Below are positions 1-49,275 of a stretch of 49,275 nucleotides of DNA, one piece after another; position 1 is the first letter of the stretch; each line of letters opens with the position of its first letter. Made by a program: the position numbers and the translations under genes. The notes beneath the pieces were generated by a model. That model was given only the letters and a program-made list of their open reading frames with translations, did not search any database and had not been told where the DNA came from. Source of the stretch: Clostridia bacterium (GTDB lineage Bacteria; Bacillota; Clostridia; Oscillospirales; CAG-272); contig JAFVSI010000015.1 of assembly GCA_017503865.1 (NCBI GenBank), positions 71,175 through 120,449 on the forward strand. Direction: 5' to 3'.

Positions 1-22
1 TAATAACAAGTGTTGTTTTCAT
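1..22 (-). CDS. Start of an unidentified gene, cut by window edge
   Basis: On the minus strand an ATG at 22-20 is followed by seven open codons (M-K-T-T-L-V-I) running off the window, and a purine-rich AAGGAA stretch lies 12 bases upstream. The spacing is a little long. It would be the next gene downstream of the AraC-type regulator and could be its target, but too little is visible to name it. Confidence 0.4.
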
Positions 23-80
23 AATATTTCTTCTTTCCTTGGGATATTTTTATTTAATTAAATAATTAAACTACAAAAAG

Positions 81-869
81 TTAACCGAGATGTCTTGCCT
101 TTTCTGCAAAAGCAAGGGGTGTCATACCCGTTGTACTCTTAAACACCTTACAAAGATATGACGAATTTGCAAAACCAACCTTCGTGGCGATTTCTTCAAG
201 TGAAAGCTCAGTGCTTACAAGAAGCTCCTTTGCCTTTTCAATGCGGTACATTTGGATATACTTTGCGGGTGGCATATTAAATACCGAAACAAAAATATTT
301 CTATAGTACGTTTCTCCTATTTCGGACATCTCTGCAAGTTGGGTAGTATAGAGATCACTGTCGTCAAAGTTTGCTTCAATATATTTTACTGACTTATGTA
401 TGAGTCTATACTTACCGGCAAGTGTATTTGCATAAGAATCGAGAGTAGCGATTTGAGTGATTATACTGTAAAACTCAGACAAACATTTTGCCTCAAACGC
501 AGGCCCCTTGAGGGACCAATAGTGCAGAATATTCTTTGCAGTATTCAAAATATCGCTTGAATTGTTGAAGAAAAACTCACAAACACAAATATTTTCAGGA
601 GCTGAACAAATATCAAATTCTATCACAACACAGGGGCCGCTTTTGTCGACCTCGATAAAATACTCGGTATCATTAGGAATGAAAAGAATATTATTCGTAT
701 CAGCAACAAATTCCTTGCCGTTTACCGTATAAACGGTACGTCCCGATCTCTTGATAACAAGTGTATTATTCAGGGTTTTTGCTTTACCCGAAGAATCTTC
801 GGGAACGGTATAGCTATACACGTCGACAATTTTGCTAACCGCTATTTTTGATAAATCAAATTTTTTCAT
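81..869 (-). CDS. AraC-family transcriptional regulator
   Basis: A 262-residue protein with the usual AraC architecture. An N-terminal region of about 160 residues resembles a cupin-type sugar-sensing domain, and a C-terminal pair of helix-turn-helix motifs covers roughly residues 165-258. The second HTH is clear (GFANSSYLCKVFKSTTGMTP), matching the family consensus G-F-x-x-x-S-Y-F-x-x-x-F-K-x-x-x-G-x-T-P. Such proteins activate or repress carbohydrate genes when bound to a sugar. The gene is monocistronic or drives the partial gene to its left. The sugar-phosphate operon at 1199-6115 lies just upstream beyond a tRNA, so the regulator may control it, but that is inference. Start ATG follows a GGCGG-like site. 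Confidence 0.88.
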   Translation of the reverse strand: MKKFDLSKIAVSKIVDVYSYTVPEDSSGKAKTLNNTLVIKRSGRTVYTVNGKEFVADTNNILFIPNDTEYFIEVDKSGPCVVIEFDICSAPENICVCEFFFNNSSDILNTAKNILHYWSLKGPAFEAKCLSEFYSIITQIATLDSYANTLAGKYRLIHKSVKYIEANFDDSDLYTTQLAEMSEIGETYYRNIFVSVFNMPPAKYIQMYRIEKAKELLVSTELSLEEIATKVGFANSSYLCKVFKSTTGMTPLAFAEKARHLG

Positions 870-905
870 AGATTTACCGCCTAAATTATATTTTTCATTA
901 TAAAT

Positions 906-934
906 ATTGTATCAAATCAAAATAAAAAAGTCAA
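906..934 (-). promoter_or_regulatory. Promoter of the AraC-family gene
   Basis: On the minus strand a TTGACT hexamer (929-934) and TACAAT hexamer (906-911) are separated by exactly 17 bp, a near-consensus housekeeping promoter pointing at the regulator. Confidence 0.75.
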
Positions 935-968
935 TAGTAAAAATCGCATTTTTCAACACAAAAACAAA

Positions 969-996
969 AAAACCGCTTTTATAAAAAAGCGGTTTT
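969..996 (-). terminator. Intrinsic terminator after tRNA-Thr
   Basis: A perfect 12-bp stem (AAAACCGCTTTT with its complement) has a 4-nt loop. On the minus strand it is followed by a T-rich run. It lies directly behind the tRNA 3' end. Confidence 0.85.
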
Positions 997-1070
997 GGAG
1001 CTGGTGGTGGGAATTGAACCCACGGCCTGCTGATTACGAATCAGCTGCTCTACCTCTGAGCCACACCAGC
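996..1070 (-). tRNA. tRNA-Thr (anticodon CGT)
   Basis: The minus strand folds as a complete tRNA. The acceptor GCTGGTG pairs with CACCAGC, the discriminator is T, and the CCA is encoded (996-998). The anticodon stem GCTGA/TCAGC encloses the loop TTCGTAA, giving anticodon CGT, which reads ACG. The T-arm GTGGGTTCAATTCCCAC is intact. It is very similar to the tRNA-Thr(TGT) at 20431. Confidence 0.96.
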
Positions 1071-1087
1071 AAATACGCAACGTTAAT

Positions 1088-1116
1088 ATTATACTGACTT
1101 TTTATTGTTTTGTCAA
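1088..1116 (-). promoter_or_regulatory. Promoter of tRNA-Thr(CGT)
   Basis: TTGACA (minus strand, 1111-1116) and TATAAT (1088-1093) are both consensus hexamers at 17-bp spacing, ending about 18 bp before the tRNA. It lies between the terminator of the sugar operon and the tRNA, so the tRNA is transcribed independently. Confidence 0.85.
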
Positions 1117-1148
1117 GGTTTTTACGTAAAATTCTTTCTCAACGATCA

Positions 1149-1182
1149 AAAAATACCGCTGCCCGAAGGCAACGGTATTTTT
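1149..1182 (-). terminator. Terminator of the sugar-phosphate operon
   Basis: AAAAATACCG pairs with CGGTATTTTT, with an inner TGCC/GGCA stem and a CGAA tetraloop. The hairpin lies 17 bp after the stop of the NagB-like gene and gives a T-run on the minus strand. Confidence 0.85.
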
Positions 1183-1198
1183 GTTTTGGATAATAAAA

Positions 1199-2173
1199 TT
1201 AATATCCAACCTTTTCCCAACAAGCGAAGGGAGCTGCGAGCTCTTCGCTGATGTAAACCTGTGTCTTCTTTGTCTGAAGCATAGAGCTGGGAAGGTAAGG
1301 AGTAACAGGTCCGTGTGTGCAAAGACGAGAAGTCATTCTCTGCCAAGAAGAGAATGTTCCGCAAGTTGCAAGTGCGTGAACCTCGATTCTTTCCTTTGCT
1401 CTCATAACGTCGAGAGGACCAATGGTTGCTGCACAAGGAGGAACGTTAGCAATATCACCGGACTGACCGAACGTACCGTTAAGGGAGTTCTGCATAATGG
1501 TCATGGGGTGAAGCTTAACAATCTGTGCGGGCTGGTTGAGCCACTCCTCGATATCACCGCTGCCGATGAACTCGGGAATAGGATCAACGAATGCCATATG
1601 TCCTGCCCATCCGGGAGAAGTGGAAGCAATATCAGCACCTGTTCCCTCGGTTATGTCATCAATGATCTTAGAGTAATCCTTGATATTAGCGTTTGTGGGG
1701 AAATGAACATTCTCCATAGGCATACGGAGCTTCTCATCGATCTCGTTGTAGAGGTACTTGATCATAGAGTGAGCAAAGCCTGCCTCGTAAGTTATAGGAG
1801 CAATGTTGCCGTCCTGGTCAGCCCACTCGTCCTCTGCTACAAGGTGAACCTTGGAACAGTCAACCTTGAAGTAGTTGATGAGCTGTGCAAGAGGAATGTA
1901 AGTATCAGGCTCGGGGTTGCCGAGGATCATTGTGAAGCTCTTACCTGCCTCGCTTGCTGCCTTAAGACGTGTGAAAAGTGTAGAAATGAGAACGGGGTGG
2001 GGGTTCATCATAACCTTAACCTCGAACTCGGGGTGCCACCAAGCTTCTCTCTTTTCGAGATCCTTGCCGCTGAGGCTACGAACATAGTCGCAAACTGCCT
2101 TGTCCTTAAAAGGAACAAACTCGTGAGGCTGGAAGTCAAACTTGGTTGCGGGATCAGTAATAAATTTTCCCAT
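1199..2173 (-). CDS. Glucosamine-6-phosphate isomerase/deaminase-like protein
   Basis: A 324-residue member of the NagB/RpiA/CoA-transferase-like fold. EDEWAD (114-119) aligns with the LDEYxG catalytic segment of NagB, and GWAGHMAFVDP (188-198) aligns with the G-x-D-G-H-I-A-F-N-x-P phosphate/lid motif. Family enzymes turn glucosamine-6-phosphate into fructose-6-phosphate and ammonia. This one is longer than NagB (about 265) and has changed lid residues (W-A-G instead of x-D-G), so its substrate may be another amino or keto sugar phosphate. It is the last gene of a six-gene operon and follows the NagA-like gene by 33 bp. RBS AAAGGAG precedes the ATG. Confidence 0.8.
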   Translation of the reverse strand: MGKFITDPATKFDFQPHEFVPFKDKAVCDYVRSLSGKDLEKREAWWHPEFEVKVMMNPHPVLISTLFTRLKAASEAGKSFTMILGNPEPDTYIPLAQLINYFKVDCSKVHLVAEDEWADQDGNIAPITYEAGFAHSMIKYLYNEIDEKLRMPMENVHFPTNANIKDYSKIIDDITEGTGADIASTSPGWAGHMAFVDPIPEFIGSGDIEEWLNQPAQIVKLHPMTIMQNSLNGTFGQSGDIANVPPCAATIGPLDVMRAKERIEVHALATCGTFSSWQRMTSRLCTHGPVTPYLPSSMLQTKKTQVYISEELAAPFACWEKVGY

Positions 2174-2206
2174 GGTTTTATCTCCTTTAAAAATTATTTT
2201 AATAAC

Positions 2207-3349
2207 TTAGTTGATTTGTTCTCCGCCGAGGAATACGTGCTTAACGCTAAAGAGGTCGTCTACCATAATAAGGTCTGCTCTCTTACCGATAGCAATTTCA
2301 CCTCTGTCAGAAAGCGAAAGAACCTTTGCAGGGTTTCTGGAAGCATACTTGAATACCTGGCACAAGGAGCTTCCCGTATGACACATCATATTACGGCAAG
2401 CGTTTGCAAGCATAATCTTAGAGCCTGCAATCTCACCTGCGAAGTCAAAGTTGATATCGTCAACGCCCTCATAAAGATCACCCTCTGGCTTAGGTCCGTC
2501 CCAAACGCAAGCGTCGGAAATAAGGATAACTCTGTCATCGCCCTTGATTTTCTTAACAAGGCGAAGCATATAGGGATCAACGTGAATACCAACCTTATCG
2601 CAGATAAGCTCTGCGTAAATGTCATCATTATACCATACAGCCTCATCAACGCACACACCGCGACATTCAGGATATTTGTTGAGTGTACCCGTTGCGTTTG
2701 TGTGGTGAGTTGCGAGCTTTAGTCCGTAAGGCATCATTTTTGCGATCTGATAAGGATCAGCCTCGCTGTGTGCAACCGTAAAGATTACGTTAGGATTAGC
2801 TTTGAGAGCATCCTTAGCGAACATCTCGATATTCTCACGCTCGGGAGCGATACCCCAAACCCTTACCATATCCGCAAACGAATCGAGAATAGGCATATAA
2901 TCGTCAGGGTTAATATCAGCTGTCCAGGGGTTATTTTCACGGTCAGCACCGTACTTAGGGTTCATATAAGGAGCTTCCATATACAAGCCGTAAATATTAG
3001 GAGCACTTCCGCTGTCAACTGCATCTCTGATGGTTTTAGCCTGCTTTATAAGTCTCTCAGCGTTGTCAGCAAAATAGAGCGTAGGAAGAACAGTTGTTAC
3101 ACCGTTTTCAAGCACGTTTTTTGCAGCACTTGTGGGATCGTCATAAAACCAATGTATAGCATCAGAATGTGTGTGTATATCAATAAGACCGGGGCCTGTA
3201 TAAAGTCCCTTTGCATCAATGATCTCTGCCGAACCAACGTCAACTTTCTTACCAAAATCAACTATCATTCCGTTGTCATCGATAAGAATCTTTCCGTCGA
3301 GTATCAAATGGTCGGGCATTACGATATTTGTATTTACAATTGCTTTCAA
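2207..3349 (-). CDS. N-acetylglucosamine-6-phosphate deacetylase-like amidohydrolase
   Basis: A 380-residue metal-dependent amidohydrolase of the NagA family. PGLIDIHTHSD (53-63) holds the first metal-binding histidines. E125 (YMEAPY), H194 (VAHSEAD), H215/H216 (HHTNATG) and D279 (LISDA) fit the remaining metal and catalytic positions. NagA removes the acetyl group from N-acetylglucosamine-6-phosphate; its product is the substrate of NagB-like enzymes such as the next gene. The family normally has PGFIDxHxHG, and here the G is replaced by S-D, so a different acylated sugar phosphate is possible. RBS AGAGGTGA precedes the ATG. Confidence 0.83.
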   Translation of the reverse strand: MKAIVNTNIVMPDHLILDGKILIDDNGMIVDFGKKVDVGSAEIIDAKGLYTGPGLIDIHTHSDAIHWFYDDPTSAAKNVLENGVTTVLPTLYFADNAERLIKQAKTIRDAVDSGSAPNIYGLYMEAPYMNPKYGADRENNPWTADINPDDYMPILDSFADMVRVWGIAPERENIEMFAKDALKANPNVIFTVAHSEADPYQIAKMMPYGLKLATHHTNATGTLNKYPECRGVCVDEAVWYNDDIYAELICDKVGIHVDPYMLRLVKKIKGDDRVILISDACVWDGPKPEGDLYEGVDDINFDFAGEIAGSKIMLANACRNMMCHTGSSLCQVFKYASRNPAKVLSLSDRGEIAIGKRADLIMVDDLFSVKHVFLGGEQIN

Positions 3350-3385
3350 GAAAAATCACCTCTTTGAATTTAATTTAACTAAAAA

Positions 3386-4078
3386 TTACTTGTTCCTTAG
3401 ATTTATCAATTCGAGCAACGTGGTATTACCAAAAGCTCCAAGCCAGTCCTTCTTAAATCCTTCAATTGAGGTATCGGTAGTTGTATGAGCCAAAAGTCTA
3501 TGCATAACAGAGCTACTAACTGTCGCACACTGAGCTCCCTCAATAGCAACGTCAAGAACTTCTCTGGCAGTCTTAAAGCTCGCCGCAAGGATCTTTGTGT
3601 TTGATTTAGAGACCTCAAATATTTTAGCAATATCCTTTACGCATCTTACACCGTCATCGCAAATATTTTCAAGACGACTGACGTAAGGAGCAACGTAAGT
3701 AGCACCTGCGTTTGAAGCAAGCATCGCCTGAGCACCGGTCAAGATAGCGGTAACAGTTACCTTATAGCCTTCAGAAGAAAGTGCCTTAGTTACCTTGAGA
3801 CCAACGTCGCCAACAGGAACCTTAATAACCGTATTGTTACCGAGAAGGCTGACGAGAGCCTTTGCCTCAAGCATGATCCTGTCAAAATCTTCCTCAGTAA
3901 CCTGAACGTGAAGCTCTTTATCTTTACCGATTATTTCCCTGATCTGCATAAGCAGAGCGATAACGTCACCGCCCTCAGCAGAAAGGATTGTAGGATTGGT
4001 TGTAACACCCTCAATAGGATAATAAGTATTAAAATACTTTATGTCCTCGAGATTTGCTGTATCAAGCAAAATTTTCAT
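3386..4078 (-). CDS. Transaldolase-like protein / fructose-6-phosphate aldolase family
   Basis: A 230-residue short transaldolase of the FSA/MipB type. D6, the TNPT motif (27-30) and Lys86 in IKVPV (the Schiff-base lysine) are all present, as is the C-terminal region of the short subfamily. Members either move a dihydroxyacetone unit between sugar phosphates or split fructose-6-phosphate. The gene lies between the YjbQ-like and NagA-like genes, so it is likely to process a keto-sugar phosphate made within this operon. The exact reaction cannot be told from sequence. Confidence 0.87.
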   Translation of the reverse strand: MKILLDTANLEDIKYFNTYYPIEGVTTNPTILSAEGGDVIALLMQIREIIGKDKELHVQVTEEDFDRIMLEAKALVSLLGNNTVIKVPVGDVGLKVTKALSSEGYKVTVTAILTGAQAMLASNAGATYVAPYVSRLENICDDGVRCVKDIAKIFEVSKSNTKILAASFKTAREVLDVAIEGAQCATVSSSVMHRLLAHTTTDTSIEGFKKDWLGAFGNTTLLELINLRNK

Positions 4079-4154
4079 AAACAGTAATTCCCTTTTTATA
4101 CTCGTTTACACCCCCGAGAAACCTCGAAGGTGTAAACTAAAATTCAAAAATCAA

Positions 4155-4781
4155 TTATTTTCTTGCCTTAAGCTGAAGATCGTAGTGAACATCGTACTCC
4201 ATCTCTTCAGGAAGGAACTTGTGCTTGGTATCAATAACCTCTCCGTTGTTCCACTTTCTGTCCTCAACATCATCAGTTGTACCCATAACTGTAACGTTAA
4301 GCTGTCTGCGACGTGCACGAACGTGGTCCCAGTCAATGAAGTAAATGTGAGCAAACTCACCACCGTCAAGAACACCGTCCTTGATGGTCATTGTTTCGCT
4401 TCTACCAAAGAAAACGGAGCGGAGATGTCCGTCTGTATTCATACTTGTATAGTCACCGGGCTCGCCTACATATCTACCAAACTTGGAGTGGATAGGGCCG
4501 GGGTGACGGTACTGGTGCTCCTCAGCAAAATCAGGGATGAGCTTTCTCATAATGTCGAGAAGGTCGTGCTGAAGGAACTCGAGATCGAAGCTGTCGATAT
4601 CGTGTGAGCACTCCTGAACCATTACGGAGCAAGTTGTGTGGTGAGATGCGATACAAACGGTACCGTTCTTGATACCGGATGCCTTAACGATCTCAACTAT
4701 TTCCTTAGATACATCGTGGAATGTGGGGATCCAACCTCTTGACTGAAGCTCCAATTCCTTCTGAAAAACCTTAAATTCCAT
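4155..4781 (-). CDS. YjbQ/UPF0047 family protein
   Basis: A 208-residue protein with the UPF0047 signature. HHTTCSVMVQE (47-57) corresponds to the family H-T-T-x-x-x-x-x-x-E, and a second conserved block covers HLRSVFFGRSETMTIKDGVL. E. coli YjbQ has a weak secondary thiamine-phosphate synthase activity, but the true role of the family is unknown. This copy is longer than the usual 130-140 residues, because of an insertion after residue 60 and a charged C-terminal tail. Its place inside a sugar-phosphate operon suggests a carbohydrate role rather than a thiamine one (inference). RBS AGGAGA lies just upstream. Confidence 0.82.
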   Translation of the reverse strand: MEFKVFQKELELQSRGWIPTFHDVSKEIVEIVKASGIKNGTVCIASHHTTCSVMVQECSHDIDSFDLEFLQHDLLDIMRKLIPDFAEEHQYRHPGPIHSKFGRYVGEPGDYTSMNTDGHLRSVFFGRSETMTIKDGVLDGGEFAHIYFIDWDHVRARRRQLNVTVMGTTDDVEDRKWNNGEVIDTKHKFLPEEMEYDVHYDLQLKARK

Positions 4782-4817
4782 TTTTCATTTCTCCTTATAT
4801 GTAATATTTTTTAAAGA

Positions 4818-5414
4818 TTACTTATTGTTAAGGCGTTTGCCAACTGCTCCGCCCGGATGGATAAGAGCAAAATCCATCTTTTGATAGCCCGTGTACTCAA
4901 CGAGAGCCGTCTGGAGAGCATCAAAAATTGCACTTGTTACAGCAAAACTTGTTGTTCCCTGACAGTTATACTTGTCGCACTCCTTAGTTACTTTCATAGC
5001 AAGAACGATGTCTGCCTCAGTAGCAAGAGGAGATGCAAGGTTTTCGGTAACACCAATAATGGTAACTCCTTTTGTCTTGCACACGTCAATAATTGTCATA
5101 AGCTCGTCCGTCTTACCGCCTCTTGAAGCGAGAAGCATAACGTCGCCCTTCTTCATACAACCAAGACCACCGTGAACAGCCTCAGCAGGTGAAAGGAATC
5201 TTGCAGGACGCTCAACACAGCACATAAGGTGTGCGAAATGTCTGCACGCAATTCCGGAGTGACCGCAGCCAGCAGCAGCAATTCTTTCGGCCTTTGCGAG
5301 TGCCTCAACAGCCTTTTTCATCTCTTCTCTGTCAAGAACCTTAGCAGTCTCTGCAAGAGATTCAGCCTCGATGCGAAAAGCATCGAACGCCTGATTCAAT
5401 GCGCTTTCCATCAT
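4818..5414 (-). CDS. SIS-domain sugar-phosphate isomerase (KpsF/GutQ-like)
   Basis: A 198-residue single SIS domain. Its phosphate-binding loop is seen as AAAGCGHSGI, and LASRGGKTDELM and the C-terminal HPGGAVGKRL are hallmarks of the KpsF/GutQ arabinose-5-phosphate isomerase and hexuloisomerase group. It lacks the CBS domains of KpsF. Such proteins interconvert aldose and ketose phosphates. An upstream in-frame GTG-type extension exists, but the chosen ATG at 5414 overlaps the TGA of the preceding gene (ATGA), the typical translational-coupling arrangement. Confidence 0.85.
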   Translation of the reverse strand: MMESALNQAFDAFRIEAESLAETAKVLDREEMKKAVEALAKAERIAAAGCGHSGIACRHFAHLMCCVERPARFLSPAEAVHGGLGCMKKGDVMLLASRGGKTDELMTIIDVCKTKGVTIIGVTENLASPLATEADIVLAMKVTKECDKYNCQGTTSFAVTSAIFDALQTALVEYTGYQKMDFALIHPGGAVGKRLNNK

Positions 5415-6115
5415 AGTCCGTGTACCTCGTTCCAAGTCTTACGAAGTGTATAGAGCATTTCCTCAGCGGCATCCTCGGGTACGTTTGCCTTCATTACGCC
5501 ACTTGTGCAACCTGTTGCCTGAGCACCTGCACGGATAACGTTTGCTACATCATCGGGGCCGGAAATACCTGCACCCTGAAGTACCATAATATCGGGGTTT
5601 ATCTTCTTAACAGCCTCTATTGTGTCACGAACGTAACCCATATCACTTGCAACACCGGTTCCGATAAGCTCGGTAGGCTCAGCAACGATAAGGTTAGGAG
5701 CAAGAAGAGCGACCTGTCTTATTTCCTCAACGCTGTCAGCACATACGATAGTAGCGAGACCAACCTCGTCAGCACGTGCTATAGTAGCCTTGATCTCATC
5801 AAGAGTAAGCTTCTTTTCAGCGTGGTTGAGCATTACGCCAACAGCACCTGCTTCCTTGATGGATTCGGGAAGAACCGAACCAAGTCCTCTTCCGGGCACG
5901 AGTGCGTCCATATGCTGAGCATAAACGTGAATGTACTTTGTGTTTTCAGCGAGAAGTCTTATGTCAGCGTACTGAGGAGTGATGATAACGTCAAGGTCGT
6001 ACTTGTGTGCTATCTGGTCAACTGCCTTAGCGAGTTTGAGCATTCTCTCGCCCCACATAAAGCACTTGGGGCCGATCTCAAAATAAGGGGCTCTGATCTT
6101 GTAATTCTTATACAT
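5411..6115 (-). CDS. Triose-phosphate isomerase family protein, archaeal-type
   Basis: A 234-residue TIM barrel of the short type typical of archaeal triose-phosphate isomerases. YAQHMDALVPG (65-75), LPESIKEAGAVGVMLNHAE (catalytic H98), AEPTELIGTG (catalytic E146) and a C-terminal GAGISGPDDV phosphate-gripper are visible. Bacterial glycolytic TIM is about 250 residues and carries GHSERR, which is absent here. The protein is the first gene of the sugar-phosphate operon, so it may isomerise a triose or tetrose phosphate in that pathway and not be the housekeeping TIM. Confidence 0.82.
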   Translation of the reverse strand: MYKNYKIRAPYFEIGPKCFMWGERMLKLAKAVDQIAHKYDLDVIITPQYADIRLLAENTKYIHVYAQHMDALVPGRGLGSVLPESIKEAGAVGVMLNHAEKKLTLDEIKATIARADEVGLATIVCADSVEEIRQVALLAPNLIVAEPTELIGTGVASDMGYVRDTIEAVKKINPDIMVLQGAGISGPDDVANVIRAGAQATGCTSGVMKANVPEDAAEEMLYTLRKTWNEVHGL

Positions 6116-6186
6116 CTTAATTACCTCTGCAATTACTTTTTAACGATGGCTCTATCAAAAATCGACAGAACTTTTCATTCTCTATA

Positions 6187-6215
6187 ATGATACCATAAAT
6201 TACCCTGCAAGTCAA
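6187..6215 (-). promoter_or_regulatory. Promoter of the six-gene sugar-phosphate operon
   Basis: TTGACT (minus strand, 6210-6215) and TATCAT (6187-6192) stand 17 bp apart and about 70 bp before the first ATG. The following 5' leader (6116-6186) is long enough for a regulator site, but I saw no clear one. The rest of the gap up to the ackA promoter (6216-6317) is AT-rich without a recognisable gene. Confidence 0.65.
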
Positions 6216-6317
6216 TAGAATTAAAGCATTTATTTACATTTTTGTTCACAATTTTTCCACTATTTTATTGTTTTTTTGGACAACAATTTATATTTGAGGT
6301 AATTTTTTAAAAAAATC

Positions 6318-6346
6318 TTGAAAAAGACAAATCTATATGTTATAAT
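6318..6346 (+). promoter_or_regulatory. Promoter of ackA
   Basis: TTGAAA (6318-6323) and a consensus TATAAT (6341-6346) are separated by 17 bp, 44 bp upstream of the ATG. Confidence 0.8.
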
Positions 6347-6390
6347 ACTCTATGATTTGTTATATAAAAACTTTCAATGGAGGAAAATCA

Positions 6391-7584
6391 ATGAAAATTC
6401 TTGTCATCAATGCAGGAAGCAGCTCTCTTAAGTATCAGTTGTTCGATATGGAGAGCAAGACCGTTCTTGCAAAAGGAATTTGTGAAAAGATAGGCCTTTC
6501 GGGCGTTATCACTCACAAGCGTCCCGGAAAGGACACCTATAAAGAGGACTATCCCATGCCCACTCACAACGAGGCAATAGCTCTCGTGCTCAAGCTTCTT
6601 ACCGATCCTGAGCTCGGTGTTATTGAGAGTGTTGACGAGATTGCTGCTGTAGGACACAGATTTGTCCATGGCGGCAAGCTTTCGAAGTCTTGTATCCTTA
6701 CAGACGAGGAGATCAAGTACATCGAGTCTATCGTTCCCCTCAATCCTCTTCACGGCCCCCCATCCCTCAAGGGTGTTGCAGGCTGTATGGCACTTATGCC
6801 CACCACACCTCAGGTCGGTGTATTTGACACTTCCTTCTTCTCGACTATCGAGGAAAAAGCATACGTTTATCCCCTTCCTTACGAGTGGTATGAGGAATAC
6901 GGCATCCGTAAGTACGGCTTCCACGGGACCTCTCACCGTTACGTTTCCGCAGAGGCTGCTAAGTATCTCGGCCTTGACCTCAATAAGATAAAGATGATTT
7001 CCTGCCACCTCGGTTCAGGCTCATCCATCACCGCTATTGAGAACGGTAAGGCTGTTGACACTTCCTTTGGATTTACTCCTCAGGACGGCGTTCCTATGGG
7101 AACACGTTGCGGTTCTATCGACCCCTCTATCATTCCCTATATGATGGAAAAGACAGGTATGACTCCCGATGAGATGAATAACGTTCTTATCAAGAAGTCA
7201 GGTCTTATCGGTGTATCTGGGGTTTCGAGTGATGCCCGCGAGATTTGGGACGCCGCTGACAACGGAAACAAGCGTGCTAAGCTCGCTATGGATATTCTCA
7301 TTCACGGTGCTAAGAAGATAGTTGGCTCGTACATTGCTGAAATGAACGGAGTTGACGTTATCGTATTCACAGCAGGTCTCGGCGAAAACGACAGACTTGT
7401 CCGCGAAGGCATCTGTGCTGATATGGAATACCTCGGAGTTAAGTTCGATAAGGAGCTCAATATGACAACACCTCGCGGTGAGAAGGTTGTACTCAGCACT
7501 CCTGACTCTAAGGTAAAGGTCGTTATGTTCCCCACTGACGAGGAATATATGATCGCTTCCGACACTTACGATCTCGTAAAGTAA
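6391..7584 (+). CDS. ackA: Acetate kinase
   Basis: A full-length 397-residue acetate kinase. The N-terminal ILVINAGSSSLKYQL signature (N7), R90 in HRFVHGG, D146 in FDTSFF and GFHGTSH (176-182) are the known substrate and ATP-fold residues. It converts acetyl-phosphate and ADP to acetate and ATP. The usual partner pta is not here; the window instead carries a PduL-type phosphotransacylase at 28172. The start was set at 6391 because GGAGG lies 7 bases upstream; an ATG further upstream has no RBS. Confidence 0.97.
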   Translation: MKILVINAGSSSLKYQLFDMESKTVLAKGICEKIGLSGVITHKRPGKDTYKEDYPMPTHNEAIALVLKLLTDPELGVIESVDEIAAVGHRFVHGGKLSKSCILTDEEIKYIESIVPLNPLHGPPSLKGVAGCMALMPTTPQVGVFDTSFFSTIEEKAYVYPLPYEWYEEYGIRKYGFHGTSHRYVSAEAAKYLGLDLNKIKMISCHLGSGSSITAIENGKAVDTSFGFTPQDGVPMGTRCGSIDPSIIPYMMEKTGMTPDEMNNVLIKKSGLIGVSGVSSDAREIWDAADNGNKRAKLAMDILIHGAKKIVGSYIAEMNGVDVIVFTAGLGENDRLVREGICADMEYLGVKFDKELNMTTPRGEKVVLSTPDSKVKVVMFPTDEEYMIASDTYDLVK

Positions 7585-7597
7585 TTTAAACATAAAA

Positions 7598-7620
7598 ATA
7601 GCTGCACTGTGTGCAGCTAT
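7598..7620. terminator. Bidirectional terminator between ackA and HAD gene
   Basis: A perfect 10-bp stem ATAGCTGCAC/GTGCAGCTAT with loop TGT, flanked by A-rich and T-rich runs on either side, serves the two convergent genes. Confidence 0.9.
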
Positions 7621-7624
7621 TTTT

Positions 7625-8269
7625 TTATTCTATAAATTTCAAAATGTCGGCAACTTCAGGTGCAATATAAGTAGCTCCTGCCGCCTCAAGCTCAGCTCTG
7701 TTACCGTATCCGTAAAGCACACCTATAGAGTCAATGCCAAAATGTGCGGCACCGAGAACGTCATGCTCTCTGTCTCCAACCATTACGACCGAAGACAAAT
7801 CGGTTATGCCACAGCTTTTAAGTGCGTGAGCAATAACGTCGGCCTTTTTCACTCTCGAGGAGTCCATAGTAGCTCCCGCCAAAAAATCAAAATACTTGTC
7901 AAGCTCAAAATGCTTTAGTATCTTTTCAGAGAATAGCTCGGGCTTAGAGGTCGCCACTATAAGTCTTTTCCCTCTTTTTTTAAGCTCCGAGAGCATTTCG
8001 GGCACACCCTCGTAAACCGAATTTTCAAACAAGCCTTTATCTGCAAAATACTCGCGGTAATACTTTACCGAAAGCTCGCCGTCTTCTCTCGAAAACCCGT
8101 AATATTTGCAAAACGAATCAACAAGTGGCGGGCCTATGAATTTATAAAGTTCTGAACGAACACCGACCTCTATCCCCCATTTTTTGAGAGCGTGAGCTAC
8201 CGAATTTGTTATACCGATTGCAGGATCGGTAAGAGTTCCGTCAAGATCAAAGAATACCGTATTATACAT
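7625..8269 (-). CDS. HAD-superfamily phosphatase, phosphoglycolate phosphatase-like
   Basis: A 214-residue HAD hydrolase. FFDLDGTL holds the nucleophile D8 and acid D10; the other HAD motifs follow as ATSKPE, the lysine region KKADVIAHAL and MVGDREHD. It resembles Gph/YfcD-type enzymes that dephosphorylate small phosphorylated metabolites. Upstream in-frame codons are open, but the ATG at 8269 gives the family-typical N-terminus and overlaps the end of the phosphodiesterase gene by 8 bp, so the two are translationally coupled. Confidence 0.88.
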   Translation of the reverse strand: MYNTVFFDLDGTLTDPAIGITNSVAHALKKWGIEVGVRSELYKFIGPPLVDSFCKYYGFSREDGELSVKYYREYFADKGLFENSVYEGVPEMLSELKKRGKRLIVATSKPELFSEKILKHFELDKYFDFLAGATMDSSRVKKADVIAHALKSCGITDLSSVVMVGDREHDVLGAAHFGIDSIGVLYGYGNRAELEAAGATYIAPEVADILKFIE

Positions 8270-8819
8270 TTTTCGCCTCGTATCTCTTATATTCGCTGCC
8301 GTCATCGAGTTTTCTGAACGAGAAGCATCTATCTTCATACAAAATGTAGCTTCTTGGAGAATTCTCCTTGGGAATAGACGTAGAGCCCGGGTTTATGTAC
8401 ACGTTTCCGTTTCCAAAAGGCTCGGTCACGGGAACGTGGGTATGTCCGTGTAAAAGTATAGTGTTTGGCGATAGATTTTTCACGGTATTCATATTGTAGT
8501 TATGACCGTGCGTTGCGAGTATCTCGAGTCCGTCAACAGCGATAAAAGAATAGTCGGCAAGAATTGGAAATTCAAGAACCATCTGGTCCACCTCGGTGTC
8601 GCAATTTCCTCTCACGCACAAAATTTTATCCTTGATACCGTTCAAAACAGATATTACGGCTTTTGGTGCATATCCCGAAGGAAGCTCGTTTCTTGGACCA
8701 TGATACAAAACGTCACCGAGCAATAAAAGCTTATCCGCTCCCGTTCTATAAAATTCTTCAACGAGCTTTTTAGCACATTCTGCGTCTCCGTGAATATCGG
8801 ATGCTATTAAAATTTTCAT
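8262..8819 (-). CDS. YfcE/MJ0936-family metallophosphoesterase
   Basis: A 185-residue calcineurin-like phosphodiesterase. The metal-binding motifs are complete: ASDIHGD (D8, H10), LLGDVLYHG, RGNCD, THGHNYN and LHGHTHVP. Family members hydrolyse phosphodiesters in vitro; their natural substrate is mostly unknown. It sits 15 bp after proA and overlaps the HAD gene, so a single transcript is likely. Confidence 0.92.
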   Translation of the reverse strand: MKILIASDIHGDAECAKKLVEEFYRTGADKLLLLGDVLYHGPRNELPSGYAPKAVISVLNGIKDKILCVRGNCDTEVDQMVLEFPILADYSFIAVDGLEILATHGHNYNMNTVKNLSPNTILLHGHTHVPVTEPFGNGNVYINPGSTSIPKENSPRSYILYEDRCFSFRKLDDGSEYKRYEAKNV

Positions 8820-8834
8820 TTATATTCCCCCGGT

Positions 8835-10085
8835 TTATCGGATATTTCCGTTTCCTCTTATAATATACTTCTCTGTTGTAAGTGCGGGCAGTCCCATAGG
8901 ACCTCTAACGTGCAACTTTTGCGTAGAAATTCCTATTTCTGCACCAAAGCCAAACTCACCGCCATCGGTAAATCTTGTTGATGCATTAACGTAAACCGCA
9001 GCAGAATTTACCTCACGCAAAAATCGCTCGGCATTCTCCTTGTTCTCGGTCACTATTGCCTCGCTGTGCCCCGTGCTGTATTTATTTATATGATTGATAG
9101 CATCAGTCAATCCGTCAACGACCTTTACAGCAAGAATATAATCATTGTACTCGGTCTTATAATCGTCCTCAGCAGCCGAGAGAGACTCGGGTACGAGAAC
9201 GTTTGTCTTAGCACATCCCCTTATTTCAACGTTATTTTCCTTTGCTTTCTCTGCAAAGGGCGGGAGAAATTTTGCTGCAATTCCTGCATTCACAAGCAAG
9301 GTCTCAACCGCATTACACACTGAAGGACGTGAGCATTTAGCGTTCATAACTATCTTTATTGCCATATCTACGTCAGCCGAATCATCAACGTATATATGGC
9401 AGTTGCCCGCACCCGTTTCAATGACGGGAACGGTTGCGTTTTCAACAACACTCGATATAAGTCCCTTTCCGCCTCTCGGTATAAGAGCGTCGATATATCC
9501 ACGCATAGTCATAAGAGCCTTTGCACTCTCCCTATCGGTTGATTCAATAAGCTCAACGCAGTGAGAATTGAAGCCGCAGGCATCAAGTGCATCCTTCATA
9601 ACGGATACGAGTGCCTTATTTGTATTTATTGCTTCTTTACCGCCGCGAAGAACAACAGCATTTCCCGTTTTAAGACAAAGAACTGCCGAGTCAACCGTAA
9701 CGTTAGGCCTTGCCTCATAGATGATAGCAACAACACCGAGGGGGACTCGAACTCGGCTTATATTTATACCCGAAGGACGCGACCAACTATCGCTTTTTCC
9801 AACAGGATCTTCAAGGGCAATAAGCTCGACAATAGAATTCTTAATATTCTCAATTCTCTTTTCATCTATCATAAGTCTGTCGAGCATAGTGGTAGGAACA
9901 CCGTTTTCCTCGGCAGAAGCAAGGTCTTCTTTATTTGCCTCAATAATTTTTTCGGTATTTTCCAAAAGAAGCTCTGAAACCTTCAAAAGAACCTTGTTTT
10001 TTTCCTCGGTAGAGGCAAGTGCTATCGAAGCAGATGCTTCTTTTGCATTGGTACAGTGAAATTCAACTTCCTCTCTTATATTCAT
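8835..10085 (-). CDS. proA: Glutamate-5-semialdehyde dehydrogenase (gamma-glutamyl phosphate reductase)
   Basis: A full-length 416-residue ProA. It reduces gamma-glutamyl phosphate with NADPH in proline synthesis. YEARPNVTVDSA, LRGGKEA, LIPRGG and the catalytic cysteine C257 in KCSRPSVCNA are present. The kinase gene proB, usually its neighbour, is not within this window. The gene lies 23 bp behind the flavin reductase-like gene and 15 bp before the phosphodiesterase gene. Confidence 0.96.
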   Translation of the reverse strand: MNIREEVEFHCTNAKEASASIALASTEEKNKVLLKVSELLLENTEKIIEANKEDLASAEENGVPTTMLDRLMIDEKRIENIKNSIVELIALEDPVGKSDSWSRPSGINISRVRVPLGVVAIIYEARPNVTVDSAVLCLKTGNAVVLRGGKEAINTNKALVSVMKDALDACGFNSHCVELIESTDRESAKALMTMRGYIDALIPRGGKGLISSVVENATVPVIETGAGNCHIYVDDSADVDMAIKIVMNAKCSRPSVCNAVETLLVNAGIAAKFLPPFAEKAKENNVEIRGCAKTNVLVPESLSAAEDDYKTEYNDYILAVKVVDGLTDAINHINKYSTGHSEAIVTENKENAERFLREVNSAAVYVNASTRFTDGGEFGFGAEIGISTQKLHVRGPMGLPALTTEKYIIRGNGNIR

Positions 10086-10108
10086 TTTTACAACCTTCTT
10101 CCTATGTT

Positions 10109-10612
10109 TTATTCCCTGATAAGTGCTCTTTCAATCTCACAAACGTAAAATCTGTGATAATCACCGTTTTTATAATTTGCAAGTAGCTCGGGAAGAATAA
10201 ATTTTTCTTTTTTAATGTCATCAGCATAGAGCTTTCGACATTCGAGAATTATTTTTGCCTGCTCAATTATAGGAGTATCCTCATCAAACTCAAACGTAAG
10301 CCCTGTTTTATTGAATTTGTTGCAATCACGTCCGCTGTGTGCTCCGCAGAAACGCAAAGCATCTCTGTATTGCTCATCAAAAAACGAAAAAGACAATGTC
10401 TCCGACTTTTCAACAAACTCATAAGTATATCTCTGCGGTCTTATAAAAGCAACGCATACGTTTTTGTTCCAAAGCACACCGAGGCATCCCCAGCTTGCCG
10501 TCATAGTATTAACCTTTTCACCGTCAGCGGCTGTTATTAACATCCAATCAGTGCCGATAAGCTTTATAGCATTTTCAAGCTCACTCGGCGAAATCTCACG
10601 AAAACCTTTCAT
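10109..10612 (-). CDS. Flavin reductase-like (FMN-binding split-barrel) protein
   Basis: A 167-residue protein of the flavin-reductase/FMN-binding split-barrel type. DWMLITAADGEKVNTMTASWG matches the FMN-binding start of the family, followed by VAFIRPQRYTYEF and a conserved FCGAHSGRDCNKF stretch. These proteins bind FMN and move electrons or act as flavin:NAD(P)H oxidoreductases. It is the first gene of the proA operon, with AAGGTGG upstream of its ATG. Confidence 0.86.
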   Translation of the reverse strand: MKGFREISPSELENAIKLIGTDWMLITAADGEKVNTMTASWGCLGVLWNKNVCVAFIRPQRYTYEFVEKSETLSFSFFDEQYRDALRFCGAHSGRDCNKFNKTGLTFEFDEDTPIIEQAKIILECRKLYADDIKKEKFILPELLANYKNGDYHRFYVCEIERALIRE

Positions 10613-10643
10613 ATGAAAACCACCTTAAAATTTTTACACCTAT

Positions 10644-10672
10644 ATAATATCAAAAAAATACAGTTTCGTCAA
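10644..10672 (-). promoter_or_regulatory. Promoter of the flavin reductase-proA operon
   Basis: TTGACG (minus strand, 10667-10672) and TATTAT (10644-10649) are 17 bp apart and about 35 bp before the first ATG. Confidence 0.7.
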
Positions 10673-10772
10673 CAAAAATCAGTCAAACGTTATTTTTTTA
10701 TTTAATTTATTTGGCGTTTGTTATTATTTATATTTCCTAACTATAAAAAAATGTCTTCGATCTATAAAAAAG

Positions 10773-10803
10773 GACTTGTGTTCGAAAAAGCCAAACACAA
10801 GTC
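10773..10803 (-). terminator. Terminator after spoIIR
   Basis: A 10-bp perfect stem GACTTGTGTT/AACACAAGTC with an 11-nt loop is followed on the minus strand by a T-run, 5 bp after the spoIIR stop. Confidence 0.85.
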
Positions 10804-10808
10804 TTATT

Positions 10809-11423
10809 TTATGAAAGGACTCCGTCAAGAGTTTCGAGTATTTTAAAACGCACGTTATACTTAACGTTTTCGCTTTCGGTTATTATTTTATACTGCTCTC
10901 CTGAAAGACCTATATCAATAAGTGCCGCCTCACTGCAGGCAACAGAATCACTTGCTGCAGAAAGACAGAGTGGCGGAAACAAAACGCACCACCAATTCTT
11001 TCCCTCAGCTTCCCCTATCTTAACCTGTAACGACAAATATTCCCCCGAAGGAAAAGCAAGATTTTCATAGTTTTTCGTTGGATAGTCCTCTTTTTCAAGA
11101 ACTACCGCAACGTCATAACAGTAACCCTCGTCAAGTATACACTTTTCTGCCGCAGCTTCTATCTCACAAAGCTTTGATTTAAGAAGATTCCTCGCTTCAA
11201 AAATATCCTCGGTATTATTTTCCCCAAAAATAATTTTTGTCTTTTCCAAGACTGCATCACGCACCTTCAACTTCAAATTTTGGTCTTCAACGCTATCTGA
11301 ATTTGCAATCACATGCAATCGGATAACATTATCATACACATCAGCCTCGCCGTGTATAGGTAAGAGTCCCAAAAATATCACAGTTACAAGAACCGACACA
11401 CAAACACTTAAAATTTTTTTCAT
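10809..11423 (-). CDS. spoIIR: Stage II sporulation protein R
   Basis: A 204-residue secreted protein with an N-terminal signal segment (MKKILSVCVSVLVTVIFLG). The diagnostic SpoIIR block IRLHVIANSDSVEDQNLKLK begins near residue 34. SpoIIR is made in the forespore under sigma-F and is exported to switch on the SpoIIGA protease, which matures sigma-E in the mother cell. Its presence is the best evidence here for an endospore-forming host. The RBS AAGGAG lies inside a predicted long hairpin (see findings). Confidence 0.93.
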   Translation of the reverse strand: MKKILSVCVSVLVTVIFLGLLPIHGEADVYDNVIRLHVIANSDSVEDQNLKLKVRDAVLEKTKIIFGENNTEDIFEARNLLKSKLCEIEAAAEKCILDEGYCYDVAVVLEKEDYPTKNYENLAFPSGEYLSLQVKIGEAEGKNWWCVLFPPLCLSAASDSVACSEAALIDIGLSGEQYKIITESENVKYNVRFKILETLDGVLS

Positions 11424-11497
11424 TAAAAAGCTCTCCTTAGCATAAACGTTGATGTATAATCATCATTTACACATAAGAAGAGCTTTATTCACTCAAT

Positions 11498-11872
11498 TTA
11501 TGAAAATTCTTCCAGTATTTCCCTGTAGCTCATTGAAGAATTAAGCTTTAGCTCACCGCTAAACTGCTCGACCAAAGCTTCTTTGTCCTTGAGCTTAACG
11601 TAAAGCTTAAAGACGTCGGGGTTCTCGACTACTCCCTTGTCGGCAAGTGATTTTGAAATATCATCGAGAGAGGCGTACGAATCAAGCATTAAAGATATTT
11701 CCCTATCCTTTTTGACAAATGCATACATATCGTTAGCTACCGAACATATAAGTCCCGCAAGCAAAAGAGATAAAAAACAAAGAGGCAAGATTTTTGACAG
11801 TGTTCTTTTTACGCAATGCCAAGTGATTTGCTTTTCAAAAAAGCTTGATTTTTTCAAAAAAATATAAAACAC
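11498..11872 (-). CDS. Small membrane protein with MltG/YceG-like LysM-type domain only
   Basis: A 124-residue protein with one membrane segment (about 28-46, ILPLCFLSLLLAGLICSVA) and an outer region of 75 residues. SLDDISKSLADKGVVENPDVF followed by a FSGELKLNSSMSYREILEEF block looks like the small LysM-like domain that precedes the catalytic part of MltG transglycosylases. The catalytic domain is missing, so it cannot be a working MltG by itself. The listed start is GTG and its SD is too close, so the true start is uncertain. It closes the hisS operon, 12 bp behind the CPBP gene. Confidence 0.6.
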   Translation of the reverse strand: MFYIFLKKSSFFEKQITWHCVKRTLSKILPLCFLSLLLAGLICSVANDMYAFVKKDREISLMLDSYASLDDISKSLADKGVVENPDVFKLYVKLKDKEALVEQFSGELKLNSSMSYREILEEFS

Positions 11873-11884
11873 GTCCTTTCCGCT

Positions 11885-12922
11885 TTAGAAGAATGATATT
11901 ATAAGAGCTAATATGTAAACCCCAAAAGCGGCAAGTGTAAAAGGATCTCTCAAAACGTCAAGAAAAGACTCTGTGAAATAAGCATTACCCGAAGGTATCT
12001 CCGTCCTGTAACTTGCTTTTAAGCCGTGTCTTAGATATTTCTTGTAAAGACGCGATGCCTCGGAGCAAAACAGTGCGGCCGACAAAAAGAATACTATACC
12101 AACAACCATAAGGAGAAGTCTCGAATCCTTTGTAAGTCTGTAAAGTGTCGCTATATATGGCTGACCGAATACACCAAATAAATTGTAGAGAAAATGTGCA
12201 ACAACAGCTCCCCACAAAGACCTTGTGGCATATAGGACGAGTGCAAGTATAACTCCACAGAACAAATAGACAAGAAGGTTTTGAACGTTGAAATGAAGCA
12301 ACGCAAAAAACAGCGAGCTAAGAGCTATTGCCCTGAAAACGCCCTTGCTTTCATACTCGTGGCACAAAATACCACGGAACAAAAACTCCTCGCAAACGGC
12401 AGGTAAAGCGGCATATGCTAAAATGAGATATAATGTATTTCCAACCGAACCGTCTTGCTTTGAAATAAACGTTCCGTAAAGCGAAAAATTGTTTGAAAGT
12501 CCGTCAAGACCTTGAAAAACTATCGCGATAAGGATACCGCCCGTCATCATAACGAACGCAGCACAAACGATAAGGAAAAGCGTATCGGCTTTAGGCAAGG
12601 ACAGACGAAGGTTTTTCATATATTTTTCCCCCTTCATCATACACCAAAGAGCTGCGGGTAGTAAAAAAATCATCATCTGTAAAATTATGACGCTCATATA
12701 CTCGTTATCTCTATTAAGAAGAGTAACGTCAATAAATTTTGATACCAACAGCAAAATATAGCTTGCAAGGACAAGCAGCGAGGGGGTAAGTGTAATTACT
12801 ATTTCCCTCTCCTTTTTGTCTGTATTTCCATTTATATTGTGCCCTATTTTTCCGTCTTTCTTTCGAGATGCAAGGGGATTTTTTCTAACCCTTTGAGTAT
12901 TTTTATTCTTCTTACTCTGCAT
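11885..12922 (-). CDS. CPBP-family intramembrane metalloprotease
   Basis: A 345-residue multi-pass membrane protein with the CPBP (CAAX protease/bacteriocin-processing) motifs: EEFLFRG (motif 1, E-E-x-x-x-R), FFALLHFN (motif 2) and VVAHFLYNLFG (motif 3). The glutamates and histidines bind the catalytic metal. The N-terminal 40 residues are strongly basic and polar. Prokaryotic members are linked to peptide maturation and self-immunity, but the substrate is unknown. Its start overlaps the cyclo-ligase gene by 11 bp. Confidence 0.88.
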   Translation of the reverse strand: MQSKKNKNTQRVRKNPLASRKKDGKIGHNINGNTDKKEREIVITLTPSLLVLASYILLLVSKFIDVTLLNRDNEYMSVIILQMMIFLLPAALWCMMKGEKYMKNLRLSLPKADTLFLIVCAAFVMMTGGILIAIVFQGLDGLSNNFSLYGTFISKQDGSVGNTLYLILAYAALPAVCEEFLFRGILCHEYESKGVFRAIALSSLFFALLHFNVQNLLVYLFCGVILALVLYATRSLWGAVVAHFLYNLFGVFGQPYIATLYRLTKDSRLLLMVVGIVFFLSAALFCSEASRLYKKYLRHGLKASYRTEIPSGNAYFTESFLDVLRDPFTLAAFGVYILALIISFF

Positions 12923-13493
12923 TTATAGTTATTTCCCCCTTCTCAGTAATTATAATATCAACGGATTTGTCGAAAGACTCATACGGAAGCTCTTGAGTTA
13001 AGAGCTTTGAATAGCAGACTCCCATCGCAATACCTTGAAAGTCCGACAAAAATCTGTCGTAGAAGCCCTTACCGTATCCCATTCTTCTGCCACGCAAATC
13101 AAAAGAAAGTGCGGGGACAATACAAAGTGCATCTCCCTCTCCTTTATATACGGGGCTGGTGAGCGGCGGCTCGGGAATAGAATATGCTCCCTCTTGAAGC
13201 TCAGAAATACCATTTATATATCTAAAAGTCAAATTGAAATCATTTGTGTTGCTGACAGGAAACGCCACTTTTTTTCCGTCCTCGAACGCACGGCAGACTA
13301 TCGGTAGAATTTGCGGCTCGCTTTTAACCGGATAATAGGCTAAAACAACGTTTGATTTTAAATAAGCCTCACTATTGACTACTCTATCGAAAAGCAAATT
13401 ATCGGCGGTCTCTCTATATTCTAATGATAGTCCGTTCCTCAAATCAGAAAGCTTCTTTCGTAGCTTCTTTTTAATTTCAGAAATATCACTCAT
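12912..13493 (-). CDS. 5-formyltetrahydrofolate cyclo-ligase
   Basis: A 193-residue YgfA/MTHFS family enzyme that closes 5-formyl-THF to 5,10-methenyl-THF using ATP. An N-terminal KKKLRKKLSDLRNGLS region, VVLAYYPVKSEPQ, and the ATP-binding GRRMGYGKGFYDRFL near residue 135 are typical. It is 3 bp behind the DJ-1 gene and overlaps the CPBP gene, all co-directional with hisS. Confidence 0.93.
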   Translation of the reverse strand: MSDISEIKKKLRKKLSDLRNGLSLEYRETADNLLFDRVVNSEAYLKSNVVLAYYPVKSEPQILPIVCRAFEDGKKVAFPVSNTNDFNLTFRYINGISELQEGAYSIPEPPLTSPVYKGEGDALCIVPALSFDLRGRRMGYGKGFYDRFLSDFQGIAMGVCYSKLLTQELPYESFDKSVDIIITEKGEITINAE

Positions 13494-13496
13494 AAA

Positions 13497-14039
13497 TCAG
13501 TCGGCAATAACACCTTTACGAAGTGCATCAGCTTTATCCTTTCCGCAAAGAAGCGAAACAAGAGCAAGTCCAAACTCAAGTGCGACACCCATTCCGGCAG
13601 CTGTAATTGTCTTGCCGTCAACTACTACTCTGTTTTTAGATATAACTGCACCCGTGAGTTTGTCCTCGAATCCGGGATAGCAAATCGCTTCCTTTCCGTT
13701 AAGAAGGCCTCGACCGCCGAGGATTGAAGGAGCGGCACAAATAGCGGCAACATACGCGTTATCGCGTGTTACACTATCAATAGCACAGTGTACTGTCTCA
13801 CTCTTATCAAGATTGAGAGTACCGGGCATTCCACCCGGAAGTATTACCATTTCGGGATGCTCATCCGAATACTCGCTTTCAAGTATATCGGCAATTACAG
13901 GAATGTTGTGAGCACCTATCACAGTTTTACTGTTCCCAACGGCTACAGTTTTCACATCAACACCTGCACGCCTTAAAAGGTCAAGAGGACAAAGTGCCTC
14001 AATTTCCTCAAACCCTTCAGCTAAAAACATATATACCAT
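13497..14039 (-). CDS. DJ-1/PfpI family protein
   Basis: A 180-residue protein of the DJ-1/YajL group. The nucleophile elbow AAICAAPSIL holds the conserved reactive cysteine (near residue 100), and FLAEGFEEIEALCPLDLLRRAG forms the N-terminal signature with the conserved glutamate. Members have been linked to stress protection and glyoxal/methylglyoxal handling, with the activity debated. It is the third gene of the hisS operon. Confidence 0.9.
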   Translation of the reverse strand: MVYMFLAEGFEEIEALCPLDLLRRAGVDVKTVAVGNSKTVIGAHNIPVIADILESEYSDEHPEMVILPGGMPGTLNLDKSETVHCAIDSVTRDNAYVAAICAAPSILGGRGLLNGKEAICYPGFEDKLTGAVISKNRVVVDGKTITAAGMGVALEFGLALVSLLCGKDKADALRKGVIAD

Positions 14040-14051
14040 AATAATCCCCCG

Positions 14052-14597
14052 TTATACGTCACCCATATCGTCAAGAAAGCAAAGCTTTTCATTGCACGGG
14101 TTAAACTCATTTTCATTTAAAACTTTAAGAAGCCCCTTTTGTTGAGGCATTTCTATTGAAGCACTCTTAGCAAACTCACGAAATTCATTTGAAATCAAGG
14201 TGATACCCTTTGCTCCAATTCTTTCATTTTTTTGAGACACGGGAATAGTATATCCCATTTTTTTATAGGTCTCAGCAAGAGATGCGTCAGCCGGTATAAG
14301 GCAAACAAAGCTTGCCCCCTTACTTTTTGCCTCGTACTCCGATAATTGCATAATCTCTCTAAAAAGCCCCTTCCCTCGCATATCGGGTGCAACGCAAACT
14401 CCGTAAATATAATACCCCAAAATATTATTTTCAGGGGCTAAAATCGGGACAAGGCTTGCCATTGAGACAAGCCTATCCTCTTTACATATTGATACGTTTA
14501 TAATATCCGAACACGAGAAAAATTTAAGTACCTCTTCCCTTGTGTCTCCAAAGCACTCGCAAAAAAGCGAAATTCTATCATCTATTGAAATACTCAA
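14052..14597 (-). CDS. GNAT-family N-acetyltransferase
   Basis: A 181-residue GNAT protein. YGVCVAPDMRGKGLFREIM holds the acetyl-CoA-binding motif A (R/Q-x-x-G-x-G/A), followed by the SKGASFVCLIPADASLAETYKKMGY region typical of motif B. The substrate is unknown. The start is a TTG at 14597 with GGAG 7 bases upstream, so the gene begins inside the last codons of hisS (20-bp overlap), showing translational coupling. Confidence 0.85.
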   Translation of the reverse strand: MSISIDDRISLFCECFGDTREEVLKFFSCSDIINVSICKEDRLVSMASLVPILAPENNILGYYIYGVCVAPDMRGKGLFREIMQLSEYEAKSKGASFVCLIPADASLAETYKKMGYTIPVSQKNERIGAKGITLISNEFREFAKSASIEMPQQKGLLKVLNENEFNPCNEKLCFLDDMGDV

Positions 14598-15879
14598 CTA
14601 TATCTCCAAGCTTAACCGTAGTTTCCTCGTGAGCATCAAGATCCTTTATTTTGACCTCACCGTTTTCGAGCTCAGTTCCACCCATTATTACAACGTGACT
14701 GAAGTGCTCCTTAGATGCATAATCTATCTGCTTACCAAACTTTTTCGTGCCAATATACGTAGTACACATAATTCCGTTTGCACGAAGCTCGTTTGCTATC
14801 TTTGAATAGTTCACAAAAGGAACGTCATCAAATCGGGTTATAAGAACCTTGATCTTCTTTGAATATTCCTCGGGAATTAGTCCGTGACACTCAAGGAAAT
14901 TTTGAAGAGTAACGTCACCACAACCGAATCCAACTCCGGGAAGCTGAGCATTTTTAGCAAAAAGACCAACAAGGTTATCGTATCTTCCACCGCCAAACAT
15001 TGCTCTTGTATTCTCGGGATGCTTGTCAAACACCTCAAAAACAGTTCCTGTATAATAGTCAAGTCCTCTTATAATTCCGAAATCAAAAATACAGTATTTC
15101 TCAAGATCAAGCGCACGAAGGTCCTCGAAAAGTCTCTGCAGCTCCTGTGCACCTTCCGACTCGGGACAAATAGCAGTCGCCTCGTCAACCGACATAGTAT
15201 AGAGTGCGTCAAGCTTTGCTATCTTTTCATCGGTAAGACCAAGTTCAACGAGAGATGCAACGTATGCCTCTCGTGTAACCTTTTCTCTACGGTCTATAAC
15301 CTTAGACACAAGGCGAGCATCTTCACCCGACATATCACATATTTTAGCAATAACGTCATTAAAGAAACGGCGGTTGTTGATTCTAACCACAAACATACTC
15401 TCATCAGCACCAAAGCAAAGAAGCATATCGATAGCAACACGTATGATTTCAAGGTCCGCCTCATAGCTATTACAACCGAAAATATCAGCATTTATCTGCC
15501 AAAACTCACGGAGTCTTCCACGCTGGGGCTGCTCGTTTCTGTAAAGATTAGGGATAGAATACCAACGAAGCGGCATATTAAGCTGCTGAAGACGTGCTGC
15601 AACAAGTCTTGCCACACTTGGTGTCATTTCAGGTCTTATTGCAACCTTTCTTCCGCCTCTGTCCTCAAAATTGTACGTCTGCTTTTTTGCAAGCTCCTCA
15701 CCGCTCTTGGCTACGTATATATCAAGGGACTCAAGCATAGGAGCATTATACTCGTCATAAGCGGAAAGCGTAAGCACGTCACGCACCTTGCCTAAAAACC
15801 AGTTTCTAAGCTCCATATCCTCAGGATAAAAGTCTCTCGCCCCCTTATAAGGCTGTGTTGAAAGTAATTCTGCACTCAT
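14578..15879 (-). CDS. hisS: Histidyl-tRNA synthetase
   Basis: A 433-residue class II HisRS that charges tRNA-His. Motif 2 (FRxE-like, LYRNEQPQRGRLREFWQINAD), the HisA block RGLDYYTGTVFE and the GGGRYDNLV motif are visible, followed by the C-terminal anticodon-binding domain. It is the promoter-proximal gene of a long minus-strand operon that runs to the MltG-like gene at 11498. Start ATG follows GGAGG. No T-box leader is seen; the leader is only about 45 nt. Confidence 0.96.
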   Translation of the reverse strand: MSAELLSTQPYKGARDFYPEDMELRNWFLGKVRDVLTLSAYDEYNAPMLESLDIYVAKSGEELAKKQTYNFEDRGGRKVAIRPEMTPSVARLVAARLQQLNMPLRWYSIPNLYRNEQPQRGRLREFWQINADIFGCNSYEADLEIIRVAIDMLLCFGADESMFVVRINNRRFFNDVIAKICDMSGEDARLVSKVIDRREKVTREAYVASLVELGLTDEKIAKLDALYTMSVDEATAICPESEGAQELQRLFEDLRALDLEKYCIFDFGIIRGLDYYTGTVFEVFDKHPENTRAMFGGGRYDNLVGLFAKNAQLPGVGFGCGDVTLQNFLECHGLIPEEYSKKIKVLITRFDDVPFVNYSKIANELRANGIMCTTYIGTKKFGKQIDYASKEHFSHVVIMGGTELENGEVKIKDLDAHEETTVKLGDIVEYFNR

Positions 15880-15927
15880 TTATAATCCTCCATACCGCAA
15901 AAGGTAAATAATTTCTCATACTTTGTT

Positions 15928-15956
15928 ATTATAACATACACGCCATTCTTTGTCAA
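15928..15956 (-). promoter_or_regulatory. Promoter of the hisS operon
   Basis: Consensus TTGACA (minus strand, 15951-15956) and TATAAT (15928-15933) at 17-bp spacing. Confidence 0.85.
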
Positions 15957-15993
15957 TTATTGTATAATAATTGTTAACATTATCTTTCGTCAA

Positions 15994-16021
15994 TTGACTT
16001 TTATTTTGAATATGTTATAAT
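15994..16021 (+). promoter_or_regulatory. Promoter of the secreted-protein gene at 16051
   Basis: TTGACT (15994-15999) and TATAAT (16016-16021) at 16-bp spacing, divergent from the hisS promoter. Confidence 0.7.
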
Positions 16022-16050
16022 ATTCATATAAAACCTATAAGGCGGTATTT

Positions 16051-16752
16051 ATGAAAAAGAAAAATATTATACTTATAGCTGCGATAGCTTTATGTCTCGC
16101 CGCTTGTATTCTTTTGCTCCTCGTCAACGTTTTTAAGCTTAATATAATCAAACACGGGGATATACAGCTTCTCAACATTTCTGTAAAGTATTACGGCAAT
16201 TTTAATTCCGTTAAAGCAGTAAAGATATACGACGTCTCAATTCGCAGAGGAACGTTCGAGCTTACGGTTGACAAAAGTATTCTCGATAATTCAAAAGAAT
16301 ATGCTCCTTATCTTGACGACCTGAACGGTGACGGACACAATGATATTCTTATTCCACACTCGCTTGATGCTAACAATTCTATCCGTTATGCCCTTTACAT
16401 TTGGAATAATGAAAATAAAATGTTTGAGGGATATAATGATCTCGCGGACCTTGCAAACATCTCTTTTAATGAGGAAGGCAATCTCACTTCGTTTTCAAAT
16501 CTACACAATGTAATTTTCGAGGCACAAGCAAACGTTCCAAAGGTTTATGAAAATCACCGCATAATCACTGAATTTAAGCTTGTTGACGGAATTTTTCGCA
16601 TGGTTTCAAAAAACGAACTTATATATTATTCAGATACCGATATTTATTGCTTAGTTACAACTGAATTTGATGATAAAACAGGCGAGGTCGTTTCTTTCAT
16701 CGAAGATTGGCTAAACGAGAAAGAAGCTTCTGAAATTAAGTTTTATAAGTAA
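16051..16752 (+). CDS. Membrane-anchored or secreted protein with a DxNxDG calcium-type loop
   Basis: I do not recognise this 233-residue protein. It has a basic start and one strong hydrophobic segment (6-27), so it is either anchored or exported. A LAAC lipobox-like string sits inside the segment but is followed by more hydrophobic residues, which argues against a lipoprotein. Residues 89-98 (YLDDLNGDGHNDILI) form a calcium-binding D-x-N-x-D-G-x-x-D loop as in FG-GAP/VCBS-type repeats. It is monocistronic between hisS and perR, with GGCGG before the ATG. Confidence 0.75.
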   Translation: MKKKNIILIAAIALCLAACILLLLVNVFKLNIIKHGDIQLLNISVKYYGNFNSVKAVKIYDVSIRRGTFELTVDKSILDNSKEYAPYLDDLNGDGHNDILIPHSLDANNSIRYALYIWNNENKMFEGYNDLADLANISFNEEGNLTSFSNLHNVIFEAQANVPKVYENHRIITEFKLVDGIFRMVSKNELIYYSDTDIYCLVTTEFDDKTGEVVSFIEDWLNEKEASEIKFYK

Positions 16753-16817
16753 TTTTAAACAATGCTAAATTTTAAGCTTTTTAAGATATATTTCTATAAA
16801 ATTTTTTAAAAATCGTA

Positions 16818-16846
16818 TTGACAATTGTTTTTTTGTATGGTATACT
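16818..16846 (+). promoter_or_regulatory. Promoter of the perR-rubrerythrin operon
   Basis: TTGACA (16818-16823) and TATACT (16841-16846) at 17-bp spacing. I could not find a clear palindromic PerR box, although the spacer and downstream bases are AT-rich enough to hide one. Confidence 0.8.
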
Positions 16847-16878
16847 TTATTTGTACTAAATCTTAATAAGGATTGATT

Positions 16879-17265
16879 ATGAGCAACAAAAGAAATACTA
16901 TTCAAAAACAAATTGTTTTTGAAATCTTCTCAAAAATGAATAATCACCCTTCGGCAGGTATGGTTTTCGAGGCAGTAAACGAAAAATATCCCAACATTAG
17001 CCGTGCAACCGTTTTCAGACTTTTGGCTGAAGCTGCTGACGAAGGAAAAATTCTGCGTCTTAAGCTAAACAACTCTAATGACAGATATGACGTAACTACC
17101 TGTCATCATCATCACGTTGTTTGCCGCGAGTGCGGTGCTGTGGCTGACGTTGATATTATAATCGACGATTCTGCCCTTCTCGAAGGTGCCGCTCCGCATG
17201 AAGGATTCACACTTGAGAAAAGTCACGTTGAGTTTGTCGGCGTTTGCGATAAATGCCGAAATTAA
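16879..17265 (+). CDS. Fur-family regulator, PerR-like
   Basis: A 128-residue Fur/PerR protein. The winged-helix part includes YPNISRATVFRLLAEA, and the dimerisation part has the histidine-rich CHHHHVVCRECG and the C-terminal GVCDKCRN, giving two CxxC pairs for structural zinc. The gene directly precedes reverse rubrerythrin, a known PerR target in Clostridium acetobutylicum, which favours peroxide sensing over iron control. The ATG at 16879 was chosen because AAGG lies 8 bases upstream. Confidence 0.87.
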   Translation: MSNKRNTIQKQIVFEIFSKMNNHPSAGMVFEAVNEKYPNISRATVFRLLAEAADEGKILRLKLNNSNDRYDVTTCHHHHVVCRECGAVADVDIIIDDSALLEGAAPHEGFTLEKSHVEFVGVCDKCRN

Positions 17266-17304
17266 ATAAAAATTATAAAATTATTTTTAAAAGGAGATTT
17301 TGTT

Positions 17305-17850
17305 ATGAAAAAATGGAGATGTAAGGTTTGCGGAGAAATCGTTGAGGGAGAGCACGCACCCGAAAGGTGCCCCCTTTGTAAAGCACCTGCAGAAAAGTTT
17401 GAAGAGGTTGTTGAGGCAGAGATGTCTTGGGCAGCTGAACATATCGTTGGCGTAGGCAAGGACGCTCCCGAGGAGATCATCGAGGGACTTCGTGCTAACT
17501 TCAACGGTGAGTGCATGGAAGTTGGTATGTATCTCGCTATGGCAAGAGTTGCTCATAGAGAGGGCTACCCTGAGATCGGTCTTTACTGGGAAAAGGCAGC
17601 ATACGAGGAAGCTGAGCACGCAGCTAAGTTTGCAGAGCTTCTCGGTGAGTGCGTATCCACCTCTACAAAGGAAAACCTTACTGTAAGAGTAGCAGCTGAG
17701 AACGGTGCTACCGCAGGTAAGTTTGAGCTTGCAAAGATGGCAAAGCAGCTCGGTCTTGACGCTATCCACGATACAGTTCATGAGATGGCTCGCGACGAAG
17801 CTCGACACGGAAAAGCATTCGAAGGTCTCCTTAAGAGATATTTCGGCTAA
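17305..17850 (+). CDS. Reverse rubrerythrin
   Basis: A 181-residue peroxide-scavenging protein. The rubredoxin-type iron site is at the N-terminus (C6, C9, C22, C25), followed by the di-iron four-helix bundle with [10 protein letters not shown] and [13 protein letters not shown]. This reversed domain order defines reverse rubrerythrin, which reduces hydrogen peroxide and oxygen in anaerobes. It is 39 bp behind the PerR-like gene with an AAGGAG site, and a strong terminator follows. Confidence 0.93.
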
Positions 17851-17862
17851 TCTAAAAAAAGG

Positions 17863-17884
17863 GGGAACAGCAGATGCTGTTCCC
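17863..17884. terminator. Bidirectional terminator between rubrerythrin and LytM-type gene
   Basis: A 10-bp perfect stem GGGAACAGCA/TGCTGTTCCC has an A-run before it and a T-run after it, serving two convergent genes. Confidence 0.88.
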
Positions 17885-17892
17885 TTTTCATT

Positions 17893-19557
17893 TTAGTCAA
17901 ACTGCTTTCCGCAAAGATACTGCGGATTCATAAACGCACCGTCAATGGTAACGTATATCATTACGTTTTCAGTCGATGAAAGACCTGTCAAGCCTGTCTT
18001 TCCAATCATTTCGCCCTTGACTACGTATTCACCGACAGCCACGTCGACCGTGCTCAAATGCGTGTACCACGTTGCAAGCCCGCAACCGTGAGAAATAATG
18101 ACGTAATTGCCGAGACTGTCGTTATAACCCTTGTGAATAACAAGACCACTGTTTAAGGCAGGAATACTGACTCCGCCGACAGTATCAAATCTATATTCGT
18201 GCCCCTCAGAGAAATAAACCTTGTCCTGAGGATAATTTACGTAAGCATCGCCAAAATGCGAATACTGTGTCGCACCGATATCCTCTGCTTTATAATCGAG
18301 AAAAGCTCCGTAAAACAGCTTTTCACCCTTTGACTTTTCCGCAACCGACGTTTTTAGAGTTAATATCTCTTTTTGAGTGGACTCAAGAAAAGCATTTTTT
18401 ATAGTTTGCTCATCAGCGGCACATTCAAGCATCTCGCTGCCAACTCTCATTTTAATATCAATAGTGAACGTCTGCGTTGTCGCACCGTATTTCAAAATGA
18501 CCTTATGCTTACCCGTATCAGTTTCCGGAGTAATTGGTAATAGTGCCACCGCATTCTCGCGTGAAAGCTCAAACTTGGGCTGGTTCGGAAAAGGAGGCTC
18601 ACTTATAAACTCTATCTTTGACGGATCTTTTACGTTGGTACAGAAAATACCGCAAAAAGAATCGACCGCAAATGTATCACCCGTCAAATGAAATTCAGCA
18701 CGCTCGCTGACAGTAGCATTAAAGACGTAGGTAACAGTTCCGTAATATTTAATACCCTCAGAATAGTCCCAATCCGCCTTGACCTCAAGGCGAAGTGCCT
18801 CGTCCTTGTCAAATGAAAGGTTCTGAATACCGCTGCTGTCACCCGCAAACACCAAATCGTTGTTTTTGAACACCTTGACGATACACTTGCTCGGTTTCTT
18901 ATCAAAGGAAATTCCGAGTGCACCCGACATATCGTACGTATTTACGTTATCTGTCGAGGTATAGTTCTCTGTCAGATTATAAAAACCGTCTACAGTCCTA
19001 TAGTTCCAGCTCACCGTCTCGGGGGTTATAACGTTACCCGAAATACTATACATAACAGGCGGCGTTGAAGATGAATAAAGTCCCTCGGCAAAGCTTGACG
19101 ACAAAAATTTTTCGGTATCACTTCCGCTAAGCTTATAGCTGTTTATACCGAGGGTGCAGTACCCTACCATATTGTCAAGCGAAAAGTAAAAATCATATTC
19201 ATTCTTCGTGTTCATATACTGAACAACGGCTCTGAAATGATTAGTCCTGTCAAAATCCTCGGGAATTCTTACAGTATCCTTAAAATTCTCGGTTATAGGT
19301 GAAAACAACGAAACAAGACCGTCCTTCTCGGCATTTCGTAAATAATTCCGTTCCGAATCAATAAGTTCTCCGTGAGGACCGTAAAGTGTTATATCATAAA
19401 TATTTGAGGAAGAAAAATACAGATTGTTATAAATCATATAAAAGCTGATAATTGCTAAAAGCGTAGGCAATATAAGAAGCAATACAGATATTATACGCTT
19501 AACGTTTATCTTGCTGCTTTTTTCTTTTTTTGTTTCAATATTACTCTGCTCGTTCAC
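17893..19557 (-). CDS. Membrane-anchored protein with degenerate LytM/M23 domain
   Basis: A 554-residue protein with a cytoplasmic tail, one membrane segment (about 24-46) and a large outer part ending in an M23-like domain (about 440-554). The YTHL motif (H500) and the GEYVVKGEMIGKTGLTG strand pair are present. The C-terminal HxH metal ligand pair is replaced by M-I-Y (533-535), and the first HxxxD is not convincing, so peptidase activity is unlikely. SpoIIQ and SpoIVFA show that dead LytM domains can serve as binding modules, but a sporulation role here is only a guess. The start is GTG after GAGGAGG. Confidence 0.78.
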   Translation of the reverse strand: MNEQSNIETKKEKSSKINVKRIISVLLLILPTLLAIISFYMIYNNLYFSSSNIYDITLYGPHGELIDSERNYLRNAEKDGLVSLFSPITENFKDTVRIPEDFDRTNHFRAVVQYMNTKNEYDFYFSLDNMVGYCTLGINSYKLSGSDTEKFLSSSFAEGLYSSSTPPVMYSISGNVITPETVSWNYRTVDGFYNLTENYTSTDNVNTYDMSGALGISFDKKPSKCIVKVFKNNDLVFAGDSSGIQNLSFDKDEALRLEVKADWDYSEGIKYYGTVTYVFNATVSERAEFHLTGDTFAVDSFCGIFCTNVKDPSKIEFISEPPFPNQPKFELSRENAVALLPITPETDTGKHKVILKYGATTQTFTIDIKMRVGSEMLECAADEQTIKNAFLESTQKEILTLKTSVAEKSKGEKLFYGAFLDYKAEDIGATQYSHFGDAYVNYPQDKVYFSEGHEYRFDTVGGVSIPALNSGLVIHKGYNDSLGNYVIISHGCGLATWYTHLSTVDVAVGEYVVKGEMIGKTGLTGLSSTENVMIYVTIDGAFMNPQYLCGKQFD

Positions 19558-19591
19558 TCTTTCACCTCCTCAAAAATAAAATTACAGTTAT

Positions 19592-19620
19592 ATTATAACA
19601 TTATTTTTTGATAAGGTCAA
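19592..19620 (-). promoter_or_regulatory. Promoter of the LytM-type gene
   Basis: TTGACC (minus strand, 19615-19620) and TATAAT (19592-19597) at 17-bp spacing. Confidence 0.78.
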
Positions 19621-19632
19621 GAGAAAGAATTT

Positions 19633-20262
19633 TTATGCCGCTATGTGAGATATTCCGTAGCTTTTTGCAAAGGAGTGAGCATATGTGCCCGAATAACAGT
19701 AAACCGTGAACTTTGACGATACTCCGTCAAATGCTCCGTAGCCAATGCTCGAAATACTTTTAGGAAGCGTAATGCTTGTAAGCGAAGGACAGGCATAGAA
19801 TGCAAACCAATCTAACTCTTTTATTCCTTCACTTATAATTACGGTCGTCACTTTTGAATTTGCAAAAGCACTTTCGCCTATTTTTACCACCTCATATCCG
19901 TCAATATGCGAGGGTATAACTATGTACGTATCCTTTCCACTAAAACCTGTAATGACAGCACCGTCGTCAACTATTTCGTATAAAAATCCTTCGTCATTTA
20001 CTTCTCCTTTAGTTTCTTCGGACTTTTGGCTCTCTTTTTCTTCTTTTAACGCGTTAATTTCAAGCTTAAGCTTTTCTATCTCCGCTTTGTATTCAGCGTT
20101 ATTTTCATTTTGCTTTGATGCGACAATGCCGATCTTATCCTCCAGTGCATCAATACTTGCTTTGACACTTGTGCCAAGACCTAACTCATCACTTATTTTA
20201 ATCCAGGCTGACGCCAAAAGAACCGTTACAAATGCTAAAATCAAAAATACTCTTGCTTTCAT
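19633..20262 (-). CDS. Envelope protein with coiled coil and BspA-type leucine-rich repeats
   Basis: A 209-residue exported or N-terminally anchored protein. A hydrophobic segment (4-20) is followed by a charged coiled-coil stretch (about 40-85) and then by a short array of BspA-like repeats (LRR_5) such as IGESAFANSKVTTVIISEGI and LPKSISSIGYGAF. Such repeats usually mediate adhesion or protein binding. The array is very short. The gene has its own RBS (AAAGGAG) and is co-directional with the LytM-type gene. Confidence 0.82.
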   Translation of the reverse strand: MKARVFLILAFVTVLLASAWIKISDELGLGTSVKASIDALEDKIGIVASKQNENNAEYKAEIEKLKLEINALKEEKESQKSEETKGEVNDEGFLYEIVDDGAVITGFSGKDTYIVIPSHIDGYEVVKIGESAFANSKVTTVIISEGIKELDWFAFYACPSLTSITLPKSISSIGYGAFDGVSSKFTVYCYSGTYAHSFAKSYGISHIAA

Positions 20263-20285
20263 AAAAAGACTCCTTTTTTTATTTT

Positions 20286-20314
20286 AGAATAGCATTTATA
20301 AACGTCACAATCAA
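20286..20314 (-). promoter_or_regulatory. Candidate promoter of the leucine-rich repeat gene
   Basis: TTGATT (minus strand, 20309-20314) and TATTCT (20286-20291) at 17-bp spacing; both hexamers are imperfect. Confidence 0.5.
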
Positions 20315-20361
20315 GAAAACCGTGTCGATAAAATAATTTTTAAAAAAGTTTCAAAAAGATA

Positions 20362-20390
20362 TTGACAAATAAAATCTTTCGTGCTATAAT
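20362..20390 (+). promoter_or_regulatory. Promoter of the tRNA-Thr/tRNA-Tyr operon
   Basis: Consensus TTGACA (20362-20367) and TATAAT (20385-20390), 17 bp apart and 40 bp before the first tRNA. Confidence 0.88.
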
Positions 20391-20430
20391 CTATAACGTT
20401 CCGCCGGAAAAACGGCGAACAAGCTTAGAT

Positions 20431-20505
20431 GCTGGTGTGGCTCAATGGCAGAGCAGCTGATTTGTAATCAGCAGGTTGTTGGTTCGACTCCGATCACCAG
20501 CTCCA
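20431..20505 (+). tRNA. tRNA-Thr (anticodon TGT)
   Basis: Acceptor GCTGGTG/CACCAGC, discriminator T and encoded CCA. The anticodon stem GCTGA/TCAGC encloses TTTGTAA, so the anticodon is TGT, which reads ACA. It is transcribed with the tRNA-Tyr that starts three bases later. Confidence 0.96.
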
Positions 20506-20507
20506 AT

Positions 20508-20592
20508 GGGGGATTTCCCGAGCGGCCAAAGGGGGCAGACTGTAAATCTGTTGTCACTGACTTCGGTGGTCCGAATCCACCATCCCCCACCA
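20508..20592 (+). tRNA. tRNA-Tyr (anticodon GTA)
   Basis: An 85-nt class II tRNA with acceptor GGGGGAT/ATCCCCC, discriminator A, encoded CCA and a long variable arm. The anticodon stem loop reads AGACTGTAAATCT, giving anticodon GTA. The restriction-modification island begins just downstream, but I saw no second copy of the tRNA 3' end that would mark an integration site. Confidence 0.95.
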
Positions 20593-20600
20593 TAAAGAAA

Positions 20601-20635
20601 CCATAATATTGATACGAAAAATATCGGTATTATGG
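20601..20635 (+). terminator. Terminator of the tRNA operon
   Basis: A 14-bp stem (CCATAATATTGATA with TATCGGTATTATGG, two G-T pairs) and a 7-nt loop, followed by CTTTTTTA. Confidence 0.85.
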
Positions 20636-20840
20636 CTTTTTTATTGCTAAAATATGGGTATTTTGCCCTTTTTTATAGATTTTTTAGCAAAAATGTAGTC
20701 TTGTAGGGGTAATTTTCGTCCTTGCAAGCTTTTTTATTTTTAGCCGTAAAATACAAATCGTTCACTTTATACCCCTTTCGTTCAATTTATGGGGTATCGT
20801 TTAATTTTTGTCAAAAAAATCTTTTAAAATATAATACATT

Positions 20841-20893
20841 TACGATATTTCCATGCTTTTCTTCGATATATCAAAAAAAAATTCGAGATATCG
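20841..20893 (+). repeat. Three 20-21-bp-spaced CGATAT-type repeats (candidate operator)
   Basis: ACGATATTT, TCGATATATC and TCGAGATATC occur with their CGA at 20843, 20864 and 20884, i.e. 21 and 20 bp apart, on one face of the helix. They lie directly upstream of the promoter of the small HTH gene and are candidate binding sites for one of the two island regulators. The rest of the gap (20636-20840) is AT-rich with no gene that I can see. Confidence 0.5.
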
Positions 20894-20904
20894 CAAAAAA
20901 CTTA

Positions 20905-20933
20905 TTGATTATTGGGGCATCTTATGCTATAAT
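20905..20933 (+). promoter_or_regulatory. Promoter of the HTH-methyltransferase pair
   Basis: TTGATT (20905-20910) and TATAAT (20928-20933) at 17-bp spacing, 28 bp before the ATG. Confidence 0.72.
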
Positions 20934-20961
20934 GCAATCACTTGTAACAATGGAGGCTTTT

Positions 20962-21171
20962 ATGGCACTGTCTTATAATAAGTTGTGGAAGTTATTGATT
21001 GATAAGAATTTAAGAAAAAGTGATTTACACTTATTGACGGGGATAAGTCAATCAACTATTGCAAAGTTGAGCAAAGGCGAAAATGTCAATACAGATATTT
21101 TAGAAAAAATATGTAGAGTGCTAAATTGTGAAATCGGTGATATTGTAGAAATTCAAGAGGAACTAAAATGA
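20962..21171 (+). CDS. Small Cro/CI-type HTH protein
   Basis: A 69-residue protein that is almost entirely an HTH of the YozG/HTH_26 type (LRKSDLHLLTGISQSTIAKL). The start at 20962 has GGAGG five bases upstream; earlier in-frame codons lack an RBS. Its stop overlaps the methyltransferase start (ATGA), so the two are co-translated and it probably regulates the methyltransferase. Confidence 0.85.
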   Translation: MALSYNKLWKLLIDKNLRKSDLHLLTGISQSTIAKLSKGENVNTDILEKICRVLNCEIGDIVEIQEELK

Positions 21172-22064
21172 TTAGTGGATTAAATGTAATTTACAATGAG
21201 GATTGTATTGAGGGATTGAAAAAACTTCCCGACGAGTCTGTAGATTTAATAATTGCAGACCCCCCTTATTTCAAAGTTATAGGTGAGAGTTGGGATTATA
21301 AGCATTCAACCTTTCAAGATTATCAGGATTGGACTAAAAAATATCTAAAAGAACTTTATCGAGTTTTAAGAAAAGGGGGAACCTTTTATCTTTTTGGGTA
21401 TTTTAGAATTTTAAGCAAACTCGTTGATGTAATTGAAGAATTTGGGTTTGAATTACGACAACAAATAATTGTTGATAAAGGCATTAAGGCTATTGCAGGT
21501 AGAGCTACAAAAGGTTATAAAATATTTCCTAATACAACCGAAAGTATATTGTTCTTTATAAAAGACAATAAGCCTTTTGTGAAGCAATTACTCAAAAGTC
21601 GTCAAATAGAATTAGGGTTAAAATCAAAGGATATAAATGAACGATTGGGTGTTAAATCCAATGGTGGCGGTATGTGGAGTATTTATACTGGAGATAATAT
21701 GTGTAAGCAACTCCCCACTAAAGAGCTTTGGTTAAAACTTTGTGATATATTGGATATTCACGATGTAGAATATGACAGCTTTGCTCAAACGTGGAACCCT
21801 ATAATGGGATATCACGATGTATGGACTGATATTGATTTTTATGCGGAAAAAAGGTATCACCCTACACAAAAGCCTATAAAACTAATAGAAAGATTGGTTT
21901 TAGCGAGCTCTAATGAGGGTGATATTGTATTGGATCCTTTTATGGGTGCAGGTAGCACCGCAATAGCGTGTATGCAAAATAATCGCAATTATATAGGCTA
22001 TGAATTAGATGCCAATTATTATGATATTTGCTTACAACGCCTGAATGTAAGAGTCAAAGACTGA
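21168..22064 (+). CDS. DNA methyltransferase, beta class (N4-cytosine or N6-adenine)
   Basis: A 298-residue amino-methyltransferase. The catalytic motif IADPPYFKV (DPPY 31-34) comes first and the SAM-binding motif DPFMGAGST (256-264) last, which is the beta-class order. A HPTQKP motif precedes motif I. It would protect host DNA from the neighbouring endonuclease. The central region (about 110-215) carries the target-recognition part. Its 3' end overlaps the oppositely oriented endonuclease gene by 33 bp. Confidence 0.93.
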   Translation: MISGLNVIYNEDCIEGLKKLPDESVDLIIADPPYFKVIGESWDYKHSTFQDYQDWTKKYLKELYRVLRKGGTFYLFGYFRILSKLVDVIEEFGFELRQQIIVDKGIKAIAGRATKGYKIFPNTTESILFFIKDNKPFVKQLLKSRQIELGLKSKDINERLGVKSNGGGMWSIYTGDNMCKQLPTKELWLKLCDILDIHDVEYDSFAQTWNPIMGYHDVWTDIDFYAEKRYHPTQKPIKLIERLVLASSNEGDIVLDPFMGAGSTAIACMQNNRNYIGYELDANYYDICLQRLNVRVKD

Positions 22065-23021
22065 TGGAATAGTTCTTCCTATCGCATTTAAATTTTCGAT
22101 AGCTTTTGTTAAAGCCTCGCGGTAAAAGGCATTAGCAAATTTATGTATAAGCAAATCATTACTAATATCAGGTGCGGAGGAAAAACTTTCAATCCGAGTC
22201 AAAACATCTTTCGCATCATACGAAATTGGTAGATTGAATTCTTCGCATAAGTTTGCAAGTGTTTTTGCTGTGAGGTTTTTACTTTTTGAATACTGCAAAA
22301 GATTATTAAAGGGCTCAATTAAAGGATTTTCATTGTCAAAATGAATGGTACTTATAGTGCCTTCAATGGAAATCTTTGACCTATAAATTATTTTGGGATT
22401 GCATAAATTGAATTTCAACATATGAGGCCACATATTAAATGGAGCATTCTTTTTAATGTTATAAAAATAGTCTAGCATACATAATGTAAATCCATTTTCC
22501 TTAGGGTCTACTCTATATATGGTTACTACAATTGGGCTGGTAGGTATTTTAATGTCTTCAAATTCAAACAGTACAAAATAAAAATATTTGGGTTTGTTTA
22601 TATTAACAAGTATATCTTCAGAATCAATTAAAGAACTTGAGCTTGGGTATTCTTCGGTTATTGATATTAACCATTTAGAATCATCTTTTCTTTCGATGGC
22701 ATTAGAAGAACAAAAAGAACACTTCGTTTCTGTCGGTGAGACCGGTGAGTGACAACTTCTACAAAAACCTAATTGGTCAACTCTTGAACATGTTTTAATT
22801 TCTGCGTATTCTGAAGCTGAAATAACTAAATCTTTGCCCCTTGCTCCTGATTTCCCGCCTTTAAAACCTGTTACCGTAGAAACCAAATGTTGTCCTATAT
22901 ATCCCATTCTTGCTTGTGCTGTTTGGTCTGTTAAAGCAGACCAATAATTAACTTTTCTTCGTAACTCGATATATAAATCATTAAGTAAAGCGTTAACGCA
23001 TTCAATAGTTTTAAGTTTCAT
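22032..23021 (-). CDS. Probable type II restriction endonuclease
   Basis: A 329-residue protein facing the methyltransferase. It has a PD-(D/E)XK-like core (D64 in GKDLVI, E74 and K76 in EYAEIK) and an inserted four-cysteine zinc finger (C87, C90, C101, C104). From memory the EIKTCSRVDQLG stretch resembles the MamI group of restriction enzymes; this needs checking. Pairing with a beta-class methyltransferase and an Xre regulator supports a type II system. The cut site cannot be read from the sequence. Confidence 0.72.
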   Translation of the reverse strand: MKLKTIECVNALLNDLYIELRRKVNYWSALTDQTAQARMGYIGQHLVSTVTGFKGGKSGARGKDLVISASEYAEIKTCSRVDQLGFCRSCHSPVSPTETKCSFCSSNAIERKDDSKWLISITEEYPSSSSLIDSEDILVNINKPKYFYFVLFEFEDIKIPTSPIVVTIYRVDPKENGFTLCMLDYFYNIKKNAPFNMWPHMLKFNLCNPKIIYRSKISIEGTISTIHFDNENPLIEPFNNLLQYSKSKNLTAKTLANLCEEFNLPISYDAKDVLTRIESFSSAPDISNDLLIHKFANAFYREALTKAIENLNAIGRTIPSVFDSYIQAL

Positions 23022-23062
23022 ATTAACCTCTCCTATTTTTCATTAGCAATCTTAAGACATAT

Positions 23063-23305
23063 TTAGTCTAATAAAACATTTTCGAACTCGAACATTGGGT
23101 CATCAAAAAATTCTTTAGCTGAAATATTAAGTGCGTTTATTATTTTCATAAGAGTTTTTAGGTTGCAACTTTGATAGCGGGCATTCATAATACAAAGCAT
23201 CGTGTTATGTGTTAGTCCTGATAGTTGTTCTAGTTTATATTGCGTCATTTTTCTTTCTGCCAGTAGTTGCCTAATGCGTATTGATATAATTTCGTTTAGT
23301 TTCAT
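23063..23305 (-). CDS. Xre-family regulator, likely controller of the R-M system
   Basis: An 80-residue protein with a classic HTH (MTQYKLEQLSGLTHNTMLCI) and a short acidic C-terminus. Upstream in-frame methionines exist, but only the ATG at 23305 has a GAGG site at proper distance. It precedes the endonuclease gene by 41 bp on the same strand, the normal arrangement for a controller (C) protein that delays endonuclease synthesis. Confidence 0.84.
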   Translation of the reverse strand: MKLNEIISIRIRQLLAERKMTQYKLEQLSGLTHNTMLCIMNARYQSCNLKTLMKIINALNISAKEFFDDPMFEFENVLLD

Positions 23306-23401
23306 AATAAGCCTCATAATTGTTTTTATTAAGTATATTTTAACACATGTAATTGCTAAAAATAAGCCAATAATTACAATCAAAATATATTTTTATAATA
23401 A

Positions 23402-23451
23402 TTGCACCTATTTTTTGAAAATGCACCCATAATTCCAAAATTTGCACCCAT
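23402..23451. repeat. Three ATGGGTGCA direct repeats upstream of the Xre gene
   Basis: TTGCACCTAT, ATGCACCCAT and TTGCACCCAT (plus-strand view) have their TGCACC at 23403, 23422 and 23443, a 19- and 21-bp period. They are about 100-150 bp upstream of the Xre start. They look like an operator array for a regulator that binds successive turns on one helix face. Confidence 0.55.
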
Positions 23452-23487
23452 TGTAAAATGGTATCAAAATTTTAGATTACTCACAAC

Positions 23488-23513
23488 ATAACGTAGGCAA
23501 ACGCCTACGTTAT
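23488..23513 (+). terminator. Strong terminator without an obvious upstream gene
   Basis: A perfect 11-bp stem ATAACGTAGGC/GCCTACGTTAT with loop AAAC is followed by TTTTTTAT. No plus-strand gene ends nearby: the last one is the methyltransferase, which stops 1.4 kb upstream inside the converging endonuclease gene. Confidence 0.85.
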
Positions 23514-23570
23514 TTTTTATTTTAAACAATTGTCCTAAACTCGAAAACATCATACGCACTCATAAACTCA

Positions 23571-23599
23571 TTGACATTTTTCACTTTTTCATTTATAAT
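23571..23599 (+). promoter_or_regulatory. Promoter of tag
   Basis: Consensus TTGACA (23571-23576) and TATAAT (23594-23599) at 17-bp spacing. Confidence 0.85.
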
Positions 23600-23629
23600 T
23601 TTATTAGTTCGTCTAAAGGAGAGCTAAAA

Positions 23630-24181
23630 ATGTGCAACCGTTGCAAATGGGTAAATCCAAGCAATCCAAAATATATCAAGTACCACGACAGCGAATGGGG
23701 CGTTCCCCTTCACTCTGAGTGCGAGCTTTTTGAGTTACTTATTCTTGAGGGATTTCAAGCGGGGCTTTCTTGGGAATGTGTGCTAAACAAGAGAGAGGAT
23801 TTTAGAGCCGCCTTCGATAATTTCGATGTAAACAAGGTGGCATCGTACGACGATAAAAAGCTTGTTTCCCTTCTTGATGATTCACGTATCATTAGAAATA
23901 AGAGAAAAATCTTTGCAAGCGTCAAAAATGCAATTGTATTCAAGGAAATACAAATTGAATTCGGGACATTTGACAAATATATTTGGTCTTTTACCGACTA
24001 TAAAACAGTTTTTGAGGATTACTCAACACGCACAACCTCTCCCCTTTCGGACACTATTTCAAAGGATTTAAAAAAGCGAGGTATGAGCTTTGTTGGCTCA
24101 ACTATTATTTACTCTTATCTGCAAGCAATTGGAATTATTTACGCACACGGAAAAGAGTGCGACTTATATAAAGGAAATTAG
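23630..24181 (+). CDS. tag: DNA-3-methyladenine glycosylase I
   Basis: A 183-residue Tag enzyme that removes 3-methyladenine from DNA. The zinc ligands C5, H19, H173 and C177 are all present, as is the LEGFQAGLSWECVLNKRE block (from residue 39) with the catalytic glutamate and the KIFASVKNA helix. It starts after AAGGAGAG and lies 3 bp before the dehydrogenase gene, so the two are co-transcribed. Confidence 0.96.
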   Translation: MCNRCKWVNPSNPKYIKYHDSEWGVPLHSECELFELLILEGFQAGLSWECVLNKREDFRAAFDNFDVNKVASYDDKKLVSLLDDSRIIRNKRKIFASVKNAIVFKEIQIEFGTFDKYIWSFTDYKTVFEDYSTRTTSPLSDTISKDLKKRGMSFVGSTIIYSYLQAIGIIYAHGKECDLYKGN

Positions 24182-24184
24182 AAT

Positions 24185-25132
24185 ATGAAGATTACCGTTC
24201 TTGATGCAAATACACTTGGAAAAGACCTCGACCTTTCAAGGCTTTCCTCGGTTGGAGACGTTACTGTATACGATATTACCGAGCCTTGCAATGTTGAAGA
24301 AAGAATTAAAGATACCGACGTCGTAGTACTAAACAAAATCAAACTTAACGAAACAAACCTTGCGGGAGCAAAAAACTTGAAGCTTATCTGCGTAACTGCT
24401 ACAGGATACGATAACATAGACGTTGCGTACTGCAATACACGCAACATTCAAGTCAGCAATATCGTTGGATATTCAACAAATTCGGTAGCACAGGTAACGG
24501 TTGCGACAGTACTCGAGCTTGCCACCCACATAAGAGAATATAATCGCTACGTGACATCGGGCAACTACACAAACAACGGAGTGGCTAACCGAGTCTCTCC
24601 CGTTTTTCACGAGCTTTCAGGAAAAACCTGGGGAATTATCGGTCTTGGCAATATTGGAAAAAAGGTTGCAAATATTGCAAAAGCATTCGGTTGCCGTGTC
24701 ATAGCTTTCAAACGCACGCCCGACACCGAATACGAGTGCTGTGATCTTGAAACACTTTGCAAAAATTCCGACATAATCTCAATTCATACTCCGCTTAACG
24801 AAAGTACACGGAATATGATTAGCAAAAAAGAGCTTGATATGATGAAGCCGAGTGTTATTATTTATAACGCGGCACGCGGAGCTGTCACCGACGAAAACGC
24901 CGTTGCCGATGCAATTCTCGCGGGCAAAGTAGGAGCGTTCGGTTGTGACGTTTACTCTATTGAACCATTCCCTTCCTCGCACCCCATGCAAAAAATAGCA
25001 AAACTTGACAACGTATGCCTCACACCGCATATGGCGTGGGCAAGCTTTGAGGCAAGAAATCTTTGCATTGACGAGGTAATACTCAATATCGAAAGCTTTA
25101 AAAATGGAATTAAGAGAAATTCTGTAAACTGA
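24185..25132 (+). CDS. D-2-hydroxyacid dehydrogenase
   Basis: A 315-residue NAD(P)-dependent dehydrogenase. The Rossmann motif GLGNIG (153-158), catalytic R231 (NAARGAV), E260 and H282 (LTPHMAW) are complete. The family reduces 2-keto acids such as hydroxypyruvate, glyoxylate or pyruvate; the overall look is closest to hydroxypyruvate/glycerate dehydrogenases, but substrate choice is not readable. It follows tag in one operon. Confidence 0.91.
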   Translation: MKITVLDANTLGKDLDLSRLSSVGDVTVYDITEPCNVEERIKDTDVVVLNKIKLNETNLAGAKNLKLICVTATGYDNIDVAYCNTRNIQVSNIVGYSTNSVAQVTVATVLELATHIREYNRYVTSGNYTNNGVANRVSPVFHELSGKTWGIIGLGNIGKKVANIAKAFGCRVIAFKRTPDTEYECCDLETLCKNSDIISIHTPLNESTRNMISKKELDMMKPSVIIYNAARGAVTDENAVADAILAGKVGAFGCDVYSIEPFPSSHPMQKIAKLDNVCLTPHMAWASFEARNLCIDEVILNIESFKNGIKRNSVN

Positions 25133-25140
25133 TGACACAC

Positions 25141-25163
25141 AAAAGAGGGGCTCCCACTCTTTT
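25141..25163 (+). terminator. Terminator after the dehydrogenase gene
   Basis: A 7-bp stem AAAAGAG/CTCTTTT with a GC-rich loop is followed by a T-rich run. It is weaker than the others in the window. Confidence 0.6.
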
Positions 25164-25201
25164 TGTTTTTAATATATTTCAAATATTATCTTTGAATATT
25201 G

Positions 25202-25230
25202 TTGACTTTTGTGGAGTTTTGTGGTACAAT
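25202..25230 (+). promoter_or_regulatory. Promoter of the DeoR gene with overlapping direct repeats
   Basis: TTGACT (25202-25207) and TACAAT (25225-25230) are 17 bp apart. The spacer holds two direct copies of TTTTGTGG, 10 bp apart, which is a likely autoregulatory operator for the DeoR-type protein. Confidence 0.68.
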
Positions 25231-25263
25231 TACGCAGGCTAATACTTAAAAGGAGGGCTACTT

Positions 25264-26052
25264 ATGTTATCCGAACAAAGACAGTTTGAAATTACTGAAA
25301 TGATTTGCCGTGAAGGTAAAGCAAGTATTTCTGAACTTGCAGAATATTTTGATGTATCCTGTGAAACGATAAGACGTGACCTTATAACGATTAGCAAGGG
25401 GAACCGAGTTAGAAAAGTTCACGGTGGAGCAGTTGCAATTCGTCCTCATATTCAGGATGATGAGTACGCAGTACGTCAGGTTCAAAACGCATATAACAAA
25501 CAAAAAATTGGCGAAAGAGCAGCTCTTTTGGTAAAGGACAACGACGTTATTGGCGTTGATTCGGGAACTTGTGCCGAAGCATTTGCACGATCAATATTTA
25601 ACGTTAAAAACGTAACGTTTATCGTTCATTCCCTTCCCGTTGCGGCAATCCTTGCACAAAAGATCAGTGCAGGAGATTTCTCGGGCAAGGTGATAATAAT
25701 TAGCGGCACTGTTGTTCCTGAAAACGGTTCAATTATAGGAATGAAAACCATTTTGCAGCTTGGAGAGTACCATATAACAAAATCTTTTGTAGGTGCTACT
25801 GCAATAGCGGATTCGGGAATTATGGCAGGAGACGAGGAAACTGCACTTTTAAGTGAAATGCTTGTCAGACAAAGCAGAGCTTCGTACATAATTGCGGAAA
25901 GTGCGAAAATGTATCAGCAAAGCTTTTACAACGTATGTGACTTTGATGAAATAACTGCCATCATAACTGATGACGAACACCCTATCAATTTCAGCCTAAA
26001 AAGAAAAATTACCGAGAGTGGTGCGGAGATAATAACCGTCCCCCTTCGATAA
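25264..26052 (+). CDS. DeoR-family transcriptional regulator
   Basis: A 262-residue DeoR protein. Residues 1-57 form the winged helix with the signature SISELAEYFDVSCETIRRDL, and the rest is the sugar-phosphate-sensing DeoR C-terminal domain (GVDSGTCAEAFA, VHGGA). DeoR proteins respond to phosphorylated sugars. It directly precedes an organophosphate transporter gene, so its effector may be a sugar phosphate or glycerol phosphate (inference). AAGGAGG lies upstream of the ATG. Confidence 0.93.
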   Translation: MLSEQRQFEITEMICREGKASISELAEYFDVSCETIRRDLITISKGNRVRKVHGGAVAIRPHIQDDEYAVRQVQNAYNKQKIGERAALLVKDNDVIGVDSGTCAEAFARSIFNVKNVTFIVHSLPVAAILAQKISAGDFSGKVIIISGTVVPENGSIIGMKTILQLGEYHITKSFVGATAIADSGIMAGDEETALLSEMLVRQSRASYIIAESAKMYQQSFYNVCDFDEITAIITDDEHPINFSLKRKITESGAEIITVPLR

Positions 26053-26067
26053 ATAAACGCAACTGAT

Positions 26068-27291
26068 ATGTCGAATATTAAAAAATTTATTGTAGGAAAA
26101 CCTCTCGCTTGGTTGACAACCTTAATATATTTTACGAGCTATATGACTCGCAAAAACTTTGCGACTGTCCTTCAGCAGGTTATTTTTGAAACGGGAAAAT
26201 CAAAAGACGCACTGTCCGTTATACTCGTTTCTATGACAATTACATACGGTGTCGGTCAGATAATAAGCGGCCGACTTGGAGACAAAATAAAACCAACTAA
26301 TCTGATCTTCTGCGGTCTTATTATGGCGACGTCTATAAATATTGTCTTCCCATTTGTATCAAACTCCATTATAGTTATGGCAATTCTTTGGGGGCTTAAC
26401 GGCTTTGCACACTCAATGATGTGGCCGCCCATAGTAAAAATTCTCGTTACTAATTGCGATGACGATATGTATAGCTACTCGGTCGTTCGAATCTCTTGGG
26501 GTTCCTCGTTTGCGACTATTGCACTCTATGTAATAGCCCCCGTAACAATTGCTATTTCGGGAACTTGGAAAGCTCTTTTCTTTGTTTCGGCGGCTATCGG
26601 TCTTTATATGTGTGTAACTTGGTTTTTCCTTAAAAAACGTATAAATACCGCTTCTCCTAATGAAACGACTACAAACAACAGTGACTGCGGATTCCGTATT
26701 CCAAAAAAAACTGTCTTTCCTATAATATTTATCATTTTCGGTATAATTTTTCAAGGAATGCTCCGTGACGGAATAGCAACGTGGATGCCTACTTATCTTG
26801 TTGAAATTCATAATATGAGTAACGAGGAATCTATTTTCTCCGCTGTTTTTCCCGCTATATTCAGTATATTGACATTTTCACTTTCAAATTGGCTTTATAA
26901 AAAATTCTTTACGAACGAGGTCGTTTGCGGTGCAGTAATATTTGGTGTAGCTACACTTTCCTCTGCTGTCATTTTCCTATTTCACGGAATGAGCTACGTA
27001 GTAGCTATAGTCTGCTTTACACTTATTACGGGATGTATGCACGGCATAAATCTTATGCTTATCACACACGTTCCAAAGCGATTTAAGAAATACGGAAATA
27101 TATCCACCTTTGCTGGCATTGTAAACGCCTGCACCTACGTGGGTGAGGCAATTTTCCTTTACGGAATAGCGGCAATTGCTAATGCTTTCGATTGGAAAAC
27201 AAGCATCGGCGTATGCGTGGTGATCGCTGCTCTCGGTACGGTTTCCTGTATTATAGCAGCAAGACCGTGGCAAAAGTTCAGTGAACAGTAA
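26068..27291 (+). CDS. MFS transporter of the organophosphate:phosphate antiporter type
   Basis: A 407-residue major facilitator with about 12 membrane segments. YFTSYMTRKNF (R28) and LRDGIATWMPTYL (R233) match the two arginine-bearing signatures of the GlpT/UhpT family, which exchanges glycerol-3-phosphate or hexose phosphate for inorganic phosphate. It follows the DeoR gene by 15 bp, with only a weak RBS, so translation probably depends on the upstream gene. Confidence 0.87.
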   Translation: MSNIKKFIVGKPLAWLTTLIYFTSYMTRKNFATVLQQVIFETGKSKDALSVILVSMTITYGVGQIISGRLGDKIKPTNLIFCGLIMATSINIVFPFVSNSIIVMAILWGLNGFAHSMMWPPIVKILVTNCDDDMYSYSVVRISWGSSFATIALYVIAPVTIAISGTWKALFFVSAAIGLYMCVTWFFLKKRINTASPNETTTNNSDCGFRIPKKTVFPIIFIIFGIIFQGMLRDGIATWMPTYLVEIHNMSNEESIFSAVFPAIFSILTFSLSNWLYKKFFTNEVVCGAVIFGVATLSSAVIFLFHGMSYVVAIVCFTLITGCMHGINLMLITHVPKRFKKYGNISTFAGIVNACTYVGEAIFLYGIAAIANAFDWKTSIGVCVVIAALGTVSCIIAARPWQKFSEQ

Positions 27292-27297
27292 CAAAAG

Positions 27298-27320
27298 CAG
27301 GACGGATTTTATCCGTCCTG
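27298..27320. terminator. Terminator between the transporter and TepA-like genes
   Basis: A perfect 10-bp stem CAGGACGGAT/ATCCGTCCTG with a 3-nt loop and TTTTTAT tail, lying between convergent genes. Confidence 0.88.
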
Positions 27321-27323
27321 TTT

Positions 27324-28013
27324 TTATCTTTTGTTTTCTTTTATCATTTCACGAAGAGCATAAATTGCATCAGAAAGACCGCCAACTGAATCAATTATGC
27401 CGCACCTTACCGCCTCGTCACCGTCAATTATAGAGCCCACGTCGGTTGCCATTTCATCGGGACGCATCATAAGCTCGTTTATTTTTTCAGGCTTTGCCTT
27501 TGAATGATCGCAAATGAACTTGACGATTCTCTTCTGCATTTCCGCAAAGTATTTAAAGGTCTGCGGAACACCGACAACAAGACCGTTTATTCTTACAGGG
27601 TGTATCGTCATTGTAGCGGACGGTACTATAAACGAATGTTTTGCAGAGGTAGCAAGAGGTACACCTATCGAGTGTCCACCGCCAAGTACGATAGACACAG
27701 TCGGCTTTGACATTGAGGCAATCATTTCTGCTATTGCAAGTCCCGCCTCAACGTCACCGCCCATTGTATTGAGTACGATTAAGAGCCCGTCGATCTCTTC
27801 ACTTTCCTCGATAGCCACGAGTAGCGGAATTATATGCTCGTACTTCGTAGCCTTTTGACCGTCGGGAAGCACGTAATGCCCCTCTATCTGTCCAATAATC
27901 GACAAACAGTGGATAGTCCCCTTCGAGTTTTTTGTAACTACCGATCCGTTTTTTACTATATCATCGAGACTCTTTTCAGTCTCTTCACTTTCCCTTTTTT
28001 CCTTTTCTGCCAT
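27324..28013 (-). CDS. ClpP-like serine protease, TepA/YmfB type
   Basis: A 229-residue member of the ClpP fold group most like Bacillus TepA (translocation-enhancing protein). The nucleophile S115 (GGGHSIGV) and H138 (TMTIHPVR) are in place; MRPDEMATD may supply the aspartate. The N-terminal 30 residues are highly charged. TepA-like proteins are cytosolic and often sit near sporulation or FtsK genes, which is not so here. Confidence 0.88.
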
Positions 28014-28085
28014 TTTTCTGCCTCTCTTTATTAAAAATAATGAAGTATTTTATAATATTATTGACACTTTTGATGGTTTTAAGTA

Positions 28086-28114
28086 TTTACAATTCAAAAA
28101 AAATGTGTTATAAT
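28086..28114 (+). promoter_or_regulatory. Promoter of the pduL-NifU-GGGtGRT operon
   Basis: TTTACA (28086-28091) and TATAAT (28109-28114) at 17-bp spacing. A second TTGACA at 28061 lies further upstream. Confidence 0.75.
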
Positions 28115-28171
28115 ATTCGTTGCGGTTAATATATCCAAAATTTGAAAAAAATTTAAAGTGAGGTTTTTGTT

Positions 28172-28741
28172 ATGGCAAAAAAATTCATCGTTGAAACTTC
28201 CGCAAGACACGTACATCTCACAGCTGAGACTGTTGAGACACTCTTCGGAAAAGGTCACACACTTACAAACAAAAAGGATCTTAGTCAGCCCGGTCAGTTC
28301 GCTTGTGAAGAAAAAGTAACTGTTGTTGGCCCTAAGGGTTCTCTTAAGGCAAGCGTTCTCGGTCCTACTCGTCCCGCTGATCAGGTTGAGCTTTCTCTTA
28401 CAGATGCTCGTACAATAGGTGTTGTAGCTCCCGTTCGTGAGTCCGGAGACATCGCAGGCTCCTTCGGTTGCAAGCTTGTTGGTCCTTGCGGAGAGGTTGA
28501 GATCTCTGAAGGCGTTATCGCCGCAAAGCGTCATATACATATGACACCCGCTGATGCTGCTGAGCTTGGTGTTTCCGACAAGGAAATAGTTAGTGTTAAG
28601 CTTGATACTGAGCGTGCACTTACATTCTCAAACGTTGTTGTTAGAGTTAGCGATAAGTTCGCTCTCGCTATGCACATCGATACTGATGAGGCTAATGCTG
28701 CTTGTGCATTTGGCGAAGTTTACGGCGAGATCGTTAAATAA
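28172..28741 (+). CDS. Phosphate acyltransferase PduL-type
   Basis: A 189-residue PduL-family enzyme, unrelated to Pta, that exchanges CoA for phosphate on acyl groups. Its two beta-barrel halves each carry zinc-binding histidines: SARHVHLT (H13, H15) and KRHIHMT (H121, H123). With AckA (6391) it would convert acetyl-CoA to acetate and ATP. There is no N-terminal encapsulation peptide, so it is a cytosolic form not tied to a microcompartment. It is the first gene of a four-gene operon. Confidence 0.94.
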   Translation: MAKKFIVETSARHVHLTAETVETLFGKGHTLTNKKDLSQPGQFACEEKVTVVGPKGSLKASVLGPTRPADQVELSLTDARTIGVVAPVRESGDIAGSFGCKLVGPCGEVEISEGVIAAKRHIHMTPADAAELGVSDKEIVSVKLDTERALTFSNVVVRVSDKFALAMHIDTDEANAACAFGEVYGEIVK

Positions 28742-28780
28742 TTTTACTTGTTTTTAATTTTTTCATAAGGAGATACAAAA

Positions 28781-29497
28781 ATGAGCAAAGAATTTTCTTG
28801 CGAGTACGCAATGAGCACTGAAGTTGCTAATATGTGTACAGTTGCAAAGGGCCCTAATCACGGTCCCGCTCCCATTCCCGAAGAGGGCAAATGGGTACAG
28901 GCTAAAGAGATTACAGACATTTCCGCTTACACTCACGGTGTGGGCTGGTGTGCTCCCCAGCAGGGTGCTTGTAAGCTCTCTCTTAACGTAAAGAACGGAA
29001 TCATCGAAGAGGCTCTCGTTGAGACTATCGGTTGTTCGGGTATGACTCACTCCGCAGCTATGGCAGCAGAGATTCTCCCCGGAAAGACAATCCTTGAGGC
29101 TCTCAACACAGACCTTGTTTGTGATGCTATCAATACAGCTATGCGTGAGCTCTTCCTCCAGATAGTTTACGGTCGTTCACAGTCTGCATTCTCCGAGGGC
29201 GGTCTCGTTATCGGTGCAGGTATGGAAGACCTCGGTAAGGGCGAGCGTTCGATGGTTGGTACAATGTACGGAACAAAGGCTAAGGGCGTTAGATACCTTG
29301 AGATGACAGAGGGTTACTGTACAAGAATGGCTCTTGATGCTGATAATCAGGTTATCGGTTACGAGTTCGTTTCTCTTGGAAAGATGACCGACTTCATCAA
29401 GAAGGGTATGGAGCCTAACGAAGCTTACGAGAAGGCTAAAGGCACTTACGGCAGATTTGCTGACGCCGTTAAGTACATAGACCCCCGTAAGGAATAA
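28781..29497 (+). CDS. NifU/IscU-like iron-sulfur scaffold protein with C-terminal extension
   Basis: A 238-residue protein with an IscU/NifU-N domain. C64, C85 (ETIGCSGMTHS) and C114 fit the three scaffold cysteines, and C57 is extra. The C-terminal 100 residues (about 130-238) are not part of a standard scaffold. The protein is coupled to the GGGtGRT gene 17 bp downstream, an arrangement I know from other anaerobes. A role in iron-sulfur or metal handling is expected from the domain, but the client is unknown. RBS AAGGAG. Confidence 0.88.
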   Translation: MSKEFSCEYAMSTEVANMCTVAKGPNHGPAPIPEEGKWVQAKEITDISAYTHGVGWCAPQQGACKLSLNVKNGIIEEALVETIGCSGMTHSAAMAAEILPGKTILEALNTDLVCDAINTAMRELFLQIVYGRSQSAFSEGGLVIGAGMEDLGKGERSMVGTMYGTKAKGVRYLEMTEGYCTRMALDADNQVIGYEFVSLGKMTDFIKKGMEPNEAYEKAKGTYGRFADAVKYIDPRKE

Positions 29498-29514
29498 TAA
29501 AGGAGGAGACAAAA

Positions 29515-30513
29515 ATGGCACATTTTGAAGGTTATGAAAGACGTGAGGCAAAGATCCTCGCTACTCTTAAAGAATACGGCATCTCCTCTATTGACGAGTG
29601 CAAAGAAATTTGCGATGCTAAGGGAATCGATCCCTATAAGATCACTGAAGAGACACAGCCCATCTGCTTTGAGAATGCAAAGTGGGCATACACAGTTGGT
29701 GCAGCTATCGCTATAAAGAAGGGCTGCACAAAGGCTTCTGATGCCGCTGCCGCTATCGGTATCGGTCTCCAGGCTTTCTGTATTCCCGGCTCTGTTGCTG
29801 AGAACAGAAAGGTAGGACTTGGTCACGGAAATCTCGGTGCAATGCTTCTCTCCGAGGAGACAGAGTGCTTCTGCTTCCTCGCTGGTCACGAGTCCTTCGC
29901 AGCAGCTGAGGGTGCTATCAAGATTGCTCTTAACGCTAATAAGGTTAGAGTTAAGCCCCTTCGCGTTATCCTTAACGGTCTCGGCAAGGACGCTGCTATG
30001 ATCATTTCGAGAATCAATGGATTTACATACGTTCAGACTGAATTTGATCCTTACACCGAAGAGGTTAAGATCATCAAGGAGACTGCTTACTCCAACGGTG
30101 ACAGAGCTAAGGTTAAGTGCTACGGCTCTGACAGTGTTCCCGAGGGCGTTGCTATCATGAGACTCGAGAACGTTGGTGTTTCAATCACAGGTAACTCCAC
30201 TAACCCCACTCGCTTCCAGCACCCCGTTGCAGGAACATATAAGAAGTGGTGCCAGGAGAACGGCGTTAAGTACTTCTCTGTTGCATCGGGCGGTGGTACA
30301 GGTCGTACACTTCACCCCGATAACATGGCTGCAGGTCCTGCTTCCTACGGTATGACTGATACTCTTGGAAGAATGCACGGTGACGCACAGTTCGCAGGTT
30401 CTTCCTCTGTTCCCGCTCACGTTGAGATGATGGGTCTCATCGGTGCAGGTAACAACCCCATGGTCGGAATGACCGTTGCTGTGGCTGTTGCTATCGAAGA
30501 GGCAAGCAAATAA
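29515..30513 (+). CDS. GGGtGRT protein (family of unknown function)
   Basis: A 332-residue protein of the GGGtGRT family, named from the motif seen at residues 259-265 (SGGGTGRTLHPDN). The function is unknown; genes of this family sit next to NifU-like scaffolds in many anaerobes. There are several cysteines (C29, C33, C51, C71, C89, C118, C120) but no standard cluster motif. The last 29 codons and about 230 bp downstream recur at 39037, and part recurs at 40730. RBS AAAGGAGGAG. Confidence 0.92.
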   Translation: MAHFEGYERREAKILATLKEYGISSIDECKEICDAKGIDPYKITEETQPICFENAKWAYTVGAAIAIKKGCTKASDAAAAIGIGLQAFCIPGSVAENRKVGLGHGNLGAMLLSEETECFCFLAGHESFAAAEGAIKIALNANKVRVKPLRVILNGLGKDAAMIISRINGFTYVQTEFDPYTEEVKIIKETAYSNGDRAKVKCYGSDSVPEGVAIMRLENVGVSITGNSTNPTRFQHPVAGTYKKWCQENGVKYFSVASGGGTGRTLHPDNMAAGPASYGMTDTLGRMHGDAQFAGSSSVPAHVEMMGLIGAGNNPMVGMTVAVAVAIEEASK

Positions 30514-30539
30514 TCCTTTATCTACAAGGAGATATTAGC

Positions 30540-30596
30540 GTGATTGTTATACTTATTGCATTGTGGTTTTTTTTAACACTATTAAAAAACAACTAG
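30540..30596 (+). CDS. 18-residue hydrophobic microprotein downstream of GGGtGRT
   Basis: A GTG-started 18-codon frame reads MIVILIALWFFLTLLKNN. It is one hydrophobic segment with a positive-polar tail, so it would be a small inner-membrane peptide. AAGGAG lies eight bases before the start and the gene ends in the same operon before the terminator. A second copy at 39155 keeps the same length, frame and chemistry (MFILLVALWFFYTLLKNN) with no indel. That pattern supports real translation. It is too short for standard gene callers. Confidence 0.62.
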   Translation: MIVILIALWFFLTLLKNN

Positions 30597-30622
30597 AATA
30601 CTGAAAGCAATACGATAAAATT

Positions 30623-30670
30623 GAATGGTCATTGTAGGGGGGACTTCGCGAAGCCCCTGCGGAGCCATTC
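30623..30670. repeat. 48-bp imperfect palindrome, interspersed-repeat-like
   Basis: Nested inverted repeats: outer GAATGG/CCATTC, then GTAGGGG/CCCCTGC, and an inner CTTCG/CGAAG. This GC-rich hairpin sits in the AT-rich 3' region of repeat copy 1 and has no counterpart in copy 2. It looks like a REP- or MITE-type inserted element. Confidence 0.5.
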
Positions 30671-30704
30671 ATAAACGACGCTTACAAAATCACAAATAAA
30701 AAAG

Positions 30705-30746
30705 TTGGACACATCATAAACGTATTTTCGTTCGTGATGTGTCCAA
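30705..30746 (+). terminator. Terminator of the pduL-GGGtGRT operon
   Basis: A perfect 12-bp stem TTGGACACATCA/TGATGTGTCCAA with an 18-nt loop is followed by TATTTTTTG. The same stem recurs at 39313 and 40826. Confidence 0.88.
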
Positions 30747-30780
30747 TATTTTTTGTTTAAAAAACTTATTATACATAGGT

Positions 30781-30810
30781 AAAAGCGGTGAGCCGAGGCT
30801 CACCGCTTTT
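30781..30810. terminator. Terminator of the subtilase-cohesin operon
   Basis: A perfect 14-bp stem AAAAGCGGTGAGCC/GGCTCACCGCTTTT with loop GA, lying 22 bp after the cohesin gene stop. It can act on both strands. Confidence 0.9.
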
Positions 30811-30832
30811 TTATTTAGATTAACTTAAACTA

Positions 30833-33800
30833 TCAATCTTCTTTTTTCTTTGCAACAAATGCTGTGCAAGTTCCGAGAGCCATAACGAGAGCTACGCCTA
30901 CAAGACCTACGGAAGATCCGCATCCCTTCTCTTCGGGAGCTTCGGTCTCGGGAGCCTCTGTTGTTTCAGGAGCCTCGGTTTCGGGAGTCATATCGAATGC
31001 ACATACGTCACAAGCGTAGTTGTTGTCTGCATCCTTATGCTCTGCAAGGTCACCTGTTTCCTCATTACATACAGAACACTTTGCCTTTGCTATACATGTA
31101 GCCTCGCTGTACTTATGAGCCGCAAGGTCGCCATACTCAGCCTCACATACTGTACATTTAGCCTTTGCGATGCAAGTTGCCTCGCCACCGGTATGAGCTG
31201 CGAGCTCTCCGTATTCAGCCTCACATACTGTACACTTAGCCTTTGCGATGCAAGTTGCCTCGCCGCCGGTATGAGCTGCAAGTTCACCGTATTCAGCATT
31301 ACATACCGTACACTTTGCCTTTGCCTTACAAGTAGCTGTACCGCCGGTATGATCTGCAAGCTCACCGTATTCCTTACCACAAGTGCTGCACTTTGCTTTA
31401 GCCTTACAAGTAGCTGTTCCGCCGGAGCAATCATGCTCTTCTGGTTCAGAAGGTGCGGCTCCTCCTCCGCCTGCGGGAGGAACTGCACCACCACCTTCGG
31501 ACGAACCGCCACCACTTGGAGGTGTGGGAGCAGGAGTGGTTACGGGTATCTCTTCAAACTGCTTATAGCCGCAGGCACAAACTCTTTCCTTTTGTCCAAC
31601 TTCTGCAGTGGTTGCCGGCTTAGTTGTTATCCATTCGCCATAGATATGCTCACTCTTGTCAATTTCCTGACTGTTGCAAGCTGTACACGGATGCCAATGG
31701 TGTGTATCGTTATTTGACCATTCTGATGACGGAGTATGAGGAACCACATCATCGTGTGCCTCACAATTCTCAGCAGTACAAGAATGTGCATGTCCTGTTG
31801 AGTCCTTGTAATCCCACGCAGTACCAAATTCATGATCTTTGAGCTTTCCGTAGGATTTGTGACAAACATCACAAAGTGCAAGCACCGTACAAGAGCTTTC
31901 GCCTCCTGAGCAAGCAGCTACATCTTCCTTGTGCTCGCATCCTTCAACTGTACATTTGTGGAAATGCTGTCCGGCATTAAGATCATCGTAGACAGTTGTC
32001 CATTCGGTAGAAATCTTGTGATTGCCCTTAAGATCACCCTCATAAAAGGTATTCGTTTTATCCTTTGAGCTCTCACCACAACGTATACAAGCATAGTAAT
32101 AGGTGTAGTTTTTTTGGCAATCCCCAGCCTCATCCTTTATATAATCTATAGTCTGTGTTTTCTTTGTATAACTATGTCCAAGGGATGGCGTCATCTCAAA
32201 ACCGCAAGAATCACAAGTTTTTTCAGACGTACACGTTTCATTATCTTCTGAATAATGACTCGTCTTATCTTTTAGCGCGTCACAAAGCGTACACTTATGT
32301 GCGTGCTGAGAATTATCTATACTTACCCATTTTGTAGTATCGTAGTTGTGATCACCAAAATCACCGTAAACGGTGTTACAGGTAGAACAAATTGCCTTTG
32401 TTTGGCAGTCCGAAGAACCTCCGGTATGTACGTTTCTACTGTTTGGTTTTTCAGCTCCACATACATCGCAAATATACCAGTGCTCATCAGCACTCTTTTG
32501 CTGCTTGGTGTAACTGTGAGTTATCATTCTCGTATATCCGCAACCGCCATTACAGGTAGTATCACACGCATTATCATACGTATGTGATGCCTTGCTGTAT
32601 ACCTGACCGTCATCAGCTCTGCAGTCATGCCAGTGATAAGTTGTATCATATTCCCAAGTAGTTCCCTCGGTGTGAACGTGATCAAGCTTTTGCTGAATTA
32701 TATATCCGCATCCACTTACAGTGCAGTATTTAGCAGTATCCTCTGTTGCTTCGTCAACGTTAGGAGTATGCATCACTACAGTATCGTGTGCATCACAGTA
32801 TATACACTTATGAGCATGTCCATCAGTGCTCTTGTATCCCCATGTACCTGTGTCGTAACTATGATCGCCAAGAAGTCCATACGAATTATGACAAACAGAA
32901 CAAGTTGCGAGAGTCTGACATGTCGCAATACCACCCGAGCAATTGGAGACACCGGTCTTATAAGTACATCCGGTAACAGTACACTTGTAAAAATGCTGGT
33001 TATTCTCGCTCGTATAATCCTCACTGATTACATGATTACCGGCCTCTGTGCTTGTATACCACTTATCGGTAGCATCTGCATCATTCTTTGCACTACCGCC
33101 GCAACGTGAGCAATCATACCAATAGGTATTATATTCACTGCAGTTTGATGCCGTTGTTCTTATAGCATTATCAATAACATCGGTATAATTGTGTCCCTTA
33201 GGAGCTATAGGTGATTCGGTCGTTTGTGTAGCAAATGCCGCATTACCAAACGTAGCTGTGTAAACTGTTTTTCCGTTTGACGTACAGTCCGAGTCACTTA
33301 CCTTTGTGGTAACAGTTCCCTTTTCGGTCTCCTTGTGCATATTATCATACAAGCAGACTCTTGTTGCCGTGCAAACGGTATTCCCCTCACTCCAAGCATA
33401 AGTAGGCTCGCCGAACTTGTGTCCAAGCTTCTCAATGGTCTTATTTTCTCTTGAGAGCTCAACTAAGCACTTAGAACAGTAAACTACACTATCATAGCTT
33501 CCGTCAATAGTACAGCTGGCTTCTACTCTGTTTTCTACAACCGGAGCCTTGCCTATGTGCTTAAGAGGAATAGTCACGTCAGCATCCACAAAATTAAGCA
33601 TGATGGGCTTTGTCAAGGAATCACTAAGACCGCTTCCGCTTATTTCAAAGTTTGCAAGTGAATCTTCACAATCCGACTTTGAATCAAACGTTAGCTCAAT
33701 AATATCCTCGGCATCTGCAATATCAGTTGTAGATATTATAGAAAACTTAAAAATACCATTGGCTATGCGAGTTGTGTTAACGTTAAAGAATGTTGGTTCA

Positions 33801-34861
33801 AATTTCTTTTCATAAGAAACATAGGTAAGCTTGTCCGCATCAAATTTAAGCACAAAGTCACCCGCACCAAGATGCGAATCCGACTCAAGCTTGACCTTAA
33901 GAGTTACCTTGCCTGTTTCCTTATCTATTTGAGAAGAAAGCAGCATCGCAGGGCTGTCCTCGGCATACGTTCCATCAAAGGAGATATTCACCCTGGTTGT
34001 ATATCCGCTACAGGATATAGGGTTTAAGTTTAGGTCATAAAGCTCGGTAACCTTAAGCTTAATGTCCGAGCTTTCGGTTAAATTCTTTTTAGTTCTAAAT
34101 TTTATACTAACAAGGTCATATTTGCTGTTATACTTAGTTCCAACAAAGGAGACCGCCACAGAGCCGTCAAGATTTGAGTTAACGTCTGTAACCTTTTCAT
34201 CAAGAAATTGCCCCTTTGTAAGCTCTACAAATTCAAACAGATCCTTGTCGTATTGAATTTCAAATGAGCCCGATGCTATCTGATAACTGCTAAGACGATA
34301 GCTGAGCGTAAATTCTTCTCTTACGGCAGTAGAAACACTTGCGGTTGAAGAAAGCGAGCAGGTCTTTGTAGCTGTGCTCTCTGTAATCTTAAAGGAACAA
34401 CGAGAGCCCACGATATCCAACGCATCAAGCTCATTGTTATAGGCATCGCTAACAACAATATCAAAATAGGTGTTTCCTGCCTCTGCCGTGCCGTTTACTT
34501 TATAATAGAAATAAAACAGTTGTGTTTTTTCTTCGCTTCCCTTGCCATCGAATATATATGAAAGCTGTACGCGTCCATCCTTATTTGAGGAGTCGTATGC
34601 CACACATCCCACCTTGTTATAGACACTCTGAACGGTAACCTTTGAAGTATCGTAATGAACCGCAACGGTTAGTGCAGAGAGATCGGTAAGATCATCCAGA
34701 TATACGTAGCAATATGCATACCCGTTTTGCGCCACAGTGGTTGACGTGGTTGCATACACAGGCCTTGTACCCTCGGCAGAAGCACCGAGGGTACAAAGAC
34801 TAAATGAGCTTAATATAAATATCAGGGCAAGAAAAGTCGATAAAGCTTTTCTGAATTTCAT
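30833..34861 (-). CDS. Surface scaffold protein with three cohesin-like domains and Cys-rich repeats
   Basis: A 1342-residue exported protein. A signal peptide (1 to about 29) is followed by three cohesin-like beta domains (about 33-165, 170-300 and 315-435). The long middle part (about 440-1090) has many CxxC and H-rich repeat units such as HKCTLCDA and HWHDC. A Pro/Gly/Ser linker comes next, then about five near-identical 26-residue Cys units (HTGG-ATC-AKAKC-VC-YGEL), an acidic TEAPET linker and a C-terminal GCGSS-hydrophobic-KKKED tail. Cohesins bind dockerins, and the gene just upstream ends in a dockerin. The tail suggests membrane or wall anchoring. The start lies one base after the upstream stop codon. 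Confidence 0.85.
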   Translation of the reverse strand: MKFRKALSTFLALIFILSSFSLCTLGASAEGTRPVYATTSTTVAQNGYAYCYVYLDDLTDLSALTVAVHYDTSKVTVQSVYNKVGCVAYDSSNKDGRVQLSYIFDGKGSEEKTQLFYFYYKVNGTAEAGNTYFDIVVSDAYNNELDALDIVGSRCSFKITESTATKTCSLSSTASVSTAVREEFTLSYRLSSYQIASGSFEIQYDKDLFEFVELTKGQFLDEKVTDVNSNLDGSVAVSFVGTKYNSKYDLVSIKFRTKKNLTESSDIKLKVTELYDLNLNPISCSGYTTRVNISFDGTYAEDSPAMLLSSQIDKETGKVTLKVKLESDSHLGAGDFVLKFDADKLTYVSYEKKFEPTFFNVNTTRIANGIFKFSIISTTDIADAEDIIELTFDSKSDCEDSLANFEISGSGLSDSLTKPIMLNFVDADVTIPLKHIGKAPVVENRVEASCTIDGSYDSVVYCSKCLVELSRENKTIEKLGHKFGEPTYAWSEGNTVCTATRVCLYDNMHKETEKGTVTTKVSDSDCTSNGKTVYTATFGNAAFATQTTESPIAPKGHNYTDVIDNAIRTTASNCSEYNTYWYDCSRCGGSAKNDADATDKWYTSTEAGNHVISEDYTSENNQHFYKCTVTGCTYKTGVSNCSGGIATCQTLATCSVCHNSYGLLGDHSYDTGTWGYKSTDGHAHKCIYCDAHDTVVMHTPNVDEATEDTAKYCTVSGCGYIIQQKLDHVHTEGTTWEYDTTYHWHDCRADDGQVYSKASHTYDNACDTTCNGGCGYTRMITHSYTKQQKSADEHWYICDVCGAEKPNSRNVHTGGSSDCQTKAICSTCNTVYGDFGDHNYDTTKWVSIDNSQHAHKCTLCDALKDKTSHYSEDNETCTSEKTCDSCGFEMTPSLGHSYTKKTQTIDYIKDEAGDCQKNYTYYYACIRCGESSKDKTNTFYEGDLKGNHKISTEWTTVYDDLNAGQHFHKCTVEGCEHKEDVAACSGGESSCTVLALCDVCHKSYGKLKDHEFGTAWDYKDSTGHAHSCTAENCEAHDDVVPHTPSSEWSNNDTHHWHPCTACNSQEIDKSEHIYGEWITTKPATTAEVGQKERVCACGYKQFEEIPVTTPAPTPPSGGGSSEGGGAVPPAGGGGAAPSEPEEHDCSGGTATCKAKAKCSTCGKEYGELADHTGGTATCKAKAKCTVCNAEYGELAAHTGGEATCIAKAKCTVCEAEYGELAAHTGGEATCIAKAKCTVCEAEYGDLAAHKYSEATCIAKAKCSVCNEETGDLAEHKDADNNYACDVCAFDMTPETEAPETTEAPETEAPEEKGCGSSVGLVGVALVMALGTCTAFVAKKKED
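31089..31425. repeat. 78-bp tandem repeats within the cohesin gene
   Basis: About four and a half copies of a 78-bp unit, encoding the 26-residue cysteine module near the C-terminus, follow each other with high nucleotide identity. Such repeats expand and contract easily, so copy number probably varies between strains. Confidence 0.8.
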
Positions 34862-34862
34862 A

Positions 34863-37800
34863 TTACATCTCCAAGGTATTTACGTTTCCGTTGATGTACT
34901 GGAGAATGCGAAGTGCTTCCATACTGTTGAGCACACCGTCACCATTGAGGTCTGCGCGACGGAACTCATCATCAGTAAGAAGTCTTTCCTCGTTGATAGA
35001 CTGCATAAGCATAAGCGCATCCTTTGTGGTAACGACTCCGTCACCGTCAACATCGCCCTTGCGAGAGATAGACGAGGCATCCTTTACCAAGACGGTGTAA
35101 GGAGCATCAGCACTTCCCTTTGCTATGGTGTTGCGTCCGTCCGATGCAACAATATAATATTCAATTCCTGCAAGAGTAACGTCGCTTCCAAAAATTGTAG
35201 CGCTATATTTATCACTCTGCTTTGACATATTAAGTGTCTTCCACTCATCAGCACCAACGGTTCTGTAATAAAGCGTTACGTTTGCAAGCTTCATGTTATC
35301 GCTTGCGGTACAGGAGATAACGAGGTTGTTGCCTGCATAGCCCTGATTTACAGGAGTGTGGTAAACGGAAGGAGCAAGAGTATCTACTGCGGTGCAGTAA
35401 ACCTTACCTGCAGGAGCAGACTCGGAGAAGTCGGAAAGAACGACTGTAAATGTATACCAATAGGTAACTCCGGGCTCTGCATTGTCGTCAACGAAAGAGG
35501 CTGTTTCAGGAAGAAGAACAGTAGGATTGATCTTTACGTAGTTACCGTCCTTGCTCGTCGAACGATAGATGTTGTAACCCATAAGAGTTGCGTAATCGTC
35601 CTGCACCCAAGTAAGCTCGATACCTGCATCGGTTGCGTTTGCAAAGAGGTTCATTGCCATTGCTGCCGTGGTATCAATGTTGAATACGTAAAGCTGATTT
35701 TCACCGTGAACGGTCTTGGTAGCGTCATCGGCTGCACATGCGCCCTTAACCTGCATAAACTGAAGTCCGTTTTCAATGTACGCCTTGAGGGAGTAAGTAC
35801 CAACCCATTCGGTTTCGCTTACGAATGCACCTTCAACCTTATAATCTGCATAAGGAGCGATCGTGCCGAAGAATGCACTTACATCCTTGGTGGTATCCAT
35901 AGCCTTGTTGAAGGTTACACGAACGGTGATTTCTTCTTTGCCGATAGTGGTAATCTGTTCGCCATCTTTGTTGAAGATTTCAACACTTACGATATGAGGA
36001 TAAAGTGCGGAAACATCACTACAAGATCCGAATACATCAACCGTAGGCTGACCGTTCTCATCAAGGTAATTGGAAATTACTTGGTTAGCATACTCTTGAT
36101 ATCCTGCAGAGAAGGCGTTGTTAGAAGCCATGCTCTTCTTTTCAAAAACCAACTCCAACAAGTCTTGAGGATTTTTGTCATCCGCAGAAACGAAGAAATT
36201 GTTTGTGGTAGTTCCCTTGAATGTTATTGCGTAATTTTGATATATTTCGGGAGAATGCTCGCTATACAGGATGTTGTTGGTGAATGTAGTCGTCGTTAAT
36301 TTCGGGTAGTTCGCCGCCAACATCACAATGTAGTTCGAATTCATTGTTGTACTGCTTATTTCGGAAGCATAAGCATTTAAATTCAAGTAGGAGTTTTCAA
36401 CGGAAGAAAAGTTTAATTCCAAACTACTGTCGTATTTTGCTTTTCCCGCATCGTATACAAGGGTTCTATCGACTTTTCCGCTTCCATTGTAATTAATGTA
36501 CGAATTTCTGAGTACACCTGTACCAGTAGTATAAAGGTTTATTGCATCGACATAGTTCATCGTTAACGAACCAGAAGAATAAACATTAACTTGGCAAGCA
36601 AATACGGCATCGCGCTCCGAAGGATAAATTTCAATCATATTTTCTTTAGAGCCTTCAAAGATCAACGTTCCATATACAGAGATTGCAGGAGAGCTGTAAT
36701 ATTCTCTGTCATCATAGAACTGAATGCGGCATCCTTCCTCAAACGTTACAGTAACGCCTGCGGTAATCATTACATTCTCGCCAACGATATAAAGACGATC
36801 GTTGGTGAATACAGTGTCCTCGGCAATAATGCTCGGCAGGTGATAACCGCTACTTACGTTGAATTGCGCCTGCTGTCTGCCGTCATCCTCGTAAACGGTC
36901 TTATCCTCGGTATCAAGTCCGTTCGTATAAGTGAAGCGGATATTGAAATTTACGAGATAGTCGTTAGGACAGTTAGCATCTACAACGATTTCGAAATACT
37001 GATCGCCGGATTCTCTTACGGAGTAAGTACCGATATCGGAGAGCTTCATCGTGGGATTCACGAAGGTGAAGTAAGGATCAACAAGATCCATGCCGCGATT
37101 AGTGTCAATAGATACGTTTACGTTAGATGCAACACCACCACGGTTGTGAAGAGAGATGTAAAGACGAACGGTTTCGCCTGCATCAATCACGCCGTTGCCG
37201 TTGTTATTGCTGCTAATAGATGTGCTATCGTCAATGGAGTAATCATAAAGATTTACATAGGGCTTCGGGATTTGCGTCAATGCCTCATAAACGTTCGCTA
37301 CGGAATGATAGCCATCAGTATCCTTGGTCAGATAGTTGTAGGGATTGATCGTACCCGTGTTCACGATTTGCGATTGCAGATACTTGGTAGAATAAGTATT
37401 TCTGTCGGGATATGCGCTTCTGAGAAGTGCTGCAATAGCAGAAACTGTAGGTGCTGCCATCGAAGTACCGTTCAGCTCGGCATACTGATTGCCGGGCCAA
37501 CAAGAAGGAACGGCTTCACCAACTGCATATACCTCATACTCGATAGAGTTGTAAGGATTGTGGTCATAGTTAGAGAAGGAAGATACTGCGCTACCATCAT
37601 GATTGGTACTCATAACACCGATAACGTAAGGCAGAGCCGCAGGATAGGAAACCTTTACGACATCACAGGTCTTACAAGCGAGATTGTTACAAGCGCCATC
37701 ATTACCTGCGGCTGCAACGAGAACACAGGTGTTATATGCATTTTCAAGTGCTTCTTCAACTGCAATAGAAATGAAAGAACCACCGAAGGACATATTGATA

Positions 37801-38726
37801 ACGGAAGCACCGTTCATGTATGCATATTGAATGGCTTCGGCAATATCAGAGTTGTTGAAGTAACCCGAGGAGTTACCAGCCTTAATGCACATAACCTTAC
37901 AGTTATATGCAATACCTACGCCACCGATATTATTGTTTTCTGCCGCAATAATACCTGCAACGTGCGTACCGTGTCCGTTATCATCCATAGGATCGTTATC
38001 GTTACCAACGCAGTCCCAGCCATAAACGTCGTCGATGTAGCCGTTACCGTCATCGTCCTTACCGTTGTCAGCAATTTCTGCGGTGTTGATCCAAATGTTG
38101 TTACGAAGGTCAAGGTGATTATAATCCACACCGGTATCGATAACAGCTACGATCACGTCGGAGCTACCGCCGGGATGCTTGCCGTTCTTCTTTACTTCCT
38201 CCCAACCTTCGGGAATCTTATGGGTGTGGTGATGCTTATGCTTTTCATAATCGGGGTTATTCGATACATCAGCAGTAGAAGCATCAGCGGTCGTACCCAT
38301 TATGTAGTCGTAGTCAACCTTCTCAAACACTCCAAGCTCGCGAAGATAGGTTACGGTTTCTACCGTATCCGCATCTGCCTTAAGCTCTACGGTGTACCAA
38401 GTCGACCCGCTATACAAAGCGGTTGCCGAAACAAGGTCGAGCTGAGAAAGAACGTTATCGTTCATTTCGCCATCGTACTTAACGAGAGCAACGCCCTCGT
38501 TGTAAGTACCTTTTTCGGGAACAGCATCACTACGAGTCGAGGTCGAAAGCTGCTCGACCTTTGCATCGTCGTTCGTGTTCGTATCCGAAACCACATTGTT
38601 TAGGGCATTGTTTTCACTAATGCCGTCATTAATGACGTTTGCCACTTCTCCTACGCCCTGCGCACAAGAGCTGAGAAGCATACAAACAGCCATCATTACG
38701 GACAAAAGCTTAACTGTTTTTTTCAT
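34863..38726 (-). CDS. Lipoprotein subtilase (S8) with C-terminal type I dockerin
   Basis: A 1287-residue exported protease. The signal peptide ends in a lipobox (LLSSC, C21). A prodomain-like region (about 75-140) precedes the S8 domain with D197 (VIDTGVD), H252 (GHGTHVAG) and S422 (NGTSMAAP). Beta-rich domains follow: a CARDB-like part (about 490-620), a beta-helix-like part (about 640-850) and Ig/fibronectin-like parts. Residues 1222-1287 are a type I dockerin with two calcium loops (GDVDGDGVVTTKDALMLMQ and ADLNGDGVLNSMEALRI). It likely docks on the adjacent cohesins. GGAGG precedes the ATG. Confidence 0.92.
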   Translation of the reverse strand: MKKTVKLLSVMMAVCMLLSSCAQGVGEVANVINDGISENNALNNVVSDTNTNDDAKVEQLSTSTRSDAVPEKGTYNEGVALVKYDGEMNDNVLSQLDLVSATALYSGSTWYTVELKADADTVETVTYLRELGVFEKVDYDYIMGTTADASTADVSNNPDYEKHKHHHTHKIPEGWEEVKKNGKHPGGSSDVIVAVIDTGVDYNHLDLRNNIWINTAEIADNGKDDDGNGYIDDVYGWDCVGNDNDPMDDNGHGTHVAGIIAAENNNIGGVGIAYNCKVMCIKAGNSSGYFNNSDIAEAIQYAYMNGASVINMSFGGSFISIAVEEALENAYNTCVLVAAAGNDGACNNLACKTCDVVKVSYPAALPYVIGVMSTNHDGSAVSSFSNYDHNPYNSIEYEVYAVGEAVPSCWPGNQYAELNGTSMAAPTVSAIAALLRSAYPDRNTYSTKYLQSQIVNTGTINPYNYLTKDTDGYHSVANVYEALTQIPKPYVNLYDYSIDDSTSISSNNNGNGVIDAGETVRLYISLHNRGGVASNVNVSIDTNRGMDLVDPYFTFVNPTMKLSDIGTYSVRESGDQYFEIVVDANCPNDYLVNFNIRFTYTNGLDTEDKTVYEDDGRQQAQFNVSSGYHLPSIIAEDTVFTNDRLYIVGENVMITAGVTVTFEEGCRIQFYDDREYYSSPAISVYGTLIFEGSKENMIEIYPSERDAVFACQVNVYSSGSLTMNYVDAINLYTTGTGVLRNSYINYNGSGKVDRTLVYDAGKAKYDSSLELNFSSVENSYLNLNAYASEISSTTMNSNYIVMLAANYPKLTTTTFTNNILYSEHSPEIYQNYAITFKGTTTNNFFVSADDKNPQDLLELVFEKKSMASNNAFSAGYQEYANQVISNYLDENGQPTVDVFGSCSDVSALYPHIVSVEIFNKDGEQITTIGKEEITVRVTFNKAMDTTKDVSAFFGTIAPYADYKVEGAFVSETEWVGTYSLKAYIENGLQFMQVKGACAADDATKTVHGENQLYVFNIDTTAAMAMNLFANATDAGIELTWVQDDYATLMGYNIYRSTSKDGNYVKINPTVLLPETASFVDDNAEPGVTYWYTFTVVLSDFSESAPAGKVYCTAVDTLAPSVYHTPVNQGYAGNNLVISCTASDNMKLANVTLYYRTVGADEWKTLNMSKQSDKYSATIFGSDVTLAGIEYYIVASDGRNTIAKGSADAPYTVLVKDASSISRKGDVDGDGVVTTKDALMLMQSINEERLLTDDEFRRADLNGDGVLNSMEALRILQYINGNVNTLEM

Positions 38727-38754
38727 AAGTCATTACCTCCAAAACAAGCAATTT

Positions 38755-38760
38755 ATTATA
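38755..38760 (-). promoter_or_regulatory. Possible -10 element of the subtilase-cohesin operon
   Basis: A consensus TATAAT (minus strand) lies 29 bp upstream of the subtilase ATG. The -35 region 17-18 bp upstream (TTAAAT) is poor, so an activator may be needed. Confidence 0.5.
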
Positions 38761-38968
38761 GCTTGTATTATTTACTACATTTAAGTGTATCACAAAATAT
38801 GTAAGATTTCAATAGTTTTGTAAAAAATTAACTAAAACAAAAGCGCAACTTTTCCGCAAACTCTTTGACCACATTATGTACGAACACATTAAAACGCGAT
38901 ATAATGTTTTCAGAAAATACGCAAACGATGTGTTCAGCGAATATGATTTTATGGTTCAAAAGCTCCTT

Positions 38969-38989
38969 AAGTCTTATATAATAAGACTT
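38969..38989. repeat. Perfect 9-bp inverted repeat with ATA spacer
   Basis: AAGTCTTAT and ATAAGACTT flank ATA. It lies in the otherwise geneless stretch 38761-39036, upstream of repeat copy 2. It could be an operator or a weak hairpin; I see no gene attached to it. Confidence 0.45.
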
Positions 38990-39038
38990 TCTGGGAAGTC
39001 TCCCCGCTCTGAAGCCATTAAAAGTTGCCTACTGCACT

Positions 39039-39128
39039 GAGATGATGGGACTTATAGGAGCTGGTAACAACCCCATGGTTGGTATGACTGTTGCAGTTGC
39101 AGTTGCTATCGAAGAGGCAAGCAAGTAA
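39039..39128 (+). pseudogene. 3' remnant of a GGGtGRT gene (29 codons)
   Basis: The frame reads EMMGLIGAGNNPMVGMTVAV and ends VAIEEASK-stop, identical in protein to residues 304-332 of the intact gene. It differs at 12 codons, all of them synonymous. No upstream part is present. Silent-only divergence shows that it came from a working gene that had been separate for a long time before truncation. Confidence 0.88.
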
Positions 39129-39154
39129 TTATTTGATAATAAGGGGATACGGGC

Positions 39155-39211
39155 ATGTTTATACTTCTTGTTGCACTGTGGTTTTTTTATACACTATTAA
39201 AAAACAACTAA
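39155..39211 (+). CDS. Second copy of the 18-residue hydrophobic microprotein
   Basis: ATG-started and reading MFILLVALWFFYTLLKNN, with AAGGGG eight bases upstream. Compared with copy 1 at 30540, the core ALWFF and the tail TLLKNN are the same, and changes elsewhere swap one hydrophobic residue for another. It stands behind a gene remnant here, so its own expression is doubtful, but it is the main evidence that the frame is conserved. Confidence 0.55.
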   Translation: MFILLVALWFFYTLLKNN

Positions 39212-39312
39212 AATACGGAAAGCAAGACGGTGAAATTGAATTGACCTCGTAGGTTAAATTCCCGAATCGCCGCATGGCTCATCGCCTCATACAAGTTAAT
39301 CAATAAAAAAGT

Positions 39313-39353
39313 TGGACACATCATTTTGGGCTTTTGCCTATGTGATGTGTCCA
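39313..39353 (+). terminator. Terminator of repeat copy 2
   Basis: An 11-bp stem TGGACACATCA/TGATGTGTCCA is followed by TTTTTTA. Confidence 0.85.
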
Positions 39354-39398
39354 TTTTTTATTTACATATAAAAATTTATGTCACTAAAGTTTTTAACA

Positions 39399-40229
39399 TT
39401 ATCCTAAAGTACTAGCCCACATAATGAAGCGGATAAAAATGTAAACTAGAATAGCAATTGGGATTAAGCATCCGATCCTTTTAAAGATTGTTATTACTTT
39501 GTTTTTATATTCTACTTCAGCTTGTATGGCTTTTTCAGCTTCTTTCTTTTGCTCTTGATCGACTATTTCTTTCCTTTTTATGTCTATGGCATAATTTATT
39601 TCTTCTCCGTATCTCTCGCCAAATAAACTCTCAACATTAAATTCAAAGTCCTGAGTCACACCTATCATGATAAAGCGACCTATCAAATCGGCGAATCGAT
39701 CAGACATAACAGGATGGGATTTCTTTTGATAAATATCAGAATAAGGAAAAAAATTCTTCATAAACCTATGATGTTCTGGGGTATTCAAAATATCGCTTTC
39801 TATCAATTCTCCATCTAGTCCGCGAGATCTAGTCATATAGGCACTGAAAACGTTTACTATTTCTTTGTCGGATAAATGTTCACTTGTGCCATCCATGAAT
39901 TCGACGAGTATCTCTTGGATTATCACATTTGAAATGGTATTATCATACCAAATACCGCTGAAATTTGCAACAGCAAGCGTGTCTTTTTCAATTGGACCGG
40001 TAAGCTTTTTAGAAACAGTGCTGTTTCCATCGCGGTCTGTAACAATATCGACTACATCATTATAAGGACAATAAGTAAAGGTTATATATTTTATGTCTTT
40101 TTCGCTAGAGTTGTAAAATAAAGTTTCAATATCTACTCTATCCTTGTAGCCTCGTTCTCCTGGCACAAACTTATTGTCTGTGGGATTTTGAAGTCCCCAA
40201 TACGAACTTAAAATTTCAATAGCTGCCAT
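39399..40229 (-). CDS. Unknown protein with C-terminal membrane anchor
   Basis: I do not recognise this 276-residue protein. The first 220 residues are soluble and mixed alpha/beta, a charged helix follows (about 215-245, rich in E and K), and one membrane segment closes it (about 250-272). Such tail-anchored proteins with a cytosolic body occur in small defence or stress cassettes, but no motif supports that here. The start at 40229 has AGGAG; upstream in-frame codons lack one. It is divergent from the Xre gene at 40392. Confidence 0.78.
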   Translation of the reverse strand: MAAIEILSSYWGLQNPTDNKFVPGERGYKDRVDIETLFYNSSEKDIKYITFTYCPYNDVVDIVTDRDGNSTVSKKLTGPIEKDTLAVANFSGIWYDNTISNVIIQEILVEFMDGTSEHLSDKEIVNVFSAYMTRSRGLDGELIESDILNTPEHHRFMKNFFPYSDIYQKKSHPVMSDRFADLIGRFIMIGVTQDFEFNVESLFGERYGEEINYAIDIKRKEIVDQEQKKEAEKAIQAEVEYKNKVITIFKRIGCLIPIAILVYIFIRFIMWASTLG

Positions 40230-40391
40230 TTTCTTTCTCCTTTTGTTTGAAAATTCAAATTGTTTCGACAAAATAATGTCGTTTGATCAATTGTAACATA
40301 TACTTTTTATTTTGTCAACTATTTTAATACAAAAAATCAACCAAATCCACACAAATAATGAGTAAACTAAATTTGTACGGGAGGTATAGTT

Positions 40392-40685
40392 ATGGTTGAT
40401 TTTGGAAAAAGGCTTAAAAAACTACGTTTAGAAAGTGGTTATACACAACAACAATTAGCCACAAGACTTGGAATAACCAAATCCGTGGTAAGCTACTACG
40501 AGCTTCAAGAAAGGTATCCATCACCCGAAGTTCTAATTCGATTAGCTCACATTTTCAATGTAAGCACAGATTATTTGTTAGGATTAGAAACAACGGAAAT
40601 GATTTCCCTTTCAGGATTGGATGCTGAGGATATCATAACGATCAAAAGAATGATAGATGCCTTGCGTCAAAAAAACAAAAGTTAA
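40392..40685 (+). CDS. Xre-family transcriptional regulator
   Basis: A 97-residue protein with a standard N-terminal HTH (YTQQQLATRLGITKSVVSYY) and a short C-terminal part. It probably represses itself and the divergent gene at 40229 through the 160-bp AT-rich region between them. GGGAGG lies upstream of the ATG. Confidence 0.92.
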   Translation: MVDFGKRLKKLRLESGYTQQQLATRLGITKSVVSYYELQERYPSPEVLIRLAHIFNVSTDYLLGLETTEMISLSGLDAEDIITIKRMIDALRQKNKS

Positions 40686-40729
40686 CACTATTTCTTAAAA
40701 ATGATATATTAGACTTGCGTACATCACAT

Positions 40730-40780
40730 ATTGGTACGACTGTTGCGGTTGCGGTTGCTATCGAAGAGACTAGCAAGTAA
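40730..40780 (+). pseudogene. Older 3' remnant of a GGGtGRT gene (16 codons)
   Basis: The frame reads IGTTVAVAVAIEETSK-stop, matching the last 16 residues of the intact protein except for V-I, M-T and A-T changes. It is shorter and more decayed than the remnant at 39039, and the microprotein is absent behind it. Confidence 0.78.
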
Positions 40781-40825
40781 TTGACTTTTCGTAAGGTTAA
40801 CTTGTAAAACAAATAAAATAAAAGT

Positions 40826-40866
40826 TGGACACATCATTTTGGAGTAATTCCCTTTTGATGTGTCCA
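40826..40866. terminator. Terminator of repeat copy 3
   Basis: An 11-bp stem TGGACACATCA/TGATGTGTCCA is followed by TTTATTATT. It also lies just behind the convergent esterase gene and may serve it. Confidence 0.8.
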
Positions 40867-40870
40867 TTTA

Positions 40871-41974
40871 TTATTCATTAAGTAATTTTTTTAAGGTGGG
40901 CAAAAGTGCCTCTGCCATTCTCAAAAATCCAAGAGAATCGGGATGACTGTTATCAACAGTACCGCATTCTCCTCTTTCAAGCTCACCAAAGCAGCCGTAA
41001 CAGTCGATTATATATATATTCTCGTCACCAAGCGCCTTTGCCCTCTCAATGGTTTCAAATATGACCTCTCTGCGTCTCAAGTGTCCGTCTCTGCTTTGAT
41101 ACCCATTGATTGTCGGCATAGTCATCATAATTATAGGTGTTGTGGGATTTGCATTTCTTACCGTTTCGTAAAGTGCAAAATGAGTGTCCTTCAAATACTG
41201 TAGCTGGGAAGCATTATGGTCGTAATCAAGCACGTATACCGATGCATCCTGTGCAGCAATATACTCAGCTATAGTCCTCTCCCCTTTGGCACTTCCGGCA
41301 AATCCAAGATTTATGATGTCGGTATCAAGCATTCGGGAAAGTCTGTTTATATAATCGTCTCCGGGCTTTGAGGCACATCCGCCCTGAGTTATAGACGAGC
41401 CGTAAAACAGTATAGGCTTTGAGTGCTTATACTCTTTAGGTGCTTCTACGATGCAATCCTTTTTCAAGCCCACGTACATATTTTTAATACCACTGTAAAG
41501 CGGCAAGAATATTTCAGCTTGATATGAGCCCTGCTTTGCCTCGTACGGCTTCTTTATTCCGTCAAACGTTATAACTCCATTACCGCCAAAAGAGGGGTCA
41601 GCAGACGTGATTTGTTTGTATGAGGGCATTATTGTTCCTGCAAAAGCATTGTTGGCGTAAATGGCAAAGCCATATCTTCCTGCCATGGTCATATGAGCAA
41701 AGGGCACCTCAAAGGGTTCTTCTGCACGAATAGCTACATAGGGAGAATCTGTTATAAAGCGAACTCTACCGCCCGCAGTATGCTTTGAGAGATGCGACAC
41801 TCCCGCACTTGTAGCATCGGCAGCATCCTTTGCCATACGTCGGAAAAGTCCTTCTTCCTCAGAATAAAAAACACCGTGTATAGAAAAAGGAAGCTCTCTT
41901 ACCGAAAACCATTCTATATCTTCGGGTGCGACAAACGTAGTGTCAAAATTTTTATCAATTTTTCTAATATCCAT
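40871..41974 (-). CDS. SGNH/GDSL-type esterase with N-terminal beta domain
   Basis: A 367-residue protein. The N-terminal half (to about 180) is a jelly-roll-like domain. The C-terminal half is an SGNH hydrolase with the nucleophile block LFYGSSITQGG (S194), a GFAGSAKGE block and the catalytic D341/H344 in DNSHPD. The layout resembles carbohydrate esterases that remove acetyl groups from sugars. No signal peptide is seen, so it is cytosolic. Confidence 0.88.
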   Translation of the reverse strand: MDIRKIDKNFDTTFVAPEDIEWFSVRELPFSIHGVFYSEEEGLFRRMAKDAADATSAGVSHLSKHTAGGRVRFITDSPYVAIRAEEPFEVPFAHMTMAGRYGFAIYANNAFAGTIMPSYKQITSADPSFGGNGVITFDGIKKPYEAKQGSYQAEIFLPLYSGIKNMYVGLKKDCIVEAPKEYKHSKPILFYGSSITQGGCASKPGDDYINRLSRMLDTDIINLGFAGSAKGERTIAEYIAAQDASVYVLDYDHNASQLQYLKDTHFALYETVRNANPTTPIIMMTMPTINGYQSRDGHLRRREVIFETIERAKALGDENIYIIDCYGCFGELERGECGTVDNSHPDSLGFLRMAEALLPTLKKLLNE

Positions 41975-42018
41975 ATTTTCCTCAATAAAGTATACCGAAT
42001 ATTTTTCTTTTCAAACGA

Positions 42019-42047
42019 ATTGTAACATATTACTCGCACATAGTCAA
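42019..42047 (-). promoter_or_regulatory. Promoter of the esterase gene
   Basis: TTGACT (minus strand, 42042-42047) and TACAAT (42019-42024) at 17-bp spacing. Confidence 0.68.
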
Positions 42048-42101
42048 GTCTTAACTAAGATTTTGTCAATACAAGAAGCCTAATACACTTTAAAAAATAG
42101 C

Positions 42102-42130
42102 TTGAAAATTCCTATAAATATTGTTATAAT
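42102..42130 (+). promoter_or_regulatory. Promoter of the pyrophosphatase gene
   Basis: TTGAAA (42102-42107) and TATAAT (42125-42130) at 17-bp spacing. Confidence 0.75.
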
Positions 42131-42161
42131 AGCTCTATACTCAAACTGAAAGGAAAAATCT

Positions 42162-42572
42162 ATGAGCAACGAAATTGGCACTATGACACTTGAAGAGCGT
42201 CACAATCAGGTAGAAAGCTATCTTGGAAAAGAGGCGACTATTGAGATAGACCGCCCGATTGGGTACGTTCATCACAAGGGAGAAAAGACCTTAGTGTACC
42301 CGATAAACTACGGATTTATTCCAAACGTTTTTGGCGGCGATGGCGAGGAGCTTGATGTGTTTTTAGTGGGCATAGATAAGCCGGTTAAGTCCTATACAGG
42401 AAGAATAATCGGAATTGTTTACCGTGCAGACGACGTAGAGGATAAGCTCGTTATGGCTCCGTCAGAAAAAATCTTTTCTGCTGAAGAAATCGCACGTGCC
42501 GTATATTTTCAGGAAAAGTATTATAAGACAACTATTCGTGCTCTTGACGGCTCATTGGCAGAGGTTAATTAA
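42162..42572 (+). CDS. Short family I inorganic pyrophosphatase-like protein
   Basis: A 136-residue protein with the family I core: IEIDRPIGY, YPINYGFIPNVFGGDGEELD (metal-binding aspartates) and DDVEDKLVMAP. It hydrolyses pyrophosphate if fully active. It is about 40 residues shorter than the usual 175, lacking part of the N-terminal strand with the first lysine. I regard it as a compact clostridial variant rather than a truncated gene, as the start has AAAGGA and a clear promoter. Confidence 0.87.
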   Translation: MSNEIGTMTLEERHNQVESYLGKEATIEIDRPIGYVHHKGEKTLVYPINYGFIPNVFGGDGEELDVFLVGIDKPVKSYTGRIIGIVYRADDVEDKLVMAPSEKIFSAEEIARAVYFQEKYYKTTIRALDGSLAEVN

Positions 42573-42582
42573 ATAATTGACT

Positions 42583-42616
42583 AAAAAGACCTTGTCAATA
42601 TTGACAAGGTCTTTTT
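42583..42616. terminator. Bidirectional terminator between pyrophosphatase and Mrp genes
   Basis: A perfect 16-bp stem AAAAAGACCTTGTCAA/TTGACAAGGTCTTTTT with loop TA. Confidence 0.92.
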
Positions 42617-42626
42617 ATATTATCTC

Positions 42627-43460
42627 TTATTTCTTCTCAAATCTGTTCTCAAGAACAGTTGCAGCGGTTTCAAGATAATTGTTATCCATCATCTCTATCC
42701 AACCCTTGTCAACGAGAGCAGCGAGCTTCGAGTCCATAGGAATCTTTGCAAGAACGTCGTAGCCATGCTTCTCTGCAACCTCTTCAATATGGCTCTCACC
42801 GAAGATCTTTATCTCCTTACCGCAGTCGGGACACTTAACGTAGCTCATATTCTCAACAAGGCCAAGCACGGGAATATTCATCATATTAGCCATGTTTGCC
42901 GCCTTCTCAACTATCATCGAAACAAGCTCCTGAGGGCTGCTTACGATAACGATTCCGTCAAGCGGAATAGACTGGAATATGGTAAGTGGAACGTCACCTG
43001 TTCCGGGAGGACAGTCGATAAACATAAAGTCGATATCGTTCCAGATAACGTCAGTCCAGAACTGCTTAACGGTTCCCGCAATAACGGGACCACGCCAAAC
43101 TACAGGCTGAGTATCGTTCTCAAGGAGAAGGTTTATTGACATAACGTCAATACCCGAGGTAGTTGTGGGCGGAATTATACCGTTATTGTCTCCGTCAATT
43201 CCAGCCTTAAGACCAAACGCCTTGGGGATAGAGGGGCCTGTAATATCGGCATCAAGAATTGCCGTCTTATACCCAAGTCTCTGCATATTTACTGCAAGCA
43301 TAGAGGTAACAATTGACTTACCAACACCGCCCTTGCCGCTGACAACGGCAATAATATGCTTTATCTTACTAAGTTCGTGAGGCTGCTCAAGAAGACTGTT
43401 CTTCTCTTTTTTATCGCAACCGCTCGAACAGGTCGAACAGTTATGTGTACATTCTGACAT
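42627..43460 (-). CDS. Mrp/NBP35-type P-loop ATPase
   Basis: A 277-residue ApbC/Mrp-family protein that carries or inserts iron-sulfur clusters. The N-terminus is cysteine-rich (C4, C8, C11, C15), as in NBP35. The deviant Walker A SGKGGVGKS (41-49), DADITGPS, and a late CPDC pair that bridges the dimer are present. The start at 43460 was chosen because AAAGGA is located within the longer upstream frame. Confidence 0.93.
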   Translation of the reverse strand: MSECTHNCSTCSSGCDKKEKNSLLEQPHELSKIKHIIAVVSGKGGVGKSIVTSMLAVNMQRLGYKTAILDADITGPSIPKAFGLKAGIDGDNNGIIPPTTTSGIDVMSINLLLENDTQPVVWRGPVIAGTVKQFWTDVIWNDIDFMFIDCPPGTGDVPLTIFQSIPLDGIVIVSSPQELVSMIVEKAANMANMMNIPVLGLVENMSYVKCPDCGKEIKIFGESHIEEVAEKHGYDVLAKIPMDSKLAALVDKGWIEMMDNNYLETAATVLENRFEKK

Positions 43461-43567
43461 TTTTATATATCCTTTCATTATTGAAATATTTTATCCACAT
43501 TATTATACACCTTAAAATTGGAATAATCAACACCTTTTAAAAATTTTAACATATTTTCAAATATATA

Positions 43568-43596
43568 TTGAAAAAAAAGGGAAAAAGCGGTATAAT
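43568..43596 (+). promoter_or_regulatory. Promoter of gpmI
   Basis: TTGAAA (43568-43573) and TATAAT (43591-43596) at 17-bp spacing. Confidence 0.78.
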
Positions 43597-43637
43597 ATTA
43601 AGGATTGAAATAAGTTTCTGAATATATGGAGGTATTT

Positions 43638-45290
43638 ATGAATTCTCTTAAAAAATCAGCATTCGAAGGCGTAAAGGGTCCCGTTCTTACAATAGTTATG
43701 GACGGAGTTGGAATAGCTCCCGCAATCGAATCCAATGCGGTTGCAGCTGCTTACACTCCCACACTCGATATGCTTATGGAAAAGTATCCCACAGTTAAGC
43801 TTAAGGCGCACGGAACAGCAGTTGGTCTTCCCTCTGACGACGATATGGGTAACTCCGAGGTTGGACACAATGCTCTTGGTGCAGGTCAGGTATTTGCACA
43901 AGGTGCAAAGCTCGTTTCCCAGTCTATTGAGAGTGGCAAGATGTTCTCAAACAACACTTGGCGTGAGCTTATAGCAAATGTTCTCGAAAATGGCTCTACC
44001 CTTCACTTCCTCGGTCTTTTCTCCGACGGTAACGTTCACTCCCACATTGACCACCTTAAGGCGATGATTGTCGAGGCTAAGGCAGAGGGTGTTAAGAAGG
44101 TAAGAATTCACATTCTTATTGACGGACGTGACGTTGGTGAGACAAGTGCTCTTGAGTACATTGAGCCGTTTGAAGAATTCCTTGCAGAGCTTCGCTGTGA
44201 CAGCTACGATGTAAAGATCGCTTCGGGTGGCGGACGTATGAAGATAACTATGGACCGTTACGAAGCTAACTGGGCTATGGTTGACCTTGGCTGGAAGACT
44301 CACGTTCTCGGCGAGGGCAGACAGTTCGCTTCTGCAGCTGATGCTGTTAAGGCATACAGAGAAGAGTTTAAGGTTATCGACCAGGACCTTCCCCCCTTCG
44401 TTATCGCAGAGAATGGCAAGCCCGTCGGTACTGTTGAGGATGGCGACAGCGTTATCTTCTTCAATTTCCGTGGTGACCGTTCGATTGAAATTTCCAAGGC
44501 ATTTGACGCTCCCGCAGGAGAGTTTGACAAATTCGATAGAGTAAGAGTTCCCTCTGTTGTATATGCAGGAATGCTCGAGTATGACGGAGACCTTCACATT
44601 CCCCACAAATATCTCGTTTCTCCCCCCGAAATCACAAATACAATGAGCGAGTATCTCGCAAACACAGGTATAAATCAGCTTGCAATTTCCGAGACTCAGA
44701 AGTACGGTCACGTAACTTACTTCTGGAACGGAAATAAGTCGGGTAAATTCTCCGAGGAGCTCGAGACATATATCGAGATTCCCTCTGACGTAGTTCCCTT
44801 CGAACAGAGACCTTGGATGAAGTGTGCTGAGATCACCGACAAGCTCATTGAGTGCCTTGAGAGTGGCAAGTACAAGTATCTCCGTGTAAACTTCCCGAAC
44901 GGCGATATGGTTGGACACACAGGCTCGCTTCTTGCTACAAGATGCTCCATGGAAGCTCTTGACCTTCAGCTTGCACGTATTCTTGCAGTGCTTGACAGAC
45001 TCGAGGGTGTGGCACTTATTACTGCTGACCACGGAAACGCTGACGAGATGTGTGAGGTTGACAAGAAGGGCAACCTTAAGCTCGACAAGAACGGCAAGGC
45101 AAAGGCTAAGACAAGCCACACACTCAACCCCGTTCCCTGCATCTTCTACGATAACTTCTATTCCGACAAGTACACCGTAAAGGCTGACAACGGACAGTTT
45201 GGTCTTTCAAACGTTGCAGCTACTATGGTAAATCTTATGGGCTACGAAGCACCCGAAATGTGGGACGAAAGTATTATTGAGATTAAGTAA
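43638..45290 (+). CDS. gpmI: 2,3-bisphosphoglycerate-independent phosphoglycerate mutase
   Basis: A 550-residue enzyme that interconverts 3- and 2-phosphoglycerate. The alkaline-phosphatase-like metal sites are visible: MDGVG (D22), MGNSEVGH with the phosphoserine S73, DGRDVGETSALEYI, MDRYEANW and ITADHGNADEM. It is about 40 residues longer than common bacterial GpmI. The start at 43638 follows GGAGG, and four upstream codons in frame contain that site. Confidence 0.95.
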   Translation: MNSLKKSAFEGVKGPVLTIVMDGVGIAPAIESNAVAAAYTPTLDMLMEKYPTVKLKAHGTAVGLPSDDDMGNSEVGHNALGAGQVFAQGAKLVSQSIESGKMFSNNTWRELIANVLENGSTLHFLGLFSDGNVHSHIDHLKAMIVEAKAEGVKKVRIHILIDGRDVGETSALEYIEPFEEFLAELRCDSYDVKIASGGGRMKITMDRYEANWAMVDLGWKTHVLGEGRQFASAADAVKAYREEFKVIDQDLPPFVIAENGKPVGTVEDGDSVIFFNFRGDRSIEISKAFDAPAGEFDKFDRVRVPSVVYAGMLEYDGDLHIPHKYLVSPPEITNTMSEYLANTGINQLAISETQKYGHVTYFWNGNKSGKFSEELETYIEIPSDVVPFEQRPWMKCAEITDKLIECLESGKYKYLRVNFPNGDMVGHTGSLLATRCSMEALDLQLARILAVLDRLEGVALITADHGNADEMCEVDKKGNLKLDKNGKAKAKTSHTLNPVPCIFYDNFYSDKYTVKADNGQFGLSNVAATMVNLMGYEAPEMWDESIIEIK

Positions 45291-45305
45291 TAGCTTAAAC
45301 AAAAG

Positions 45306-45335
45306 TAAGCGGAAAAGCAAATGCTTTTCCGCTTA
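45306..45335 (+). terminator. Terminator of gpmI
   Basis: A perfect 14-bp stem TAAGCGGAAAAGCA/TGCTTTTCCGCTTA with loop AA and a TTTTTTA tail. Confidence 0.92.
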
Positions 45336-45403
45336 TTTTTTATTTTAAAAGTATTTTAGAGAAAAACGTCGTATATTATAATTGTATAGACAAAATGTCC
45401 TTA

Positions 45404-45492
45404 ATTTGTCCAAATATGTAAATTGATTGTAAACAAATCAAAATCATGTCGCATTGGGCGATTTTTGGGCAGTGCTAATTTGTATAATATAT
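45404..45492 (+). repeat. 89-bp perfect direct repeat, copy A
   Basis: Identical over 89 bp to 46905-46993, starting ATTTGTCC and ending TATAATATAT. Weaker similarity reaches back about 65 bp more. It lies behind the lipoprotein gene and gpmI, with no gene directly downstream on its own strand. Confidence 0.92.
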
Positions 45493-45515
45493 TTAGATTT
45501 TGTATGTGAAATACT

Positions 45516-46421
45516 CTATGTTTCAGATACCAAGCAAGGACAAAGAATCACAATTTCATCTTTACCGCTCTGCAATGTTACACTAATACTCAAAGACAGC
45601 TTGATTTGATTGTCCAAATAAACAAGCCGCTGTGATTCCACGGAATAATCAAGCAGACGATATTCACTGGATATATAGTTTTTCAAGAAATCCTCAACGC
45701 TGTCATTAACTTTCTCTTTGTCAAAAGAAGAATTTTCCCAGTTGACATTATACTCATAATTGTAGATGCCTTTGATGTCTCCGGCATTATTGCATATCAC
45801 CACAACACTATCAGCGGTTTGAAATCCTTGAGAATACTTACGGAATTCCATTTTATAGTCAGTGACAATTTCTGTATCATCTTGAGGTAAATAAAATGTA
45901 TCCTTTGTCTCTTTCCACGAAGCATTTTGTTTTGCAACAACAACGCTCGTGCTGCAATTGTACTCATAATCACTCAAGCGATCTATATCTATGTAATTTG
46001 ATATATAATCTAAAACATAGCATTTCAACTTCTCTTCAGTTAAAGAATCTTCATCAAAAGAAACCAAAACAGTATTGTTTTTAGATTGTATTGTAAAAGA
46101 CCCATAGTCAGTACTTTTTCTGAATTCTATGTTTTTGTCCTTGCTAAGAAATACATTTTGATTTGATTTATATTCATAATTGTTTACCGATATTAAATCA
46201 GCTTCCAGCTCAACTTTTCCAAGTACAACTTTTGTTGCAATAGGACTATCATATTTGTTTGTTAAATATTTGTCCGTTTGAACAACTGTTACCGAATCTT
46301 TAAAAACTTTTCCCTCAAGATTTGATGTCAATTCAACACCATAGAGATCACTTTCTGTATTTGAACATGAATTAAGCATTAAAATTAAAACAATAAGTAT
46401 TAATATAATTATTTTTTTCAT
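45516..46421 (-). CDS. Lipoprotein of unknown function
   Basis: A 301-residue protein with a clear lipoprotein signal (hydrophobic 4-16, lipobox LNSC with C19). The rest shows a repeating pattern of YEYxxN stretches (such as NNYEYKSN, SDYEYNCS, GIYNYEYNVN) in beta-rich segments, which suggests internally duplicated domains. No family is recognised. The start at 46421 has AGGAGG; longer upstream frames contain that site. It lies between the two 89-bp repeats. Confidence 0.82.
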   Translation of the reverse strand: MKKIIILILIVLILMLNSCSNTESDLYGVELTSNLEGKVFKDSVTVVQTDKYLTNKYDSPIATKVVLGKVELEADLISVNNYEYKSNQNVFLSKDKNIEFRKSTDYGSFTIQSKNNTVLVSFDEDSLTEEKLKCYVLDYISNYIDIDRLSDYEYNCSTSVVVAKQNASWKETKDTFYLPQDDTEIVTDYKMEFRKYSQGFQTADSVVVICNNAGDIKGIYNYEYNVNWENSSFDKEKVNDSVEDFLKNYISSEYRLLDYSVESQRLVYLDNQIKLSLSISVTLQSGKDEIVILCPCLVSET

Positions 46422-46435
46422 AAGCATCCTCCTGA

Positions 46436-46560
46436 TCATGAAAATGTCGTAATTGAATTTCCCGCTATATACCACGAATCGGTCCTAATATCCCTCTCGG
46501 GATAATCGCTATTATACCAATTATCTTCAACAAGCTGATCCGCAACAATACAATTTTCTT
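46436..46560 (-). pseudogene. Possible 40-codon remnant of an upstream gene
   Basis: An open frame with protein-like composition (ending RTDSWYIAGNSITTFS-stop) finishes 14 bases before the lipoprotein start. An in-frame stop lies just before it and no start codon is found. The operon-like spacing suggests the tail of a lost upstream gene, but a chance frame of this length is possible. Confidence 0.3.
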
Positions 46561-46646
46561 ACGGCTAAGTTACTGTATATTGATTATACCATATCTTGTA
46601 GCATTTTTCAAGAAATTGGAAAATGCTTTTCATTGTTGGGCGAGTA

Positions 46647-46675
46647 TTGACTTTTTTTAGATTGTGTTATATAAT
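46647..46675 (+). promoter_or_regulatory. Promoter of a candidate small RNA
   Basis: TTGACT (46647-46652) and TATAAT (46670-46675) at 17-bp spacing, with no protein gene in the following 380 bp. Confidence 0.7.
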
Positions 46676-46682
46676 ATATTTG

Positions 46683-46840
46683 CTACGCAAACCGAATAAA
46701 ACGCTATACGAGTGTGTATTTTATTTTTTGATAAAAATGCAGACTCTTTCTTTCGCATACTTGTATAGTTGTGTTAGGTTTGTGTAGCAACAAATTGAGC
46801 TGCGTTTTTTGTGCGTGGCTTTATGCTACGCACTTTTTTA
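46683..46840 (+). ncRNA. Candidate small RNA of about 155 nt
   Basis: It is bounded by the near-consensus promoter at 46647-46675 and the terminator at 46811-46833. The stretch has no plausible reading frame (a 16-codon frame at 46737 lacks an RBS). GCTACGC occurs near both ends, allowing alternative pairings with GTGCGTGGC. I cannot assign it to a known RNA family; it does not clearly look like 6S, tmRNA or SRP RNA. Confidence 0.45.
46811..46833 (+). terminator. Terminator of the candidate small RNA
   Basis: A 9-bp stem GTGCGTGGC/GCTACGCAC (one G-T pair) with loop TTTAT, followed by TTTTTTA. Confidence 0.85.
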
Positions 46841-46904
46841 TTTTTATTAAAGTATTTTGGCGTTTTTTGTCGTATATTACAAATATAGTGATTTTTTGTC
46901 CTTG

Positions 46905-46993
46905 ATTTGTCCAAATATGTAAATTGATTGTAAACAAATCAAAATCATGTCGCATTGGGCGATTTTTGGGCAGTGCTAATTTGTATAATATAT
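46905..46993 (+). repeat. 89-bp perfect direct repeat, copy B
   Basis: Identical to 45404-45492. It ends with TATAATATAT directly before the leader of the five-gene cassette and holds its probable promoter. The -10 TATAAT (46984-46989) has no good -35, so activation by a bound protein is likely. Confidence 0.92.
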
Positions 46994-47013
46994 ATGGAGG
47001 GCAAAATATAATC

Positions 47014-47038
47014 AACAAGTTCAAATATTGATGAACTT
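47014..47038. promoter_or_regulatory. Inverted repeat in the leader of the cassette (possible operator)
   Basis: AAGTTCA and TGAACTT flank AATATTGA, about 25 bp before the first gene. This is a possible operator for the winged-helix protein encoded next, or a leader hairpin. Confidence 0.45.
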
Positions 47039-47061
47039 AAAAAATTGAATAGGAGACGAAA

Positions 47062-47334
47062 ATGCAACAGCAAAAAAACATTGCGAAAAAGGTGATCATT
47101 CTTTACGTGCTAAACGTTTTAAGACTGTTATCCTCTAAGCAAACCCCTGTAACGCAGACCATCATCTGCAATTACCTCAACGACATCGGCATCCCCTGCG
47201 ACAGAAAAACTATAGGAAGGAACATTCAATATCTATGTGATTTCGGCTATCCAATCAAACGCGTAGGCAAGGGCTATTACCTTGACCATTCAGAGCTTGA
47301 TAAAGCAAACAGTAAAAATATTTTTGTGATATAG
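47062..47334 (+). CDS. Small winged-helix DNA-binding protein
   Basis: A 90-residue protein that resembles the N-terminal winged helix of WYL/DeoR-type regulators (VTQTIICNYLNDIGIPCDRKTIGRNI, ending in a wing KRVGKGYYL). The effector or WYL domain is absent. It is the first gene of a five-gene run, so it probably regulates the run. AGGAG precedes the ATG. Confidence 0.8.
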   Translation: MQQQKNIAKKVIILYVLNVLRLLSSKQTPVTQTIICNYLNDIGIPCDRKTIGRNIQYLCDFGYPIKRVGKGYYLDHSELDKANSKNIFVI

Positions 47335-47345
47335 GAGTACATAAA

Positions 47346-47798
47346 ATGAAAGACGATCTCAATCTGCAAACCGACAACAATAACAAAGCCTTAGGCATGA
47401 AGTGGTTTCACTTTTTCTATCAAGTACGCTGTGTTTTTGGTATATTATTATCTATTCCATTTACACTGACTTACTTTGCTCTTGCTAAAGAAGCCCCTTT
47501 AATGTATATATTAGCATTTCTCAACATTCCCGTTGTAATCGCTAATATAATTATTGTTTTCAACTACTTTAAGAATAAAATAATAGGATACTTCCCTATG
47601 ATCGTGTATAAAAGCACAATGTTTGTTTTGATTATCGACGCCATTTCTTCTTTGTTGACAGTTAATATTTTTTACGCGATTTTTATAGGATTGAATTTTT
47701 ACTATTTTTCAAAAAGAAAATTTGTATTCTTCGGCAACAATAATGAAAACAAATCCGAAGAAGAGGTAAATCAAGGAGAAGATAATGAAAACGAATGA
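47346..47798 (+). CDS. Membrane protein of unknown function
   Basis: A 150-residue protein with four predicted membrane segments (about 24-44, 49-70, 78-95 and 99-120) and a charged, Glu/Asn-rich C-terminus. No family is recognised. It starts 11 bp after the winged-helix gene with TAGGAG, and its end overlaps the next start by 14 bp. Confidence 0.8.
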   Translation: MKDDLNLQTDNNNKALGMKWFHFFYQVRCVFGILLSIPFTLTYFALAKEAPLMYILAFLNIPVVIANIIIVFNYFKNKIIGYFPMIVYKSTMFVLIIDAISSLLTVNIFYAIFIGLNFYYFSKRKFVFFGNNNENKSEEEVNQGEDNENE

Positions 47799-48210
47799 AT
47801 TTATAATTGCAAGAACTCACGCGGAGTTTTTAAATCAACTGTTACATAGGAATTACAAGGCCTTTATGCAGTGCGGTCTCACATTACCCGATGGCAAATG
47901 GCTTTGGATGATTAAACTGTCACATAAGCCAAGCGGTTCGGGGTGGATAAATATGCTCATTGACGATAAACTCTCCGAAGAATTTGTAGGCAAAGAATTT
48001 CAATTTAATCGACATAACACTTACATAGGCACTAACATGATCGGACAACATAATCTTCCTTGGTATCCTTATAGAGTGGTTTTTGATATTATTCAATTTG
48101 ACAAATATAGAAAATACGTATTCAAAGGTGTATTTCTTATTGACGAAGAAAACTCTACCTTAAAGAAAAACGTATGGACGAGAATATCAAATAACTATGA
48201 ATTTAACTAA
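47785..48210 (+). CDS. Unknown protein with aromatic-rich beta domain
   Basis: A 141-residue soluble protein. YPYRVVFDIIQFDKYRKYVF followed by KGVFLID forms a strand pattern similar to a module I associate with PUA-like or restriction-linked proteins (recall only). Translation starts inside the previous gene with AAGGAG, so the two are coupled. Confidence 0.76.
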   Translation: MKTNEFIIARTHAEFLNQLLHRNYKAFMQCGLTLPDGKWLWMIKLSHKPSGSGWINMLIDDKLSEEFVGKEFQFNRHNTYIGTNMIGQHNLPWYPYRVVFDIIQFDKYRKYVFKGVFLIDEENSTLKKNVWTRISNNYEFN

Positions 48211-48233
48211 TAAAGAATAATGGAGAAATAAAC

Positions 48234-48695
48234 ATGAAACAAAACAATCAATTTTATTCGCGTTACCTTTCGGAGAATTATCCTGATCCAGATCCTGAAA
48301 ATCTTTCAATTAAAAAAGATTATATTATTCCTCGCTATCCTTATTCCGCTATCTATGAAGAGCCTACATTTGACTACGTTATGATAAAAACAACAACTGA
48401 TATGATGTATCAAGACAGAGGCGGAAGCTTGTATGAATCGACAAAACGTTATTGGTACGTAGGAGAAAAAATAACTAATTATACATACGTTATTTCAGTA
48501 GTTGATCAAATAGTTCAGCGAGTTTACATAGCTGATACCTGGCATAGATTTGCTGACGGCGAATGGAAAGGACGCTGGGGATTTTTCGGCAGAGAGGCAA
48601 AAGGTGAAGAATTCGAAAAGCTTATAGGAAAACGCATACCCGAAAAGTATAGAATAAGAGGAAATGCAAATCCTGTTTTATACAAAGTAAACTGA
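48234..48695 (+). CDS. Unknown protein with a recurring C-terminal module
   Basis: A 153-residue soluble protein. The segment TKRYWYVGEKITNYTYVISV, then WHRFADGEWKGRWGFFGREA and GKRIPEKYRIRGNANPVLYK, resembles a C-terminal module that I recall from many hypothetical proteins in mobile or defence-linked settings. I cannot name its function. TGGAG lies upstream of the ATG. Confidence 0.76.
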   Translation: MKQNNQFYSRYLSENYPDPDPENLSIKKDYIIPRYPYSAIYEEPTFDYVMIKTTTDMMYQDRGGSLYESTKRYWYVGEKITNYTYVISVVDQIVQRVYIADTWHRFADGEWKGRWGFFGREAKGEEFEKLIGKRIPEKYRIRGNANPVLYKVN

Positions 48696-48704
48696 GGCAA
48701 TAAA

Positions 48705-49115
48705 ATGACAGCATACGAACTACATTGCAGAAACTGCGGATATCACCTACACTTCAGTCACGGTGTACTTATGAGATTTAAAGAAACCAACAAGGAACTG
48801 CTTGAAAAAATGAAGCAGGGCGAGTTTGGTGAGGACTTCAAGAAAATTGCAAATGAGAATCCAAAAGCAGAAGCTTATCACTCAAACGAGCTATTTCGTT
48901 GTCCCGAATGCGGTGAGCTTGAGGGTGGACTTGTACTTGAGCTTCGTGAGGGCTATGAAAATGTGCTGGCAGAAATACCGCACAACTGCAAAAAATGTGA
49001 TTCAAAAATGGAAATGCTTGATGGCCGTTGCGGATATTCTAAGTATGACTTAATTTGCCCCTCGTGCAAGCAAAAGTTTGACATAGGTCCGTGTTGCTCA
49101 ATGCTCATTGATTAA
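48705..49115 (+). CDS. Zinc-ribbon protein
   Basis: A 136-residue protein with three CxxC pairs (CRNC at 8-11, CPEC at about 65-68, CKKC and CPSC further on) and a final CC. It has at least two zinc ribbons around a charged helix, and no catalytic motif is seen. It is the last gene of the five-gene cassette and shows only a weak RBS (TGAGG). Confidence 0.78.
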   Translation: MTAYELHCRNCGYHLHFSHGVLMRFKETNKELLEKMKQGEFGEDFKKIANENPKAEAYHSNELFRCPECGELEGGLVLELREGYENVLAEIPHNCKKCDSKMEMLDGRCGYSKYDLICPSCKQKFDIGPCCSMLID

Positions 49116-49184
49116 AAAAACAAGCCCGCCGAAATTGAACAAGTCCGTTAAAAACGGACAATAGACAAAAACCCCCTTGATGTG

Positions 49185-49212
49185 GTAGAATTAATATACC
49201 ATGTCAAGGGGG
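49185..49212 (+). promoter_or_regulatory. Hairpin that can hide the transposase ribosome binding site
   Basis: CCCCCTTGATGTGGTA (from 49173) pairs with TACCATGTCAAGGGGG (49197-49212) at 14 of 16 positions. The AAGGGGG ribosome binding site lies inside its 3' arm, so translation would be low when the hairpin forms. Confidence 0.55.
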
Positions 49213-49219
49213 TAATTAT

Positions 49220-49275
49220 ATGCCAAGGAAATATACGAAGATCGAAGAACACGAGGAAGAAATAATCAAATTAAA
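49220..49275 (+). CDS. IS3-family transposase OrfA, N-terminal part
   Basis: ATG at 49220 opens a frame MPRKYTKIEEHEEEIIKL that runs off the window. This opening matches the N-terminal HTH region of IS3/IS150-type OrfA proteins, which bind the ends of the element. Only 18 codons are visible. Confidence 0.68.
   Translation, partial: MPRKYTKIEEHEEEIIKL

Follow-up and report, generated by a model that had tools for sequence, protein, structure and literature searches.

The 3′ end of a GGGtGRT gene as a very probable attachment hotspot for stacked, integrase-less elements in Clostridia

The 3′ end of a GGGtGRT gene very probably serves as an attachment hotspot, at which small elements integrate site-specifically and stack. 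In the stretch of 49,275 nucleotides analysed here (the window), the repeated gene tails, their different cargo in relatives and an integrase gene behind the tail in relatives make it most likely that two tandem, integrase-less members of this kind are present. Site-specific recombination of elements of this family would take place in the last ~90 bp of the gene, where the exact crossover presumably falls, and would presumably proceed through a circular intermediate; each element would bring a tail of its own (codon 304 to the stop) and a downstream hairpin. Autonomous members would also carry, behind the hairpin, the gene of an Xer-like tyrosine recombinase, the presumed catalyst. After integration the gene would be intact and end in the tail of the element, the displaced original tail would become the far end of the element, and successive events would stack elements in a single orientation. 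The two members in the window would have lost their integrase or never had one.

The target gene (29515..30513, + strand; PF14057, E 1e-191) is intact. Its conserved left flank is a host partner gene encoding a NifU-like protein (28781..29497, + strand; PF01592, E 2e-4, just under the cut-off), and a homolog 84-99% identical lies 5′ of GGGtGRT in 22 other fetched loci, those where it was found. As the first-pass annotation had described, the 3′ end of the GGGtGRT gene occurs three times in the window, always on the + strand and with a hairpin behind each copy. R1 (30423-30638) comprises the end of the intact gene and the sequence 3′ of it, R2 (39038-39253) is 81% identical to R1 over 216 nt without gaps, and R3 (40731-40782) is limited to the final portion of the gene, its 52 nt reaching 2 nt past the stop. 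The start at 30424 given earlier for the first copy stands; the second tail starts at 39039 rather than 39037, and the third copy is a truncated tail at 40731. A search of the whole genome with R1 returned only these three sites, and the palindrome GACACATCA-N6..28-TGATGTGTC also occurs nowhere else in the 2.14-Mb genome (zero matches for a reversed control pattern). Dispersed repeats without a link to GGGtGRT, which would speak against the proposal, are thus not seen elsewhere in this genome.

The R1 tail (30424..30513, + strand; tail profile 1-93, 95 bits) runs from codon 304 to the stop in the attL position and was presumably supplied by element 1. The R2 tail (39039..39128, + strand) would be a displaced one, acting as attR of element 1 and attL of element 2, and the eroded R3 tail (40731..40782, + strand; profile 41-92, 40 bits) would be the attR remnant of element 2. 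Direct reading of the bases of R3 gave two amino-acid changes. R1 and R2 differ in 12 of 29 codons, and all 12 differences are synonymous (0 non-synonymous), which suggests that R2 was a functional gene end prior to displacement.

A 61-nt hairpin repeat starts 3′ of each tail, at 30695, 39302 and 40815. The left-end hairpin of element 1, GGACACATCA..TGATGTGTCC with A/T flanks (30707..30744, + strand), has a predicted folding energy of -29.7 kcal/mol (z -8.1, fold of 30695-30760), compared with -30.3 kcal/mol (z -7.6) for the second left-end hairpin (39314..39352, + strand) and -22 kcal/mol (z -5.9) for the third hairpin (40827..40865, + strand). The three hairpins were not reported by a simple terminator scan, presumably owing to mismatches in their stems. 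A role as the common terminator of the genome was rejected, since the hairpin has only three copies there. The same scan lists an ordinary terminator at 30781-30810. The microprotein noted earlier behind the first two copies corresponds to 18-codon ORFs on the + strand at 30540-30596 (GTG start, left end of element 1) and 39155-39211 (ATG start), each preceded by AAGG(A/G)GA and sharing 13 of 18 residues (72%). In the other fetched loci, the matches listed for this ORF included only weak, short ones, none of them convincing, and it was rejected as a general feature of the tails.

Element 1 (30424..39038, + strand; 8,615 bp, 8.6 kb) lies between R1 and R2 and has no integrase. Its two large cargo genes, both on the - strand, encode a cohesin-domain protein (30833..34861; PF00963, E 4e-15, two stretches) and an S8 subtilase with a C-terminal dockerin (34863..38726; PF00082, E 3e-55; PF00404, E 6e-11). 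The cohesin protein was judged by eye to have a C-terminal membrane anchor. At E<=1e-40, the subtilase is present in one of 30 genomes of the genus, namely its own. Element 2 (39039..40730, + strand; 1,692 bp, 1.7 kb), also integrase-less and eroded at its right end, encodes a 290-aa protein (39399..40271, - strand) with a C-terminal membrane helix recognised by eye, for which Pfam and NCBIfam searches gave nothing at E<=0.01, and an Xre-type HTH regulator (40392..40685, + strand; PF01381, E 1e-17). The Pfam and NCBIfam results agree with the original reading of the two intervals as a subtilase-cohesin block and a membrane protein with an Xre regulator. The esterase gene at 40871 has only distant homologs in other genomes of the genus (<=43% identity), so the esterase may also be a newcomer.

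The right arm of element 1 (38882..39038, + strand) contains GAACACAT at 38882, TATAAT at 38900 and GATGTGTTC at 38927, followed by the tail junction, and is 89-91% identical to right arms from three other genera (G041, G152, G160). A promoter scan, which found 29 sites versus 27.7 expected, listed no fitting -35 hexamer for this arm and omitted the TATAAT at 38900; the putative right-arm promoter therefore rests on conservation between genomes.

The window contains no integrase, as had been stated before: the best match (E 0.01, 17 residues) falls at a hairpin, and the best resolvase match (E 0.005) falls inside the esterase gene. Ten PF00589 matches occur in the genome, a 95% complete MAG, all on other contigs, and none of its proteins is a close relative of the cognate integrase at E<=1e-60. 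The puzzle of insertions with no integrase is resolved by relatives, which carry a tyrosine recombinase behind the tail. The link between this Xer-like enzyme (about 316 aa) and its target is evident from its position, since it lies behind a GGGtGRT tail in all 38 testable relatives at >=59% identity, with the tail 95-209 bp upstream in 36 of these, whereas none of the 15 relatives at <=44% identity has any GGGtGRT match in the fetched DNA. These counts derive from 54 integrase relatives in one pattern-based scan; L150, which starts at a contig edge, was left out as untestable. Repeats were sought near 13 of the 15 distant integrases, and no shared target emerged. Within closed elements the integrase homolog is the first gene behind the tail in 14 of 15 cases, and in L128 a GmrSD gene stands between them. 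The integrase ORF is split in L157 and shortened in L147, an internal-deletion derivative of L145 that retains both ends.

Residues R160, H251, R254, H277 and Y286, which we take to be the catalytic residues of the integrase, are invariant in six members. The closest NCBIfam profile is NF040815, XerA/integron integrase (E 7e-40; 137 bits versus a cut-off of 220), and the closest solved structure is XerA (5hxy, E 8e-19). The XerA-like match spans nearly the whole protein, so that an arm-binding domain would hardly fit. Three relatives came from a pattern-based scan of IMG/VR: L168 (74% identity) is bounded by tails like the elements described here, and no tail was seen for L169 (55%), whose integrase lies at the very start of a contig covered in part, or for L170 (38%). 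Phage and plasmid origins were both rejected. Matching records numbered 399 of 50,697 for phages and 947 of 72,556 for plasmids, and in each set the best places were all below 60% identity and the ten listed were at about 30% or less.

Orphan GGGtGRT tails (E<=1e-4, excluding those at cut contig edges) were found in 23 of 146 genomes of the family; at the genus level, 8 of 30 genomes contain orphan fragments of the gene. The GGGtGRT gene or a part of it lies on the same contig in 18 of the 23, and in all 18 the orphan tails lie 3′ of it on the same strand. Among 46 orphan tails in fetched loci, 26 start at codon 304-305 and are preceded by 60 nt that show no homology to the gene, and tblastn yielded identical starts; one of these clean tails (G015, 13438) is fused to a fragment from within the GGGtGRT gene. 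Sixteen start later and four (G062, G067 and G094 twice) reach further upstream, so that only 26 of 46 fit one clean boundary. When seven pairs were compared across the junction, a clear step at the tail start was seen only in L118/L119. Comparison of 22 tails with the first tail of their own locus gave 156 synonymous and 48 non-synonymous codon differences, 40 of the latter in three tails (G004 7990, G117 and G062) that look shifted by indels. Nearly all of the genomes are MAGs; the full arrangement is also present in one named isolate, Pseudoruminococcus massiliensis (L148).

Different cargo between the repeats, which the first-pass annotation had proposed to look for in related genomes, was indeed found: in 22 genomes selected for orphan tails, there are 37 tail-bounded intervals longer than 45 bp, and their gene content differs between genomes. 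Integrase-less intervals outnumber integrase-bearing ones 30 to 7. The different cargo and the integrase in relatives support the earlier suggestion that insertions occurred repeatedly at the 3′ end of the gene. The empty site it had envisaged, with GGGtGRT followed directly by the esterase gene, was not found, but a near-empty one exists in G027, where the GGGtGRT tail is followed by a hairpin, one ORF of ~100 aa, a second hairpin and a homolog (81%) of window gene 42162. In G118, G044, G084, G071, G160 and G062 the last full tail is followed by an ordinary terminator that does not resemble the hairpin, which is what the original end of the host gene would be expected to look like. The last tail of many genomes, that in the window among them, bears an element-type hairpin, and the original host end is therefore not visible there.

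Spread of the elements between hosts is apparent from four host pairs whose integrases share 96-100% identity, compared with 75-89% for their GGGtGRT proteins; over 351 pairs from 27 loci, integrase and GGGtGRT identities show a correlation of only 0.35. The element ends are also conserved, with right arms 79-95% identical within three families versus 56-66% identity at the third codon positions of the gene (six host pairs). One family, A, is common to integrase-bearing (G008, G022, G123) and integrase-less (G004 twice, the first of G123) intervals. BLAST linked 26 of the 38 right arms to another arm and left 12 unlinked; 12 of 38 have no promoter-like motif, and the two sets partly overlap.

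Three same-orientation copies with similar flanks could also arise by tandem duplication of the gene end and its neighbouring genes followed by partial loss, the alternative raised at the outset, and the four tails in three relatives that reach further into the gene are what duplication would leave. We regard this course as very improbable: the intervals of each genome carry different genes, 26 of 46 tails have one common start across genera, the intervals are recognisable by conserved right arms and an integrase gene, and the terminator behind the last full tail in six genomes is unlike that behind the intact gene. It is not supported, because the interval cargo differs while the ends are conserved. 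Import of foreign segments by homologous recombination, with no dedicated recombinase, could make use of the well-conserved gene end as homology and would fit R2 as a diverged, once functional tail. The common start of 26 of 46 tails, the location of close integrase relatives behind a tail (38/38 at >=59%, 0/15 at <=44%) and the noncoding right arms kept between genera make it, if anything, even less probable than duplication.

A further possibility is compatible with the attachment hotspot and has, in our estimate, slightly less than an even chance: the two units in the window may be dead remnants, deprived of their integrase once integrated and never moved in trans. The erosion of R3 with its two amino-acid changes and the lack of a cognate integrase in the genome favour it, and decay to integrase-less tandem units has been described for other islands, according to the available part of a review (PMC5704250). 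However, element 1 retains both tails, its right arm is about 90% identical to right arms of three other genera, the codons of R2 are unspoiled, integrase-less intervals are the commoner kind (30 to 7 of 37), and the window shows no convincing integrase remnant. Under the hotspot proposal, element 1, whose tails are both complete and whose right end is conserved, could still be movable by an integrase supplied from elsewhere, and element 2, with its eroded end, is probably fixed.

Accretion of integrase-less islands at a gene 3′ end is known. CIMEs and tandem accretion at gene 3′ ends are reviewed together with IMEs (PMC5704250); as far as the available part of that review describes them, CIMEs resemble the present units in that integrase-less units keep attL and attR and are stacked at the 3′ end of a conserved gene that stays intact, and differ in target and integrase family. 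Element 1 retains both att sites and has neither integrase nor transfer genes, as is usual for CIMEs, whereas attR of element 2 is truncated. The direct repeats include the 3′ end of the target gene, which is restored, as in other 3′-end integrative elements; a cognate integrase near one end, and hence the own integrase of an IME, is found in autonomous relatives and not in the window members. No relaxase was found among 30 islet proteins of relatives plus the window's four (Pfam) or among 10 (PHROGs), with 158 islet ORFs listed, and no transfer genes among the proteins scanned.

The available text on Dehalococcoides ssrA islands likewise describes tandem islands downstream of one gene and bounded by repeats of its 3′ end, 15 of them counted without an integration module, with a tmRNA gene as target, a 20-bp repeat and serine recombinases proposed (PMC3146451). 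Unlike these, the elements described here have a protein-gene target, a ~90 bp tail plus hairpin and a tyrosine recombinase. SCC elements of staphylococci also build up composite islands in tandem behind the 3′ end of a protein gene (orfX/rlmH), some members being recombinase-less; they use serine recombinases and are unrelated to the elements here. In dusA-integrated islands, too, a family of integrases is associated with a single conserved protein gene in many bacteria; in the portion of the report available, these islands use the 5′ end of dusA (PMC4482086), whereas the GGGtGRT elements use the 3′ end. Unlike Xer recombinases and integron integrases, the present integrase is element-borne, sits behind one gene tail and scores well under NCBIfam cut-offs; its location inside the elements and its TIGR02249 score (54 bits versus a cut-off of 265) set it apart from integrons. 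Our literature search found no description of the GGGtGRT 3′ end as a target or of this integrase family.

A broader, tentative and rather doubtful idea is that the GGGtGRT tail forms a family-wide, integron-like capture platform, at which integrase-less cassettes with conserved right ends would be gathered and mobilised by a rare Xer-like integrase acting in trans. The right end of a cassette would contain an outward promoter and then a motif matching the left-end hairpin. Circularisation would place this promoter before the tail, the hairpin and the integrase gene, and thereby couple excision to integrase expression. RNA antitermination, in which the right-end leader opens the left-end hairpin across the circle junction, was rejected at equilibrium: in 14 of 15 elements folded across the junction, the hairpin forms at 0.99-1.00 and leader pairing is <=0.007, and L157 has no promoter match. 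GGGtGRT appears in lists of iron-responsive genes or proteins in the available parts of two reports (PMC10434189, PMC5395762). Replacement of the end of GGGtGRT and its terminator by an element could therefore affect GGGtGRT expression.

The regulatory idea is open to testing by way of the promoter-like site at the right end and the palindrome that matches it. The extra GGGtGRT tails provide a simple search handle for accessory genes, including surface proteases, a restriction enzyme and surface repeat proteins. These results point to an integration hotspot, and to the integrase family that probably serves it, in gut and rumen Clostridia that have been little studied; this would account for the variable region behind GGGtGRT among close relatives.

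The GGGtGRT gene (29515-30513; PF14057, E 1e-191) is intact, is immediately preceded by a NifU-like gene, and its 3' end (the tail, R1) recurs at 39039 (R2) and, shortened to 52 nt, at 40731 (R3), confirming the three copies seen in the first-pass annotation. A hairpin stands behind each copy. A search of the 2.14-Mb genome with R1 (E ≤ 0.001) gave no match beyond R1, R2 and R3, and the hairpin palindrome is confined to the same three sites. R1 and R2 differ in 12 of 29 codons, all 12 synonymously, and R2 therefore ended a working gene before its displacement. R3, as read from the printed bases, has two amino-acid changes where R2 has none, and therefore looks like the oldest remnant among these tails. 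The arrangement in the window and in relatives is best read as site-specific integration: an element would integrate at the GGGtGRT tail, the incoming tail would replace the gene's own, and successive elements would stack behind the gene.

Displaced (orphan) tails also occur in relatives. A search with the full-length protein gave 3'-terminal orphan fragments, counted among the listed matches, in 8 of 30 genus genomes, several in some; a search with only its last 29 residues (E ≤ 1e-4, tails at cut contig edges excluded) gave orphan tails in 23 of 146 family genomes by our count. In 18 of these 23, the gene or part of it lies on the same contig, with the orphans downstream on the same strand. 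Among 46 orphan tails with upstream sequence in fetched loci, 26 start at codon 304-305, their preceding 60 nt lacking homology to the gene, 16 start later and 4 reach further upstream. Since the tail profile begins at codon 304 by construction, its start does not carry this count, which rests on the 60-nt upstream check and tblastn starts. Forty-one tail-bounded intervals were delimited in 22 genomes chosen for having orphan tails; four are ≤45 bp, and of the other 37, 30 lack an integrase ORF and 7 have one, truncated in a single case. In locus L044 (genome G015, oriented position 13438), a tail is fused directly to an internal segment of GGGtGRT itself (residues ~172-217), perhaps by internal deletion or a secondary-site event. 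In L039, L042/L043, L052 and L085, a longer tail is followed 1-45 bp on by a partial one, as imprecise or nested events might leave behind.

A PF00589 family search placed a tyrosine recombinase directly 3' of the tail in several of 26 genomes. This integrase is Xer-like (XerA profile, E 7e-40, below the cut-off; XerA structure 5hxy, E 8e-19). One pattern-based scan, built on the aligned family and run on GTDB species genomes, returned 54 integrase relatives. At ≥59% identity, a GGGtGRT tail lies upstream of the integrase in all 38 testable relatives (excluding L150, which begins at a contig edge), at 95-209 bp in 36 and at 1.0 and 2.1 kb in the other two; in L126 the closest upstream tail is a partial one, immediately preceded by the intact gene. 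At ≤44% identity, none of 15 relatives has a GGGtGRT match in the fetched DNA. Eight of the loci without GGGtGRT (L152-L156, L158-L160; integrases 35-44% identical; Clostridium, Herbinix, Lachnotalea and others) presumably use another target. Among 395 family genomes, the integrase was found at E ≤ 1e-60 in 10, and the genome of the window is not one of them. The 15 closed elements that carry an integrase are 2.1-15.9 kb long, and 13 of them also have a gene for a small serine resolvase. L157 has a split integrase ORF and L147 a shortened one; L147 is an internally deleted form of L145 with both ends kept, and such deletion is a route to integrase-less units.

An element's left end is the gene tail plus the hairpin behind it; the hairpin is present in 15/15 closed elements and sits between the tail and the integrase gene in 14. 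Its stem covaries, reading GACCCATCA/TGATGGGTC in L144, L145 and L147, AACACATCA/TGATGTGTT in L148 and GACACATTA/TAATGTGTC in L135. On the right, just before the displaced tail, TATAAT is followed within 8-55 nt by ATGTG in 26 of 38 ends (mean 0.33, maximum 2, in 100 Markov shuffles; 16 of 2000 random 200-mers), and this ATGTG motif resembles one hairpin arm. TGATGGG in the right arms of L144, L145 and L147 matches their changed hairpin, suggesting a coupling between the two ends. Right end and hairpin were tested in a simple RNA antitermination model, which failed, and a plain scan of the window for sigma-70 promoters did not list the right-arm TATAAT.

The left flank is common to the genus (NifU-like and PTAC genes, both named by Pfam, and a further gene which we take to be ClpP); the right flank varies. 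In G027, tail and hairpin lead, through one ~100-aa ORF and another hairpin, to a homolog (81%) of the gene at 42162 in the window, presumably a pyrophosphatase, making this a near-empty site. The ORF (L038, ~4000-4600) is membrane-protein-like and is flanked by the two hairpins, the second of which lacks a gene tail and has compensated changes in its stem (GGACACGTCA/TGACGTGTCC). The esterase behind R3 (40871-41974) has only distant homologs in other genus genomes (43% or less), and may be part of a third element with a lost right end.

Element ends have spread across hosts. By BLAST, 20 of the 38 right ends form one group and two further groups have 3 each, which leaves 12 unlinked. Within three families picked by hand, right ends are 79-95% identical across genera, against 56-66% for third codon positions of the target gene in the six host pairs compared. 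The right arm in the window shares 89-91% identity with the right arms of G041, G152 and G160, with third positions 61% identical for G160, the one computed. In four host pairs the integrases are 96-100% identical and the GGGtGRT proteins 75-89%; over 351 pairs from 27 loci, the correlation between the two identities is 0.35. Between L118 and L119, mismatches per 60 nt are 6-10 in four bins upstream of the tail start (up to 22 further up), then 3 and 5 from the tail start, with 0 in the last 40 nt; a clear step was not seen in six other pairs compared.

Integrase-less islands accreting at a gene 3' end are already known, as described in two papers (PMC5704250; PMC3146451), and GGGtGRT appears as an entry in iron-response tables within two others (PMC10434189, PMC5395762). 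Among open-licence PMC papers, none on GGGtGRT dealt with integration by title and opening lines, and those on integration sites and tandem islands did not yield GGGtGRT as a target.

Pfam scans covered 30 of 158 islet ORFs (those between tails) and the window's own four. Several of the 30 had no match. The others include a GmrSD restriction enzyme and a SIR2-STAND protein, an ABC transporter and a sensor kinase, WYL regulators, metabolic enzymes, proteins with Sel1 repeats, and surface proteins carrying leucine-rich, Listeria-Bacteroides and collagen repeats. No relaxase or phage structural protein appeared among the 30 or the window's four. Sequence comparison shows the tails, the boundaries, the tie between integrase and target, the conserved ends and the spread; from these we infer catalysis by the integrase, the crossover position and a circle. 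Element 1 (30424-39038, R1 to R2) could be mobilised in trans, and element 2 (39039-40730, R2 to R3) is probably fixed, since its right end is eroded. The window cargo (30833-38726) comprises adjacent genes for a cohesin-bearing protein, with five tandem 78-bp repeats (31036-31414) in its C-terminal part, and a dockerin-bearing subtilase. Judging from their domain names, the two proteins could bind one another on the cell surface, possibly making a surface protease complex the mobile cargo.
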